This document shows, piece by piece, positions 1 through 44,912 of a stretch of 44,912 bases of DNA; the first letter of the stretch is position 1; each line of letters starts with the position of its first letter. The DNA comes from an uncultured Clostridia bacterium (GTDB lineage Bacteria; Bacillota; DTU014). Where the stretch lies: NCBI GenBank assembly GCA_900016865.1, contig FIZI01000014.1:1-44912 (forward strand), read 5' to 3'. The position numbers and the translations under genes were made by a program. Under the pieces are notes generated by a model. It saw only the letters and a program-made list of their open reading frames with translations. It searched no databases and had not been told where the DNA came from.

Positions 1-314
1 TACGAGTCAAGCTCTCCCTGGATGATTATCCTGCTCAGAGAGCTGCAGTTCCCAAACAATATGTGGGCAACCCCAAACGAGGCAGACACGAGTGCCCACA
101 AAAACATAACATCCTCAAAGCTATACCCGGCAATCAGAGGTATCCTCGCGTATACTACCTTCCAGAAGAAGATGAAGGACGCGTTGTTCAACACCATACC
201 GAATACCTGCACGAGGAAGCTCGTTCTGTATTCCATGACCGCAGACAGATTGTACTGGAAATAGGCCGCGATCAATTTGAGGTGCCTTTTGATTTCATCA
301 ACCGCCGTGAACAT
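1..314 (-). CDS. ABC-2 type exporter permease, N-terminal part, cut by window edge
   Basis: The minus strand is open from an ATG at 314 to the left edge, giving 104 residues without a stop. The protein starts MFTAVDEIKRHLKLIAAYFQ, continues with an EYRTSFLVQ segment, then an aromatic membrane helix (FIFFWKVVY), and ends with an LSRIIIQGELDS motif. Tyr-Arg-x-x-Phe early and a Gly-Glu-Leu-Asp turn are typical of the ABC-2 permease family (Pfam PF06182 type), membrane subunits of exporters that pair with a separate ATPase. The start overlaps the 3' end of a remnant of a second permease by 17 nt, the coupled arrangement seen between paired ABC-2 permeases. A GGGGGTG ribosome binding site precedes the ATG. 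The substrate is unknown, and the C-terminal half lies outside the window. Confidence 0.75.
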   Translation of the reverse strand, partial: MFTAVDEIKRHLKLIAAYFQYNLSAVMEYRTSFLVQVFGMVLNNASFIFFWKVVYARIPLIAGYSFEDVMFLWALVSASFGVAHILFGNCSSLSRIIIQGELDS

Positions 315-453
315 TGAGTGCCTTCACCCCCTTCTTGCAAATCAGGCCTGCGAGCAATGCAAAGACAGCTATGTACGAGCACTGCACAACAACGGTCTGA
401 GCGAACCTCTCCCAGCTAAACGCAACTGCCAGCCTCGCCAAACCTCTATCACA
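298..453 (-). pseudogene. C-terminal remnant of a second ABC-2 permease
   Basis: In the frame ending with TGA at 298-300 there is a 51-codon open stretch bounded upstream by a stop at 454-456. It reads RLAVAFSWERFAQ, then a hydrophobic helix (VVVQCSYIAVFALLAGLI), and ends KKGVKALNVHGG. This matches the last helix and the basic, Gly-rich tail (Arg/Lys-Gly-x-x-x-hydrophobic ... Gly-Gly) expected at the C-terminus of ABC-2 family permeases. No start codon and no upstream transmembrane region exist in any frame of 454-600, so the first ~200 residues are lost. The normally adjacent ATPase gene is also absent. The short size limits certainty; it could be a chance open frame, but the 17-nt overlap with the intact permease start argues against that. 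Confidence 0.55.
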
Positions 454-572
454 TCATTGCAGCCGGGCGTTACTACCGCCTCGCGTTGTCGCAGCCTCAT
501 CTCGTTGCGGCCCGATCTTATTGCTGCCCCGTGCGACTCACCAATGCCGATTTGCACTACATTTGGTGCCTA

Positions 573-601
573 CATATAAAGACGTAAGTTCGTTAAGTCA
601 A
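573..601 (-). promoter_or_regulatory. Sigma-A type promoter facing the ABC-2 genes
   Basis: On the minus strand TTGACT (601-596) and TATATG (578-573) are separated by 17 nt. It lies between the riboswitch terminator at 682 and the permease remnant, so it could still drive the truncated exporter operon independently of the riboswitch. Confidence 0.45.
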
Positions 602-681
602 TGCCAAGCAGATCGGGGCGAAAGCGATGAGAGGCTACGATATTTCCACTTGCCTGGAACAAGTTTGCACTAGGATTCGTC

Positions 682-735
682 AAAAAAACAAGCCCGAAGA
701 AAGAGCTCCTACACCGAGACTCCTTCCCCAGGCTT
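682..735 (-). terminator. Intrinsic terminator, expression platform of the ykkC-type riboswitch
   Basis: On the minus strand AAGCCTG (735-729) pairs with CGGGCTT (696-690), and the intervening GGGAAGGAG pairs with CTCTTTCTTC, mostly through G-C, A-U and G-U pairs. An apical stem CTC/GAG follows. The hairpin is followed by seven T residues (688-682). The 5' arm of the hairpin is also the 3' strand of the aptamer, the usual design of ykkC-family switches: ligand-stabilised aptamer folding would disrupt the terminator and allow read-through. Confidence 0.8.
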
Positions 736-842
736 TTCTCCCGAGGGTGTAGCGGAATAGTAGTCCATGTCCGCCTTGCACCGCTTGGACCAAACCCGGC
801 AACATGCCTGCAAGAGGCTGTGCCAGTGGAACCCTAGGTGCA
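720..842 (-). ncRNA. ykkC-family riboswitch aptamer (guanidine-I / PRPP / ppGpp group)
   Basis: Read on the minus strand, the RNA carries the ykkC-family hallmarks in order: CUAGGGUUCC (837-828), GGUCCAAG (791-784), CUACACCC (752-745) and GGGAGAAAAGCC (743-732). P1 is visible as UGCACC (842-837) pairing with GGUGCA (782-777). An inner stem CUGGCA...UGCCGG carries a nested GCCU/AGGC hairpin. A second stem GCGGA/UCCGC precedes the ACACCC segment. The 3' strand continues into a terminator at 735-682. Known ykkC variants bind guanidine, ppGpp, PRPP or nucleoside diphosphates. GGUCCAAG resembles the PRPP-type sequence I recall from Thermoanaerobacter, but the ligand cannot be assigned by eye. Downstream lie only a promoter and the decayed ABC-2 exporter genes, so the original target may be damaged or may be that exporter. 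Confidence 0.8.
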
Positions 843-852
843 CTCTCGTATT

Positions 853-865
853 GTATACAGTATAC
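853..865. promoter_or_regulatory. GTATAC-type palindrome at the riboswitch transcription start (possible GntR operator)
   Basis: GTATACAGTATAC (853-865) is a near-perfect palindrome made of two self-complementary GTATAC units. It falls just downstream of the -10 box at 875-880, at about +3 to +15 of the riboswitch transcript, an ideal repressor position. TATAC-containing palindromes are typical of GntR-family operators, including the YtrA type that controls ABC-2 exporters. No GntR gene is present in the window, so the regulator assignment is inference. Confidence 0.45.
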
Positions 866-874
866 TTTTTAGTT

Positions 875-903
875 ATCTTACCAGACAAGAACGGGGATGT
901 CAA
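875..903 (-). promoter_or_regulatory. Promoter of the riboswitch transcript
   Basis: On the minus strand a perfect TTGACA (903-898) and TAAGAT (880-875) are separated by exactly 17 nt. The predicted start near 868 lies about 25 nt upstream of the aptamer P1 stem, so the RNA is an independently transcribed leader rather than the tail of the polyol operon ending at 989. Confidence 0.75.
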
Positions 904-988
904 CCCTAATGTCCTGGTGGTGCTATTGGTCTATGATTCGGTACCTGTGGGATCGCTTATGGTGGATCCAGCCACGTCAACACACTGT

Positions 989-1927
989 CTAGTAACTCGC
1001 GAGTTTTTCACACATCACCAAGCGCTTGTACTCCTCGACAAGCTTCACAGACACGACACCGGTCTGGAAGTACTGGGTATTGGCCATGCCGCACGCCATT
1101 CCGAGGACGATAGCCTCCTGTTCACCGACACCACGACTCAACGCGACAGCAACACCAGCGACAAACGAGTCACCTGATCCGACTGTATTCACCACTTCAA
1201 CTGGAGGGGCAAAGAAATGATACACACCGTCAGAGAGCGCTGCCAGGCACCCGTCCTTGCCTAAGGTCAAGACTGGCAAGTGCACTCCCTGCTGCTTGAT
1301 ACGCATCAAGACACTAGCACAGTCTTGCAGGCTGCGCAGATTCTCTCCTGCAATCTGCCATAACTCGTCTTGGTTAGGTTTTATCATAAACGGGGCTTCA
1401 CGGAGCGCTGCTTTGAGATATTCGCCGCTAGTGTCTAGGATAAACGCCTTGCCCTTTCTCTTGGCCAACCTTACAAGTTGACCATAAAAATCCACAGGCA
1501 ATCCTCTCGGAAGACTCCCAGATGCGACCACTACTTGGCAATCATCAAGTAACCGATCATAGCTCTCGACAAAAGCGCTACCCTGATACTCGCTGACCTC
1601 GGGCCCAGGCTCCAAGATCTCTGTGGAAGTGCGTGTCTTCTCGTCTACGACATTTATGCAAATGCGGGTCTCGCCAGGAATGCGCACAAACCGTTCTACG
1701 ACTCCCAGGTTTGCCACATCAGAAGCGATGATACTCCCTATGCTGCCCCCCAGCAATCCAGTAGCAGTGACAGGAGCTCCTAAGATCGACGCTACGCGTG
1801 TCACATTTATGCCTTTGCCTCCCGCAGTAGCAGTCATGGCCTTAGGCCTAAATACCTTACCCACTTGGTAGTCGTCAACCAAGTAGACCTTGTCGAGACT
1901 GGGGTTCATAGTCACAGTCAGTATCAT
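989..1927 (-). CDS. PfkB-family sugar-phosphate kinase (1-phosphofructokinase / tagatose-6-phosphate kinase type)
   Basis: A 312-residue ribokinase-fold kinase of the FruK/LacC branch. The chosen ATG at 1927 gives MILTVTMNPSLDKVY, the canonical FruK/LacC N-terminus; the open frame extends farther upstream without family similarity. PfkB signature 1 is GGKGINVTRV near residues 36-45 and signature 2 is NTVGSGDSFVAG near 247-258, with catalytic Asp253 and the GSGD anion hole. Asp12 is the expected sugar contact. The enzyme phosphorylates a ketose phosphate to a ketose 1,6-bisphosphate. Because a GatD-like dehydrogenase and a class II aldolase stand next to it, tagatose 6-phosphate is the likely substrate; fructose 1-phosphate cannot be excluded. 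It is the last gene of the lacI-led operon, 67 nt after the aldolase. Confidence 0.88.
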   Translation of the reverse strand: MILTVTMNPSLDKVYLVDDYQVGKVFRPKAMTATAGGKGINVTRVASILGAPVTATGLLGGSIGSIIASDVANLGVVERFVRIPGETRICINVVDEKTRTSTEILEPGPEVSEYQGSAFVESYDRLLDDCQVVVASGSLPRGLPVDFYGQLVRLAKRKGKAFILDTSGEYLKAALREAPFMIKPNQDELWQIAGENLRSLQDCASVLMRIKQQGVHLPVLTLGKDGCLAALSDGVYHFFAPPVEVVNTVGSGDSFVAGVAVALSRGVGEQEAIVLGMACGMANTQYFQTGVVSVKLVEEYKRLVMCEKLASY

Positions 1928-1994
1928 AGGTCTTTCACTCGCCCCTCTAAGCCCGCCACATGCCACACGCATCTCATGCACATCGCATGTCGGC

Positions 1995-2858
1995 TTACAG
2001 ATTAGCAGCCAGCCCGCTGCAGCCACACAGCCGGATCTTCCTCTTGACCACCTGCTTGACTGCTTCCTTCGCTTCGCCCATGTATCGCCTTGGGTCGTTC
2101 TCACTTGGATCGCTCTGTAGTATGTTCTTGATAGTCTCCGCCATAGGTATCTTTAGCTCGGTGGCTATGTTTACTTTGCTGATTCCACGTCTGATAGCTT
2201 CCTTGATACTCTCATCAGGAACTCCAGATGCTCCGTGCAAGACCAGAGGGACATCGACCTCTGCCCTTATTGCCGACAGCCGCTCAAAGTCCATCTTCGG
2301 CTCACCCTTGTACACTCCGTGAGCAGTTCCGATAGCCACTGCGAGAGTGTCCACACGTGTCGCCTCAACAAACCTCTTGGCTTCCTCAGGCACTGTATAA
2401 GCTGTCTCGCGCTCATCGACAATTACGTCGTCTTCTGTTCCTCCAACTGTGCCGAGTTCAGCCTCTACAGCTACACCGACGCTATGTGCGACCTCAACGA
2501 CTTTTTTGACGATCTCGACGTTCTGTTCGTAGGGAAGCTTGGAGCCGTCAATCATGACTGAGGTATAGCCATGTCTAATACACTTGACTATGGTCTCAAA
2601 CGACGAGCAATGGTCCAAGTGCAGTGCAACAGGGATGTCCCACAAATCGGATGCAACTCTGACGCAGGCAGCCAGATACTCGATACCGGCATGTTCCAGA
2701 GTCCCCGGTGTTGTCTGCACAATTACAGGAGATCTCTCCTCTGCGGCACCCTCGACTACGGCTTGAATCGTCTCCATATTGTGAACGTTAAATGCGGCGA
2801 TAGCAACTCTCTTCTCGCGGGCCTTCTGGACAAAACTAAGCGGGTTCACCAGTGACAT
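1995..2858 (-). CDS. Class II ketose-bisphosphate aldolase (GatY/KbaY/FbaA type)
   Basis: A 287-residue zinc aldolase that cleaves fructose- or tagatose-1,6-bisphosphate into dihydroxyacetone phosphate and glyceraldehyde 3-phosphate in the cytoplasm. HLDHCSSFE places the catalytic Asp82 and zinc ligand His83. EAELGTVGGTEDD, GTAHGVYKGEPKMDF, VLHGASG and KVNIATEL are the family's zinc, phosphate and cation-binding motifs. The length equals KbaY/GatY (about 285). The ATG at 2858 has an AGAGGTG site partly inside the end of the upstream dehydrogenase gene, whose stop is at 2865-2867, so translation is probably coupled. Sequence alone does not separate tagatose from fructose bisphosphate specificity; the neighbouring GatD-like gene favours tagatose. 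Confidence 0.9.
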   Translation of the reverse strand: MSLVNPLSFVQKAREKRVAIAAFNVHNMETIQAVVEGAAEERSPVIVQTTPGTLEHAGIEYLAACVRVASDLWDIPVALHLDHCSSFETIVKCIRHGYTSVMIDGSKLPYEQNVEIVKKVVEVAHSVGVAVEAELGTVGGTEDDVIVDERETAYTVPEEAKRFVEATRVDTLAVAIGTAHGVYKGEPKMDFERLSAIRAEVDVPLVLHGASGVPDESIKEAIRRGISKVNIATELKIPMAETIKNILQSDPSENDPRRYMGEAKEAVKQVVKRKIRLCGCSGLAANL

Positions 2859-2864
2859 GCCTTG

Positions 2865-3905
2865 TCACACCTCTATCAAGATCTTGCCGCGCACCTTCCC
2901 TGGCACAGCAAGATCTTCGAATGCCTTGGCTACTTCAGACAACGGGATTACTCGATCGATCAATTCGCGGATTCTTATCAAGCCTTTGTTGAAATAATGC
3001 TCAGCCAACTCCCACTCTTCGCCCGGGAATGGTGCAGAGTACGACATCCATGAACCCCTGATCGTAAGCTCTTTGCGATTTATGTGCTCGAATTCTCTAG
3101 GTGTCAGCGTAATATCTGTAGATGGAGTACCGATAAACATGACATTACCCTTGTTTGCCGCAAGCTCCAAGCTCAGCTTTTCAGTGAACTCCACACCTGC
3201 AGTCTCAACGACCATTGGCAAGCCTCTGCCCTTAGTGGCGTCCCAGACAGCATCCCTGAAGTCCGGATCCCTCGCATTTAGACAAAGATCTGCACCATAG
3301 TCTCGGGCTACCTCCAGTCTCTTCTCGTCGACATCAAACGCGAAGATACGCTTGGCGCCTAGAAGCTTTGCACATTGCAAAGTAAGCAGGCCTATAGTCC
3401 CCGCTCCCAGAATTCCGACATCCGTTCCTCCTCTGAACTGCATCACCGACAGTCCGTGAAGTCCTACTGTCAGAGGTTCAAAAAAGGCTCCTTGCTCATA
3501 GGAAACATCGTCAGACAGCCGGATCGCATTGCGTGCGGGTATCTTTACGTACTCCGCAAAACTGCCGAAGATCCGAGATCCTACAAACGTGTAACTGCGG
3601 CATTGGGCATAATCGCCACGCAGGCAATCTGTGCATTCATGACACGGTATCAAAGGTGCTCCAGCGATTCGATCGCCTACTCTCACTGTTGTGACGTTTG
3701 CCCCTACTTCCACGACTTCTCCAGAGAACTCATGCCCCAGGACGATAGGGTAGTAACGGGCAGCAGTTCCGAGCACTCTCGGAATATCTGATCCACAGAT
3801 CCCTGTGGCTTTGACCCGAACCAGTATCTCGTCTTCTGCAATCCTTGGTGTCTCTATGTCTTCATATCGGATGTCTCCCTGTCCATGCAGAACCGCTGCC
3901 TTCAA
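2865..3905 (-). CDS. gatD: Zinc-dependent polyol-phosphate dehydrogenase, galactitol-1-phosphate 5-dehydrogenase-like
   Basis: A 346-residue medium-chain dehydrogenase. The catalytic zinc site is Cys37 (ICGSD) with His58-Glu59 (LGHEFSG). The structural zinc site is Cys88, Cys91, Cys94 and Cys102. GAGTIGLL is the nucleotide-binding turn, and an Asp ends the second strand (FAFDVDEKR), which suggests NAD. CGSDIPRV, YYPIVLGHEF, FIEP/FFEPLTVGLH-like and RGSWMSYSAPFPGEEWE segments closely resemble E. coli GatD, which converts galactitol 1-phosphate to tagatose 6-phosphate. The start is a TTG at 3905 with a strong AGGAGGG site eight nt upstream; it overlaps the TGA of the kinase gene by 4 nt (TTGA). 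A sorbitol- or other polyol-phosphate substrate remains possible. Confidence 0.8.
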   Translation of the reverse strand: MKAAVLHGQGDIRYEDIETPRIAEDEILVRVKATGICGSDIPRVLGTAARYYPIVLGHEFSGEVVEVGANVTTVRVGDRIAGAPLIPCHECTDCLRGDYAQCRSYTFVGSRIFGSFAEYVKIPARNAIRLSDDVSYEQGAFFEPLTVGLHGLSVMQFRGGTDVGILGAGTIGLLTLQCAKLLGAKRIFAFDVDEKRLEVARDYGADLCLNARDPDFRDAVWDATKGRGLPMVVETAGVEFTEKLSLELAANKGNVMFIGTPSTDITLTPREFEHINRKELTIRGSWMSYSAPFPGEEWELAEHYFNKGLIRIRELIDRVIPLSEVAKAFEDLAVPGKVRGKILIEV

Positions 3906-5446
3906 CAGTAATCCCTCCTAGTCCTCAATGAGTCCAGTTGTCTGAAATGATCCTTTAGTCTGTCATAAAGGTCGAGGTAAAGTCGGTAGTAGCCGCGGTA
4001 CATTTGATGGGCGAGCTCATCTGGTTCGTGAACCCGCTGTATCCTGACAGTGTTGTCTACCGCAGACTGGAAGTCTCTGTAGACTCCTATCCCTACACCT
4101 GCTATCAATGCTGCGCCTAGTGTAGTAGCATGGTCTGAAGCGGGCACGTGAATCGGTTTGTTTGTGATGTCAGACTTGATTTGCGTCCACACTCGGCTGT
4201 TAGCACTGCCTCCCACACTGAGGAGCACTCCAACCTCGGCTTTGACTTCCTCGGCAGTCTTGAGGTTGTGAAGCAGTGAGTACCCTACGCCTTCCATGAT
4301 TGCCCTTATAATGTGTGCTCTGGTCTTGTCGTATGAAAGCCCAAACAGCACCCCTCGTGCAGTGCTGTCCCAGATCGGAGACCTCTCTCCTGCCATGTAT
4401 GGCAAAAACACTAATCCCTCACTGCCCGGCCCGATCTGGCCAGCCTCCTCACTCATTACTTCAAAAGAGCTGATCCCTCGCTCTAGGCCAATCTGGCGTT
4501 CGCACGCACCTAGCTGCTCGTCAAACCAGCGCAGTGTGCCTCCGCCTCCAACAGTTCCTCCTTGCAAGAGCCAGAGACCAGGCACGACATGGCATCCGAG
4601 GATCAGCTTCGGGTGAATCAGTGGTTTGTCTACCACGATGCTCATTCCTCCGGACGACCCGCCCTGTTCCTGAGTCTGTCCAGCCCTAACCGCACCGGCT
4701 CCGAGAGTGCAGCAAGCAGCATCCAAGCCACCGGCTACGACCGGCACACCCTTGGGCAAGCCGCACTCTCTCGATGCCTTCGAAGTCACTGTTCCAACGA
4801 CTTCGTGACAGTGAGTGAGAGGGGGGATTAAGTCGAGTGAAATGCCAAGCCGATCGGCTGCAGACTCGTCATAGTGGCAGTTTGCAATGTCAAAGAAGTG
4901 GAATCCATATGCCTGTGAGTGGTCTTGTGAAAAGACGCCGGTCAACTTGTATACTACGTATGAATTGCTCTGCAAAAACATGTGGGTATCTGCGTAGATG
5001 TCCGGTTCGTGCTGCTTAAGCCAGAGCATCTTCGGCACTACATATGCGGGGTCTACCGGATTGCCACTGAGAGATATGAGTCTGTCTTCTCCAACTTGTT
5101 TCTTCATCCACTGAGCCTGCTCTTCTGCCCTGCGGTCCAGCCAAATCATAGCCGGACGAAGAGGCCGGCCTTTGCGATCAACAGGCAAACAGGTCCAGCT
5201 CAGTCCATCGACGCCTACAGCCGCGACCTCATTGGGGTCCAGCCGTTCGCTCTCGATCAGTGCCCGGATGCCGCCGCAGATACTGCTCCACCATAGATCT
5301 GCGTCGATTTCCGCCCATGTGGTGTCTGGATGTGAGACGTCGTATGAGCGAGTGTACGTGCATACCGCGTTTCCGTCGAAGTCAAACGCAGCGATTTTGC
5401 ACCCTGACGTGCCGATGTCTATGCCGAGCAACAGTCTCTTTGACAC
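3902..5446 (-). CDS. FGGY-family carbohydrate kinase (xylulokinase-like)
   Basis: A 514-residue FGGY kinase. The N-terminal actin-like phosphate loop is GIDIGTSGCK, the sugar-binding GVDGLSWTCLPVD follows, and the middle has VVAGGLDAACCTLGAG, which closes with the catalytic Asp of the GxxD motif. The second ATP motif is LSVGGSANSRVW near residues 405-416. The start is a GTG at 5446 with a GGGGTGAG site that overlaps the end of lacI. In the operon it precedes a GatD-like dehydrogenase, so it may phosphorylate a polyol such as galactitol, replacing the PTS enzyme II used by E. coli, or phosphorylate a ketose. Family membership is certain; the substrate is inferred. Ordinary xylulokinase function would not explain the downstream GatD, kinase and aldolase. 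Confidence 0.85.
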   Translation of the reverse strand: MSKRLLLGIDIGTSGCKIAAFDFDGNAVCTYTRSYDVSHPDTTWAEIDADLWWSSICGGIRALIESERLDPNEVAAVGVDGLSWTCLPVDRKGRPLRPAMIWLDRRAEEQAQWMKKQVGEDRLISLSGNPVDPAYVVPKMLWLKQHEPDIYADTHMFLQSNSYVVYKLTGVFSQDHSQAYGFHFFDIANCHYDESAADRLGISLDLIPPLTHCHEVVGTVTSKASRECGLPKGVPVVAGGLDAACCTLGAGAVRAGQTQEQGGSSGGMSIVVDKPLIHPKLILGCHVVPGLWLLQGGTVGGGGTLRWFDEQLGACERQIGLERGISSFEVMSEEAGQIGPGSEGLVFLPYMAGERSPIWDSTARGVLFGLSYDKTRAHIIRAIMEGVGYSLLHNLKTAEEVKAEVGVLLSVGGSANSRVWTQIKSDITNKPIHVPASDHATTLGAALIAGVGIGVYRDFQSAVDNTVRIQRVHEPDELAHQMYRGYYRLYLDLYDRLKDHFRQLDSLRTRRDYC

Positions 5447-5450
5447 AGAC

Positions 5451-6461
5451 TCACCCCGATTTATGCTCTGCTATGGATGAACCTTGGATAAACCGAGTCT
5501 TCAAACGTATGAGCGAAGGGAAACTCGTCGTATCACCGCTCATTCTTGCATAGAGCAGCTCAGCAGCTTTTCGTCCGATCTCGTCTCTGGGCTGAGCCAC
5601 TACTGCCAGCGGTGGTTTCACTACACTAGAAAGGTCCAAGTGATCGAAGCCGATCACCGACAGCTCCTCCGGGATTCTTATCCCCAGCTCGTTGAGGCAA
5701 CCGATAGCACCTATAGTCATCTCATAATTTGACACAAAGACAGCAGTAGGCCGCGGGTCTCGTTGCATCAATTCCTTTACTAAGCCATAAGCAGTATCAG
5801 ACGTATAATCTCCAACTAGAACTAGGTCCTCGTCTATAGCTAGGCCGTAGTCGGACATCACCCGTCTGTATCCCTTTAGCCTTTCTCTCGCAGTGTATAT
5901 GTGCTGAGGGCCCGCAATCATCGCTATGCGCCTGTGGCCTTTGATGATCAGCTGCTCTACTGCATGATAGGCTGCATTGGTGTTGTCGACCACTACTGCG
6001 TCAAAGCGAACGTCATCAACCACCCGGTCTATCAGGACGACTGGGATGTCATCCCCGACTATTTCTGCGATGTGACTGCCACTTGAGCCTACGGGTATCA
6101 CAATGACCCCGTCGACACGTTTGTCTCTGACAAACCGCAGTTTCTCCTCTTCTCTAGCCAACTCGCCTCTCGAACCGCAGACCATGATGCTGTAACCGTA
6201 CTGATCAAGGCAACGTTCGATACTCTCGATAATGCTCATACTAAAGATGTTCGCGAGAGTAGGCACCAAGACAGCTACAGTCATCGAGCGATTAGTCCTC
6301 AGAGTTTGCGCAATAGGATTTACCCTGAAACCGAGCTGCTTGATTGCTTGCTCGATCTTCTCCCTGTTCTCATCCAGCACATTGTGTCCATTGAGGTAAC
6401 GGGATACTGTTGCAACAGACACGCCTGCAACACGTGCTACATCCTTAGTTGTTACAGACAC
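5451..6461 (-). CDS. LacI-family transcriptional regulator of the polyol operon
   Basis: A 336-residue LacI/GalR regulator. The start is set at the GTG at 6461, because TTKDVARVAGVSVATVSRYL is the standard LacI helix-turn-helix and the sequence upstream is not family-like. The hinge reads NPIAQTLRTNRS. The periplasmic-binding-like effector domain begins MTVAVLVPTLANIF and contains GFDHLDLSSVVKPPLAVV, the usual C-terminal effector-domain signature. It is the first gene of the operon, four nt ahead of the FGGY kinase, so autoregulation is likely. A perfect 10-bp palindrome AAATCGATTT (6503-6512) just downstream of its -10 box is a candidate operator. The effector is presumably the polyol or a phosphorylated intermediate. 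Confidence 0.9.
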   Translation of the reverse strand: MSVTTKDVARVAGVSVATVSRYLNGHNVLDENREKIEQAIKQLGFRVNPIAQTLRTNRSMTVAVLVPTLANIFSMSIIESIERCLDQYGYSIMVCGSRGELAREEEKLRFVRDKRVDGVIVIPVGSSGSHIAEIVGDDIPVVLIDRVVDDVRFDAVVVDNTNAAYHAVEQLIIKGHRRIAMIAGPQHIYTARERLKGYRRVMSDYGLAIDEDLVLVGDYTSDTAYGLVKELMQRDPRPTAVFVSNYEMTIGAIGCLNELGIRIPEELSVIGFDHLDLSSVVKPPLAVVAQPRDEIGRKAAELLYARMSGDTTSFPSLIRLKTRFIQGSSIAEHKSG

Positions 6462-6502
6462 TCGGTGATTCCCACTCCAATCATCGATACGGTCTGCTCG
6501 CC

Positions 6503-6549
6503 AAATCGATTTCACCATGATTCTAGCATATTGACGCCAAGAGTGTAAA
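6503..6549 (-). promoter_or_regulatory. Promoter and candidate operator of the lacI-led polyol operon
   Basis: On the minus strand TTTACA (6549-6544) and TAGAAT (6525-6520) are 18 nt apart. The palindrome AAATCGATTT occupies 6503-6512 at about the transcription start, a usual place for a LacI-family operator. Confidence 0.5.
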
Positions 6550-6687
6550 CAAAAAGATGTCGCAGGCGCATTCATGTGTAGCCATCAATCGTATAACCGC
6601 AGTAATACTGCTAGTTTATTGCACTCTTCGTGAATTCGTTTTCAGCATACATTGCATAAGCCCGTTAATACGTTTATACAGAAAGCA

Positions 6688-6717
6688 TTGACAGTCTGTG
6701 AAATTCAAGGCTAGAAT
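6688..6717 (+). promoter_or_regulatory. Promoter of the aldo/keto reductase gene
   Basis: TTGACA (6688-6693) and TAGAAT (6712-6717) are 18 nt apart on the plus strand, 47 nt before the start codon. The -10 region sits in a small inverted repeat, CTAGAATCTAG (6711-6721). The divergent lacI promoter is 140 bp away. Confidence 0.55.
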
Positions 6718-6763
6718 CTAGCTAGACGATCCCGGACTTCGTCGGATCAGGGGGTGCGCACAT

Positions 6764-7804
6764 ATGAGTAGGTTCTCAAGCTCGTTTACCATCGCAGACG
6801 ACGGCGTTGACCCGAAACAGGTTCCAAGGAGGAAGCTCTATACAGGAGCAGAGATCCCGGCCATCGGGTTGGGGACATTTGGATCGGACAAGTACACAGG
6901 TGAAGAAATAGCTGCAGCCGTCGTGGGTGCGGCGTCAGTCGGATACAGGCATTTCGACTGTGCAGCCGTTTATGGAAATGAGCACCTCATCGGTGAGTCT
7001 CTAGAGATTATCATGAAGGGCGGCATCAAGCGGGAGGATCTGTGGATTACATCCAAACTGTGGAACGACAAGCACGGAGAGAAAGATGTCATCCCTGCCT
7101 GCAAGAAGTCTTTGAAGGACCTAAGACTTGACTACCTCGACCTCTATCTCGTACACTGGCCGTTTCCAAACCATCACCCTCCGGGAGCTCCGCCTGGCTA
7201 TCGAGATCCAAACTCGAGGCCATACATCCACGAGGAGTACATGACTACTTGGCAACAGATGGAGAGGCTCGTCGAGATGGGGTTGGTGCGGCACATCGGC
7301 ACATCCAATATGACCATACCAAAGCTCAAGCTGGTTCTGAGAGATGCTAAGATAAAGCCTGCGTGCAATCAGATGGAGTTGCACCCGCATTTCCAGCAGC
7401 CTGAGCTATTTCGATTCTGCATAGACAATGATATCGTGCCGGTCGGATTCTGCCCGATTGGCTCTCCATCTCGCCCAGAACGCGATAGGACACCCGAAGA
7501 CACTGCTGCCATAGAAGATCCCGTCATCGTGAGAATCGCTGAAAGACTGGGAGTTCACCCTGCAGTAGTCTGTGTCAAATGGGCAGTACAGCGAGGTCAA
7601 GTGCCCATCCCGTTCTCTGTCCGCCGTGCCCAGTACTTGAGCAACATCAGATGCACAATCACAGAGCCGCTCACTGAGCAAGATATGAAAGATATCGAAG
7701 GCATAGACAGGAACTGCCGCCTCATCAAAGGGCAGGTTTTCCTCTGGGAAGGAGCTAAGTCGTGGGAGGATCTGTGGGATCCTGACGGAGTGATCGCATC
7801 CTAA
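6764..7804 (+). CDS. Aldo/keto reductase
   Basis: A 346-residue NAD(P)H-dependent aldo/keto reductase. The catalytic tetrad is complete: Asp65 and Tyr70 in YRHFDCAAVYGNE, Lys98 in WITSKLWND, His131 in LYLVHWPFP. The family signature ending in the cofactor site is VPIPFSVRRAQYLSNI. The ATG at 6764 follows an AGGGGGTG site. About 25 residues precede the first barrel strand (KLYTGAEIPAIGLGTFG), slightly longer than usual. It is transcribed divergently from the polyol operon. Members of this class include aldose reductases and xylose reductases that turn aldoses into polyols, so it could supply galactitol or another polyol to the operon, or run in reverse. That link is inference from position. 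Confidence 0.88.
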   Translation: MSRFSSSFTIADDGVDPKQVPRRKLYTGAEIPAIGLGTFGSDKYTGEEIAAAVVGAASVGYRHFDCAAVYGNEHLIGESLEIIMKGGIKREDLWITSKLWNDKHGEKDVIPACKKSLKDLRLDYLDLYLVHWPFPNHHPPGAPPGYRDPNSRPYIHEEYMTTWQQMERLVEMGLVRHIGTSNMTIPKLKLVLRDAKIKPACNQMELHPHFQQPELFRFCIDNDIVPVGFCPIGSPSRPERDRTPEDTAAIEDPVIVRIAERLGVHPAVVCVKWAVQRGQVPIPFSVRRAQYLSNIRCTITEPLTEQDMKDIEGIDRNCRLIKGQVFLWEGAKSWEDLWDPDGVIAS

Positions 7805-7818
7805 GCTTGCCTCAGTGC

Positions 7819-7860
7819 ACAACAGTGGCGTCCCCCAGGGGTATAGGGCGCCACTGTTGT
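7819..7860 (+). terminator. Long hairpin after the aldo/keto reductase
   Basis: ACAACAGTGGCG (7819-7830) and CGCCACTGTTGT (7849-7860) form a perfect 12-bp stem 15 nt after the stop codon, with CCCC/GGGG able to pair inside the loop. There is no T-run, so it may act as a pause/stabilising 3' hairpin rather than a strong terminator. Confidence 0.5.
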
Positions 7861-7939
7861 ACGTCAATCCTCTTTCACCTGCGTCGATTTACTGCAGCTC
7901 TTGTTGTGGACAGTTAACCATATGGCCGTACCAGAAAAC

Positions 7940-8062
7940 AGGTCCGAAAGAAAGAGCTTGCAAGCAAGACTCCTTCCCCAGGCTTCCTCAAGGGTGTAGC
8001 GACTAGACAAACAGACAAGGCAAAGGAGACGTCGACCCAGTCCTAAATCTCAGCTGACCTCG
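7940..8062 (-). ncRNA. 5'-truncated copy of the ykkC-type riboswitch with terminator
   Basis: On the minus strand CGCTACACCC (8001-7992), GAAGCCTGGGGAAGG and a terminator-like hairpin followed by GTTTTCTGG repeat the 3' half of the element at 682-754. The core AGACTCCTTCCCCAGGCTT (plus-strand reading, 7967-7985) is identical to 717-735. The apical stem differs by compensating changes (CTTGC/GCAAG here, CTC/GAG there), which supports a real RNA structure. Upstream, GGACTGGGTCGACG (about 8044-8031) weakly resembles the GGUCCAAG region, but the CUAGGGUUCC half is missing. The element now follows the truncated sensor gene and serves at most as its terminator. Confidence 0.6.
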
Positions 8063-8743
8063 TTACTGCACCCTCAAGGTTGCGCAAAAGACACCGCCAA
8101 TCGAAAGCGCTGTTGGAGCCACATCGTGATTGAACGGCGACAATCTAAGGGCGTAAAACAGATTCACGACTAGCGGCAGTGTCAACCCGATGACTAGAGA
8201 CGCTGTCTGCCAACGATATTGACGAGGTGAGCGGAGGACCGCCACTAGGTGGATTAGCACGGATATGATCATCGTCGGGTAGGCATATGCGGCATATATC
8301 CAAACCCAAGGCCCGTGTGTCTTGCCGACGACCGGAAACGAGCCGCTCGTATCGAGATAGATGTTCTGGCGCATCAAACCGTGCCACTCGTTGGTCCAAG
8401 CGAAGATCACTGTCAAAATCGGGATTACTAGAAGGGGAATGAGACGGCGAGGGGTCATCCAACGACCCCTGCCTGTGTACTCGAGTGTCAACATCAGCCA
8501 TGTGAGCGGTATGATGTTGTAGCAAATGTACTGAACGTTTGCCCAGAAGAGCTTGGTGCCAAGATCCAACCCCATCATCTCAAGAGCATTGGAGATGGAC
8601 CAGACAACCGAGCATATCATAAGTACAAGAAACGGCTTGGCACCGGCCATCTGTCGTCGAGGCCAGACCAGGACGCACAAACTGAGAGAAACCAGGGCAG
8701 AACCAAATAGGACCCACGCGTAAGGAATCAGCTGATAAGCCAC
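8063..8743 (-). CDS. 7TM sensory region of a histidine kinase or cyclase, output domain missing
   Basis: A 226-residue integral membrane protein with about seven helices. The sequence matches the N-terminal 7TM sensor module of histidine kinases and diguanylate cyclases: SNALEMMGLDLGTKLFWANVQYICYNIIPLTWLMLTLEYTGR (split across residues ~52-95), a TNEWHGLM loop, and LTLPLVVNLFYALRLSPF before a final DVAPTALSI. In full-length proteins a PAS, HisKA or GGDEF region follows. Here the frame stops after VFCATLRVQ, and a remnant riboswitch lies directly downstream. The GTG start at 8743 has a TAGGTGG site. It is best read as a gene truncated by deletion; a free-standing sensor is less likely. Confidence 0.7.
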   Translation of the reverse strand: MAYQLIPYAWVLFGSALVSLSLCVLVWPRRQMAGAKPFLVLMICSVVWSISNALEMMGLDLGTKLFWANVQYICYNIIPLTWLMLTLEYTGRGRWMTPRRLIPLLVIPILTVIFAWTNEWHGLMRQNIYLDTSGSFPVVGKTHGPWVWIYAAYAYPTMIISVLIHLVAVLRSPRQYRWQTASLVIGLTLPLVVNLFYALRLSPFNHDVAPTALSIGGVFCATLRVQ

Positions 8744-8783
8744 TGCGTAGCCACCTACCCGTATTGGTGGATATACGGTGCTG

Positions 8784-8820
8784 CTCTCAACTCCGCTGCG
8801 GTACTTCTCTCAACTCCGCT
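8784..8820. repeat. 14-bp direct repeat in the 8744-8942 intergenic region
   Basis: CTCTCAACTCCGCT occurs at 8784-8797 and again at 8807-8820, 23 nt apart, just upstream of the truncated sensor gene. No gene or clear promoter is visible in this 199-bp gap. It may be a replication slippage product or a tandem binding site. Confidence 0.5.
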
Positions 8821-8942
8821 CGCGTCTCTAGGTCTTGCACACTGAGTGTAATCAACTGTATCCACCTATTGGCACTTGCTGTAGAATATACCACCTCGTA
8901 CAGGCAGTCATATGACGACAGTTAATCAGCCGAGCCTGAAGA

Positions 8943-9284
8943 CTACTCGCGCTTGCCGTGTGGGTGCACGGGCTTGCCTCTCTCATACAGGCCGTACACA
9001 TCCACACCCCTAACCACGAAAGCGATACCGGCCGCGGGTTCAGTGAGTCGCCCCGCCTCTATCACCGTCTCCAGTATCCTGTCAGTATCCTCATCTTTGG
9101 TAACAATCATTAGTACCTCTTTTGCGGTCTCGATCGTCAGGCCAAAAAACGTCTTCGCCTCGTGAGCACCAGTTCCTCTCGCGAAGAAGATGGTCCCTCC
9201 TGGAGCACCAGCCTTCTTTGCAGCTTCCATTACCGAATCAGCTTTGCCGCGTGGAAGCACAGCAAATATCGTGTTATAAGTCAT
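8943..9284 (-). CDS. P-II family (GlnB-like) small signalling protein
   Basis: A 113-residue protein of the P-II superfamily. It begins MTYNTIFAVLPRGKADSVMEAAKKAGAPGGTIFFARGTG (residues 1-39 in two parts), has KTFFGLTIETAKEVLMIVTKDED in the middle, and ends with AAGIAFVVRGVDVYGL, giving the ferredoxin-like beta-alpha-beta repeat. The classical T-loop uridylylation Tyr context is absent, so this is a divergent P-II. The ATG at 9284 is preferred over the GTG at 9293, which overlaps the AGGTGAGG ribosome binding site. It follows the DUF1538 gene by 10 nt. Co-location of P-II-like proteins with DUF1538 membrane proteins suggests gating of that transporter by a nucleotide or metabolite, an inference. 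Confidence 0.8.
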   Translation of the reverse strand: MTYNTIFAVLPRGKADSVMEAAKKAGAPGGTIFFARGTGAHEAKTFFGLTIETAKEVLMIVTKDEDTDRILETVIEAGRLTEPAAGIAFVVRGVDVYGLYERGKPVHPHGKRE

Positions 9285-9294
9285 GAGTAGCACC

Positions 9295-10065
9295 TCACCT
9301 GTATCCTATAATCGTTCCGACGAGAAGGACTGATATGATCGGACAAACCACCGCTAGAGTGACTAGGCCAAAGCCGTCCTGCAGCGGGTCTCTGCCGCCC
9401 AGTGCGTTCGCCATCCCGACACCAATTGCGATTGTGATCGGGACAGTAACAGGGCCTGTAGTGACTCCTCCAGAATCAAATGCAGGGCCGACAATAGACT
9501 TGGGTGCTACCAATGCTAGCAAGATCGCTATTGCGTACAACGGACCAACCATGGCGATCAGAGGTATCCTGAATATTATCTTGAGAAGTCCGAGCAGAAT
9601 AGCAAGTCCAACACCAATTGCCACTGAGTGGATCACTACGTTCTTGGTTACGAGCCCGGCGCTATACTCCTCCACCTGCAGTCCCAAAGAATGCAACGCA
9701 GGCTCTGCTAGAGTAACCCCGTAGCCCATTATAAAGCCTACGGTGAGAACCACCCACATCTTGCCAGCTCTCGGCAAGTTCTGACCGGCTTCCTCACCAA
9801 GTGGCAACAAGCCTAGCTTGAGTCCTTGACTGAACAACGTAAGCCCCACAATCGAACACACAATCCCTATAAATATCTGCCTGGGGTTGGCAAGCGGTAC
9901 ACGAAGGATTACTAACTGAACGAAAAGGAGAAATCCTACTATGGGCAATACTCCGATCAAGGTGTCAACAACTGTTGTCCACAAATCCTGCACGTGGGCA
10001 CTCCCTCCAATTCGCTTTACCACCGAAGCCAGCTTGGCCCGCGCAGAACCCGAAGGTCGAGCCAA
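9295..10065 (-). CDS. DUF1538 integral membrane protein (putative transporter)
   Basis: A 256-residue membrane protein with about seven helices. GYGVTLAEPALHSLGLQVEEYS, TKNVVIHSVAIGVG, GPAFDSGGVTTGPVTVP and ALGGRDPLQDGFGLV are DUF1538 (PF07556) hallmarks; the Asp-Ser-Gly-Gly-Val-Thr-Thr-Gly segment looks like a substrate or ion site. The TTG at 10065 is chosen because GGAGAGG lies eight nt upstream, while the GTG at 10074 touches that site. Many family members have two DUF1538 units; this protein has one, so it may pair with itself or with a partner elsewhere. It forms an operon with the P-II-like gene. Function is unknown. The 213 bp upstream (10066-10278) hold no recognisable gene. Confidence 0.8.
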   Translation of the reverse strand: MARPSGSARAKLASVVKRIGGSAHVQDLWTTVVDTLIGVLPIVGFLLFVQLVILRVPLANPRQIFIGIVCSIVGLTLFSQGLKLGLLPLGEEAGQNLPRAGKMWVVLTVGFIMGYGVTLAEPALHSLGLQVEEYSAGLVTKNVVIHSVAIGVGLAILLGLLKIIFRIPLIAMVGPLYAIAILLALVAPKSIVGPAFDSGGVTTGPVTVPITIAIGVGMANALGGRDPLQDGFGLVTLAVVCPIISVLLVGTIIGYR

Positions 10066-10278
10066 TGGCGTCACCTCTCCATTCTATGCCAAATTAGCAA
10101 TGCTGTCCGCGAGCAATTAGCCCGCGGTATCTGTCACACAATTGGCAAACTGGCCTTCGTCAACCAGTGCCATTAGTATGCCATAAACAAGCCCTGCTTG
10201 CGTGTTCTGCTCACGGCTATGACCCTAGCGACAGCACCGTGACCTGAGGCAAAGCAGCAGGAGACACTGTTCAAGCAG

Positions 10279-11109
10279 TCACTCAACCGGCAATTCGTCC
10301 AAGATGGCCTGAAGATAGTCTCTTCCTGCCTTGATGTCAACATACTGTTGCGGCCCGCTGATCTCCCTCTCTATAGTAAGCGAACCTTGGAAACCCAGCT
10401 GTGCAAGCTTGAGTATAAGTGACCGGAAATCAACTCTCCCGTGTCCTATAGGGTACTCACGTCCCAGGGCATTTGGATCGGTTGGATAGTCCCCGTCCTT
10501 GGCGTGCACGCCCTTCACGAACGTGCCGAACACATCCAACGCGTCCACAGGGTTGGCCTTTCCATACATCAACAAGTTTGCAGGGTCAAGGTTTATTCCC
10601 AGATTGTCCAGGCCGGTGTCCTTTATCAGGCGCTTGAGAGTGATAGGCGTCTCCTGCCCAGTCTCAAACCAGAACTCGAGGCCCATGTCTCTACAGTATG
10701 AGCCGATCTCTCTGACTGCTTCGACGACCTCTGTATAGAGCGGATCAGACATGTTCTCAGGTATAAAACCAACGTGCGTCGTAATGCTGCGAACTCCAAT
10801 CGTTGCAGCAAACCGCGCTCCGGCCTTTAGGGCCTCGAGTCTAGCCGCTCGGTATTCACGCGGGACTACACCTAGGGTTCGGGGTCCGTCAACGAAGTCC
10901 CAGACTGCAGGGCCGGGCCACCCAGCCCACAGTGTAGTCACATCCACTGCTGAGCGCTTCATATCGTTGCGTACCTTCTCAGCGTTTGCGTCGGTATACA
11001 GATTCATGTCCCAGCACCCAAGCTGGCAGTTGTCCACGCCGAGGTCTCGGACCGCCTGAAAGCCGTTCTCCAAGACATGAGGCATGAGTACAAAAACGCC
11101 AATGCGCAC
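10279..11109 (-). CDS. Sugar phosphate isomerase/epimerase, xylose isomerase-like TIM barrel
   Basis: A 276-residue protein of the AP endonuclease 2 / xylose isomerase-like family. Expected metal ligands are visible in order: Glu in WFETGQETP, Asp in INLDPANLL, His in VKGVHAKDGDYP, and Glu in LTIEREISGP near the C-terminus. GHGRVDF is the typical loop before the last helix. The GTG at 11109 has a GGGGGTG site. Such enzymes interconvert keto-sugars, inosose or hydroxypyruvate-type substrates and cannot be assigned further. It stands 142 bp downstream of nagB in the same direction and may share its transcript. Confidence 0.8.
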   Translation of the reverse strand: MRIGVFVLMPHVLENGFQAVRDLGVDNCQLGCWDMNLYTDANAEKVRNDMKRSAVDVTTLWAGWPGPAVWDFVDGPRTLGVVPREYRAARLEALKAGARFAATIGVRSITTHVGFIPENMSDPLYTEVVEAVREIGSYCRDMGLEFWFETGQETPITLKRLIKDTGLDNLGINLDPANLLMYGKANPVDALDVFGTFVKGVHAKDGDYPTDPNALGREYPIGHGRVDFRSLILKLAQLGFQGSLTIEREISGPQQYVDIKAGRDYLQAILDELPVE

Positions 11110-11250
11110 CTACAACACCCCCAATCTAAGACCGAGGCCTCTGCCCGCACCAGCCGCTACTGTCAATCCCTAGAGCCTCTCGTCCTAGCTGACCACTAGG
11201 AAGGCCTGACACTGGCGCGCCAACGCCCCTCCTGAACCTCGAGCCGGATA

Positions 11251-11985
11251 TCAACCATCACACTGCGATACTCCGACAAGCTCATCCAATACGACTGTCA
11301 CGTCTCTATGTAGCTGCAGCAGAGAAGCCGGGACGTCTGTCGTAACCTTGCCGCTCAGCATCGCCTCAACAGCCTGTCGCTTGCTGGGGCCTGATGCAAT
11401 GACGATTATGCGCTTTGCGGACATGATCGAGCCTATGCCCATTGTCAGAGCCCTCTTGGGCATTGCCTCGATCGAACCAAAAGGGCCGTGATTGGCTTCG
11501 AGAGTCGATTGCGTGAGCGTCACTACATGAGTCCTAAGACAAAGCTCGCGGCCAGGCTCGTTGAACCCTATGTGGCCGTTTCGTCCTATTCCGAGCAAGG
11601 CGAGGTCTATTCCTCCAGACTCACGGATCTCGGCTTCATAGCGTTCGCATTCGGCCTCAGGATCGGCTGCCTGCCCATTGGGAATATTCGCAGACTCGGG
11701 CGGCAGGTCCACGTGGTCAAAGAGGTTATGCTTCATAAAACTCCTGTAGCTATTTGGATCGTCTGGATCGATAGGATAATACTCGTCGAGGTTGAAGACC
11801 ACACACTGGGCAAAACTCACATCGCCCTCTTTGTACATCCTAGTCAGCTCTCTATAGACTCCTACTGGGGTGTTGCCTGTAGGCAAACACAAAACCGTCC
11901 GCGGGTTTGAACGGATGCACTCGGCAATCTCGTTTGCCACGTACCTGGACAGCTCATCGTAATCTTTCTTCACTATCAGCTTCAC
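11251..11985 (-). CDS. nagB: Glucosamine-6-phosphate deaminase
   Basis: A 244-residue cytoplasmic enzyme converting glucosamine 6-phosphate to fructose 6-phosphate and ammonia, linking amino sugars to glycolysis. Phosphate-loop LPTGNTPVGVY, catalytic Asp67 in FNLDEYY, and LLGIGRNGHIGFNEPG with His138 and Glu143 are diagnostic. Residue 136 is Asn where E. coli has Asp141, as is common in Firmicutes enzymes. The length matches short, non-allosteric Gram-positive NagB proteins (about 240). The GTG at 11985 follows a GGGAG site. No nagA is adjacent. Confidence 0.95.
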   Translation of the reverse strand: MKLIVKKDYDELSRYVANEIAECIRSNPRTVLCLPTGNTPVGVYRELTRMYKEGDVSFAQCVVFNLDEYYPIDPDDPNSYRSFMKHNLFDHVDLPPESANIPNGQAADPEAECERYEAEIRESGGIDLALLGIGRNGHIGFNEPGRELCLRTHVVTLTQSTLEANHGPFGSIEAMPKRALTMGIGSIMSAKRIIVIASGPSKRQAVEAMLSGKVTTDVPASLLQLHRDVTVVLDELVGVSQCDG

Positions 11986-12133
11986 AGCACCATCACTCCC
12001 AATCTCAAGTAGTACCTTAACAAGGCATCAAAACACGCACTCAGAGATTCTGTATGCGCGCTGCAGTTCCTCTGTGCATCAGGCCTGGCGGGCAGCGTAT
12101 TCAGCACTGCCGAATCCCTTGGAGGTATCGCAC

Positions 12134-12565
12134 TTACTCCGCCTCTGCTGCAGGAGTTTGAGCAGTCAGGGCATTCTCTATGGCTTTGAGGATCGCCTTG
12201 CTACTCGCCGTCGCACCGGTCACTGCATCAACTGATAAACTCTGCTTTTCTAGCACTTCATCAACGACGGTTTCACCGAGTCTGCCTCGCCCGGTGGTAT
12301 GAGTCAATATATCCACTGCCACTATACGCCCGCCTTTGACCTCAACGTTTACCTCGGCAGCGACTATCTTGAAGTCATGGCTCCCCGTATATGTCCCATC
12401 TGGGATCTGACTGATATCAACATCATTGATGACAAGACTGGCTACAGTTGCGTCGATTTCACGGACGAAGTTTTTGACAGAACGAATGACGGCTCCAGTC
12501 ATAATCACACTTACGATTCCAACAGCTATCAGGATCTTCAGCCAATCCTGAGAAGGTTTCTTCAC
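12134..12565 (-). CDS. Membrane-anchored FMN-binding (flavinylated) protein
   Basis: A 143-residue protein with one N-terminal membrane helix (ILIAVGIVSVIMTGAVI, about residues 10-27) and an extracytoplasmic FMN-binding domain (PF04205 type). DAVTGATASSKAI holds the Thr-Gly-Ala-Thr/Ser motif whose Thr receives FMN covalently from ApbE in RnfG/NqrC-like proteins. GTYTGSHDFKIVAAEVNVEVKGGRIVAVDI is the standard first half, split at residues 58-88. The second GTG (12565) is chosen because GGGGG lies about 8 nt upstream; the open frame has another GTG at 12595. It is divergent from the hydrogenase maturation operon and may move electrons outside the membrane; no ApbE is seen here. Confidence 0.85.
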   Translation of the reverse strand: MKKPSQDWLKILIAVGIVSVIMTGAVIRSVKNFVREIDATVASLVINDVDISQIPDGTYTGSHDFKIVAAEVNVEVKGGRIVAVDILTHTTGRGRLGETVVDEVLEKQSLSVDAVTGATASSKAILKAIENALTAQTPAAEAE

Positions 12566-12756
12566 GAATCCAACCCCCAGCTCAAATACCTGCACTTTTC
12601 TCGGCCCCTGCAGGATCAGGAAAACTTGACCACTTGCGGCAAGCGCCTATTTAGCAATAAAACTATCAAGTACATCTTACCACACTTGGCTGTTCGATGG
12701 AATCAGTCTTTAAACTTCCATCGGTAGGCTGCCTAGGTGTGGATTTGATACGGGCA

Positions 12757-12795
12757 AGTGGAAACATCGGGGCTGCTCGGGTTGACGTTTCCACT
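12757..12795. promoter_or_regulatory. Inverted repeat overlapping the hyd promoter
   Basis: AGTGGAAAC (12757-12765) and GTTTCCACT (12787-12795) are 9-bp perfect inverted arms, 30 bp apart centre to centre, about three helical turns. The right arm covers the end of the -35 box and the spacer. It may bind a dimeric regulator or form a hairpin from a transcript reading through. Confidence 0.5.
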
Positions 12796-12810
12796 CGCTG
12801 CCTGTATAAT
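12782..12810 (+). promoter_or_regulatory. Sigma-A promoter of the hydrogenase maturation operon
   Basis: TTGACG (12782-12787) and a perfect TATAAT (12805-12810) are 17 nt apart. Transcription is predicted to start near 12817, almost 300 nt before the first start codon. Confidence 0.8.
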
Positions 12811-12821
12811 CGACTTGACGA

Positions 12822-12839
12822 TTGTGAATCGTTGCACAA
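12822..12839. promoter_or_regulatory. Rex-like redox operator
   Basis: TTGTGAATCGTTGCACAA matches the Rex consensus TTGTGAAnnnnTTCACAA at all but one position (G for T in the right arm). It lies at about +6 to +23 of the hyd transcript, where Rex would block initiation until NADH rises. Rex control of hydrogenase and fermentation genes is established in Clostridia and relatives. Confidence 0.7.
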
Positions 12840-13064
12840 TCTCCTGCCCTAAACGGCAGAGGCCCTTGAGCTCGGAGCGACTGTGAGCGAGCACCGCAAG
12901 GACTACGCTGTTAGGAAGGGACATACCTAATCGTCACCTGGGACGAAGGGATGGGTAGAGGTCCTGACGTCGAGGGGAAGCAGAAGTTAGTAGTTGTCGT
13001 ACTGCCTGTACTACTTAGCTGATGTACTACCTGGCTGACGACGAGTCATGCTTTTCGAACGAAC

Positions 13065-13099
13065 AACTCCATCCTCGAGTCCGAGGGTGGAGTTTTTTT
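13065..13099 (+). terminator. Intrinsic terminator/attenuator before the hyd genes
   Basis: AACTCCA (13065-13071) pairs with TGGAGTT (13088-13094), and CCTCG (13073-13077) with CGAGG (13082-13086), giving a 13-bp stem including one G-T pair and a 4-nt loop, followed by seven T (13093-13099). The ribosome binding site GGGGTGAG (13102-13109) begins three nt later, so the element sits exactly where a transcription attenuator would. Confidence 0.85.
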
Positions 13100-13113
13100 G
13101 TGGGGTGAGTGCT

Positions 13114-13362
13114 GTGGATAAGCGTGTTGGAGTAGTTGGCATAGTGATTGAGGATAGGCATGCGGCAGCTCCGAAGGTCAATCAGATACTCAGCGAATTC
13201 GGAGGCATCATCGCCGGCCGCATGGGCCTGCCGTACAAAGAAAGAGGCGTATCGATAATCGCTTTGATCGTCGATGGTTCAACAGATGAAATAGGAGCGA
13301 TGACCGGCAAGCTCGGCAACATCGAGGGCGTCAGCGTTCGGACCGCCCTGAGCAAGTCATGA
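13114..13362 (+). CDS. TM1266-like iron-only hydrogenase system regulator
   Basis: An 82-residue ferredoxin-like (ACT/NikR-like) protein. It reads RVGVVGIVIEDRHAAAPKVN, then LSEFGGIIAGRMGLPYKERGVSI (residues ~29-51) and ends with KLGNIEGVSVRTALSKS. This is the small protein repeatedly encoded with hydE, hydG and hydF and annotated as an iron-only hydrogenase system regulator, though it lacks an obvious DNA-binding domain. The GTG at 13114 is chosen because GGGGTGAG lies four nt upstream and because an upstream ATG at 13048 would translate through the terminator hairpin. Its last 4 nt overlap the hydE start (ATGA), so the two are translationally coupled. Confidence 0.85.
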   Translation: MDKRVGVVGIVIEDRHAAAPKVNQILSEFGGIIAGRMGLPYKERGVSIIALIVDGSTDEIGAMTGKLGNIEGVSVRTALSKS

Positions 13363-14408
13363 TCCTGGATCGGGCCGAGATCATAGGCCTGTTGACGACC
13401 ACAGACGAGAGCGAGATCAGGGTGTTGAGGACGAGGGCGGAGACCACGTGCCTCAAGGTGTTCGGCAGCGACGTACACCTCCGCGGGATAATTGAGTTCT
13501 CGAACTACTGTCGGCAAGACTGCCTGTACTGCGGTTTGAGGCGCTCAAATATCGGCCAGCCCAGATACCGCATGGGCCTCTCGGAGATAGTCGATGCAGC
13601 CGAAAAAGCGGCTTCGCTCGGCTTCAAGACCATAGTGCTGCAATCGGGAGAGGACCTGTACTACTCAGTCAGCGACATCGCACGCCTCATCGAGACGATC
13701 AAGTCGCGCCTAGATGTGGCAGTGACTCTATCACTCGGACAGCGCGATAAGGCTGCGTATAGATCCTGGGCGGCTGCTGGTGCGGATCGCTATCTGTTGC
13801 GTCATGAGACCTCCAACCCGGTCCTCTACGCGTACTTGCACCCGGGCCACTCATTGGACGAACGGATCGATCACTTGCACATGCTCAGAGAAGCCGGGTT
13901 TCAGATCGGAGCAGGCAACATGGTCGGTCTCCCGGGACAGACGGTCGATGACATTGCAGGCGACCTGCTCTTGATGAAACAGCTCGAGGTTGACATGGCA
14001 GGCATTGGCCCCTTTGTTCCAAATCCTTGTACTCCTTTGGCTAACTCCAACGGCGGAACGCTTGACTTGGTGCTCAGAGAAATGGCTATTCTCCGAGTGC
14101 TGATGCCCGACGTTATGATTCCGGCAACAACGGCCTTGGACACGCTTGATTTGCATGGGCGTGAACTGGCTCTTCGCTGGGGAGCAAACGTGATGATGCC
14201 CAACGTGACACCGACCAAGTATCGACGGATGTACACGCTTTATCCCGGAAAGACGAGTGTAGACGAGGACCCAAAGCAATCCGCAGACTGCATGAGGTTA
14301 CGAGTTCGATCCTGCGGCCGCAGTATTGCAACCGGGTACGGGCACTCACCGAGATACCTCAGAAACAAGCAGCTACCCGGCGCTCAGACATGGGAGGCAA
14401 AGCAATGA
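13359..14408 (+). CDS. hydE: [FeFe]-hydrogenase maturation radical SAM protein HydE
   Basis: A 349-residue radical SAM enzyme that takes part in building the H-cluster diiron subcluster. The [4Fe-4S] motif is Cys51-x3-Cys55-x2-Cys58 (SNYCRQDCLYCGLRRSN). RGIIEFSNYCR, TIVLQSGED, LSLGQRDKAAY, RYLLRHETSNP and GAGNMVGLPGQT are typical HydE segments. The length is normal (about 350). It overlaps the TM1266-like gene by 4 nt upstream and hydG by 4 nt downstream (the hydG ATG at 14405 lies across its TGA), so the maturation genes are tightly coupled. Confidence 0.95.
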   Translation: MILDRAEIIGLLTTTDESEIRVLRTRAETTCLKVFGSDVHLRGIIEFSNYCRQDCLYCGLRRSNIGQPRYRMGLSEIVDAAEKAASLGFKTIVLQSGEDLYYSVSDIARLIETIKSRLDVAVTLSLGQRDKAAYRSWAAAGADRYLLRHETSNPVLYAYLHPGHSLDERIDHLHMLREAGFQIGAGNMVGLPGQTVDDIAGDLLLMKQLEVDMAGIGPFVPNPCTPLANSNGGTLDLVLREMAILRVLMPDVMIPATTALDTLDLHGRELALRWGANVMMPNVTPTKYRRMYTLYPGKTSVDEDPKQSADCMRLRVRSCGRSIATGYGHSPRYLRNKQLPGAQTWEAKQ

Positions 14409-15790
14409 ACAAACTGGATATGGGATTTATCGACAAAGCAACTCTTGAGCAGATGCTCGAGGATAGTCAGCGGCTAAGCTCTGGCCAGATCGAATCTATA
14501 CTCAACAAAGCACGCCAGGCACGCGGGCTTGAGCCCGAAGAAGCGGCTGCGCTGATCCAGGTTTCCGACCCGGGACTGGTGTCTCAGATCTTGGACGCTG
14601 CAGCAGCTGTCAAGCAGGAGATATACGGCAAGCGGGTGGTCCTGTTTGCCCCTCTGTATATCAGCAACTACTGCGTCAACAACTGCCGTTATTGCGGCTA
14701 TCAACACTCGAACAAGACTCACAGGCATCGCCTCAGCCTGGACGATGTCCGTGCCGAGGTAGAGGCACTGGAGCGGATGGGCCACAAGAGGCTAGCTGTA
14801 GAAGCAGGAGAAGACCCGGTCAACTGCCCGCTCGACTACGTGCTCGAAGTCATAGACACGATTTACTCTGTCAAGGCAAAAAACGGCGAGATCCGTAGAG
14901 TCAACGTAAATATAGCAGCATGTGACGAAGACAGCTACAGGCGCCTCAAGCAGGCAGGGATAGGCACATACGTGCTGTTTCAAGAGACTTATCATCGTCC
15001 GACGTACGAGTTCATGCACCCGTCAGGGCCAAAGAGTGATTATGACTGGCACCTGTATGCTATGGACCGAGCCATGAGCGCAGGACTGGACGATGTGGGC
15101 CTGGGAGTCCTGTACGGCCTCTATGACTGGAAACTGGAGACGCTGGCACTGCTCTACCACGCGCGGCATCTCGAAGAAACCTTTGGAGTCGGGCCTCACA
15201 CGATTTCTGTGCCGAGATTGAGGGAAGCCGCTGGCGTAAACCTTTCGGACTACCCCTATCTCGTAAGTGACGATGACTTCAAAAAACTCGTGGCAGTCAT
15301 AAGGCTTGCAGTGCCATACACGGGGATAATCCTGAGCACAAGGGAGCGTCCAGACTTCAGAGATGAGCTAATACACTACGGAATCTCACAGATAAGTGCA
15401 GGGTCGAGGACTAGCGTTGGAGGCTACCGCAGGAGCGACGAGTACGACCAATTCTCTGTAGACGACCGCAGGACTCCTGATGAGGTTCTTCTAAGCCTGT
15501 GCAAGTCCGGGTACATTCCGAGCTACTGCACAGCGTGCTACAGGCAGGGCCGCACTGGAGACAGGTTTATGGCACTTGCCAAGACCGGAGAGATCCAGAA
15601 CGTCTGCCTTCCCAACGCGATAATCACATTCAAGGAGTATCTGCTCGACTATGCGGACGACGAGCTGCGGACCGCGAGCGAATCAGCTCTCAAATCCGCA
15701 CTGGGTGAGATCCAGTCGGATAGAGTTCGCGCTGAGACAATCGATAGACTCAAGCGTCTCGAGTCAGGAGAGAGAGACCTGTACTTCTAA
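14405..15790 (+). CDS. hydG: [FeFe]-hydrogenase maturation tyrosine lyase HydG
   Basis: A 461-residue radical SAM enzyme that cleaves tyrosine to make the CO and CN ligands of the H-cluster. The SAM cluster motif is Cys90-x3-Cys94-x2-Cys97 (SNYCVNNCRYCGYQ). The C-terminal auxiliary cluster motif is CTAC followed by 22 residues and a Cys (SYCTACYRQGRTGDR ... NVCLPNAI), as in true HydG and unlike ThiH. TYVLFQETYHRPTYEFMHPSG is the usual substrate-site segment. The ATG at 14405 has a GGGAGG site and overlaps the hydE stop; an upstream in-frame ATG at 14390 has no such site. Confidence 0.96.
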   Translation: MNKLDMGFIDKATLEQMLEDSQRLSSGQIESILNKARQARGLEPEEAAALIQVSDPGLVSQILDAAAAVKQEIYGKRVVLFAPLYISNYCVNNCRYCGYQHSNKTHRHRLSLDDVRAEVEALERMGHKRLAVEAGEDPVNCPLDYVLEVIDTIYSVKAKNGEIRRVNVNIAACDEDSYRRLKQAGIGTYVLFQETYHRPTYEFMHPSGPKSDYDWHLYAMDRAMSAGLDDVGLGVLYGLYDWKLETLALLYHARHLEETFGVGPHTISVPRLREAAGVNLSDYPYLVSDDDFKKLVAVIRLAVPYTGIILSTRERPDFRDELIHYGISQISAGSRTSVGGYRRSDEYDQFSVDDRRTPDEVLLSLCKSGYIPSYCTACYRQGRTGDRFMALAKTGEIQNVCLPNAIITFKEYLLDYADDELRTASESALKSALGEIQSDRVRAETIDRLKRLESGERDLYF

Positions 15791-15806
15791 GAGGGTGTTG
15801 CAACTC

Positions 15807-17072
15807 ATGAATACGACTCCAAGAAGCAATAGATACCACATCGCCATAGTAGGCCGGAGAAACGTCGGCAAATCGAGCCTCATCAACGCGATCGCAAACC
15901 AAGACATATCGCTCGTTTCAAGTACACCGGGCACGACTACCGATCCTGTGTACAAGGCAATGGAATTGCAGCCCTTTGGCCCTGTCGTTCTCATAGACAC
16001 GGCCGGGATCGACGACACGGGCGCACTTGGAAAGGAGCGCACAAAGCGCTCATACGCTGTGCTTGACAAAGCCGACCTAGTCGTCTTGGTGACAGAGGCG
16101 TCTGATCACGATCCTCCCGAGCCGGTCATAGACGATGACGAAAAAAGAGTCATCGAACTGGCTCGTGATCGCAAACTGCCACTGTTGGTCGCGGTAAACA
16201 AACTTGACAGCCCGGAATCGAGAAAAGCGCTGGTCAAGACATCGCAAACCCTAAGCGCAAGTCTAGACAAGAACACCACGGTTTGCGCAGTCAGTGCCAA
16301 GAACAGAGGCGGAGTCGATGAGCTGATTGAGGCCATAAAGGCTGTGGCGGAGCAGGCATCGCAAAACCGATCTGAAGTATCGATCATAGGCGACCTAATA
16401 GAGCCAGGAGACACGGTCATACTAGTATGCCCAATAGACGAAGAGGCGCCTAAGTCGAGGCTGATACTTCCTCAAGTGCAGACCATACGCGACACACTGG
16501 ACCACGATGCACTTGCTCTGGTCGTTCAGCCGGCCCGGCTACGAGACGCTCTGAACAACCTCAAGTCGCCTCCTGCCTTGGTTGTAACAGACTCCCAGGT
16601 GTTTAGCGAGGTAGCGAAGGTTGTTCCAGATGAGGTTCCGCTTACTTCCTTTTCGATCCTGTTTGCTCGCCATCGCGGAGACCTTGACCAACTCAAGGCT
16701 GGTATCAAGGCGGTGGATTCGCTGAAACCGGGTGACAAGGTTTTGATCGCCGAGGCCTGTACGCACCACCCGATAGCAGAGGACATCGCCAGGGTAAAGA
16801 TACCGAGGTGGCTGCAGCAACGCGTGGGCAATCTGCAGTTTGACTTCTGCTCAGGCGGCGGCTTTCCTGATGATCTTAGCAGCTATGCCCTTATCATTCA
16901 CTGTGGTGGGTGTATGGTTAACAGGAGGCAGATGCTCAACAGGCTCAGAGTCGCGCGCTCTGCCGGAGTGCCAATAACCAACTACGGCCTCCTGATCTCA
17001 CACATCAAAGGCATATTGCCAAGGGCAATCCAGGTGTTTGACCTTCATGAACAACAACGGGCGACCTGCTAA
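15807..17072 (+). CDS. hydF: [FeFe]-hydrogenase maturation GTPase/scaffold HydF
   Basis: A 421-residue GTPase that carries the diiron precursor and delivers it to HydA. The P-loop is GRRNVGKSSL (residues 16-25), G3 is DTAG, and G4 is NKLD. The C-terminal cluster domain has Cys318-x-His320 (EACTHHP) and His365-Cys366-x2-Cys369 (IIHCGGC), the CxH...HCxxC motif of HydF. The ATG at 15807 follows an AGAGGGTG site 16 nt after the hydG stop; the open frame runs back into hydG but without family sequence. It ends the operon. No hydrogenase structural gene is in the window, so the client enzyme is encoded elsewhere. Confidence 0.95.
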   Translation: MNTTPRSNRYHIAIVGRRNVGKSSLINAIANQDISLVSSTPGTTTDPVYKAMELQPFGPVVLIDTAGIDDTGALGKERTKRSYAVLDKADLVVLVTEASDHDPPEPVIDDDEKRVIELARDRKLPLLVAVNKLDSPESRKALVKTSQTLSASLDKNTTVCAVSAKNRGGVDELIEAIKAVAEQASQNRSEVSIIGDLIEPGDTVILVCPIDEEAPKSRLILPQVQTIRDTLDHDALALVVQPARLRDALNNLKSPPALVVTDSQVFSEVAKVVPDEVPLTSFSILFARHRGDLDQLKAGIKAVDSLKPGDKVLIAEACTHHPIAEDIARVKIPRWLQQRVGNLQFDFCSGGGFPDDLSSYALIIHCGGCMVNRRQMLNRLRVARSAGVPITNYGLLISHIKGILPRAIQVFDLHEQQRATC

Positions 17073-17091
17073 TCTCGCAGATTGCCCGTTG
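17055..17091 (+). terminator. Hairpin overlapping the hydF stop codon
   Basis: CAACGGGC (17055-17062) pairs with GCCCGTTG (17084-17091), with an inner CTGC/GCAG stem (17066-17069/17077-17080). The hydF TAA lies in the loop region. There is no T-run, so it is a likely 3' end stem or a weak bidirectional terminator between convergent hydF and the HAD gene. Confidence 0.5.
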
Positions 17092-17138
17092 GTTCTCCAT
17101 CCCTTCTGTACTTCTCAGTGTCGCCGAATTGATGCCGC

Positions 17139-17819
17139 TTACGCCAAGGCCCGTGACTCGGCCGCTCCGGATCCCAGCACTTCAGGAAGTCGGGCTACGC
17201 TGTCAATGATCGCTAGCGGCTTGTATGCTTGGAATTGCTCCCTGCTTGTAAATCCTGTGAGGACCGCAACAAACGGCAGCTCGGCAGCTGTAGCCGCCTG
17301 AGCATCCACTAGGTGATCACCGACATAAACGACAGAATCTCTCGAACACCCAATGCACTCGACTGCCTTGAGTAATGCAGTGGGATCGGGCTTATGGGCA
17401 GGCACGTCGCCTGCTCCAACGATCACACTGAAGCAATGGTCTATGCCATCTCTCTTGAGGACTTCGACGATCCTGCGGCGGAGCTTATTGGAAACAACTC
17501 CCTGATGAATCCCGGCCTCGTGAAAAGCCAGGATAGCCTCCTTCACCCCGGGGAACAGCTTAGTCCCGGGAGCCATGACTTCATCCGCACGAGCGATGAA
17601 GTTCGTAACCAAGGCATCGATCTGCTCCTCAGTGAGCTCCTGATCAATGAGTTGGTCAAACGCTCCGGGAAGTGACAACCCTATGGTCTGCTTGATCTGC
17701 TCTGGGGACGGCACTGGAAAACCGCCGCGTGTCAATGCATAGCTAATGGACTTAACTACACCTACCGAAGAATCAACCAGGGTGTAGTCAAAATCGTAGA
17801 TAACGGCACTCAGATGCAT
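17139..17819 (-). CDS. HAD-superfamily phosphatase (phosphoglycolate phosphatase / PpaX-like)
   Basis: A 226-residue cytoplasmic HAD hydrolase with a helical C1 cap. Motif I is IYDFDYTLVDSS (nucleophile and acid Asp9 and Asp11), motif II GVVSNK, motif III Lys in HKPDP, and motif IV VGDHLVDAQAA. Motif spacing and the cap position match the Gph/PpaX branch, which acts on phosphoglycolate, pyrophosphate or small sugar phosphates; the substrate cannot be decided. The ATG at 17819 is preceded by AGAGGTGATAG. It is convergent with hydF and divergent from the beta-barrel gene. Confidence 0.85.
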   Translation of the reverse strand: MHLSAVIYDFDYTLVDSSVGVVKSISYALTRGGFPVPSPEQIKQTIGLSLPGAFDQLIDQELTEEQIDALVTNFIARADEVMAPGTKLFPGVKEAILAFHEAGIHQGVVSNKLRRRIVEVLKRDGIDHCFSVIVGAGDVPAHKPDPTALLKAVECIGCSRDSVVYVGDHLVDAQAATAAELPFVAVLTGFTSREQFQAYKPLAIIDSVARLPEVLGSGAAESRALA

Positions 17820-18253
17820 CTAAATCTATCACCTCTAATTACGGTATCGCAAGGATGACTCGCGTAGAATCGACCTAAGTCTCGCACCAAGTAGCTGCTA
17901 TATGACAGCTAGAGCCTACTATACGACATCATATCACAAAAAGCTGCCGACTTGTGGTTCCCTCATGATCCCCAGGCGCCGAGTCCTCCGTCACTCCGTC
18001 AATGGAGATGGTTCAATGTGCACTAGTAGTATCTCGACTCGTGCGGAGGAGACCATCGATCAGGCCTCCTGGCGCGGCGGAAGTGGACGACATGCGAAGG
18101 AGACTAAAGATCGACTATACAGGAGCCTATGGGAGGGTTTGGAGAACTATGAGCGAAGATATATGTTATGGCTTTTGCAGCCTACTAACATCCATCTCCA
18201 AGATACTTCAGTACAACCTACGCTCATTTATCTATACTCAAGGAGGAGTCAGT
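17820..18253. other. Intergenic region, 434 bp, mostly unexplained
   Basis: No convincing gene is present; short open frames in 17902-18250 lack ribosome binding sites and have no recognisable family features. TTGGAG (18139-18144 region) followed 17 nt later by TATGTT is a weak candidate promoter for the beta-barrel gene. A GGAGGAG ribosome binding site ends the region at 18242-18248. The length leaves room for a regulatory leader, but no known riboswitch was recognised. Confidence 0.4.
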
Positions 18254-18781
18254 ATGAAGCGAACCGTTCTGTTAGTGTTCCTATCTACCCTGTTCTTGTT
18301 TACAGCTGTGTTCTCTGCATCCGCAGCATCCGGAGGAGAAGTCGCAGTATCGTGGGTGGACTCAAACTGGGCGATTGAGGGAGGACTGTACCTGACCGAC
18401 AAGGTGTCTGCCTGGGGCAGCTATTGGCCTTTCGGAGGCGGCGAGTCACAGTTCAAGGCATCTGTGGGCTATGACATATCCAAGACTGACCAGGGTACCT
18501 TGAGAGCGTCAGCAGGTGTTCTCGCCGTGACCAGTTCGGGTAGCACTGACTACGCTCCCACGATCGGGCTGTCAGGAAAGGCCACACTGAGCGACCAGCT
18601 GTTCGTATCAGGCAGCTTCGACTACGCTTTCCAGACAGGGAACCTCTCTGCTCGCAGCGTCTACGACATCGGAGTCGGCTATGTGTTCACTGAGGGGTTC
18701 TACGTGGGCGCCAAGGCTGCCGGCAACCTGAGCGACTCAGGAGGCATGAAGTTCGGTATATCTGTAGGTTTGACTTTCTAG
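18254..18781 (+). CDS. Secreted small beta-barrel-like protein, putative outer membrane protein
   Basis: A 175-residue protein with a clear signal peptide (MKRTVLLVFLSTLFLFTAVF, then SASAASGG with an AxA cleavage site near residue 25). The mature part is built of alternating polar/apolar strands rich in Gly, Ser, Tyr and Phe: AIEGGLYL, SAWGSYWPFGG, FKASVGYDIS, LRASAGVLAV, TIGLSGKATL, LFVSGSFDYAF, VYDIGVGYVF, FYVGAKAAGN. The C-terminus KFGISVGLTF ends in Phe and fits the BAM beta-signal of outer membrane barrels, about eight strands. The ATG at 18254 has a GGAGGAG site six nt upstream; the open frame extends farther back without a signal-like start. It has its own strong terminator. Family identity is unknown. 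Confidence 0.75.
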   Translation: MKRTVLLVFLSTLFLFTAVFSASAASGGEVAVSWVDSNWAIEGGLYLTDKVSAWGSYWPFGGGESQFKASVGYDISKTDQGTLRASAGVLAVTSSGSTDYAPTIGLSGKATLSDQLFVSGSFDYAFQTGNLSARSVYDIGVGYVFTEGFYVGAKAAGNLSDSGGMKFGISVGLTF

Positions 18782-18814
18782 TCGCCAACAGAGTCTTAGC
18801 AATTGTACATGAAA

Positions 18815-18845
18815 GCGAGGGGCGACCAACCCCTCGCCTTTCTAT
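18815..18845 (+). terminator. Intrinsic terminator of the beta-barrel gene, possibly bidirectional
   Basis: GCGAGGGG (18815-18822) and CCCCTCGC (18830-18837) form a perfect 8-bp stem with a 7-nt loop, followed by CTTTCTATTT. On the minus strand the stem is followed by TTTC, so it may also end the convergent chemoreceptor transcript. Confidence 0.8.
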
Positions 18846-18882
18846 TTCAACATAAACGGCATAAACGTCATATGAACGCCGA

Positions 18883-20592
18883 TTACGCGACCTTGAACTG
18901 GCCGACCAGGCCCGCCAGTTTCGTAGCTGCTCCTGCCAGAGTAGATGCTGAGCTCGATACCTCCTCAATTGCTGCGCTCTGCTGTTGTGCCGACGAAGCT
19001 ACCTCATCGGACCTCGCCGCAATCTGGTCGCTGACATTGGCGATCTCATCGATCAGCCGCATGATATCATCTGCATTAGCCGCCATTTCCTCTGCAGCCG
19101 CACTGCTCTCCTCTGTGATTGCTGCTGCGTTGGCCATCGCATCACTGACCGCCTTGCTCCTCTGGCTCAGCCTCTCTATGAGGGTCTCCAAGTCGTTGAC
19201 CGACGCATCAACCGTGTCGGCACCGCTCGCGATCTCCTTTAGGATCTTCTCTGCGCCTACCGCTAAGTTGACGCCCTCGTCGACCAAGCGGCCGTTGCTC
19301 TCAACCGCATGTACAGTCTGGTTGATTGACTGCCCCAGTCCTTCGATGATAGCTGCAATCTCGCTGGTCGACTGAGTCGAGCGCTCAGCCAGTCTGCGGA
19401 CCTCATCAGCCACAACAGCAAAGCCCTTGCCCGCCTCACCTGCTCGTGCCGCTTCGATAGCTGCATTGAGTGCCAGTAGGTTGGTCTGATCCGCTATGTC
19501 GTTGATGACAGATAGGATCTCCTCTATCTGCCTGGATCCCGACTCAAGTTCAGCCACACTCGTCAAAGCTTGGTCAACGCCATCCTTTATGCTGCGCATC
19601 CCACTGACGACCGTACCCACTGCCTCGGTACCCCTAAGTGCGCGGTCTCGGTTGGCCCTGCTCTCCTCACCTATGCTCCGTACGGCATCAGCCGCCTCTT
19701 GGACGTCCTTGGCCATTATATCTGCCAAAGTCGAAGTCTTTTCGACCTCCGCAGCCTGTTCCTGAGCCCCTCGAGCGACCTGATCGATAGCAGAGACTAG
19801 TTGCTGAACAGATTCTCTAGTTGTTGATCTCCCTCGGTTCTGTTCGTTGATACCAGTGGCAATCTCTGCTATAGCTGTGACGATCTGGTTTGTGGAGTCG
19901 GCTTGCTCATTCGCAACATCCGCCAGCTGCGAAGCCCCTTCCTCGACTTCTGTTCCTGCTATAGCTACTTCGCGAATAACAGCTGCCAGTTTGTCCACAA
20001 AAACGTTGAACCACTTGGCCATCTCGCCAAGTTCATCCTTAGAGGCCACACTGAGGTGCCTTGTCAAGTCTCCCTCGCCTTCGGATATGTCCCTAAGAGC
20101 CTCGACCATTCGCCGAATAGGTATGGTAACCGACCTCGTGACGAAGAACGAAAACAAGAGTTGAACAGCTAGTGCAATCGCTATGCCCCATGCTAGAATC
20201 CTTGATATGTTCTGAGCTAGTTTGTGCGAATCCGCCCTCAGCATCTCTTGATCGCTACCCAGCATCTCCTCAAGAGCATTCACGTGGCCCCTCATCTCTC
20301 CGAACAGGGCCCTACCGTCGCTGAGTGCCAGTCTCTGGGCTTCAGCTCTAAGCTCAGGATCCCCTGACATTGCCATAGACACGATACGGTTGCTGACCTC
20401 GAGCCATTTGGCTCTCGCAGCCTCATACTCGGCTGCCCTGTCTCTCTGCTCTGGAGTGAGCTCGTACTGGATAAACTCGTTCCACCTTTCTTCAGACTCG
20501 GTCAGATTGGCTTGATACCCCTGATAGGATTGTTGCTGTGTGACTGGATCATCCGCCAAGAAGATGTCTCTCTCGGCTATTGTGATCTGCAT
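18883..20592 (-). CDS. Methyl-accepting chemotaxis protein lacking its N-terminal membrane anchor
   Basis: The frame encodes 569 residues: a helical sensor remnant (1-130), one membrane helix ([20 protein letters not shown], about 132-151), a HAMP domain with [21 protein letters not shown], and a full MCP signalling domain with [18 protein letters not shown] and [15 protein letters not shown]. Normal receptors of this type begin with a cytoplasmic tail and a first membrane helix before the four-helix sensor. Here the sequence starts inside the sensor ([10 protein letters not shown]), the same frame closes eight codons further upstream with TGA, and the ATG at 20592 has no ribosome binding site. 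It is therefore probably a 5'-truncated gene, with the breakpoint next to the divergent ABC operon. Confidence 0.8.
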
Positions 20593-20610
20593 CAGGTCCA
20601 GATCAGGGTC

Positions 20611-20635
20611 ATTTTGTCAATAAGATAGACAAAAT
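20611..20635. promoter_or_regulatory. Inverted repeat upstream of the ABC importer operon
   Basis: ATTTTGTC (20611-20618) and GACAAAAT (20628-20635) are perfect 8-bp inverted arms with a 9-bp spacer, in the 186-bp gap between the truncated chemoreceptor and the plus-strand ABC genes. A repressor operator for the ABC operon is the simplest reading; TTGTCA at the left arm may double as a -35 box. Confidence 0.45.
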
Positions 20636-20778
20636 TGCATACAGATTAGTAAGGACAACACAGCAAGATCCAGCCTACACCTTGAGGTCTGTGAACGCCG
20701 CCAATCTGAGATGGCCTGTTCAGATACACACGACCCAAACCCGGCTTTAGTTGAGAGCCTGAAGAGGAAGGTGCAGCA

Positions 20779-21729
20779 ATGAAGACAGCTGTGTTGAAGT
20801 CATCACTTCGCAATCGCAAGCGAATAATCAACTACCTAAAAAAGCACTGGACCCTTTACCTCCTGCTCATTCTGCCGATTGCCTTCTTTGTTGTTTTTCG
20901 TTACATTCCAATGACCTATATCCTGATTGCGTTCAAGAAATACAGCATCATCAAGAGTGTTTGGGAAATGCCATGGGCGGACAACCACGGTTTCGAGTAT
21001 TTCATCAAGGCATTCTCCAATCGCGACTTCCTATACGCACTGCGCAACACTGTCATGCTGAACCTTCTTGATCTGCTCGTCGGCTTTCCCGCTCCAATCA
21101 TTCTGGCTCTACTCCTCAACGAACTGCCGTTCAAGCGGTTCAAACGCATCACTCAAACAGTTGCATACATGCCGCACTTCCTCTCCTGGATCATCATTTA
21201 CGGCATGGCGCTGCATCTCCTTGCTCCCACATCAGGTCTAATAAACATCGTGTTAAATCGCTTGGGTTTTGATTCGGTTCCGTTTCTCAACAGTCCCACT
21301 CACTGGGTATGGACCTACGTGCTTCTGGGAGTATGGCAAAGCGTGGGTTGGAACACCATCATATACTTGGCCGCTCTGACGAGTATCGATCCACAACTGT
21401 ACGAGGCTGCGGCAGTAGACGGAGCCGGCCGCTTTAGGATGATATGGCACATAACACTGCCCGGCTTGAGGCCGACCATAGTTACGCTGTTGATCCTGAA
21501 TCTTGGACGCATTCTGAGCAGCGAGTTCGACAGGCCGTATGCTCTCGGCAATCCTTTGGTCAAGAGCGTCTCCAATGTTATCGCCACTTTCGTTTATACC
21601 AACGGCATCCGCGGCCTGCAGTTCTCGTTGACGACGGCAGTAGGCCTTTTCCAGTCGGTGGTATGCGTCATCTTCCTGTTCGCAGCAGACTCTCTAGCCA
21701 AGAGGTTCGGCGAACGCGGCATCTGGTAG
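20779..21729 (+). CDS. Sugar ABC importer permease, LplB-like
   Basis: A 316-residue inner-membrane permease of the binding-protein-dependent family. About six helices are visible, beginning LYLLLILPIAFFVVFRYIPM. The EAA coupling motif that docks the ATPase is LYEAAAVDGAGRFRMIWHITLP (about residues 212-233). The segment YIPMTYILIAFKKYSI after the first helix is characteristic of LplB/YteP-type oligosaccharide transporters of Firmicutes. The ATG has a GAGGAAGG site. It is the first gene of a three-gene operon: permease, permease, binding protein. No ATPase gene accompanies it. Confidence 0.9.
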   Translation: MKTAVLKSSLRNRKRIINYLKKHWTLYLLLILPIAFFVVFRYIPMTYILIAFKKYSIIKSVWEMPWADNHGFEYFIKAFSNRDFLYALRNTVMLNLLDLLVGFPAPIILALLLNELPFKRFKRITQTVAYMPHFLSWIIIYGMALHLLAPTSGLINIVLNRLGFDSVPFLNSPTHWVWTYVLLGVWQSVGWNTIIYLAALTSIDPQLYEAAAVDGAGRFRMIWHITLPGLRPTIVTLLILNLGRILSSEFDRPYALGNPLVKSVSNVIATFVYTNGIRGLQFSLTTAVGLFQSVVCVIFLFAADSLAKRFGERGIW

Positions 21730-21765
21730 AGCGTTCACAACACTACAAAGGAGAGGGCATGCAGC

Positions 21766-22638
21766 ATGATCAGGTCAAAAAGCACACGAATCGGTGATTG
21801 GATCATTGCCTTTGTCTGCTTCTTGTTGATTCTCATCTGTCTTCTGCCAATGCTCAACATCGTTGCGCGCTCTCTTAGTTCTTCGGAAGCAATAATCCGC
21901 AACGAAGTCCTGCTCTGGCCCAAAGGCCTGAACTTGACGTCCTATCGCTTTGTGCTCGGTGATTCGACATACACGTGGTCGCTTATTTGGACTGCAATAC
22001 TTACAGTCATCTGCACGTTCGTGTCCATGTTCATGACAATCATCTGCGCTTATCCGCTCACCTATGACAGACTCATCGGACGCCGCTTTTTCAACACATT
22101 GATCATATTGACCATGTATTTTAACGCAGGCACGATTCCTCACTATCTCTTGCTCAAAGATCTGGGGATGCTCGGCAAGCCGGTTGCACTCATAATCCCA
22201 AACTGCCTGAGTGTGTTCAACATGATCATCATGCGCAGCTACTTCTATGGAATCCCTGAGAGCCTGCGCGAGTCTGCTGAGATAGACGGTGCCGGGCCCA
22301 TCCGCATACTCGTTAGCATCTATCTTCCACTCTCAAAGCCTGTGATTGCGACTCTCTCACTCTTTTATGCTGTCGGGCGGTGGAACGGGTTTTCGGATGC
22401 GTTGATGTATATGGGGAATAATAGGAAGTACTACCCGATTCAGTTGCTCCTGTATAACATCATCAAGAGCATAACCAGCATTGATGTTGCTACGCAGGAA
22501 GGCTTCACGACTCCGGGGCTGAGTGACACGATCCAGGCAGCAACTGTAGTGTTTGCCACTGTGCCAATATTGCTTGTATATCCGTGGCTGCAGAAGTATT
22601 TCATAGCAGGTGCAACCTTAGGTGCCGTCAAGGAATAA
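21766..22638 (+). CDS. Sugar ABC importer permease, YtcP-like
   Basis: A 290-residue permease partner of the preceding gene, 36 nt downstream with an AAAGGAGAG site. RIGDWIIAFVCFLLILICLLPMLNIVARSLSS (in two parts) is the YtcP-type first helix with the Asn-x-x-Ala-x-Ser loop. The EAA motif is LRESAEIDGAGPIRILVSIYLP (about residues 166-187). The end, PWLQKYFIAGATLGAVKE, is the standard C-terminus of this subfamily (YF..G...GAVKG). It forms the heterodimeric channel with the LplB-like subunit for an oligosaccharide. Confidence 0.92.
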   Translation: MIRSKSTRIGDWIIAFVCFLLILICLLPMLNIVARSLSSSEAIIRNEVLLWPKGLNLTSYRFVLGDSTYTWSLIWTAILTVICTFVSMFMTIICAYPLTYDRLIGRRFFNTLIILTMYFNAGTIPHYLLLKDLGMLGKPVALIIPNCLSVFNMIIMRSYFYGIPESLRESAEIDGAGPIRILVSIYLPLSKPVIATLSLFYAVGRWNGFSDALMYMGNNRKYYPIQLLLYNIIKSITSIDVATQEGFTTPGLSDTIQAATVVFATVPILLVYPWLQKYFIAGATLGAVKE

Positions 22639-22696
22639 GTTGCGCCTTTAGGCACGGCGTGCCTCACATCAAACCAGATAATAAGGAGGAAAACGT

Positions 22697-24316
22697 ATGA
22701 ACACGACTCGTCTACGTCTGGTCGGTAGCCTCATCATCGTCACTCTACTGGCAGTCAGCTCGTTCGGCATCCTTTCGTCTGCGGCTGATCCGGAAATCGT
22801 CAATGGCAGATTTGTTGAGACCAGGTACATCACAGTCGAAGTGTACGACCGCAGCAACCCTGGAGGCTCTCCCCCGGAGGACAACTTCTACACGGACTTT
22901 ATCAAAGAGGGCATGCTGCGCGACCACAATGTCGTTGTCGAGTTCGTCCCGGTGCCTCGCTGGACTGAGGTAGAGGTGCTCAACAACCTGTTGGCTGCAG
23001 GAGACGCCCCCGACATCTGCGTCACCTACGACTACCCAACGATTCAGACATACGCCAATATGGGCGGAGTGCTCGATATGGCTCCTTACCTCGAGAAATA
23101 CAAAGACCTGATACCCGACCTGTGGGACTGGTTGGGAGAGCAAAACCTCTACTGGAATCAAGACCCCATTACAGGCACAGTGTGGGCTATCGAGGCCAGG
23201 CTCGCTCACAACACACGAATCAACACATTCGTCCGCGAGGACTGGCTGAATAAGCTCGGCATTCCCGAGCCGACCACGCTGGAGGAGTTCGAGCAGATGC
23301 TGTACGCCTTCAGAGACAATGCAGAGCTGTTGCTCGGCAAAGACGCTGACAAGATGATTCCGTACTCCACAAGCTTTGATGTGGGCTGGCGCAACAACTA
23401 CCTGCTGACCTCCTTTGTGCCCAACGACATCACTGACAAGGATATATACGTCTATGGTTTTGACGACAGGCACTTGCTGCTCCCCGGCTACAAGGAAGGT
23501 GTCAGGAAACTCAACGAGTGGTACAACGCGGGCCTTATCTGGAAGGACTTCCCGCTGTACGGCGCTGGCGACAGGACTGAGGACAACTTGATAAAAGCCG
23601 GCTATGTAGGCGCCTTCCAGCACAACTGGGACTACCCGTACCGCGATGGCGAAGAGGGCATTCACAACACTTTGCGCAGGATGGTTGGCGAAGACGCTGT
23701 GTTTATCGCAGTCGACCCGTTCCAGAACGACGCAGGCCTCTACAGGAAGTACCTCCCGGCTCCCATTGACAGGAAGGTATTCTTCCCGTCAACCAATGAC
23801 GAGCCTCTTGCCTCGTTGCTGTATCTCAACTGGATCACTAAGTTCGAGAACCGCAGATTCCTGCAGATCGGCCAAGAGGGCGTGACCCACGAGGTGCTCG
23901 AGGACGGCACAATAAAGACCATTGCCGCCACTGGTGATAAGATAATGAACTCACCCAACAACATCGACTACACCATTACTATCAATGGGCTCGAACTCGG
24001 CGATCCGGAGCTTACCAGCAGGTCTCTAGCCCTCGGATACGCCGGTGTTGACAAGAGGTTCATCGAGAAGGCATACATGCTGACCAACAGAGACGCGCGC
24101 TACGAGAAGAACGTCCAGGTAGGCGATATTGTGGCTGAGCAAGGCATGGGTCCTGCACTCAAGGAGAAGCGGGACACTCTGTTGGCTCAGGCCGTAGTTG
24201 CCAAACCTGAGGACTTCGATGCAGTGTGGGACAGAGGGTTCCAGGACTACCTGAACTCCGGCGGACAGGCGATAATAAACGAGCGTCGGGCGAAGTACGA
24301 GCAGTTTTACGAGTAA
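22697..24316 (+). CDS. Extracellular solute-binding protein of the LplA type, non-lipoprotein
   Basis: A 539-residue sugar-binding protein for the two upstream permeases. The signal peptide (residues 1 to about 30, SLIIVTLLAVSSFGILSSAA) ends with a signal peptidase I site and has no lipobox Cys, unusual for a monoderm Firmicute. WTEVEVLNNLLAAGDAPDICVTYDY is the start of the type-1 binding fold; REDWLNKLGIPEPTTLEEFEQML is a family hallmark (Arg-x-Asp-Trp-Leu-Asp/Asn-Lys-Leu-Gly). The Trp- and Tyr-rich regions fit an oligosaccharide ligand. The ATG has an AAGGAGG site. The gene ends at a strong palindromic terminator. Confidence 0.9.
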   Translation: MNTTRLRLVGSLIIVTLLAVSSFGILSSAADPEIVNGRFVETRYITVEVYDRSNPGGSPPEDNFYTDFIKEGMLRDHNVVVEFVPVPRWTEVEVLNNLLAAGDAPDICVTYDYPTIQTYANMGGVLDMAPYLEKYKDLIPDLWDWLGEQNLYWNQDPITGTVWAIEARLAHNTRINTFVREDWLNKLGIPEPTTLEEFEQMLYAFRDNAELLLGKDADKMIPYSTSFDVGWRNNYLLTSFVPNDITDKDIYVYGFDDRHLLLPGYKEGVRKLNEWYNAGLIWKDFPLYGAGDRTEDNLIKAGYVGAFQHNWDYPYRDGEEGIHNTLRRMVGEDAVFIAVDPFQNDAGLYRKYLPAPIDRKVFFPSTNDEPLASLLYLNWITKFENRRFLQIGQEGVTHEVLEDGTIKTIAATGDKIMNSPNNIDYTITINGLELGDPELTSRSLALGYAGVDKRFIEKAYMLTNRDARYEKNVQVGDIVAEQGMGPALKEKRDTLLAQAVVAKPEDFDAVWDRGFQDYLNSGGQAIINERRAKYEQFYE

Positions 24317-24359
24317 CCTCGACACACAGGCTATAGTCCCCTCTTCCGCATCTAGCGGC

Positions 24360-24387
24360 AGTGCGGGCTCCCAAGGGAGCCCGCACT
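24360..24387. terminator. Perfect bidirectional terminator hairpin
   Basis: A 13-bp perfect inverted repeat, AGTGCGGGCTCCC with its complement, has a two-base centre (24373-24374). It lies between convergent operons, 44 nt after one stop codon and 8 nt after the other. No long T-run follows on either strand, but the G+C-rich stem is very stable. Confidence 0.75.
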
Positions 24388-24394
24388 CTACCTT

Positions 24395-26446
24395 CTAGTA
24401 GTTTTCGGGCACTACAACTTCAACTTCGATCTCGAGTGTTGCCTCGTTTCCTGCGTAGTCCTTGACGCTGAACGTGACGGGATAGAATCCCGGATAAGAC
24501 ACGTCGAGTTGCGACACGTCTGTCTCCAGCCTGCTGTTCAGGTCAAAGGTTGAATCCTCAAGGACCGTTCCATCGCTCAAGACGATCTTGTCGTAAGCGT
24601 TGACGTAATCAGCCCAGTTGACTGAACTGATGTCTTGGTCGAGGTTAAACGTGATCTCATCGGTCGCCAACAACTCAATAACAGGCTCGACCTTCTCGTT
24701 CGGGTTGTAGAAAACAACCGTAAATTCGGGGGTAGTCGAGTTGCCGAAGCTGTCTGTCGCGTTCAGCACCAATTTTGACGTGTTGTTGGCATCGGTGTTG
24801 TCGATGTTGCCGTAATCAAACACAACGTCGTATATCGAGAACGCCTTGTCCTGGCCGATGTCATAGGCGTCGAAGTATGTGCCCCAATCGACGGCTGTCA
24901 AGTCCGCACCAACTTCAAAGACTAACTCCTTGCCCTCGAGTAGGCTGACAATCGGCGCCTGGTTGTCCACGATTGCGTCGCCTTCCAACGTCTTCCGCAG
25001 CCCCGAAATCGCCTGCTCGTACTTAGGCATCTCTTCTTCTATTCTCGCCCGTGCGTTGCTAGAAGGATTCGCGATCAGCTGTGCTATGGTGTCGTGCAGC
25101 GGAGCAATGACCCCGAGCATCTCACCTGAGTCAAACATGAAGTTGCTCATCCAGTCAGAGTACGCAGCCACCAAGGACTCACCGTACAGTTCGTCTGCGA
25201 CAGGGAAGTACTTGATCGCCGTGAGTCTGGCCTGTGAGTCGAGATAATCCTGCGTGTTGGCGTGACCCAGGTTCTTGAAGGTCTCAGCATTGTACATCGC
25301 CCATGCCTTGATAGCCAACTGCGCTGTTTCTGCATCGATGCCCTTCGGAATACCCAGGGTATCGCCGCCGAAGAACGGCACGTGATACTGGTATCGATCA
25401 GGATTGGCTTTTACCTTAGGACCAACCGGCCATGGGACCATCCCCATCTCTTCGCCTCTCTCGGTCAGGCTGGAAACAGCCGAATCCATCAGCCAGAAAG
25501 GCATGGACGTGAAGACCGTCTCACCCGAGGAGAAGTTGTTTCCGTTCCATGTCCAACCTGGCGTATAGCCGTCGTCGTAAGTTTCCGACCACATGATCTC
25601 TTCGCGCATCAGGTCTTGGAGGAACTCGATCGTCTCGATGGATGCTTCGCTGTTTACCCCAAGCGTGCCGTCGGGACGGACGACGAACTCACCGTTGGCA
25701 GCCAAGAGGTAGTTGTACGCCTGACGGTAGTCCTCTTCATAGGCATGAATGACCCGGCCACGGGTTCCGCCGATTCTTCCCTGATCGTAGTAGTAGGCTT
25801 TGACTTTTGACAGGTAATCCTTGAAGGTCGGCCAATCCCAACGTCCCTCTTGCCACAGCTGCGCTGGCAGGATGATGTTTCCATTCTCATCAGCGTAGCC
25901 GTCCTCCAGGGTGGTGCACTCTTTCAGGTAGTTGATATTGTATACCAGCGGCCAAACGGGGAAGCCAGCCATCGGATACAAGGCAAATCCGAGCACCTTC
26001 CCATACAAGTTCATTGGCCCAACCATCCAGAATTCCTCATCACCAAAGGCGTCGAGATACGGTGTCAGGTCCTGCAGGACGTTCTGGTTTAGGACAGTGC
26101 CTTGGGAGCCTCCCCACATTCCGACAATCTCACCAACAGGGTCTCCTGCCAGCACAGTCTGTAGGATCTGCTGCTGCAGGTCCAGAGAATACTGGACGAA
26201 CTCCAGCTCTACTCCGAGCTTCTCTTTGACTGTTTCGAGGGCCTTCAGTCTTGCTTCCCTCAGAGCAGTCGGCATTGTGTCAGGGTGCTCGCCTGTTGCA
26301 GGATCGATGTATGTCGGGTCATCTCCTGCAATCCACCAAAGCGCAACACGGATCTTCCTGAGTCCTTGAGCTTCCGCCAGTGCAACATTCCAGAAGCTCA
26401 GAAACAAGGAAAGAACGAGAAAAGCTACTAACAACCTCTTGCGCAT
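24395..26446 (-). CDS. Extracellular solute-binding protein with two C-terminal Ig-like domains
   Basis: A 683-residue secreted protein. A signal peptide (MRKRLLVAFLVLSLFLSFWN then VALAEA, no lipobox) is followed by a type-1 sugar-binding fold (about 30-490) with FVQYSLDLQQQILQTVLAGDP, IVGMWGGSQG and PVWPLVYNINYLKE. Residues about 497-582 and 587-680 are two beta-sandwich repeats, each opening with P-I/V-I/V-x-L-L and closing with a D-x-x-G-N turn (LNATDSFGNSTTPEFTV; VKDYAGNEATLEIEV), like DUF5011/HYR-type Ig domains. Normal binding proteins end near 450-500 residues. The repeats could extend the protein from a membrane or bind polysaccharide. It is the last gene of the nine-gene operon, 129 nt after a permease, with its own strong AAGGAGG site. 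Confidence 0.88.
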   Translation of the reverse strand: MRKRLLVAFLVLSLFLSFWNVALAEAQGLRKIRVALWWIAGDDPTYIDPATGEHPDTMPTALREARLKALETVKEKLGVELEFVQYSLDLQQQILQTVLAGDPVGEIVGMWGGSQGTVLNQNVLQDLTPYLDAFGDEEFWMVGPMNLYGKVLGFALYPMAGFPVWPLVYNINYLKECTTLEDGYADENGNIILPAQLWQEGRWDWPTFKDYLSKVKAYYYDQGRIGGTRGRVIHAYEEDYRQAYNYLLAANGEFVVRPDGTLGVNSEASIETIEFLQDLMREEIMWSETYDDGYTPGWTWNGNNFSSGETVFTSMPFWLMDSAVSSLTERGEEMGMVPWPVGPKVKANPDRYQYHVPFFGGDTLGIPKGIDAETAQLAIKAWAMYNAETFKNLGHANTQDYLDSQARLTAIKYFPVADELYGESLVAAYSDWMSNFMFDSGEMLGVIAPLHDTIAQLIANPSSNARARIEEEMPKYEQAISGLRKTLEGDAIVDNQAPIVSLLEGKELVFEVGADLTAVDWGTYFDAYDIGQDKAFSIYDVVFDYGNIDNTDANNTSKLVLNATDSFGNSTTPEFTVVFYNPNEKVEPVIELLATDEITFNLDQDISSVNWADYVNAYDKIVLSDGTVLEDSTFDLNSRLETDVSQLDVSYPGFYPVTFSVKDYAGNEATLEIEVEVVVPENY

Positions 26447-26575
26447 TAACTCTTTACCTCCTTGATTAGTTTCAGTTGCTTCGCTGTGTCCCTAATCACT
26501 GGAAGTCAAAGAACCAACCATCCCCCCTCTGCATTCGGTGCTAGTCAAGACGCGGATATGGATACGACTGCCAAC

Positions 26576-27613
26576 CTATCCGACAATGCCGGAACGCTCA
26601 AAGGTTTCGACAAACCGTCGCTGAACGACGAAGTACAAAATCAACAGAGGGATCAAGTAAATGATCAAGGCTGCCTGCTTTATTGCATCAAACGTAAACG
26701 TGTTGAAGGTCAGAATATCAAACCTGTTCCAAGACAGGCTCTTCACAAAGTCAAACTGAGTCTCTTGGAACGTGCGATCGAGCATTATACTCAAGTACGG
26801 GCCGTCCGGATGGAAGTAGTTGACGTAGTAGTTGTCCCCATAATTCCAGACAAACGCAAAGATCAAAACTGTCATGATAGCCGGAACTGCATTGGGAAGC
26901 ATGACTCTAAAGAAAGTGCCATAAAACCCACATCCGTCTATTAGAGCCGCCTCCTCCAATTCAGTCGGCATGCCGTAAAAGAACTGCCTAAAGATGAACA
27001 CAAACAGGCTTTGCTTTAGGCCAAACCCAAAGGCAGCAAGCAAGTACAAGGAAATCGGCTTGTTGATCAGATCAACGGACCTGCCGTAAATCAGTTTCAT
27101 GATGCCGAACACGTCAAAATCCTTAAACCGCAAATACTGAGAAATCAGCGTTGCCTGAGGCGGAATGACAAATGTCAGGATGACTAATGCAAAGACGAGT
27201 TGCCGACCCTTGAAATCCACTCGGGCAAGTGAATAACCCGCCATCGCACTCACTGCTGTTTGAATGGCAGCGATCGAGAGGGCGTAGAGCAGAGACTTGA
27301 CCATTACGAGGTTGTCGGCATTGAACAAGAGGTGTGCAGCTACTCGGAAAGACTGCACCGAAAAACGTCGCGGTATCCATATGACATCCGGTGTGCCTAC
27401 ATCCTCCAAGTTGTTGAACACCAAGGGCAATAACTTCAAGAACGGATAGAGGATCACAAACGACAATCCAAAAACCAACACAAACAGGACGATCTTGCTG
27501 ACAATGCTAAAGACTCGTTGCTGCAAGATATACAGGCGCAGGTTTTTGTAGGACAGACTCTCTGTCTTTGGCCTTATGTTGTACTTGTACGGGCTAGAAT
27601 CAAGATCAAACAT
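26576..27613 (-). CDS. Carbohydrate ABC importer permease, MalG-like
   Basis: A 345-residue permease. After a hydrophilic N-terminal tail of about 35 residues, six helices follow, the first being IVLFVLVFGLSFVILYPFLK. The EAA motif is ELEEAALIDGCGFYGTFFRVML (about residues 222-243). An extended periplasmic loop containing YYVNYFHPDGPYL and FDFVKSLSWNRFD replaces the short loop usual before the last helix, a feature of permeases found beside DUF5696 genes. The ATG at 27613 overlaps the preceding permease by 8 nt and has a GGGTGGTG site. Its partner is the gene at 27606-28505. Confidence 0.88.
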   Translation of the reverse strand: MFDLDSSPYKYNIRPKTESLSYKNLRLYILQQRVFSIVSKIVLFVLVFGLSFVILYPFLKLLPLVFNNLEDVGTPDVIWIPRRFSVQSFRVAAHLLFNADNLVMVKSLLYALSIAAIQTAVSAMAGYSLARVDFKGRQLVFALVILTFVIPPQATLISQYLRFKDFDVFGIMKLIYGRSVDLINKPISLYLLAAFGFGLKQSLFVFIFRQFFYGMPTELEEAALIDGCGFYGTFFRVMLPNAVPAIMTVLIFAFVWNYGDNYYVNYFHPDGPYLSIMLDRTFQETQFDFVKSLSWNRFDILTFNTFTFDAIKQAALIIYLIPLLILYFVVQRRFVETFERSGIVG

Positions 27614-28505
27614 TCTTATACACCACCCGAGAGAATAGGAGTGAGACTATGCCGACGATCAGCAATACGAAAACGAGATAGACGACTGAGAGCGCAGAGC
27701 CTATTCCGATCTTGTTCTCAAGGATCGTAAAGGTATAGATCTCGTTCGTCAATGACGAGGCTAGGAACATATCGACAAGTGTGTATATGGTGACAAACAT
27801 CATCACAGGCGAAACCATGGGCAACGTGATCTTCCAGAAGGTTTCGTACCTATTGGCTCCTTCGATGTCCGCCACTTCGTACAAGGACTTGTCGATCGAT
27901 TGCAGGCCAGCCAGGTATGTGAGAATCTGGACGCCGGACTTCGCCACTAGCTCGAAAACTCTGCCAACAGAATCCGACAGAAATCCGACGAAGCCAGTGG
28001 GCAACCCCGAGCTTAACAGCACTCGTTCGACCAGATCCGCCTGCAAGAAAGCACCGCTTTGGGCCTGCGCATCCATATAAGTCGCTCCAGTGGACATCAG
28101 CATCAGGTTCAACACGACGTCCAGGCCCAGAACGATCGGGAGAAAGAAGATCACTCGAACAACATCCCGCCCCTTGAACTGCATGTTCAGCAGGATTGCT
28201 GCAAACAGACTAAAGATGACAATGAGCGGGGTGTTGACAACAATTCTTGTAAACTCCTCGTAGAACATCCGATAGATCTGGGTCTGATTGTCACTCGCCA
28301 ATTCGACCCTAAACAGGTCAACATAGTTCTTGACACCTATAAACTCCAAAGTACGTCCGCCTTGGTCAGCAACCCCGACGATGTTGAAGCTAAAGATGAA
28401 CGTATTGACAATGGGGATCAAGAAAAAGAGGAAAAAGCCGATTAGCCACGGCAAAACGAATATGAAACCGTTCAACCGCCGAGACTGCTTGTGCGTCAAT
28501 GCCAT
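27606..28505 (-). CDS. Carbohydrate ABC importer permease, MalF-like
   Basis: A 299-residue permease starting at ATG 28505, which overlaps the DUF5696 stop (TGATG). The AAAGGAG site lies eight nt upstream. Helix one is GFIFVLPWLIGFFLFFLIPIVN. The EAA motif is LYEVADIEGANRYETFWKITLP (about residues 211-232), with Val for the second Ala and Glu-Gly in place of the usual Asp-Gly, still within family range. A long loop between helices (TGATYMDAQAQSGAFLQADL) is typical of the set found with DUF5696 proteins. It pairs with the MalG-like gene to form a channel, probably served by the Ig-domain binding protein downstream. Confidence 0.88.
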   Translation of the reverse strand: MALTHKQSRRLNGFIFVLPWLIGFFLFFLIPIVNTFIFSFNIVGVADQGGRTLEFIGVKNYVDLFRVELASDNQTQIYRMFYEEFTRIVVNTPLIVIFSLFAAILLNMQFKGRDVVRVIFFLPIVLGLDVVLNLMLMSTGATYMDAQAQSGAFLQADLVERVLLSSGLPTGFVGFLSDSVGRVFELVAKSGVQILTYLAGLQSIDKSLYEVADIEGANRYETFWKITLPMVSPVMMFVTIYTLVDMFLASSLTNEIYTFTILENKIGIGSALSVVYLVFVLLIVGIVSLLFSRVVYKNV

Positions 28506-31177
28506 CACTGTGCTCCTTTCAACACGATCTCATAGTCCAAGGCCTCGAGCTCGTATCCGTCAACTTCCACATCGTAGTAGTTGTAATTCACCAGTACTTT
28601 GACCCCGTTCTTGTAGGTCGTTTGAAATACATTCGGCGCCAGCATCTTGTGGTGAACTATTTCATTAGTTCCAATTCTCTGATAGGCTGCAGATATTTCG
28701 CTATATATCGACCTGATCTCGCTCTCCCAAGTGTCTAGTCCTGTTGAATACAGGTACTTGAACTCCGTGTCCTTCAGTAGCGAAGGATCCTTGTAGCTTA
28801 GAGTGAACTTGGGATGTCCCCCTAGTTCCAAAGCTTGCAGGATGTAGTATCTGGGCGGTTTGTCAGTATTGAGGTTGATGTCCTCTGTCGAATACTCAAC
28901 AATGCCGTTGAACACAAGCTGCTTGAAAGGTATGCTAGCCGCAAACATTATGTAGTCGCTGCTTGTGCGATAGACGTTTTGAACGTAGTCTGCGTAGCAG
29001 ATGTTCTTGATAAAGGGATCGTTCAACATCAGCCTGTAATCAGACAATCGTTCTAGGTTTTTTCTTTCTATGACTTGAGCCTCAATTGGCGTCACGACGT
29101 TCTGTTTGCGATAGTCGACCATGTATGTGCTGCCCAAGTCACCTATGCTTAGGGCGTCGAACACCTTGTTTTGCTCAATGAACCGCTCAACCACACTTGA
29201 CAGGTAAGTCGGGCTCAAAATCTGATAGTAAGACGCGTTGCGTTCAAACCGCTTGTTTGAGGGGTTGAACAGCGTCAAACGAAGCGGCTTGCTGTCTAGG
29301 GCGTACATACCCATCTTCGGTTTGAAGCCGTTCTTGTTTGTGTAGGTCTTCAACAGATTGATGTGAACGAAGAACTCATCGTGCTGTTCACTGACGTATC
29401 GCTTCAGCTCCTCCAGCTCTGCGACACTGCCATTTGCCCTTTCGAACTCGATCCTGCTGAGGAGCGATTGGTTGATTCCACGATTAACAGCCCCGCGGTA
29501 ATTCACCACTTTCTTGATGCCTTCCAGCTCTCTCAACAACTCGATCGCTTCTCGATAAGTCGTCATCGAAACGTAAGACTGATACGGTATCCCAAGGAAG
29601 TGCTTCTTGACGTTCACGGTCCCGATCAGATCGATAAACACCTTGGGTTCATAGCTTCCGAACTTGGCTGCTAGGTCATAGCGGTCAATCAAGTATTCCC
29701 TGAAGGTCTTGACCAAATCATAGTACTCCAACCTATCGGCCACCAGCAATTTGTAACGCACCACTGCGTTGTAGTCGTATCTTACAGACTTCGTCAAATG
29801 AGATGTCGTGTCTGTTGCGTAGTAGCCAAAGAGCTTCACGTCAGAGGTTTGAACGATATCAAAAGCTGCGTTTACTTGATTGGCAGACCCTCTGCTGGAC
29901 CTGTTTGCCGAGCTGGCTCTGATGTGCGCCAATTCAGCGCCGTTCTCGATAATCGCTAGAAATCCTTTCCAGTAATCCTCCTGATTGACATACATGCCAA
30001 ACACGGGCATGTCTATGTCTTGTTGATAGTCTTTCGGGTAGTAGTACTCGTCATAAGCATCGTTGCTGTAGACAGGCTTGTTGTAGGCTGTCTGGTTTTG
30101 GTTGTAAGCGTTTAGTGAAATCAGTGCCCCGGAGCCGTCCGGCACAAAGATAAACCCGGGCTCCTCCCTTGGGACTACGCCCGCGTGCACATTTCCAAAA
30201 TAGGGGTATACCGAAACAGACTGAATATGGTCATAGTCATTATTGCTCCTCACATAAGCAGTCGGCACTTTGACTACTACGTCGTCGCCGTCCAGCATTG
30301 TCTCAATCGTGACTGTAAAGACAGTTCTCAGTGTGAAGTTCGTTGACTCGCCAAACTGCAGGTTGTCGTAGATCAGTTCCTCTGCATCGTAGCCAATAAG
30401 GTTCAGTACTTTGATCATTAGGCGAATTGAAGAGGTCGGCGGAAGGGACCCAACAGAATAGACATAAAACCCGCCTTCCAAATTCTTGCTATAGAAGGCA
30501 TCCCAAAACATCTTGAAATTGTTGTACTCGGTTTGTGTAATCAACCCTTCCTCAAGCGCCTTGTCGAGTCTGGAACCAATGACCTCCTCGTACCGGTCGA
30601 AATAGATCCGCCTGGGCAAGTGCTCAAAAACACGGATCGCTTTGTCCTGCAGTTCATAGGTGATCTGGACCCCATTTTCCAACCTGTTGATTGTGAACTG
30701 CATGTCTTTGATGCTGTAGTTGTAGGCGTTCATCGTACCACGAACGCCGTTGTCGTTGACGTAGTCTATTTCGAACGGCGAAACAAACTTGCCATATGAC
30801 TCGCTAATAGTCCCATCCGAACCGGCAACAGCAGCCCCCGTGGCCAGGGTCTCCCATATAGCCCCCGTTTTCTTGTCGACAATGCGGATGTTTGTGGTCT
30901 TGGTATCTACATACATCGCCTTTGTCTCATTCTCGCAAACAAGAACTTCGCCGATGTTCTTGTCTATGGGCTCGATAGGTGTTTCCAGGTAGCTCCTTTC
31001 GGCCTCAACCACTTGGACGCTCAATCCAGACGCGCCCAACCGCATCAATCCAAAGGCTGCAATGACAAGGACAAGGACAAGAAGCACTGCCTTGTACCTG
31101 TTTTCAGGCACCCAAGCTAGCGCCCTTTGAAGCATGTTAGATGCCGATTTCATGGCTGAACGCGACCTGTCTCTCAT
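28505..31177 (-). CDS. DUF5696 membrane-anchored protein, possible glycoside hydrolase
   Basis: An 890-residue protein with one N-terminal membrane helix (AVLLVLVLVIAAFGLMRL, about 30-47) and a large extracytoplasmic part. I recognise it as DUF5696 from its length and context. The N-terminal half (about 80-430) is a beta-rich sandwich (PFEIDYVNDNGVRG, VFEHLPRRIYFDRYEEVIGS). The middle (about 500-760) reads like a TIM barrel, with strand ends such as KVFIDLIGTV, FFVHINLLKTY and FDALSIGDLGSTYMVDYR. The C-terminus (NVFQTTYKNGVKVLVNYN ... YELEALDYEIV) resembles the terminal beta-domain of GH36/GH101-like glycosidases. Hydrolase function is inference; Asp in IGDLGS is a candidate catalytic residue. 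The ATG at 31177 overlaps the Yip1 stop by 4 nt and has a GAAGGA site. Confidence 0.75.
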   Translation of the reverse strand: MRDRSRSAMKSASNMLQRALAWVPENRYKAVLLVLVLVIAAFGLMRLGASGLSVQVVEAERSYLETPIEPIDKNIGEVLVCENETKAMYVDTKTTNIRIVDKKTGAIWETLATGAAVAGSDGTISESYGKFVSPFEIDYVNDNGVRGTMNAYNYSIKDMQFTINRLENGVQITYELQDKAIRVFEHLPRRIYFDRYEEVIGSRLDKALEEGLITQTEYNNFKMFWDAFYSKNLEGGFYVYSVGSLPPTSSIRLMIKVLNLIGYDAEELIYDNLQFGESTNFTLRTVFTVTIETMLDGDDVVVKVPTAYVRSNNDYDHIQSVSVYPYFGNVHAGVVPREEPGFIFVPDGSGALISLNAYNQNQTAYNKPVYSNDAYDEYYYPKDYQQDIDMPVFGMYVNQEDYWKGFLAIIENGAELAHIRASSANRSSRGSANQVNAAFDIVQTSDVKLFGYYATDTTSHLTKSVRYDYNAVVRYKLLVADRLEYYDLVKTFREYLIDRYDLAAKFGSYEPKVFIDLIGTVNVKKHFLGIPYQSYVSMTTYREAIELLRELEGIKKVVNYRGAVNRGINQSLLSRIEFERANGSVAELEELKRYVSEQHDEFFVHINLLKTYTNKNGFKPKMGMYALDSKPLRLTLFNPSNKRFERNASYYQILSPTYLSSVVERFIEQNKVFDALSIGDLGSTYMVDYRKQNVVTPIEAQVIERKNLERLSDYRLMLNDPFIKNICYADYVQNVYRTSSDYIMFAASIPFKQLVFNGIVEYSTEDINLNTDKPPRYYILQALELGGHPKFTLSYKDPSLLKDTEFKYLYSTGLDTWESEIRSIYSEISAAYQRIGTNEIVHHKMLAPNVFQTTYKNGVKVLVNYNYYDVEVDGYELEALDYEIVLKGAQ

Positions 31178-31815
31178 GACGACCATCCTTCGATTCTCAC
31201 AATCGCTTCTGTTATGAACAGTTGGACAAAAGCGAGGACTTCCTGGATCAGCGAATATGTCAGGAGACAAAGAAACAATATGATCGAAACAGCAAGGACC
31301 GTGCAGAGCAGCGTGGCGATGTTTTTCAGAACACCGTATTCGTGAACGACAATCAACCCAGAGAATACCAAGAAAGCAAACCACGCTGAGCCTGCGAAAA
31401 CGATCAAACGGTAAATCGGCACTTCTTCCATGGTGATGAACTGGCTAAAGATTACGCCGATCACTTGGCTGACGATATAGGGAAAAAGAGCATATCCGAC
31501 GACGATGTAGATCTCCCGCATGGTTCCCTTACCGTCAAACAAGGTTGTAGTTGAATAATTGCCAACAACGAATATCAGGTACGGAAACAAGCTGTAAAAC
31601 ATGATCAGAAGGCTGTTCATGTTCTTGATGTTGAACGTGTTTATGACAAAGCCGTTATACTGAGTAGAAACAACTGCCAATACGCTGTTGATCAAGAAAA
31701 ACAAGGTGGCAATCAGCGCATCGCCCTTATTACGAAACTTGATTTCGTAATAGCCGTCAAATGGATTGACGATCACGTGTTTTGTGTAGCTTAGCTTCTC
31801 CAGGAACTGTTTCAT
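31174..31815 (-). CDS. Yip1-family membrane protein
   Basis: A 213-residue protein with five membrane helices after an amphipathic N-terminus (VIVNPFDGYYEIKFRNKGD, the Asn-Pro-x-x-x-Tyr-x-Ile signature of bacterial Yip1 proteins). Helices run from ALIATLFFLINSVLAVVS to the C-terminal SIILFLCLLTYSLIQEVLAF. The Gly-Lys-Gly-Thr in TTTLFDGKGTMREIY is conserved in the family. No enzyme function is known. It overlaps both the NHL gene (ATGA at 31812-31815) and the DUF5696 gene by 4 nt, so the three proteins are probably made in equal amounts and act together. Confidence 0.82.
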   Translation of the reverse strand: MKQFLEKLSYTKHVIVNPFDGYYEIKFRNKGDALIATLFFLINSVLAVVSTQYNGFVINTFNIKNMNSLLIMFYSLFPYLIFVVGNYSTTTLFDGKGTMREIYIVVGYALFPYIVSQVIGVIFSQFITMEEVPIYRLIVFAGSAWFAFLVFSGLIVVHEYGVLKNIATLLCTVLAVSIILFLCLLTYSLIQEVLAFVQLFITEAIVRIEGWSS

Positions 31816-33314
31816 TGTACTCCTGCCCTCTTGTGGTATTTGTACTCGGCAAAAACAACGGCTCCAAACAGTATCAGCAGCGGCAGTATGAACAGGCCGA
31901 AGTTCTCGCTCAATCGTTCAGAGCGGTACTTCTTGTAAGCCATCGAGTAGTACGTGCGGTTATTCCCGAGTCTGAAATACTCCAGAGCTTCTTCGTACCT
32001 ATCTTGCATGTAGAGCATTTTCCCATAACCAACATAGGCGATGTCGTAGTTCGCGTTGTACTTCAGAGCCTGCAGCCACTTCTCTCCCGCGCTATCCCAA
32101 TTGCCAACGTAGTACTCCTTTGTTGCATCAATGACCAACTGACCGAATTCTGTTGGGGTATAGATCGTAATGGTTCCCTTTTTCTTGTCAGTAACTACTA
32201 TGTCGTCGTTCAGCCAGGACACGTCGCCTGGGCTGATGAACTCCCCCCTCGCCAGACCTTGGTTGCCGATAACAAACAGCAACTCGCCGTCGAAGTTGTA
32301 GACGAATACGCGGCCCTTTCCTGAATCCAAGATCGCGTACATTCCGTGGTCGTTTACGGTCACACTGATGATTTCTGATTCGTCTCCGGTTAGGTAGTCA
32401 GGCACATCGCCAATGGGCGGCAAGTAGCCCATTTTGCGGATGATATTGTCACCACTCGGGTTGAACCGAGCGACCTTGTCAATCGACCGCGGATCTGAAT
32501 TAGTTGTATAGATAAAGCCGTTTTCATCTATGTCGACGCTGTTGAATGGCGGTGCAAAAGTCAACGCCATTTTCTCCAGTTGTTCTTCGGATGCCAAGCT
32601 TTTCCAGAAATACTCTATAGGACTGAACCGAATCCGGTTGGTTCCGAAGTAGTGAGAAAACGAACCGTCAGCGTTCAAGACGACTATGCCCTCGCTTCCA
32701 CCCTGCACAACAGCGTAAATACGATAGGCATTGTCGACTACTAGCTTCGACGGGATAAACTGAGTTCGGCCTACGAAATTGTCCGGCTTCTTGATTATGT
32801 TCTTTGCGTAATAGAATGGGTTACCACGAGAATCGATTGTTTCAGAGAAGACGACGATACGCGCTTCTCCGGTCTTTGGATCTCTGTACCCGGAGTCTGC
32901 TATGTACAAATCACCGTTCTCGGCTTCAAACGCTCCTTCGGGCAGCGTCAACCGCATTTGGTTTCCGCCCTCAGTCATAATGCGGTTTTCCTCGTTCTTG
33001 AGCAAAGTGATTCGCGAGACGAAGTTGAAGTCGTAATCCGTGATTATGACTTGGCTGCCGATTCGGTCGACGATATAAATCCGTTCTTTGCCTACATGAA
33101 TGTCGGCCAGCTCCCCGAAGTTATACACACCCGGAATTGTGCCAACGTTTATCTCCTTCTTTAAGCGATACGCAGGCGCGCTAGGCACTGTCTCTTGCCA
33201 GAGATTGTAGTTGTAAGAACGAGGCAGCTCTGCGTTTGCACCTGCTTCAGCAGCTATGAAGATGAGGCCAATCATGAGGCACAGGGCGATTGAGAAACCT
33301 CGTTGCACCGACAT
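31812..33314 (-). CDS. Secreted NHL/beta-propeller protein with TPR segment and C-terminal membrane anchor
   Basis: A 500-residue protein with a signal peptide (ALCLMIGLIFIAAEAGANA, cleavage near 28). Repeated NHL-like blades fill residues about 50-390: ELADIHVGKERIYIVDRIGS, AFEAENGDLYIADSGY, SVDIDENGFIYTTNSDP, SVTVNDHGMYAILDSGKGRV, SPGDVSWLNDDIVVTDKKKG. A TPR-like pair follows (YVGNWDSAGEKWLQALKYN; MLYMQDRYEEALEYFRLGN). A final helix (LFILPLLILFGAVVFAEY) anchors the C-terminus in the membrane with a basic tail inside. The propeller would face outward and may organise the two ABC importers and DUF5696 protein. It starts at ATG 33314, nine nt after a permease. Confidence 0.82.
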   Translation of the reverse strand: MSVQRGFSIALCLMIGLIFIAAEAGANAELPRSYNYNLWQETVPSAPAYRLKKEINVGTIPGVYNFGELADIHVGKERIYIVDRIGSQVIITDYDFNFVSRITLLKNEENRIMTEGGNQMRLTLPEGAFEAENGDLYIADSGYRDPKTGEARIVVFSETIDSRGNPFYYAKNIIKKPDNFVGRTQFIPSKLVVDNAYRIYAVVQGGSEGIVVLNADGSFSHYFGTNRIRFSPIEYFWKSLASEEQLEKMALTFAPPFNSVDIDENGFIYTTNSDPRSIDKVARFNPSGDNIIRKMGYLPPIGDVPDYLTGDESEIISVTVNDHGMYAILDSGKGRVFVYNFDGELLFVIGNQGLARGEFISPGDVSWLNDDIVVTDKKKGTITIYTPTEFGQLVIDATKEYYVGNWDSAGEKWLQALKYNANYDIAYVGYGKMLYMQDRYEEALEYFRLGNNRTYYSMAYKKYRSERLSENFGLFILPLLILFGAVVFAEYKYHKRAGVQ

Positions 33315-33323
33315 CTCCCCCCC

Positions 33324-34199
33324 TTACTCCTTGATGCCGGAAGTCGCCATGGTCTCTATGACATTGCTTTGAGAAATGACAAAGACAGTCAGAGGAACAA
33401 TCAGCATGAATAGAGCAACTGCTGCGGCTACACCTGTCCGCGCGACCCCGCCACCGACGATCTGCGAGAGGGCATAACTCAATGGTTTGAGCTTCTCACT
33501 GTAGATGTAGGTACCGCCCGTCGCGCCCCAGAGTCCCTGGAACTGGAGGATCACCAGTGTCAACCAAGCCGGCCTCGCCAACGGCATCATGATCGACCAA
33601 TATATTCTGAAATCACCCGCACCGTCTATTGTCGCTGATTCGATCAAGTCATTGGGGACCTGTCCCATGAAGTTCTGCATCAAGTACAGGCCCAATGTCG
33701 TCCCAAATGTCGGAAACAGTATTGCTCCATAGCTATCAAGCAATCCCAACCTGGATATGATGAGATAACTGGGTATTCCGGTTACTGCCGTACTAAACAT
33801 GAGGGAGTAGACAATCATCCTCGACATAAGTCTCGATCCGGGGAAGCGGAACTTAGCCAGAGGATAAGCTGCCAACGAACTGATAAACACGCTTCCCAGT
33901 GTACCGAGAAAAGTAATGAGTAGCGTGTTAAACACATAGCGGGAAAGCGGAACCCACGAATTGCTCATCAGGCTGACCAAGTCTCTGAAGTTGTTTAGGG
34001 TAGGGTTCCTGACAAACAGCCGCGGCGGGAAAAGCAGTATTTCATTCAGCGGCTTAAAGGCGTTGTTGACAACAAACACCATGGGCCAAGCGCTAAACGA
34101 CCCGAGCAAGGCCAAAAACGAGAACAATATGATGTCCCCATAAATGGAACGGTTTAGCCGTGACCCAAATCTGATTTGCAGCTTTCTCCCTTTGGCCAT
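33324..34199 (-). CDS. Carbohydrate ABC importer permease, MalG-like (second system)
   Basis: A 291-residue permease. The first helix is DIILFSFLALLGSFSAWPMVFVV, followed by NNAFKPLNEILLFPPRLFVRNPT, a typical MalG/YtcP linker. The EAA motif is LIESATIDGAGDFRIYWSIMMP (about residues 184-205). The C-terminus ETMATSGIKE matches the GxxKG/E end of the subfamily. Its ATG overlaps the stop of the preceding permease by 1 nt (TAATG). With 34199-35149 it forms the channel served by the large fusion binding protein. Confidence 0.9.
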   Translation of the reverse strand: MAKGRKLQIRFGSRLNRSIYGDIILFSFLALLGSFSAWPMVFVVNNAFKPLNEILLFPPRLFVRNPTLNNFRDLVSLMSNSWVPLSRYVFNTLLITFLGTLGSVFISSLAAYPLAKFRFPGSRLMSRMIVYSLMFSTAVTGIPSYLIISRLGLLDSYGAILFPTFGTTLGLYLMQNFMGQVPNDLIESATIDGAGDFRIYWSIMMPLARPAWLTLVILQFQGLWGATGGTYIYSEKLKPLSYALSQIVGGGVARTGVAAAVALFMLIVPLTVFVISQSNVIETMATSGIKE

Positions 34200-35149
34200 T
34201 ACTGTCCTACCTTTCGAATTAATTGCTGAACGACAAGGTTCGTAAAGATCATAGCCAAGAACAGCAGTGTCGCAGTTGCAGATGCATATCCCATCTCAAA
34301 CCGCACAGTACCGTAGTCGATCATGTGAGTCAGCACCGTTCTTCCCGCATAAGACACAGACGGGAACCCGGCCAACTGCATCGATACCTCGCCGACAGAA
34401 AACGAGGAAGTGATCTGCATAACCGCACCAAACAACAACTGGGGCCTCATCGACGGCAAGGTGATATACCACAATTCCTGCCATCGGTTTTTGATTCCAT
34501 CAATGGCTCCAGCCTCGTACAGAGTGCGGTCAACGTTTTGCAGGCCTGCTATAAAGGCCAAGAAACTAACGCCCAGGCTCAGCCACAACTGTACGAGGAT
34601 CACAATCCAGATGATGTATTTCGGGTCTTGCAACCACAGGATAGGTTCTTGAATGAATCCCCAATCAATCAGCTTCGAGTTTGCATACCCATACAAGTCT
34701 GAAGAGAAGATCAATTTCCAAATCAAATACGCATTTCCAGAAATAGACGGTGCATAAAACACAACCGTAAGGAACACACGCAGCGGCCTGCTCAGTTCAT
34801 TGATCAGCCAAGCCAGCATAAAACACATGAGATAGCTCAAGGGCCCTGTTATGAAAGCAATCAAGAGTGTGTTTCTTATGGCTATCGCGAATACCTCATC
34901 GTTCAGCAAGAGCTTGACGTAGTTTCGATATCCCACAAAATTGGGCGTCTGAAGCATATTGAAGTCCGTAAAACTCAAGATGATCGAAGAGACAACAGGC
35001 AAGAACACGAACAGAAAGAACGAGATCATGAACGGGGCAACCATGACATACTTCGTTCTGTTGCGCTTGATCTCTTTCCACAAATCCTCGAGCCTTTCTC
35101 TAAAAGGCGCTCTCAATGATCTGTTTGCCTGCTGCATGCTGCTTGCCAT
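34199..35149 (-). CDS. Carbohydrate ABC importer permease, MalF-like (second system)
   Basis: A 316-residue permease with helix one at YVMVAPFMISFFLFVFLPVV and the usual SFTDFNMLQTPNFVGYRNY after it. The EAA motif is LYEAGAIDGIKNRWQELWYITL (about residues 215-236), in which the usual Gly-Ala after Asp-Gly is Ile-Lys, a mild divergence. GGEVSMQLAGFPSVSYAG-like sequence before the last helix is expected for oligosaccharide systems. It begins 2 nt after the binding-protein stop. Confidence 0.9.
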   Translation of the reverse strand: MASSMQQANRSLRAPFRERLEDLWKEIKRNRTKYVMVAPFMISFFLFVFLPVVSSIILSFTDFNMLQTPNFVGYRNYVKLLLNDEVFAIAIRNTLLIAFITGPLSYLMCFMLAWLINELSRPLRVFLTVVFYAPSISGNAYLIWKLIFSSDLYGYANSKLIDWGFIQEPILWLQDPKYIIWIVILVQLWLSLGVSFLAFIAGLQNVDRTLYEAGAIDGIKNRWQELWYITLPSMRPQLLFGAVMQITSSFSVGEVSMQLAGFPSVSYAGRTVLTHMIDYGTVRFEMGYASATATLLFLAMIFTNLVVQQLIRKVGQ

Positions 35150-35151
35150 GT

Positions 35152-38052
35152 TCAGTTGCCCCTCCCCGGACGCGTGGATAACCCAAACTCGAGGCGCTTA
35201 ATCGTAAGTTCCTCATTGATCACTTTGACGTTTTCATACAGGGCTTCACGAGGGTTTTGCCCTTCGTTCAAAACAGCCCGCAATGCGTAGTCAACGTGAC
35301 GAGCAGTGATATAGCCTCCAGGCACTTCGGGAATCGTACAAAGGTTGCTGAACTGCTCACTCAGCTGATCGTAGCTCTTGGAGTCCCAGGGCAGCCTGGC
35401 AACCGCCTCGAGATTCGCAGTGTTGTAACGTGCGGCAGCCCCCATGATGGCTTCCAGTGCCCGGCCGTAACTGACTTGCGTGTCTACACTTGTCCACCAT
35501 TTCATAAACTCCCAACTGGCCTCTTTGTTCTTGGCGTCTTTCAGCATCATGCAGTTGCTCACCGCAGATACAGACGTGTTGTTGATCGATCCATCTGGTT
35601 GCCTGACCCCCGGCAAGACACCAAAACCCCAAAGGCCGCTGATTTCTGGAGCAAACACTGACAACGTATTGTGTATCGTATAATCAGCAATGCCGATTGG
35701 CATCTCGCCCGTCCTAAAGCGGTTTGGGAAATCGGCTTCTACTGGCAATTTGTAGGCAGTAAAGAAGTCAGTCCACTTCTCAAATGCCTCCATAGCCTCC
35801 TTTGAGCTGAGGCCGCTCTCAATTCCCAGGTCATTGCCGTCGCCAAGATACACCTTCCCTCCCATCTGGTAGAGAAGCGTGGCATACATCTGCAGGGTAT
35901 TGGGCACATAAAACTCGTAGTTGTTCATTTCCAGGTAGGGGATCATTTCGTATACGTCTTCCCACGTCTCGGGAACACCCAATCCCAATTCTGTCAGAAC
36001 GTCTTTTCTGTAAAACAACATGAAGAAGCTCTGCGTTTCCGGCAGGCCGTATACTCCGCCTTGGTATTTCACAGTGTCAAAAGCACTGGGGGAAAATCGA
36101 CTTGCGACTGCTTCGAAGTCGTCAAACTGCGACAAATCATAGGCAGCATCCCGCATCGCGAAGTTGACGGTGGTATCGCCGGCCAATCCCAATGCAACGT
36201 CAGGGCCTTCACCTGCCAAAGTCGCTGGCAGTACAACGCCTTGGGGAACAAGTTTTAAGTTCACATTAATCCCCGTCACAGGTGTGAACGTATTGTCAAT
36301 CAGGTTGCGCAGTATCTGAACTTGATCGCGGCCGCTTTGAATCCACACTTCTATAGTGTCCGAGTCGTCAACCGAGTCCGCTTGAAAGATGTTGTAGTCA
36401 ACAAAGAACGTAGAGAAAAACCGCACAGCAGAGAAACGCAATCTCTCCAGTGTACCCGGCCTTACATCTGGCAGATCGTTCTCAGGTGAAGACAGGATAA
36501 AGTAGTCGATCTCAAGGGGCTGTTCACTCGCCTGCAAGATCCAAGTACTCATTGCAGAGATATTGCCCTGCATCATTCGAATCTGACGGATCACTTTCCT
36601 CGGATTTCTGACGAACTCGCCCAACTGGACAGCCATTTGGTTGAGAACAGCCGTCTGGTCGCTTCTGTCCCCGGCAATCTGCTCAATCTCTTTGACCAGG
36701 CGCTCCAGCCGCTGATGCTCTTTTTCAAACGTAGACAGCATGTGAGGCAGTTTGCGTTCGAGCTGATAATCTATGTACTTCTCCGGAGTCAGTCCGGTGA
36801 TCTGTGTTATCTGTCTGTAAAGGTCATTTAGTATTGTTACGCTTTCCTTGACCTCTTGGATGATCGGCCCCATCCGTCCGAGTGTTGATTGCAGCTCGAT
36901 TGTATTTATGCCCTTCTTGAGGTGGATCAAATAGGGACCGGCTTCATTACCCACCGTGTACATCTCAAAGCCAGTGTTGTACTTGAACTCCAAAGCATAG
37001 GCTTCTTGGAAGGGCACCTCGCCGTTGACTCGCAGCTGCCTTGAAGAAAACACTCCGCGCTTGGTGTTCTGAAGCACGCTGAAATTCAGTTGGTACAGCC
37101 CTTCTTCTTCGACGTATACATCCCAGCTGATCCAATCGCCTATGACCCGCCAGTTCCAGCCTCCTATCGTGTTCAGGCGTATGTTGTAAGGGTGGCTGGG
37201 CTCCAAGCGGGAGCTGCTGAAGTTGGACACCGCGTGCAGGGTCGGAGAAGACTTCTGTATCGCTACTGTGTGATTGCCTTCTCCGTCGGTTCGTTCTGCT
37301 TGGAACTTGATATTCGGACCAGCATAGACATCGTATTTCTGCAGCTTATCAGCAATGTATTCCTCATATGTGGGGATCTTTGGCGCTTGTTTGAACTCGA
37401 GCTTCCGGATCTGAAGAGGTTCACGGACCGAAACAAGAGTCAGCTTATGAGTGCCTTCCGACAGGTAAAACTCAAACGGGCCGGGAATGTACTTCTGTGA
37501 GTCGCTGACAAAACCTGTCTGCCACTCAAACGCCTCGACCTGATTGGGGCGTATTTCGTTGTCGCGCTTCTTGATGATTGGCCCTTCGTCGACCCATATG
37601 CGTGAGAACAGGATCTGGTGAGCTCCTTCAAAAGGAATCTCGCCGTCCAAACGTATTTCCCGCTGGACTGAAGAGCTCTTCCCCTCAGGCGTCAAGTACT
37701 CAATTTCTAGACTGTAAAGGCCCTCCTTCTCGACAGAGAAGGCCCAGGTAATCGCGCCACGTTCGCCGGTAACAACGGTGTCGCCCTCTACAAGCACATG
37801 CATATCGCCCGAGATCTCAAAGTCCAACAGGTCAATCCGAATGACTTCATCAGGTCGATCAGCATCTCTGTGTTGGTCCAGGTAGAATCGATACGGCAGG
37901 AGGCCGACAGCAGCCATGTCGATTGACTCGCGCGCAGACGCAGCGGCTGTCAGAGACACCACAAACAAGAAGACAGTTATACTCAGCAATAACCGCAGGA
38001 TAAGGCCTTTCTTTGTCAGTTCTCTATTTATCGCACCTGAGCTGCTACGCAA
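35152..38052 (-). CDS. Large extracellular solute-binding protein fused to carbohydrate-binding-like domains
   Basis: A 966-residue protein. The TTG at 38052 (AAGGGAG upstream) gives a clean signal peptide (GLILRLLLSITVFLFVVSLT, AxA site, no lipobox); the longer frame from 38088 has no ribosome binding site. Two beta-sandwich modules follow (about 50-225 and 270-408), each with a pattern 'eeGLYxLxxxY/F ... R-xL-R/V-x-G-E-V/I-P-F' typical of CBM-like or glycosidase accessory domains. A charged helical linker (about 410-530) then leads to a full type-1 sugar-binding domain (about 555-945: VAPxxLAGEGPDVALG-like, FYRKDVLTELGLGVPETWEDV, EASWEFMKWWTSVDTQ). It is the first gene of the nine-gene operon and probably captures oligosaccharides through the extra modules. 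Confidence 0.88.
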   Translation of the reverse strand: MRSSSGAINRELTKKGLILRLLLSITVFLFVVSLTAAASARESIDMAAVGLLPYRFYLDQHRDADRPDEVIRIDLLDFEISGDMHVLVEGDTVVTGERGAITWAFSVEKEGLYSLEIEYLTPEGKSSSVQREIRLDGEIPFEGAHQILFSRIWVDEGPIIKKRDNEIRPNQVEAFEWQTGFVSDSQKYIPGPFEFYLSEGTHKLTLVSVREPLQIRKLEFKQAPKIPTYEEYIADKLQKYDVYAGPNIKFQAERTDGEGNHTVAIQKSSPTLHAVSNFSSSRLEPSHPYNIRLNTIGGWNWRVIGDWISWDVYVEEEGLYQLNFSVLQNTKRGVFSSRQLRVNGEVPFQEAYALEFKYNTGFEMYTVGNEAGPYLIHLKKGINTIELQSTLGRMGPIIQEVKESVTILNDLYRQITQITGLTPEKYIDYQLERKLPHMLSTFEKEHQRLERLVKEIEQIAGDRSDQTAVLNQMAVQLGEFVRNPRKVIRQIRMMQGNISAMSTWILQASEQPLEIDYFILSSPENDLPDVRPGTLERLRFSAVRFFSTFFVDYNIFQADSVDDSDTIEVWIQSGRDQVQILRNLIDNTFTPVTGINVNLKLVPQGVVLPATLAGEGPDVALGLAGDTTVNFAMRDAAYDLSQFDDFEAVASRFSPSAFDTVKYQGGVYGLPETQSFFMLFYRKDVLTELGLGVPETWEDVYEMIPYLEMNNYEFYVPNTLQMYATLLYQMGGKVYLGDGNDLGIESGLSSKEAMEAFEKWTDFFTAYKLPVEADFPNRFRTGEMPIGIADYTIHNTLSVFAPEISGLWGFGVLPGVRQPDGSINNTSVSAVSNCMMLKDAKNKEASWEFMKWWTSVDTQVSYGRALEAIMGAAARYNTANLEAVARLPWDSKSYDQLSEQFSNLCTIPEVPGGYITARHVDYALRAVLNEGQNPREALYENVKVINEELTIKRLEFGLSTRPGRGN

Positions 38053-38270
38053 GTTCGTATTTCTCCCTTCTGTAAGGAAACGTTCCAAGAAGTCAGGAGT
38101 TCAGAAGTCCTGTCCGATGCCCCTTGTCCCGAACTTACTACTAGCTACAGGTCTTTCTCGTCTGCTTGTATGAACACTCAAGCGTTTTGTCTACTGATAT
38201 TCACGCACAAATCGCGAAACGAAGGCCTATATTCAAAAGATGGAGAAACGCACACGATACTAACGTCTTC

Positions 38271-38286
38271 TTGGTAACGTTATCAA
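38271..38286. promoter_or_regulatory. LacI-type operator, downstream copy
   Basis: TTGGTAACGTTATCAA differs at one position from the perfect palindrome at 38487-38504. It lies about 90 bp downstream of the predicted transcription start, where a bound LacI-family protein would block elongation or form a loop with the other site. Confidence 0.7.
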
Positions 38287-38379
38287 TCGCAGGACTTCTC
38301 CACCGTCTACAAAGCGGTTTATGTAAAACCCCCATGAGTAGTCTGAGTAAGTATGTCTATTGAGTATATGTATGTCATT

Positions 38380-38408
38380 ATTATAATCAAACCGCTTAGC
38401 AATGTCAA
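38380..38408 (-). promoter_or_regulatory. Consensus sigma-A promoter of the nine-gene ABC/DUF5696 operon
   Basis: On the minus strand a perfect TTGACA (38408-38403) and a perfect TATAAT (38385-38380) are 17 nt apart. The leader to the TTG start at 38052 is about 320 nt. Apart from one operator, no known RNA motif was recognised in it. Confidence 0.85.
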
Positions 38409-38438
38409 AACATTTTGAGATAAACCGACTGAAAAACT

Positions 38439-38475
38439 AAAAAAAGCTACTCCCGGAAACAGAGATACTCCGAGC
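38439..38475 (-). terminator. Probable terminator of the glycosidase operon
   Basis: On the minus strand GCTCGGA (38475-38469) can pair with TCCG and AGC on the 3' side with a five-base bulge, followed by seven T (38445-38439). It lies about 80 nt after the GH2 stop codon and before the ABC promoter. The bulge makes the stem moderate. Confidence 0.45.
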
Positions 38476-38486
38476 AATCAGATATC

Positions 38487-38504
38487 ATTGATAACGTTAT
38501 CAAT
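38487..38504. promoter_or_regulatory. LacI-type operator, perfect 18-bp palindrome
   Basis: ATTGATAACGTTATCAAT is perfectly symmetrical with the central CG typical of LacI/GalR-family operators. It lies about 80 bp upstream of the -35 box and 217 bp centre to centre from the second copy at 38271-38286. Confidence 0.8.
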
Positions 38505-38554
38505 GCCGCAGTTTACCGTCGATCAGTGGCTTGCATCTTGCATTCGTCAGTACT

Positions 38555-40630
38555 TCAGTCATCTACAACGTACTCATAAGGGATCTTCGCTCGTTGAATG
38601 GCATAATACACCACTTTGTGTGGATCCAGGCCTATCCTTGATGCATTGTCCCTAAACTCCTCGGTGAAACCCCATGGGACTGTTCCCATAGTCGAAATGC
38701 CTATCGAATCAAAGTTGTAACCGGCACGAGTCTTGTAGTCTTTTAGCACCCAGAATGTGTACCCTACCATGAAGTCTTTATGAGCAACCGTTTGGTTGTA
38801 GTGAGAGCGGAAGTTGGCTGCCTGCCAGTGCTCCGAACCTGTCTGAGTCGGCGAACCGAGCGTACCGAAGGATGACCACGACCCGTTTTCGGTTATCAAA
38901 ATGGGTTTGTTAGGGAACTTCCTGTGAATGCCCTTCAGCACTCCAGTCAAGTCCTCATTCGTCCCCCAGAAAAACCCGGCATACTCGTTGAACCCGATTA
39001 TGTCTGCATAATGAAACGCGGGGTCGTTGGTATCTCGTGCGGCCCAGGAGATCGGCCGCTGCTGAACGTCAATCGCCTTTGTTATGTCGTACATCTCTTT
39101 GATCCACGAGTTGTAATCTCCTCCATAGGAGACCTCGTTGCACAAGCTCCAGATGACGACTGACGGGTGGTTCAAGTTGTTCCATGTGGTCATCATTACC
39201 GCGGCGCGAGACAACCCGTAATTGCGATACTGGTTTCTGACAGCCGCTTGATCCAACCACATGTTTTCAGTCTCATCCATCACCATTATTCCATGGCGGT
39301 CCGCGTATTCGTACGCATATGGATGCCGGTTGTAGTGACTATTGCGGATGAAGTTCATGTTCATCTCTTTGACCAGGCCCAGTTCAACATCATACTCGTC
39401 CTTTGTCATTGACCTGCCGCTTTTTTGTGTTTCCTCGTGCCAATTTGTACCTTTTAGAAATACTTGTTGGTTGTTGAGCAGTACCTTCGTTCCATCTACC
39501 TTGAACTCACGCATTCCATAGACGACAGACAATGAGTCAATGAGGGTGCCTTCCTCGTACAACCTGACAAACGCCCTATAGAGGCTTGGCGCTACGTAGC
39601 TCCATTCCTTGGCGGCCGGAATGGCGATTGTCTGTTTCACTACGCGAGCGCTCTTGGGCTCAACTGTTATGCTTTGATGCGCTGCACTCCCACCCGTGCC
39701 GCTTCCCGGGTCAAACTCCACAGTAACCTCGCGCTCTCGATCATCCGTGTTATATATGACGGCGTACAGATCCAACGATTGATTCTTTGCATTCGTCAAG
39801 ATTTTGCTGACGGTGATCTTATCTGTGCCTTCCAAGTAAACATCCCTCGTAATGCCGGCATACGGCCAGTAGTCTACGGGTGCATGAGGGAGGCCGTTGA
39901 GGTCAACAACTCGTTTGGCATCTGCCAAGTCGAAGTAATTCTCAAAATCCGGCCGGCGGTAAACACGAACGGCTACAGTGTTTTTGCCTTTCTTCAGGTA
40001 CTTTGTTATGTCCATAGAAAAACTCGTGTTACCGCTTTCATGCGCCTCTACATATTGGCCGTTGATATAGACCCAGCACCGGTAATTCACTGCCAAGAAA
40101 TTCAGCTTCACATACTGATCCAACCAGGAATCATCGAGTTCGAATGTTCGCACATACCAAGCATACCCGTCGTAAAATGGATACCCTTCGCCCCAGACAT
40201 TATAGGGGCTATAGTCGTACAAGTCCCAACAGCTAGGTACGGGACGCTTTTCCCATGAACTGTGGTCATACAGCGGGGAATACCATTGCTCCTCGACTCC
40301 CCTGTCCTCGGGGTCTGTGGTGAAGTACCACTCTCCGTTTAGGCTCATGTGATTTCGGCCTTCTTCTCTTGTTTCCCAAGTGTCAAAGGACGGCACCGGT
40401 TGGTCATACTGGTAGACAACGTTTACTCCATCAATCGTCTTGATGTGCGTGCGCATCGGCTCACTAGTAAACGTGTTCTTTGTGTCTGCAGGGCTGCTTA
40501 TGACATATTCGTAGTCATGTTCCACGCTGCCGGGTTCGGTTGAGTAGGCAGACCCTGCGGTTGTCGCACAAGCCACCAGACCAACGAGAGGAGCTAAGAT
40601 CAAGAGCATGTTAAGCCTTGTGCACTTCAT
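38555..40630 (-). CDS. Glycoside hydrolase family 2 lipoprotein (beta-galactosidase/beta-glucuronidase-like)
   Basis: A 691-residue exported enzyme. The N-terminus MKCTRLNMLLILAPLVGLVA-Cys is a lipoprotein signal peptide with the lipobox Cys near residue 21. The GH2 sugar-binding jelly roll (about 85-270) has SLNGEWYFTTDPEDRG and YAWYVRTFELDDSW. An Ig-like domain follows, then the TIM barrel with LNHPSVVIWSLCNE (acid/base Glu499) and KPILITENGS (nucleophile Glu581). The nucleophile context TENG differs from the common TE-Y/F-G. NMNFIRNSHYNRHPYAYEYADRHGIMVMDE is the usual barrel start, in two parts. Specificity within GH2 is not fixed by sequence. The ATG has a GGGAGG site. It is the third gene of the glycosidase operon and the only one exported. 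Confidence 0.9.
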   Translation of the reverse strand: MKCTRLNMLLILAPLVGLVACATTAGSAYSTEPGSVEHDYEYVISSPADTKNTFTSEPMRTHIKTIDGVNVVYQYDQPVPSFDTWETREEGRNHMSLNGEWYFTTDPEDRGVEEQWYSPLYDHSSWEKRPVPSCWDLYDYSPYNVWGEGYPFYDGYAWYVRTFELDDSWLDQYVKLNFLAVNYRCWVYINGQYVEAHESGNTSFSMDITKYLKKGKNTVAVRVYRRPDFENYFDLADAKRVVDLNGLPHAPVDYWPYAGITRDVYLEGTDKITVSKILTNAKNQSLDLYAVIYNTDDREREVTVEFDPGSGTGGSAAHQSITVEPKSARVVKQTIAIPAAKEWSYVAPSLYRAFVRLYEEGTLIDSLSVVYGMREFKVDGTKVLLNNQQVFLKGTNWHEETQKSGRSMTKDEYDVELGLVKEMNMNFIRNSHYNRHPYAYEYADRHGIMVMDETENMWLDQAAVRNQYRNYGLSRAAVMMTTWNNLNHPSVVIWSLCNEVSYGGDYNSWIKEMYDITKAIDVQQRPISWAARDTNDPAFHYADIIGFNEYAGFFWGTNEDLTGVLKGIHRKFPNKPILITENGSWSSFGTLGSPTQTGSEHWQAANFRSHYNQTVAHKDFMVGYTFWVLKDYKTRAGYNFDSIGISTMGTVPWGFTEEFRDNASRIGLDPHKVVYYAIQRAKIPYEYVVDD

Positions 40631-40691
40631 TCATCCTAACCTCCCAGCTGCTCATTTCACGCGAAAAGCTGCGCCCCAAACCAGCCGACCG

Positions 40692-41999
40692 TCAAGAAAC
40701 CCTGTCCATCTGTCGCAATCGATACAGCTTGACACCGTGCTTTGGTACCACCGAAGCAATAGCGGTTGTGATCTCGTGAGTCTCTTTTGTCCAAATATCA
40801 AGAGCCTCGTATGCGACTTCTTCATCCAATGACAGCTCTCTCAACCGAGTTGTCATTGACTGTTCTTCCTCTGTCAAATTGAACTGCGCTACATACGTCT
40901 CGCCTGTCGGCCCCTTGGCTGTCCACACTACCAGATCGCCCTTTCGTGACAGTTGCCGGTTTGCATATGAATATCGATGCATATCCAACAAATCACGATT
41001 CGTCAGCAATAAACGGGTGAACTCATCATTGTCATTCAGTTCGCATCCGACCATCAAAGGCGATCGGAATATCGCCCACAGGGATAGCATGGTCAACTGC
41101 TCATCTCTCGTGAAGCGGGTGAAACGGTCGCCCGCTCCACCATCTACTGATCGAATGCCTATACGGCCTATCGGCAGCATATCGCAGTCTGGCCAATTGC
41201 CGGGTTTGACATAAGGGTACCACTTCTCGCAATACTCAAACATCCGATAGAGCATATCCCACTTATCCCAGAAGTCGTCCGTCATGCGCCACATATTGGC
41301 ATGCTCACCGAGGAACTCGGCTTCGTCAAGTGGTGCCGGTCCGGGCGAGAGGCTTAGGACCATCTCTCTGCCGCATTGATCAATCGCATGGCGAATCATC
41401 TTTATCTCTTCTTTGTGCATTCCGTATAGGCGAGAAGCGGCAATATCATCGACCTTTACGAAATCGACTCCCCACTCTGCGTAGAGGTTGAACAAGGAGT
41501 TGTAGTACTCCTGTGCGCCCTTGGCCTGGGGATTGACGCCGTACATATCTGTGTTCCACGGGCAGATCGAGTTCGGGTGAGCAATGTCTCTTGCTCGTGC
41601 GTCAGTCCCCAAAATCGGCGTATTCTGATGAACAGCCTGACGAGGTATGCCTCTCATGATGTGAATCCCAAACTTCAAGCCTAGACTATGCACTTTGTCT
41701 GCCAAAGGCCTAAACCCCCTGCCATCCTTGGCAGACGGAAAGCGGTTCACCGCTGGAATGAGGCGGGAATACTCGTCCATCTCCAGCGGAACAAAAGGAC
41801 GGTATCGCGACGAGTAGGCGCCCGGTTCGTACCATTGAATGTCAACCACGACATATTCCCAGCCGTACTCCTTCAGATTAGCCGCCATATACTGAGCGTT
41901 CGCCAAGACCTCTTGTTCTCTGACGCTTGCTCCGTAACAGTCCCAGCTATTCCACCCCATCGGCGGTGTCTCTGCCAATATCCTATTGCGCGTCAACAT
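40692..41999 (-). CDS. Glycoside hydrolase family 27 (alpha-galactosidase-like)
   Basis: A 435-residue enzyme without a signal peptide, so cytoplasmic. TPPMGWNSWDCYGASVRE is the GH27 N-terminal signature; VVVDIQWYEPGA follows the second strand; LKFGIHIMRGIPRQAV is the fourth strand. The nucleophile is Asp184 in DFVKVDDI, and the acid/base Asp242 in RMTDDFWDKW. The C-terminal beta-domain begins near 340. The long insertion with DARARDIAHPNSICPWNTDMYGVN is typical of bacterial GH27 proteins. Alpha-galactoside cleavage is most likely; beta-L-arabinopyranosidase activity also occurs in the family. It sits 32 nt after the GH35 gene and 61 nt before GH2. Confidence 0.9.
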   Translation of the reverse strand: MLTRNRILAETPPMGWNSWDCYGASVREQEVLANAQYMAANLKEYGWEYVVVDIQWYEPGAYSSRYRPFVPLEMDEYSRLIPAVNRFPSAKDGRGFRPLADKVHSLGLKFGIHIMRGIPRQAVHQNTPILGTDARARDIAHPNSICPWNTDMYGVNPQAKGAQEYYNSLFNLYAEWGVDFVKVDDIAASRLYGMHKEEIKMIRHAIDQCGREMVLSLSPGPAPLDEAEFLGEHANMWRMTDDFWDKWDMLYRMFEYCEKWYPYVKPGNWPDCDMLPIGRIGIRSVDGGAGDRFTRFTRDEQLTMLSLWAIFRSPLMVGCELNDNDEFTRLLLTNRDLLDMHRYSYANRQLSRKGDLVVWTAKGPTGETYVAQFNLTEEEQSMTTRLRELSLDEEVAYEALDIWTKETHEITTAIASVVPKHGVKLYRLRQMDRVS

Positions 42000-42031
42000 A
42001 GCTCCTCCTCGCCCTGATTGAAATAGCTGTA

Positions 42032-44659
42032 TCAGTCATTCAAGACGGTGACAGTCACGCTGTCCAAAACCGCTTCTTCGTCTTTGTTAACCGCTTCGAC
42101 AAACAAGACAACTCGGTTGTCACCCTTTACCGGATGACTCGGCAGATAGACCATGTTTGGATTTCCACCGACCATAAACGGCCTGTTGGGGCTGTCCAAC
42201 CACACCCGGCTTACCAAGCGGCCGTTGTAAAAGGCTGTCAGCTTCAGGTTCTTGCCCTTTGGATACAGGTAAGCGTTCCTGTTAGCGAGATGCGGCAACT
42301 CCACAGTCAGTGCTGCCAGCTCTCCTGGCCTAATGGCGAATGGCAGGTCCACTGGGACTTGCTCTGGTGCATTCAACAGAGCCTCGAAGTCCGCTTCCTC
42401 AATGAAGTTGACGCCAACCAAATCCGCGCGTTCGCCAAAAAGCAGCCAAAGGTGCGATACTGCATTGGGCTCTCTTGAGGATATTTCAATGACATTGTCA
42501 CCCTTGGCTATATGCGCGTTGATGTCGACCACGTTGTGCAACTGGTTGAAGTATCCGACAGTTTCGCCATTGACCTTGACTGCAACCCAATGGTTCAACT
42601 CCAGCCTTAAGAAGGCGGATGCTTCGGCCAGCTTCTCATAGGGAAGGCGGACCGTCAGCGTCTTGTCGCCATCCGACCACGAACCGCCGAGTTCTTGTTT
42701 ATGTTTGATCAAAGTGACGCCTGCCAGCCCTTTTAGTGAGTCGAGATGCAAAGAAGGCAGCGCCTCATCATGGAAGTTGGTGTGGCCCCAGACCTCTGTC
42801 CTAATCAACAGGTTGTTATCCTTTTCTAAACTCTTACCATCGAGCGGGAGGTAGTAATGATTGTTGCATGTCACGCTGGTGCCCAGATAGGCGTCGTTCA
42901 GGTAGACGCTGCAAACATCACTAACCTCATTGACGAGCATGCCGACAATGTCGTCTCTGCCTGCGAACTCGAAGTGATAGTTTGCATAACCGCGATAGCG
43001 GCCGTATTGCTCTATATGCTTGACTTCGCTTGTTCTCACGTAGTTCATCTCACAGAACTGGGTTAGCGGTATTGCATGGTAGCGAGTAACCGCCGGCTTG
43101 AGGAGCAAGGCGCCTTTGACGGGTCCATCTCGCATCAGGACTATTTCGTCCTCGGTCACTCTTTCCACCAACGCTGCTTCTTTGGGTGTCAGTGCGCAAA
43201 TCGTCAAGTTGAAACGGTCAGTGTTGATATGACAGCTTTGTCCGGCATGGAGGTTGACGACCAGCCGTTCATCCTCCAACTCGTATTTCCCATCACATCG
43301 GATTGACTCTACAGCTTCCTGCTGTATCCTCAATTGCATCTCGCCAATATGATCTGTGTAAGTAACCAAGATATGTCGGTCGCCCAACTTGAAGTGCTGA
43401 GACAACTCCAAAGAGCTAAACTCTATCTCAGCATCAATGCCCAGGAAGTTTAGTGGCGTGTTCCACAAGAGAAAGGGTGCTTTGAGGCGCTTCAACTGGA
43501 TGTCGCAATTCCTCGGATAGGTTTCACCGTCTATCTTGACCTTTATCGACTCCAATTCGTTGGCGTAATTGGTTGCAGTTGTTACATAGCCCCCATCGTG
43601 CAGCTCTAGGATATACGGATAGCTCTTGACATCTTCCTTGCCAATGAACTCGATTTCTTTCTCTACAACCCGGCCTTGTCCCAGCTTTTCCTTGAAAAAA
43701 TGAATGAAGTTCGACAGCAGCCGGGCTTCGTAGAACTCCTCGCTCACTTCACCTTGTCCGTTTATCAATCCGCCGAAGTTGTAGTCACTGGTCAGAAACG
43801 ACAGAGGCCTGCCCCAGTTGTTAATGGCGTTAGTAAAGCCAAAGCACGTGCCGCCAACCTGGTTGAAAGGCCCGAGCAGTTTCACGCCGTTTAGCATCAT
43901 CCGGCGCAGCAGATGGTGCTCACGGCTGGTTTCCGTAACCATCAGCGGGTAGTTCCGCTCTTGCATGTACTTGTAGTAATGAATGCTCCGCGCTTCCAGC
44001 TTCGGGGTCGCAAGATCCGGGTAGATATTGATTGTCGGCATCACGCCTTCAGCATAACCCGTAGCGCGGCCTATATCGAAGTTGCCGACGCACGCAAATA
44101 TCGGGACAGTTATCCCGTATCTCTCAGCCATCTCCCTCAAACGCTCTATGTAACCCTTTGGATCTTCACAGCGTTTGTAGAAGTCCAACTCGTTCTCGAC
44201 CTGGAACACCAACACAGTCCCCTCTTGATCGAGTTGGTACTTGGCGATAATAGGGACGATGCGCCGGAACCACTGATCTACATAATCCAAAAACCTCTCG
44301 TCATTATCTCGGACCTTGATGCCCTTTGTGTATAAATAAGAAGGCAGCCCCCCGCCATCCCATTCACCGCAGATGTAGGGACCGGGCCGGGCCACCACGT
44401 ATAGCTCGTATTGCCGCGCCAGCTGCAAGAAGCGTTCGACATCTCGATCACCGGTGAAGTCCCACTCGCCTTCCTTTAGTTCATGGAAGTTCCACGGGAA
44501 GTAGACATCGATGCAGTTGTAACCGGCTCTCTTGATCTTGCGCATGCGATCTTCCCACAGATGGTGGGGAATGCGGTAGTAAAACAGCGAACCGCACAGT
44601 ATTACCGTGGCCTGATTGTCAACGAAGATCCCATCCTTGTTCACCTTCACGCGACTCAT
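42032..44659 (-). CDS. Glycoside hydrolase family 35 beta-galactosidase
   Basis: An 875-residue cytoplasmic enzyme, no signal peptide. GSLFYYRIPHHLWEDRMRKIKRAGYN, YFPWNFHELKEGEWDF and RPGPYICGEWDGGGLPSYL (residues about 23-108) are the GH35 signatures. The acid/base is Glu157 in VFQVENELDFY, and Glu243 in PLMVTETSREHH is the predicted nucleophile. C-terminal beta-sandwich domains carry galactose-binding-like folds (YRGYANYHFEFAGRD; ASAFLRLELNHWVAVKVNGE). The ATG at 44659 (AGGTGAG site) is preferred over the longer frame starting at 44746. The enzyme removes terminal beta-galactose from imported oligosaccharides. It is the first gene of the glycosidase operon. Confidence 0.92.
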   Translation of the reverse strand: MSRVKVNKDGIFVDNQATVILCGSLFYYRIPHHLWEDRMRKIKRAGYNCIDVYFPWNFHELKEGEWDFTGDRDVERFLQLARQYELYVVARPGPYICGEWDGGGLPSYLYTKGIKVRDNDERFLDYVDQWFRRIVPIIAKYQLDQEGTVLVFQVENELDFYKRCEDPKGYIERLREMAERYGITVPIFACVGNFDIGRATGYAEGVMPTINIYPDLATPKLEARSIHYYKYMQERNYPLMVTETSREHHLLRRMMLNGVKLLGPFNQVGGTCFGFTNAINNWGRPLSFLTSDYNFGGLINGQGEVSEEFYEARLLSNFIHFFKEKLGQGRVVEKEIEFIGKEDVKSYPYILELHDGGYVTTATNYANELESIKVKIDGETYPRNCDIQLKRLKAPFLLWNTPLNFLGIDAEIEFSSLELSQHFKLGDRHILVTYTDHIGEMQLRIQQEAVESIRCDGKYELEDERLVVNLHAGQSCHINTDRFNLTICALTPKEAALVERVTEDEIVLMRDGPVKGALLLKPAVTRYHAIPLTQFCEMNYVRTSEVKHIEQYGRYRGYANYHFEFAGRDDIVGMLVNEVSDVCSVYLNDAYLGTSVTCNNHYYLPLDGKSLEKDNNLLIRTEVWGHTNFHDEALPSLHLDSLKGLAGVTLIKHKQELGGSWSDGDKTLTVRLPYEKLAEASAFLRLELNHWVAVKVNGETVGYFNQLHNVVDINAHIAKGDNVIEISSREPNAVSHLWLLFGERADLVGVNFIEEADFEALLNAPEQVPVDLPFAIRPGELAALTVELPHLANRNAYLYPKGKNLKLTAFYNGRLVSRVWLDSPNRPFMVGGNPNMVYLPSHPVKGDNRVVLFVEAVNKDEEAVLDSVTVTVLND

Positions 44660-44912
44660 GAACGCACTCACCTTTTCATGTTGATTTGGTGTGAATCTAT
44701 CCCTCGAGCAATGTCTAGATGTGTCAATTTGATATCTTAGAAACAAAAACCCCTTTTCCTGCTTCTCTATCCTCTCTATGGTTCTGCGCTTACGCAGAGC
44801 AGATTAGCGTTGCTAATGTTTCTGGGGCGATGTGTGGTCTCCGAAGCGATTGTAGAGCCGACTCGGAGCCATGGACGGCGGCGAATCGGAGCATCTGCAG
44901 CGAGTGGTGTCG
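44660..44912 (-). promoter_or_regulatory. Control region upstream of the glycosidase operon
   Basis: No gene is recognised in these 253 bp. A minus-strand TTGACA lies at about 44718-44713, but its -10 is poor. Two palindromes stand side by side: TCTGCG/CGCAGA (44783-44798) and ATTAGC/GCTAAT with a three-base centre (44803-44817). The second resembles a LacI-family half-site pair but differs from the ATTGATAACGTTATCAAT operators farther down. Confidence 0.4.

Follow-up and report, generated by a model that had tools for sequence, protein, structure and literature searches.

The window analysed here comprises 44,912 nucleotides from the 2.19-Mb genome of an uncultured Clostridia bacterium, and its minus strand carries nine genes between positions 24395 and 38052, transcribed in the order SBP-L, permA, permB, NHL-TPR, Yip1, DUF5696, permC, permD and SBP-2. 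SBP-L (35152–38052) starts at a TTG codon at 38052, which is preceded by AAGGGAG, and encodes 966 amino acids with a signal or anchor sequence, two N-terminal CBM35-like modules identified by profile matches and a C-terminal SBP_bac_1 domain (Pfam, E 4e-23). The permease genes permA (34199–35149) and permB (33324–34199) follow, and then the gene for a 500 aa NHL propeller-TPR protein (31812–33314), which gave a Pfam TPR match and a weak propeller match and which has, by hydropathy, an N-terminal signal/TM segment and a C-terminal TM segment at residues 468–493. The remaining genes encode a 213 aa polytopic membrane protein of the Yip1 family (PF04893; 31174–31815), the 890 aa DUF5696 protein (PF18952; 28505–31177), a second pair of permeases, permC (27606–28508) and permD (26576–27613), and SBP-2 (24395–26446), a 683 aa solute-binding protein with a C-terminal Ig-like domain (sub-threshold Pfam match; homologues).

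The distances between consecutive genes are +2 nt (SBP-L/permA), −1 (permA/permB), +9 (permB/NHL-TPR), −4 (NHL-TPR/Yip1), −4 (Yip1/DUF5696), −4 (DUF5696/permC), −8 (permC/permD) and +129 nt (permD/SBP-2); seven of the eight junctions therefore fall within +9 to −8 nt and SBP-2 alone is set apart. The original prediction had placed all nine genes in one tight operon with 4-nt overlaps at NHL-TPR/Yip1 and Yip1/DUF5696, and each gene was found at the expected place and strand and both overlaps were measured, the third overlap of this length being that between DUF5696 and permC. The ATG start of DUF5696 overlaps the stop codon of Yip1 (31177).

The consensus promoter that had been proposed was also recovered, as a sigma-70 type TTGACA-17-TATAAT sequence on the minus strand (38408–38380) matching at 12/12 positions. 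It lies between two putative operators, a perfect palindrome of LacI-family type, TTGATAACGTTATCAA (38488–38503), and a palindromic site on the opposite side of the promoter, TTGATAACGTTACCAA (38271–38286), and these were the sole sites with one mismatch or fewer in the whole genome. The operator motif was not found by motif search in the loci of relatives, and no regulator gene adjoins the cassette in the stretch seen, the contig ending at position 44912. LacI genes adjoin the cassettes of relatives, and LacI or GntR regulators adjoin other copies within the same genome. Elsewhere in the window a single run of minus-strand genes (989–6575) encodes a LacI regulator, an FGGY kinase, a zinc alcohol dehydrogenase, a class II FBP-type aldolase and a PfkB kinase, a possible galactitol/tagatose-type or sugar-alcohol pathway.

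Conservation of the cassette was assessed in 80 DUF5696 loci obtained by scanning named public genomes with the DUF5696 profile. The gene order from SBP-L to permD was kept in all 80 as far as the contigs reach; SBP-L was upstream of permA in every fetched full cassette with enough sequence, and permC was directly 3′ of DUF5696 wherever the sequence allows. NHL-TPR and Yip1 form a single fused gene in 15 of these loci. The position of SBP-2 was more variable, its homologue being directly upstream of SBP-L in 68/73 loci and downstream of permD in the window and in loci L019, L083 and L089, which include the nearest relative of the window. Because these 80 loci had been picked by DUF5696 similarity, a second sample was also tested, in which 300 genomes were spread evenly over the phylum. 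DUF5696 exceeded the cut-off in 25 of the 300, and strong full-length matches to NHL-TPR-Yip1 were found in the identical 25, which represent 11 family codes; the chance of two such identical sets is 1/C(300,25), or ∼1e-36, if relatedness is ignored. One further genome showed an isolated NHL fragment where a contig stops, and nothing else of the set. The cassette was kept, as contigs allow, in 20/20 loci from this sample, with its two halves swapped in one of them (L135). Lack of conserved linkage between NHL-TPR, Yip1 and DUF5696 had been named in advance as a result that would count against the proposed system, and in both samples the linkage proved near-absolute.

The genome from which the window derives contains 11 matches to DUF5696 and 10 to Yip1. 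Each Yip1 adjoins a DUF5696 and all 10 fall in DUF5696 cassettes, while the eleventh DUF5696 is truncated where its contig stops. NHL-TPR and Yip1 are fused in eight of the 10 and split in the window and on one other contig (C5). A related genome (G001) gave 22 DUF5696 matches, some of them fragments. Several copies in the window's genome (on contigs C29, C33, C44 and others) consist of NHL-Yip1, DUF5696, permC and permD and have no SBP-L, permA or permB directly upstream. The first importer is therefore dispensable in several copies, and the core of the system is NHL-TPR-Yip1, DUF5696, permC and permD with a solute-binding protein, the nine-gene form being the commonest. A 1030 aa HEAT-repeat protein is encoded downstream of another of these cassettes (L011:15771–18863).

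On the DUF5696 tree, the window copy belongs to a 15-row clade containing Paenibacillus, Cohnella, Clostridia, Lachnospiraceae and one Treponema, apart from the other copies of the same genome that were placed on the tree; a recent duplication from those copies was ruled out on this basis. The Treponema locus (L029; Spirochaetota) is a complete cassette, and it probably arose by horizontal transfer since it is nested inside a Bacillota clade. A strictly Gram-positive distribution is thus contradicted by this one genome.

The four permeases are CUT1-type and match BPD_transp_1 (Pfam, E 5e-13 to 1e-6), two to each importer, and inspection identified the EAA loop, which is the docking site for the ATPase, in permA (EAGAIDG), permC (EVADIEG) and permD (EAALIDG) of the window and, by family consensus, in permB (EAAKIDG). 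Cognate solute-binding proteins are present, SBP-L being recognised by Pfam and SBP-2 by its homologues. There is no ATPase gene within the nine-gene cassette. The genome contains 53 matches to BPD permeases against one ATPase of the MalK/MsmX type, typed by its OB_MalK domain, which is 367 aa long and is encoded by a stand-alone gene outside the cassette. In Bacillus it is established that many sugar importers draw on a single MsmX (PMC7658222, PMC5730181), and by analogy an operon without an ATPase is compatible with the MsmX-sharing CUT1 subgroup. Function as an importer is supported by the intact EAA loops, the shared ATPase and the adjacent sugar regulators and glycosidases. Two modular binding proteins had been expected, and CBM35-like modules were found in SBP-L and a weak C-terminal Ig-like domain in SBP-2. 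The N-terminal modules of SBP-L match CBM35/CBM6 structures by profile (best match 5x7g, E 1e-4; 2w47 and 2vzp weaker), and the coiled-coil matches of the SBP-L profile arise from a helical linker. A further CUT1-type importer, with two permeases, a 539 aa solute-binding protein and no ATPase, is encoded on the plus strand at 20779–24316, convergent with the cassette.

The DUF5696 protein matches PF18952 over model positions 2–612 of 612 (441 bits against a cut-off of 25.6, E 7e-132). A single N-terminal TM helix at residues 26–49 follows a basic stretch; by the positive-inside rule such a stretch stays on the cytoplasmic side of the helix, which would place the body of the protein outside the cell. 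An AlphaFold2 model made from a 54-sequence alignment (mean pLDDT 88) has the beta-sandwich and TIM barrel of the GH129/GH101 superfamily, and with this model Foldseek retrieved ZgGH129/DagB (E 2e-29), NagBb (6.5e-24), GH101 (1e-16) and GH36 (3e-13). DUF5696 is accordingly assigned to the GH129/GH101 superfamily by its modelled fold. Foldseek searches against viral proteins and PHROGs gave no meaningful matches. PF11308 (GH129) had no matches in 150 genomes of the phylum, and GH101 relatives were used to map the active site because no close GH129 sequence was found. Two GH101-like proteins (L140 and L143) are encoded on a contig of G001 (C2) that also bears a DUF5696 cassette.

The original prediction included surface cleavage of the glycan, and in one explanation of the system DUF5696 would be a working enzyme of the GH129/GH101 superfamily, a membrane-anchored glycosidase that cuts captured glycans on the cell surface and supplies both importers with the products. 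The fold match to active GH129 enzymes, with a weak sequence profile match (E 1.8e-8), is consistent with this. The candidate nucleophile, D680 in the motif SxRDLG, was located from its position and from a weak hhalign alignment with a GH101-like protein, which had a probability of 31% and was offset by one residue; it is kept in 63/81 DUF5696 sequences, including the window copy and most Paenibacillus copies. However, D680 ranks 107 in conservation among positions, far below structural residues, and the DUF5696 tree requires six or more changes at this position in intact cassettes, the residue being Y, H or C in paralogues of the window's genome. The position of the GH101 acid/base Glu (VTNEF, strand 5) is occupied by GGNAY or similar, mostly with Ala or Gly, and no conserved acid was found there among the DUF5696 sequences, including those of the window clade. 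The most conserved acids are instead D347, in the signature VPDGSGAL, and E784 on a helix; the PDGSG Asp347 is kept in 78/81 sequences. The acid/base residue varies among known GH129-like enzymes, and ZgGH129 is without that of NagBb and depends on a distant residue, Asp202, which the partner subunit contributes through its N-terminal domain (PMC5698469). By analogy Asp347 could act in the same manner, and an unusual catalysis through this residue is possible. Surface cleavage as originally worded is unsupported, since the family has the glycosidase fold but does not conserve the canonical pair of catalytic residues. A role in binding and presenting glycan is at least as likely as cleavage, and an active enzyme is regarded as a serious contender that nevertheless falls well short of being probable. 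A shorter type of DUF5696 (about 730–815 aa), mostly without the strand-4 Asp, was observed in full cassettes from several families (L122, L126, L128–L131 and L134–L136).

Searched against the PDB, the profile of the NHL-TPR family found NHL propellers and TPRs with E values as low as 6e-59, and Yip1 matches PF04893 with 57 bits against a cut-off of 28.6 (E 2.5e-15) and is polytopic by hydropathy. Hydropathy of NHL-TPR-Yip1 indicated a signal or TM segment at the N terminus, a further TM segment following the TPRs and, in the Yip1 part, a multi-pass bundle. The structure model of the fused protein was poor (pLDDT 58), and the topology of the putative scaffold therefore rests on hydropathy and homology. 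On the DUF5696 tree a minimum of six switches between the fused and split states is needed, four of them forced by starred branches, and this recurrence speaks for joint action and co-adaptation of the two halves. An assembly frameshift was ruled out as the origin of the split in the window, since a 66%-identical relative (L019) is split with an identical layout.

Three glycosidase genes lie upstream of the cassette on the same strand, encoding a GH2 protein related to beta-galactosidases and beta-glucuronidases (38555–40630), a GH27 protein (40692–41999) and a GH35 protein of the beta-galactosidase family (42032–44746). The GH27 protein aligns over its full length to the beta-L-arabinopyranosidase Abp (E 5e-194 to 4nx0), including DIQWYE at the specificity-determining position, and it is a predicted beta-L-arabinopyranosidase very close to Abp. 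GH27 beta-L-arabinopyranosidases have been linked to the use of arabinogalactan (PMC4598101). GH30_2 or GH35 was found beside 6/14 orthologous cassettes of the window clade and 0/66 others (p ∼1e-5, relatedness ignored); the PDB matches of the GH30 neighbour are mostly xylanases, with a weak match to an endo-beta-1,6-galactanase. The resemblance of GH27 to Abp, the GH35 and GH2 genes and the GH30 or GH35 neighbours of orthologous cassettes suggest that the substrate of the window cassette is probably type II arabinogalactan or a related arabinose-decorated galactan, and the same neighbours back the earlier guess of a galactose-containing glycan. Other copies in the genome are flanked by an apiosidase-like protein, a GH106 rhamnosidase and a GH5-like protein. 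Since the copies adjoin different enzymes and sugar regulators, their neighbourhoods suggest that a single transport core has been re-specialised across copies. The window also encodes HydE/HydG-like radical SAM proteins and HydF (13359–17072, plus strand); these are genes for [FeFe]-hydrogenase maturation and make a strictly anaerobic life probable.

The reading that we favour, with a probability of about 0.5, is that the cassette serves carbohydrate uptake through two CUT1-type importers, a shared MsmX-type ATPase and three glycan-engaging proteins, DUF5696 having mainly a presenting role. SBP-L, permA and permB would form one importer and SBP-2, permC and permD the other, both driven by one MsmX-type ATPase encoded elsewhere. 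SBP-L would catch chains through its CBM35-like modules, and DUF5696, anchored by its one N-terminal helix, would grip and present the glycan outside the cell. NHL-TPR-Yip1 would serve as a membrane scaffold, with the propeller and TPRs outside and the Yip1 bundle in the membrane, keeping DUF5696 beside permC and permD. Most of the trimming would be carried out by separate glycosidases; in many copies DUF5696 may chiefly bind and present glycan, and some copies may retain residual or unusual catalysis. The gene set and its linkage, the fold of DUF5696, the loss of its catalytic positions, the EAA loops, the single MsmX-type ATPase and the unique operator pair are what the analysis shows; complex formation, the substrate, the pairing of binding proteins with permeases and the division of labour are what we infer. 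A more far-reaching version is put forward tentatively and is, in our judgement, rather doubtful: that the two importers, the NHL-TPR-Yip1 scaffold and a catalytically degenerate DUF5696 docking subunit that feeds the permeases constitute a fixed membrane machine, a general glycan-acquisition complex of monoderms re-specialised by duplication.

The genes might instead share transcription and inheritance because they serve one class of substrate, while their products act independently, without a complex. An operon by itself gives co-expression, and the importer and binding-protein genes are shifted within some cassettes, as in L135 and in the position of SBP-2. Against this, the recurrent NHL-Yip1 fusion, the 4-nt overlaps, the gene order across families and the absolute co-occurrence are unusually strong, and independent action is considered unlikely. 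Less likely again is that NHL-TPR-Yip1 and DUF5696 serve sensing or assembly, monitoring the loading state of the permC/permD importer or its placement in the membrane, and have no direct contact with substrate, as strict linkage to these permeases even without SBP-L, permA and permB and the generic interaction modules of propeller and TPRs could suggest, but the large GH-fold body and the many substrate-specific neighbours point to glycan contact and no regulator domain was found in the proteins by Pfam.

The favoured uptake system resembles the MsmX-sharing CUT1 importers of Bacillus (YtcQP-YteP, YesOPQ, AraNPQ and GanSPQ) in its combination of a solute-binding protein with two EAA-loop BPD_transp_1 permeases, its lack of an operon ATPase, the one MsmX-type ATPase per genome and the LacI-type regulators and glycosidases nearby. 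It differs from them in having two importers per operon, a solute-binding protein with CBM35-like modules and three additional invariant proteins, NHL-TPR, Yip1 and DUF5696. DUF5696 itself shares with GH129/GH101 proteins (NagBb, ZgGH129 DagB and SpGH101) a TIM barrel with a beta-sandwich on its N-terminal side and a beta domain on its C-terminal side (Foldseek E 2e-29 to 1e-15) and a partly recognisable GW..GG..H..P loop, but it is membrane-anchored, is only ∼8–14% identical, constitutes its own Pfam family and has a variable candidate nucleophile and a non-conserved acid/base position.

The cassette had been likened to a Gram-positive counterpart of a PUL. As in the PULs of Bacteroidota, glycan capture, processing and import are encoded together, in many copies per genome, each with its own glycosidases. 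However, there is no TonB-dependent transporter or SusD, and import is by ABC transporters across one membrane; all nine proteins belong to families other than SusC/SusD or are relatives of solute-binding proteins (Pfam, homologues). Because the SusC/SusD pair is absent, the term PUL is used by analogy only. The locus is partly like gpPULs in that an ABC transporter and glycosidases (GH2, GH27 and GH35) occur together, with candidate operators here and regulator genes at the loci of relatives. It is unlike them in its fixed nine-gene transport core, which is reused with different enzymes, and we know of no described gpPUL with such extra proteins. No published description of this gene set, or of a function for DUF5696, was found in open-licence PMC papers.

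The cassette is a real, conserved and, as far as open-licence PMC papers show, undescribed variant of carbohydrate ABC uptake, near-invariant in gene order across the genomes tested and present in many copies per genome in some Bacillota. If its products form a physical complex, this would be a Gram-positive equivalent of the SusCD logic and would account for the joint occurrence of two permease pairs. Genes now annotated as ‘hypothetical’, ‘YIP1’ or ‘DUF5696’ would then become predictable glycan loci, with substrates that could be read from their neighbours.
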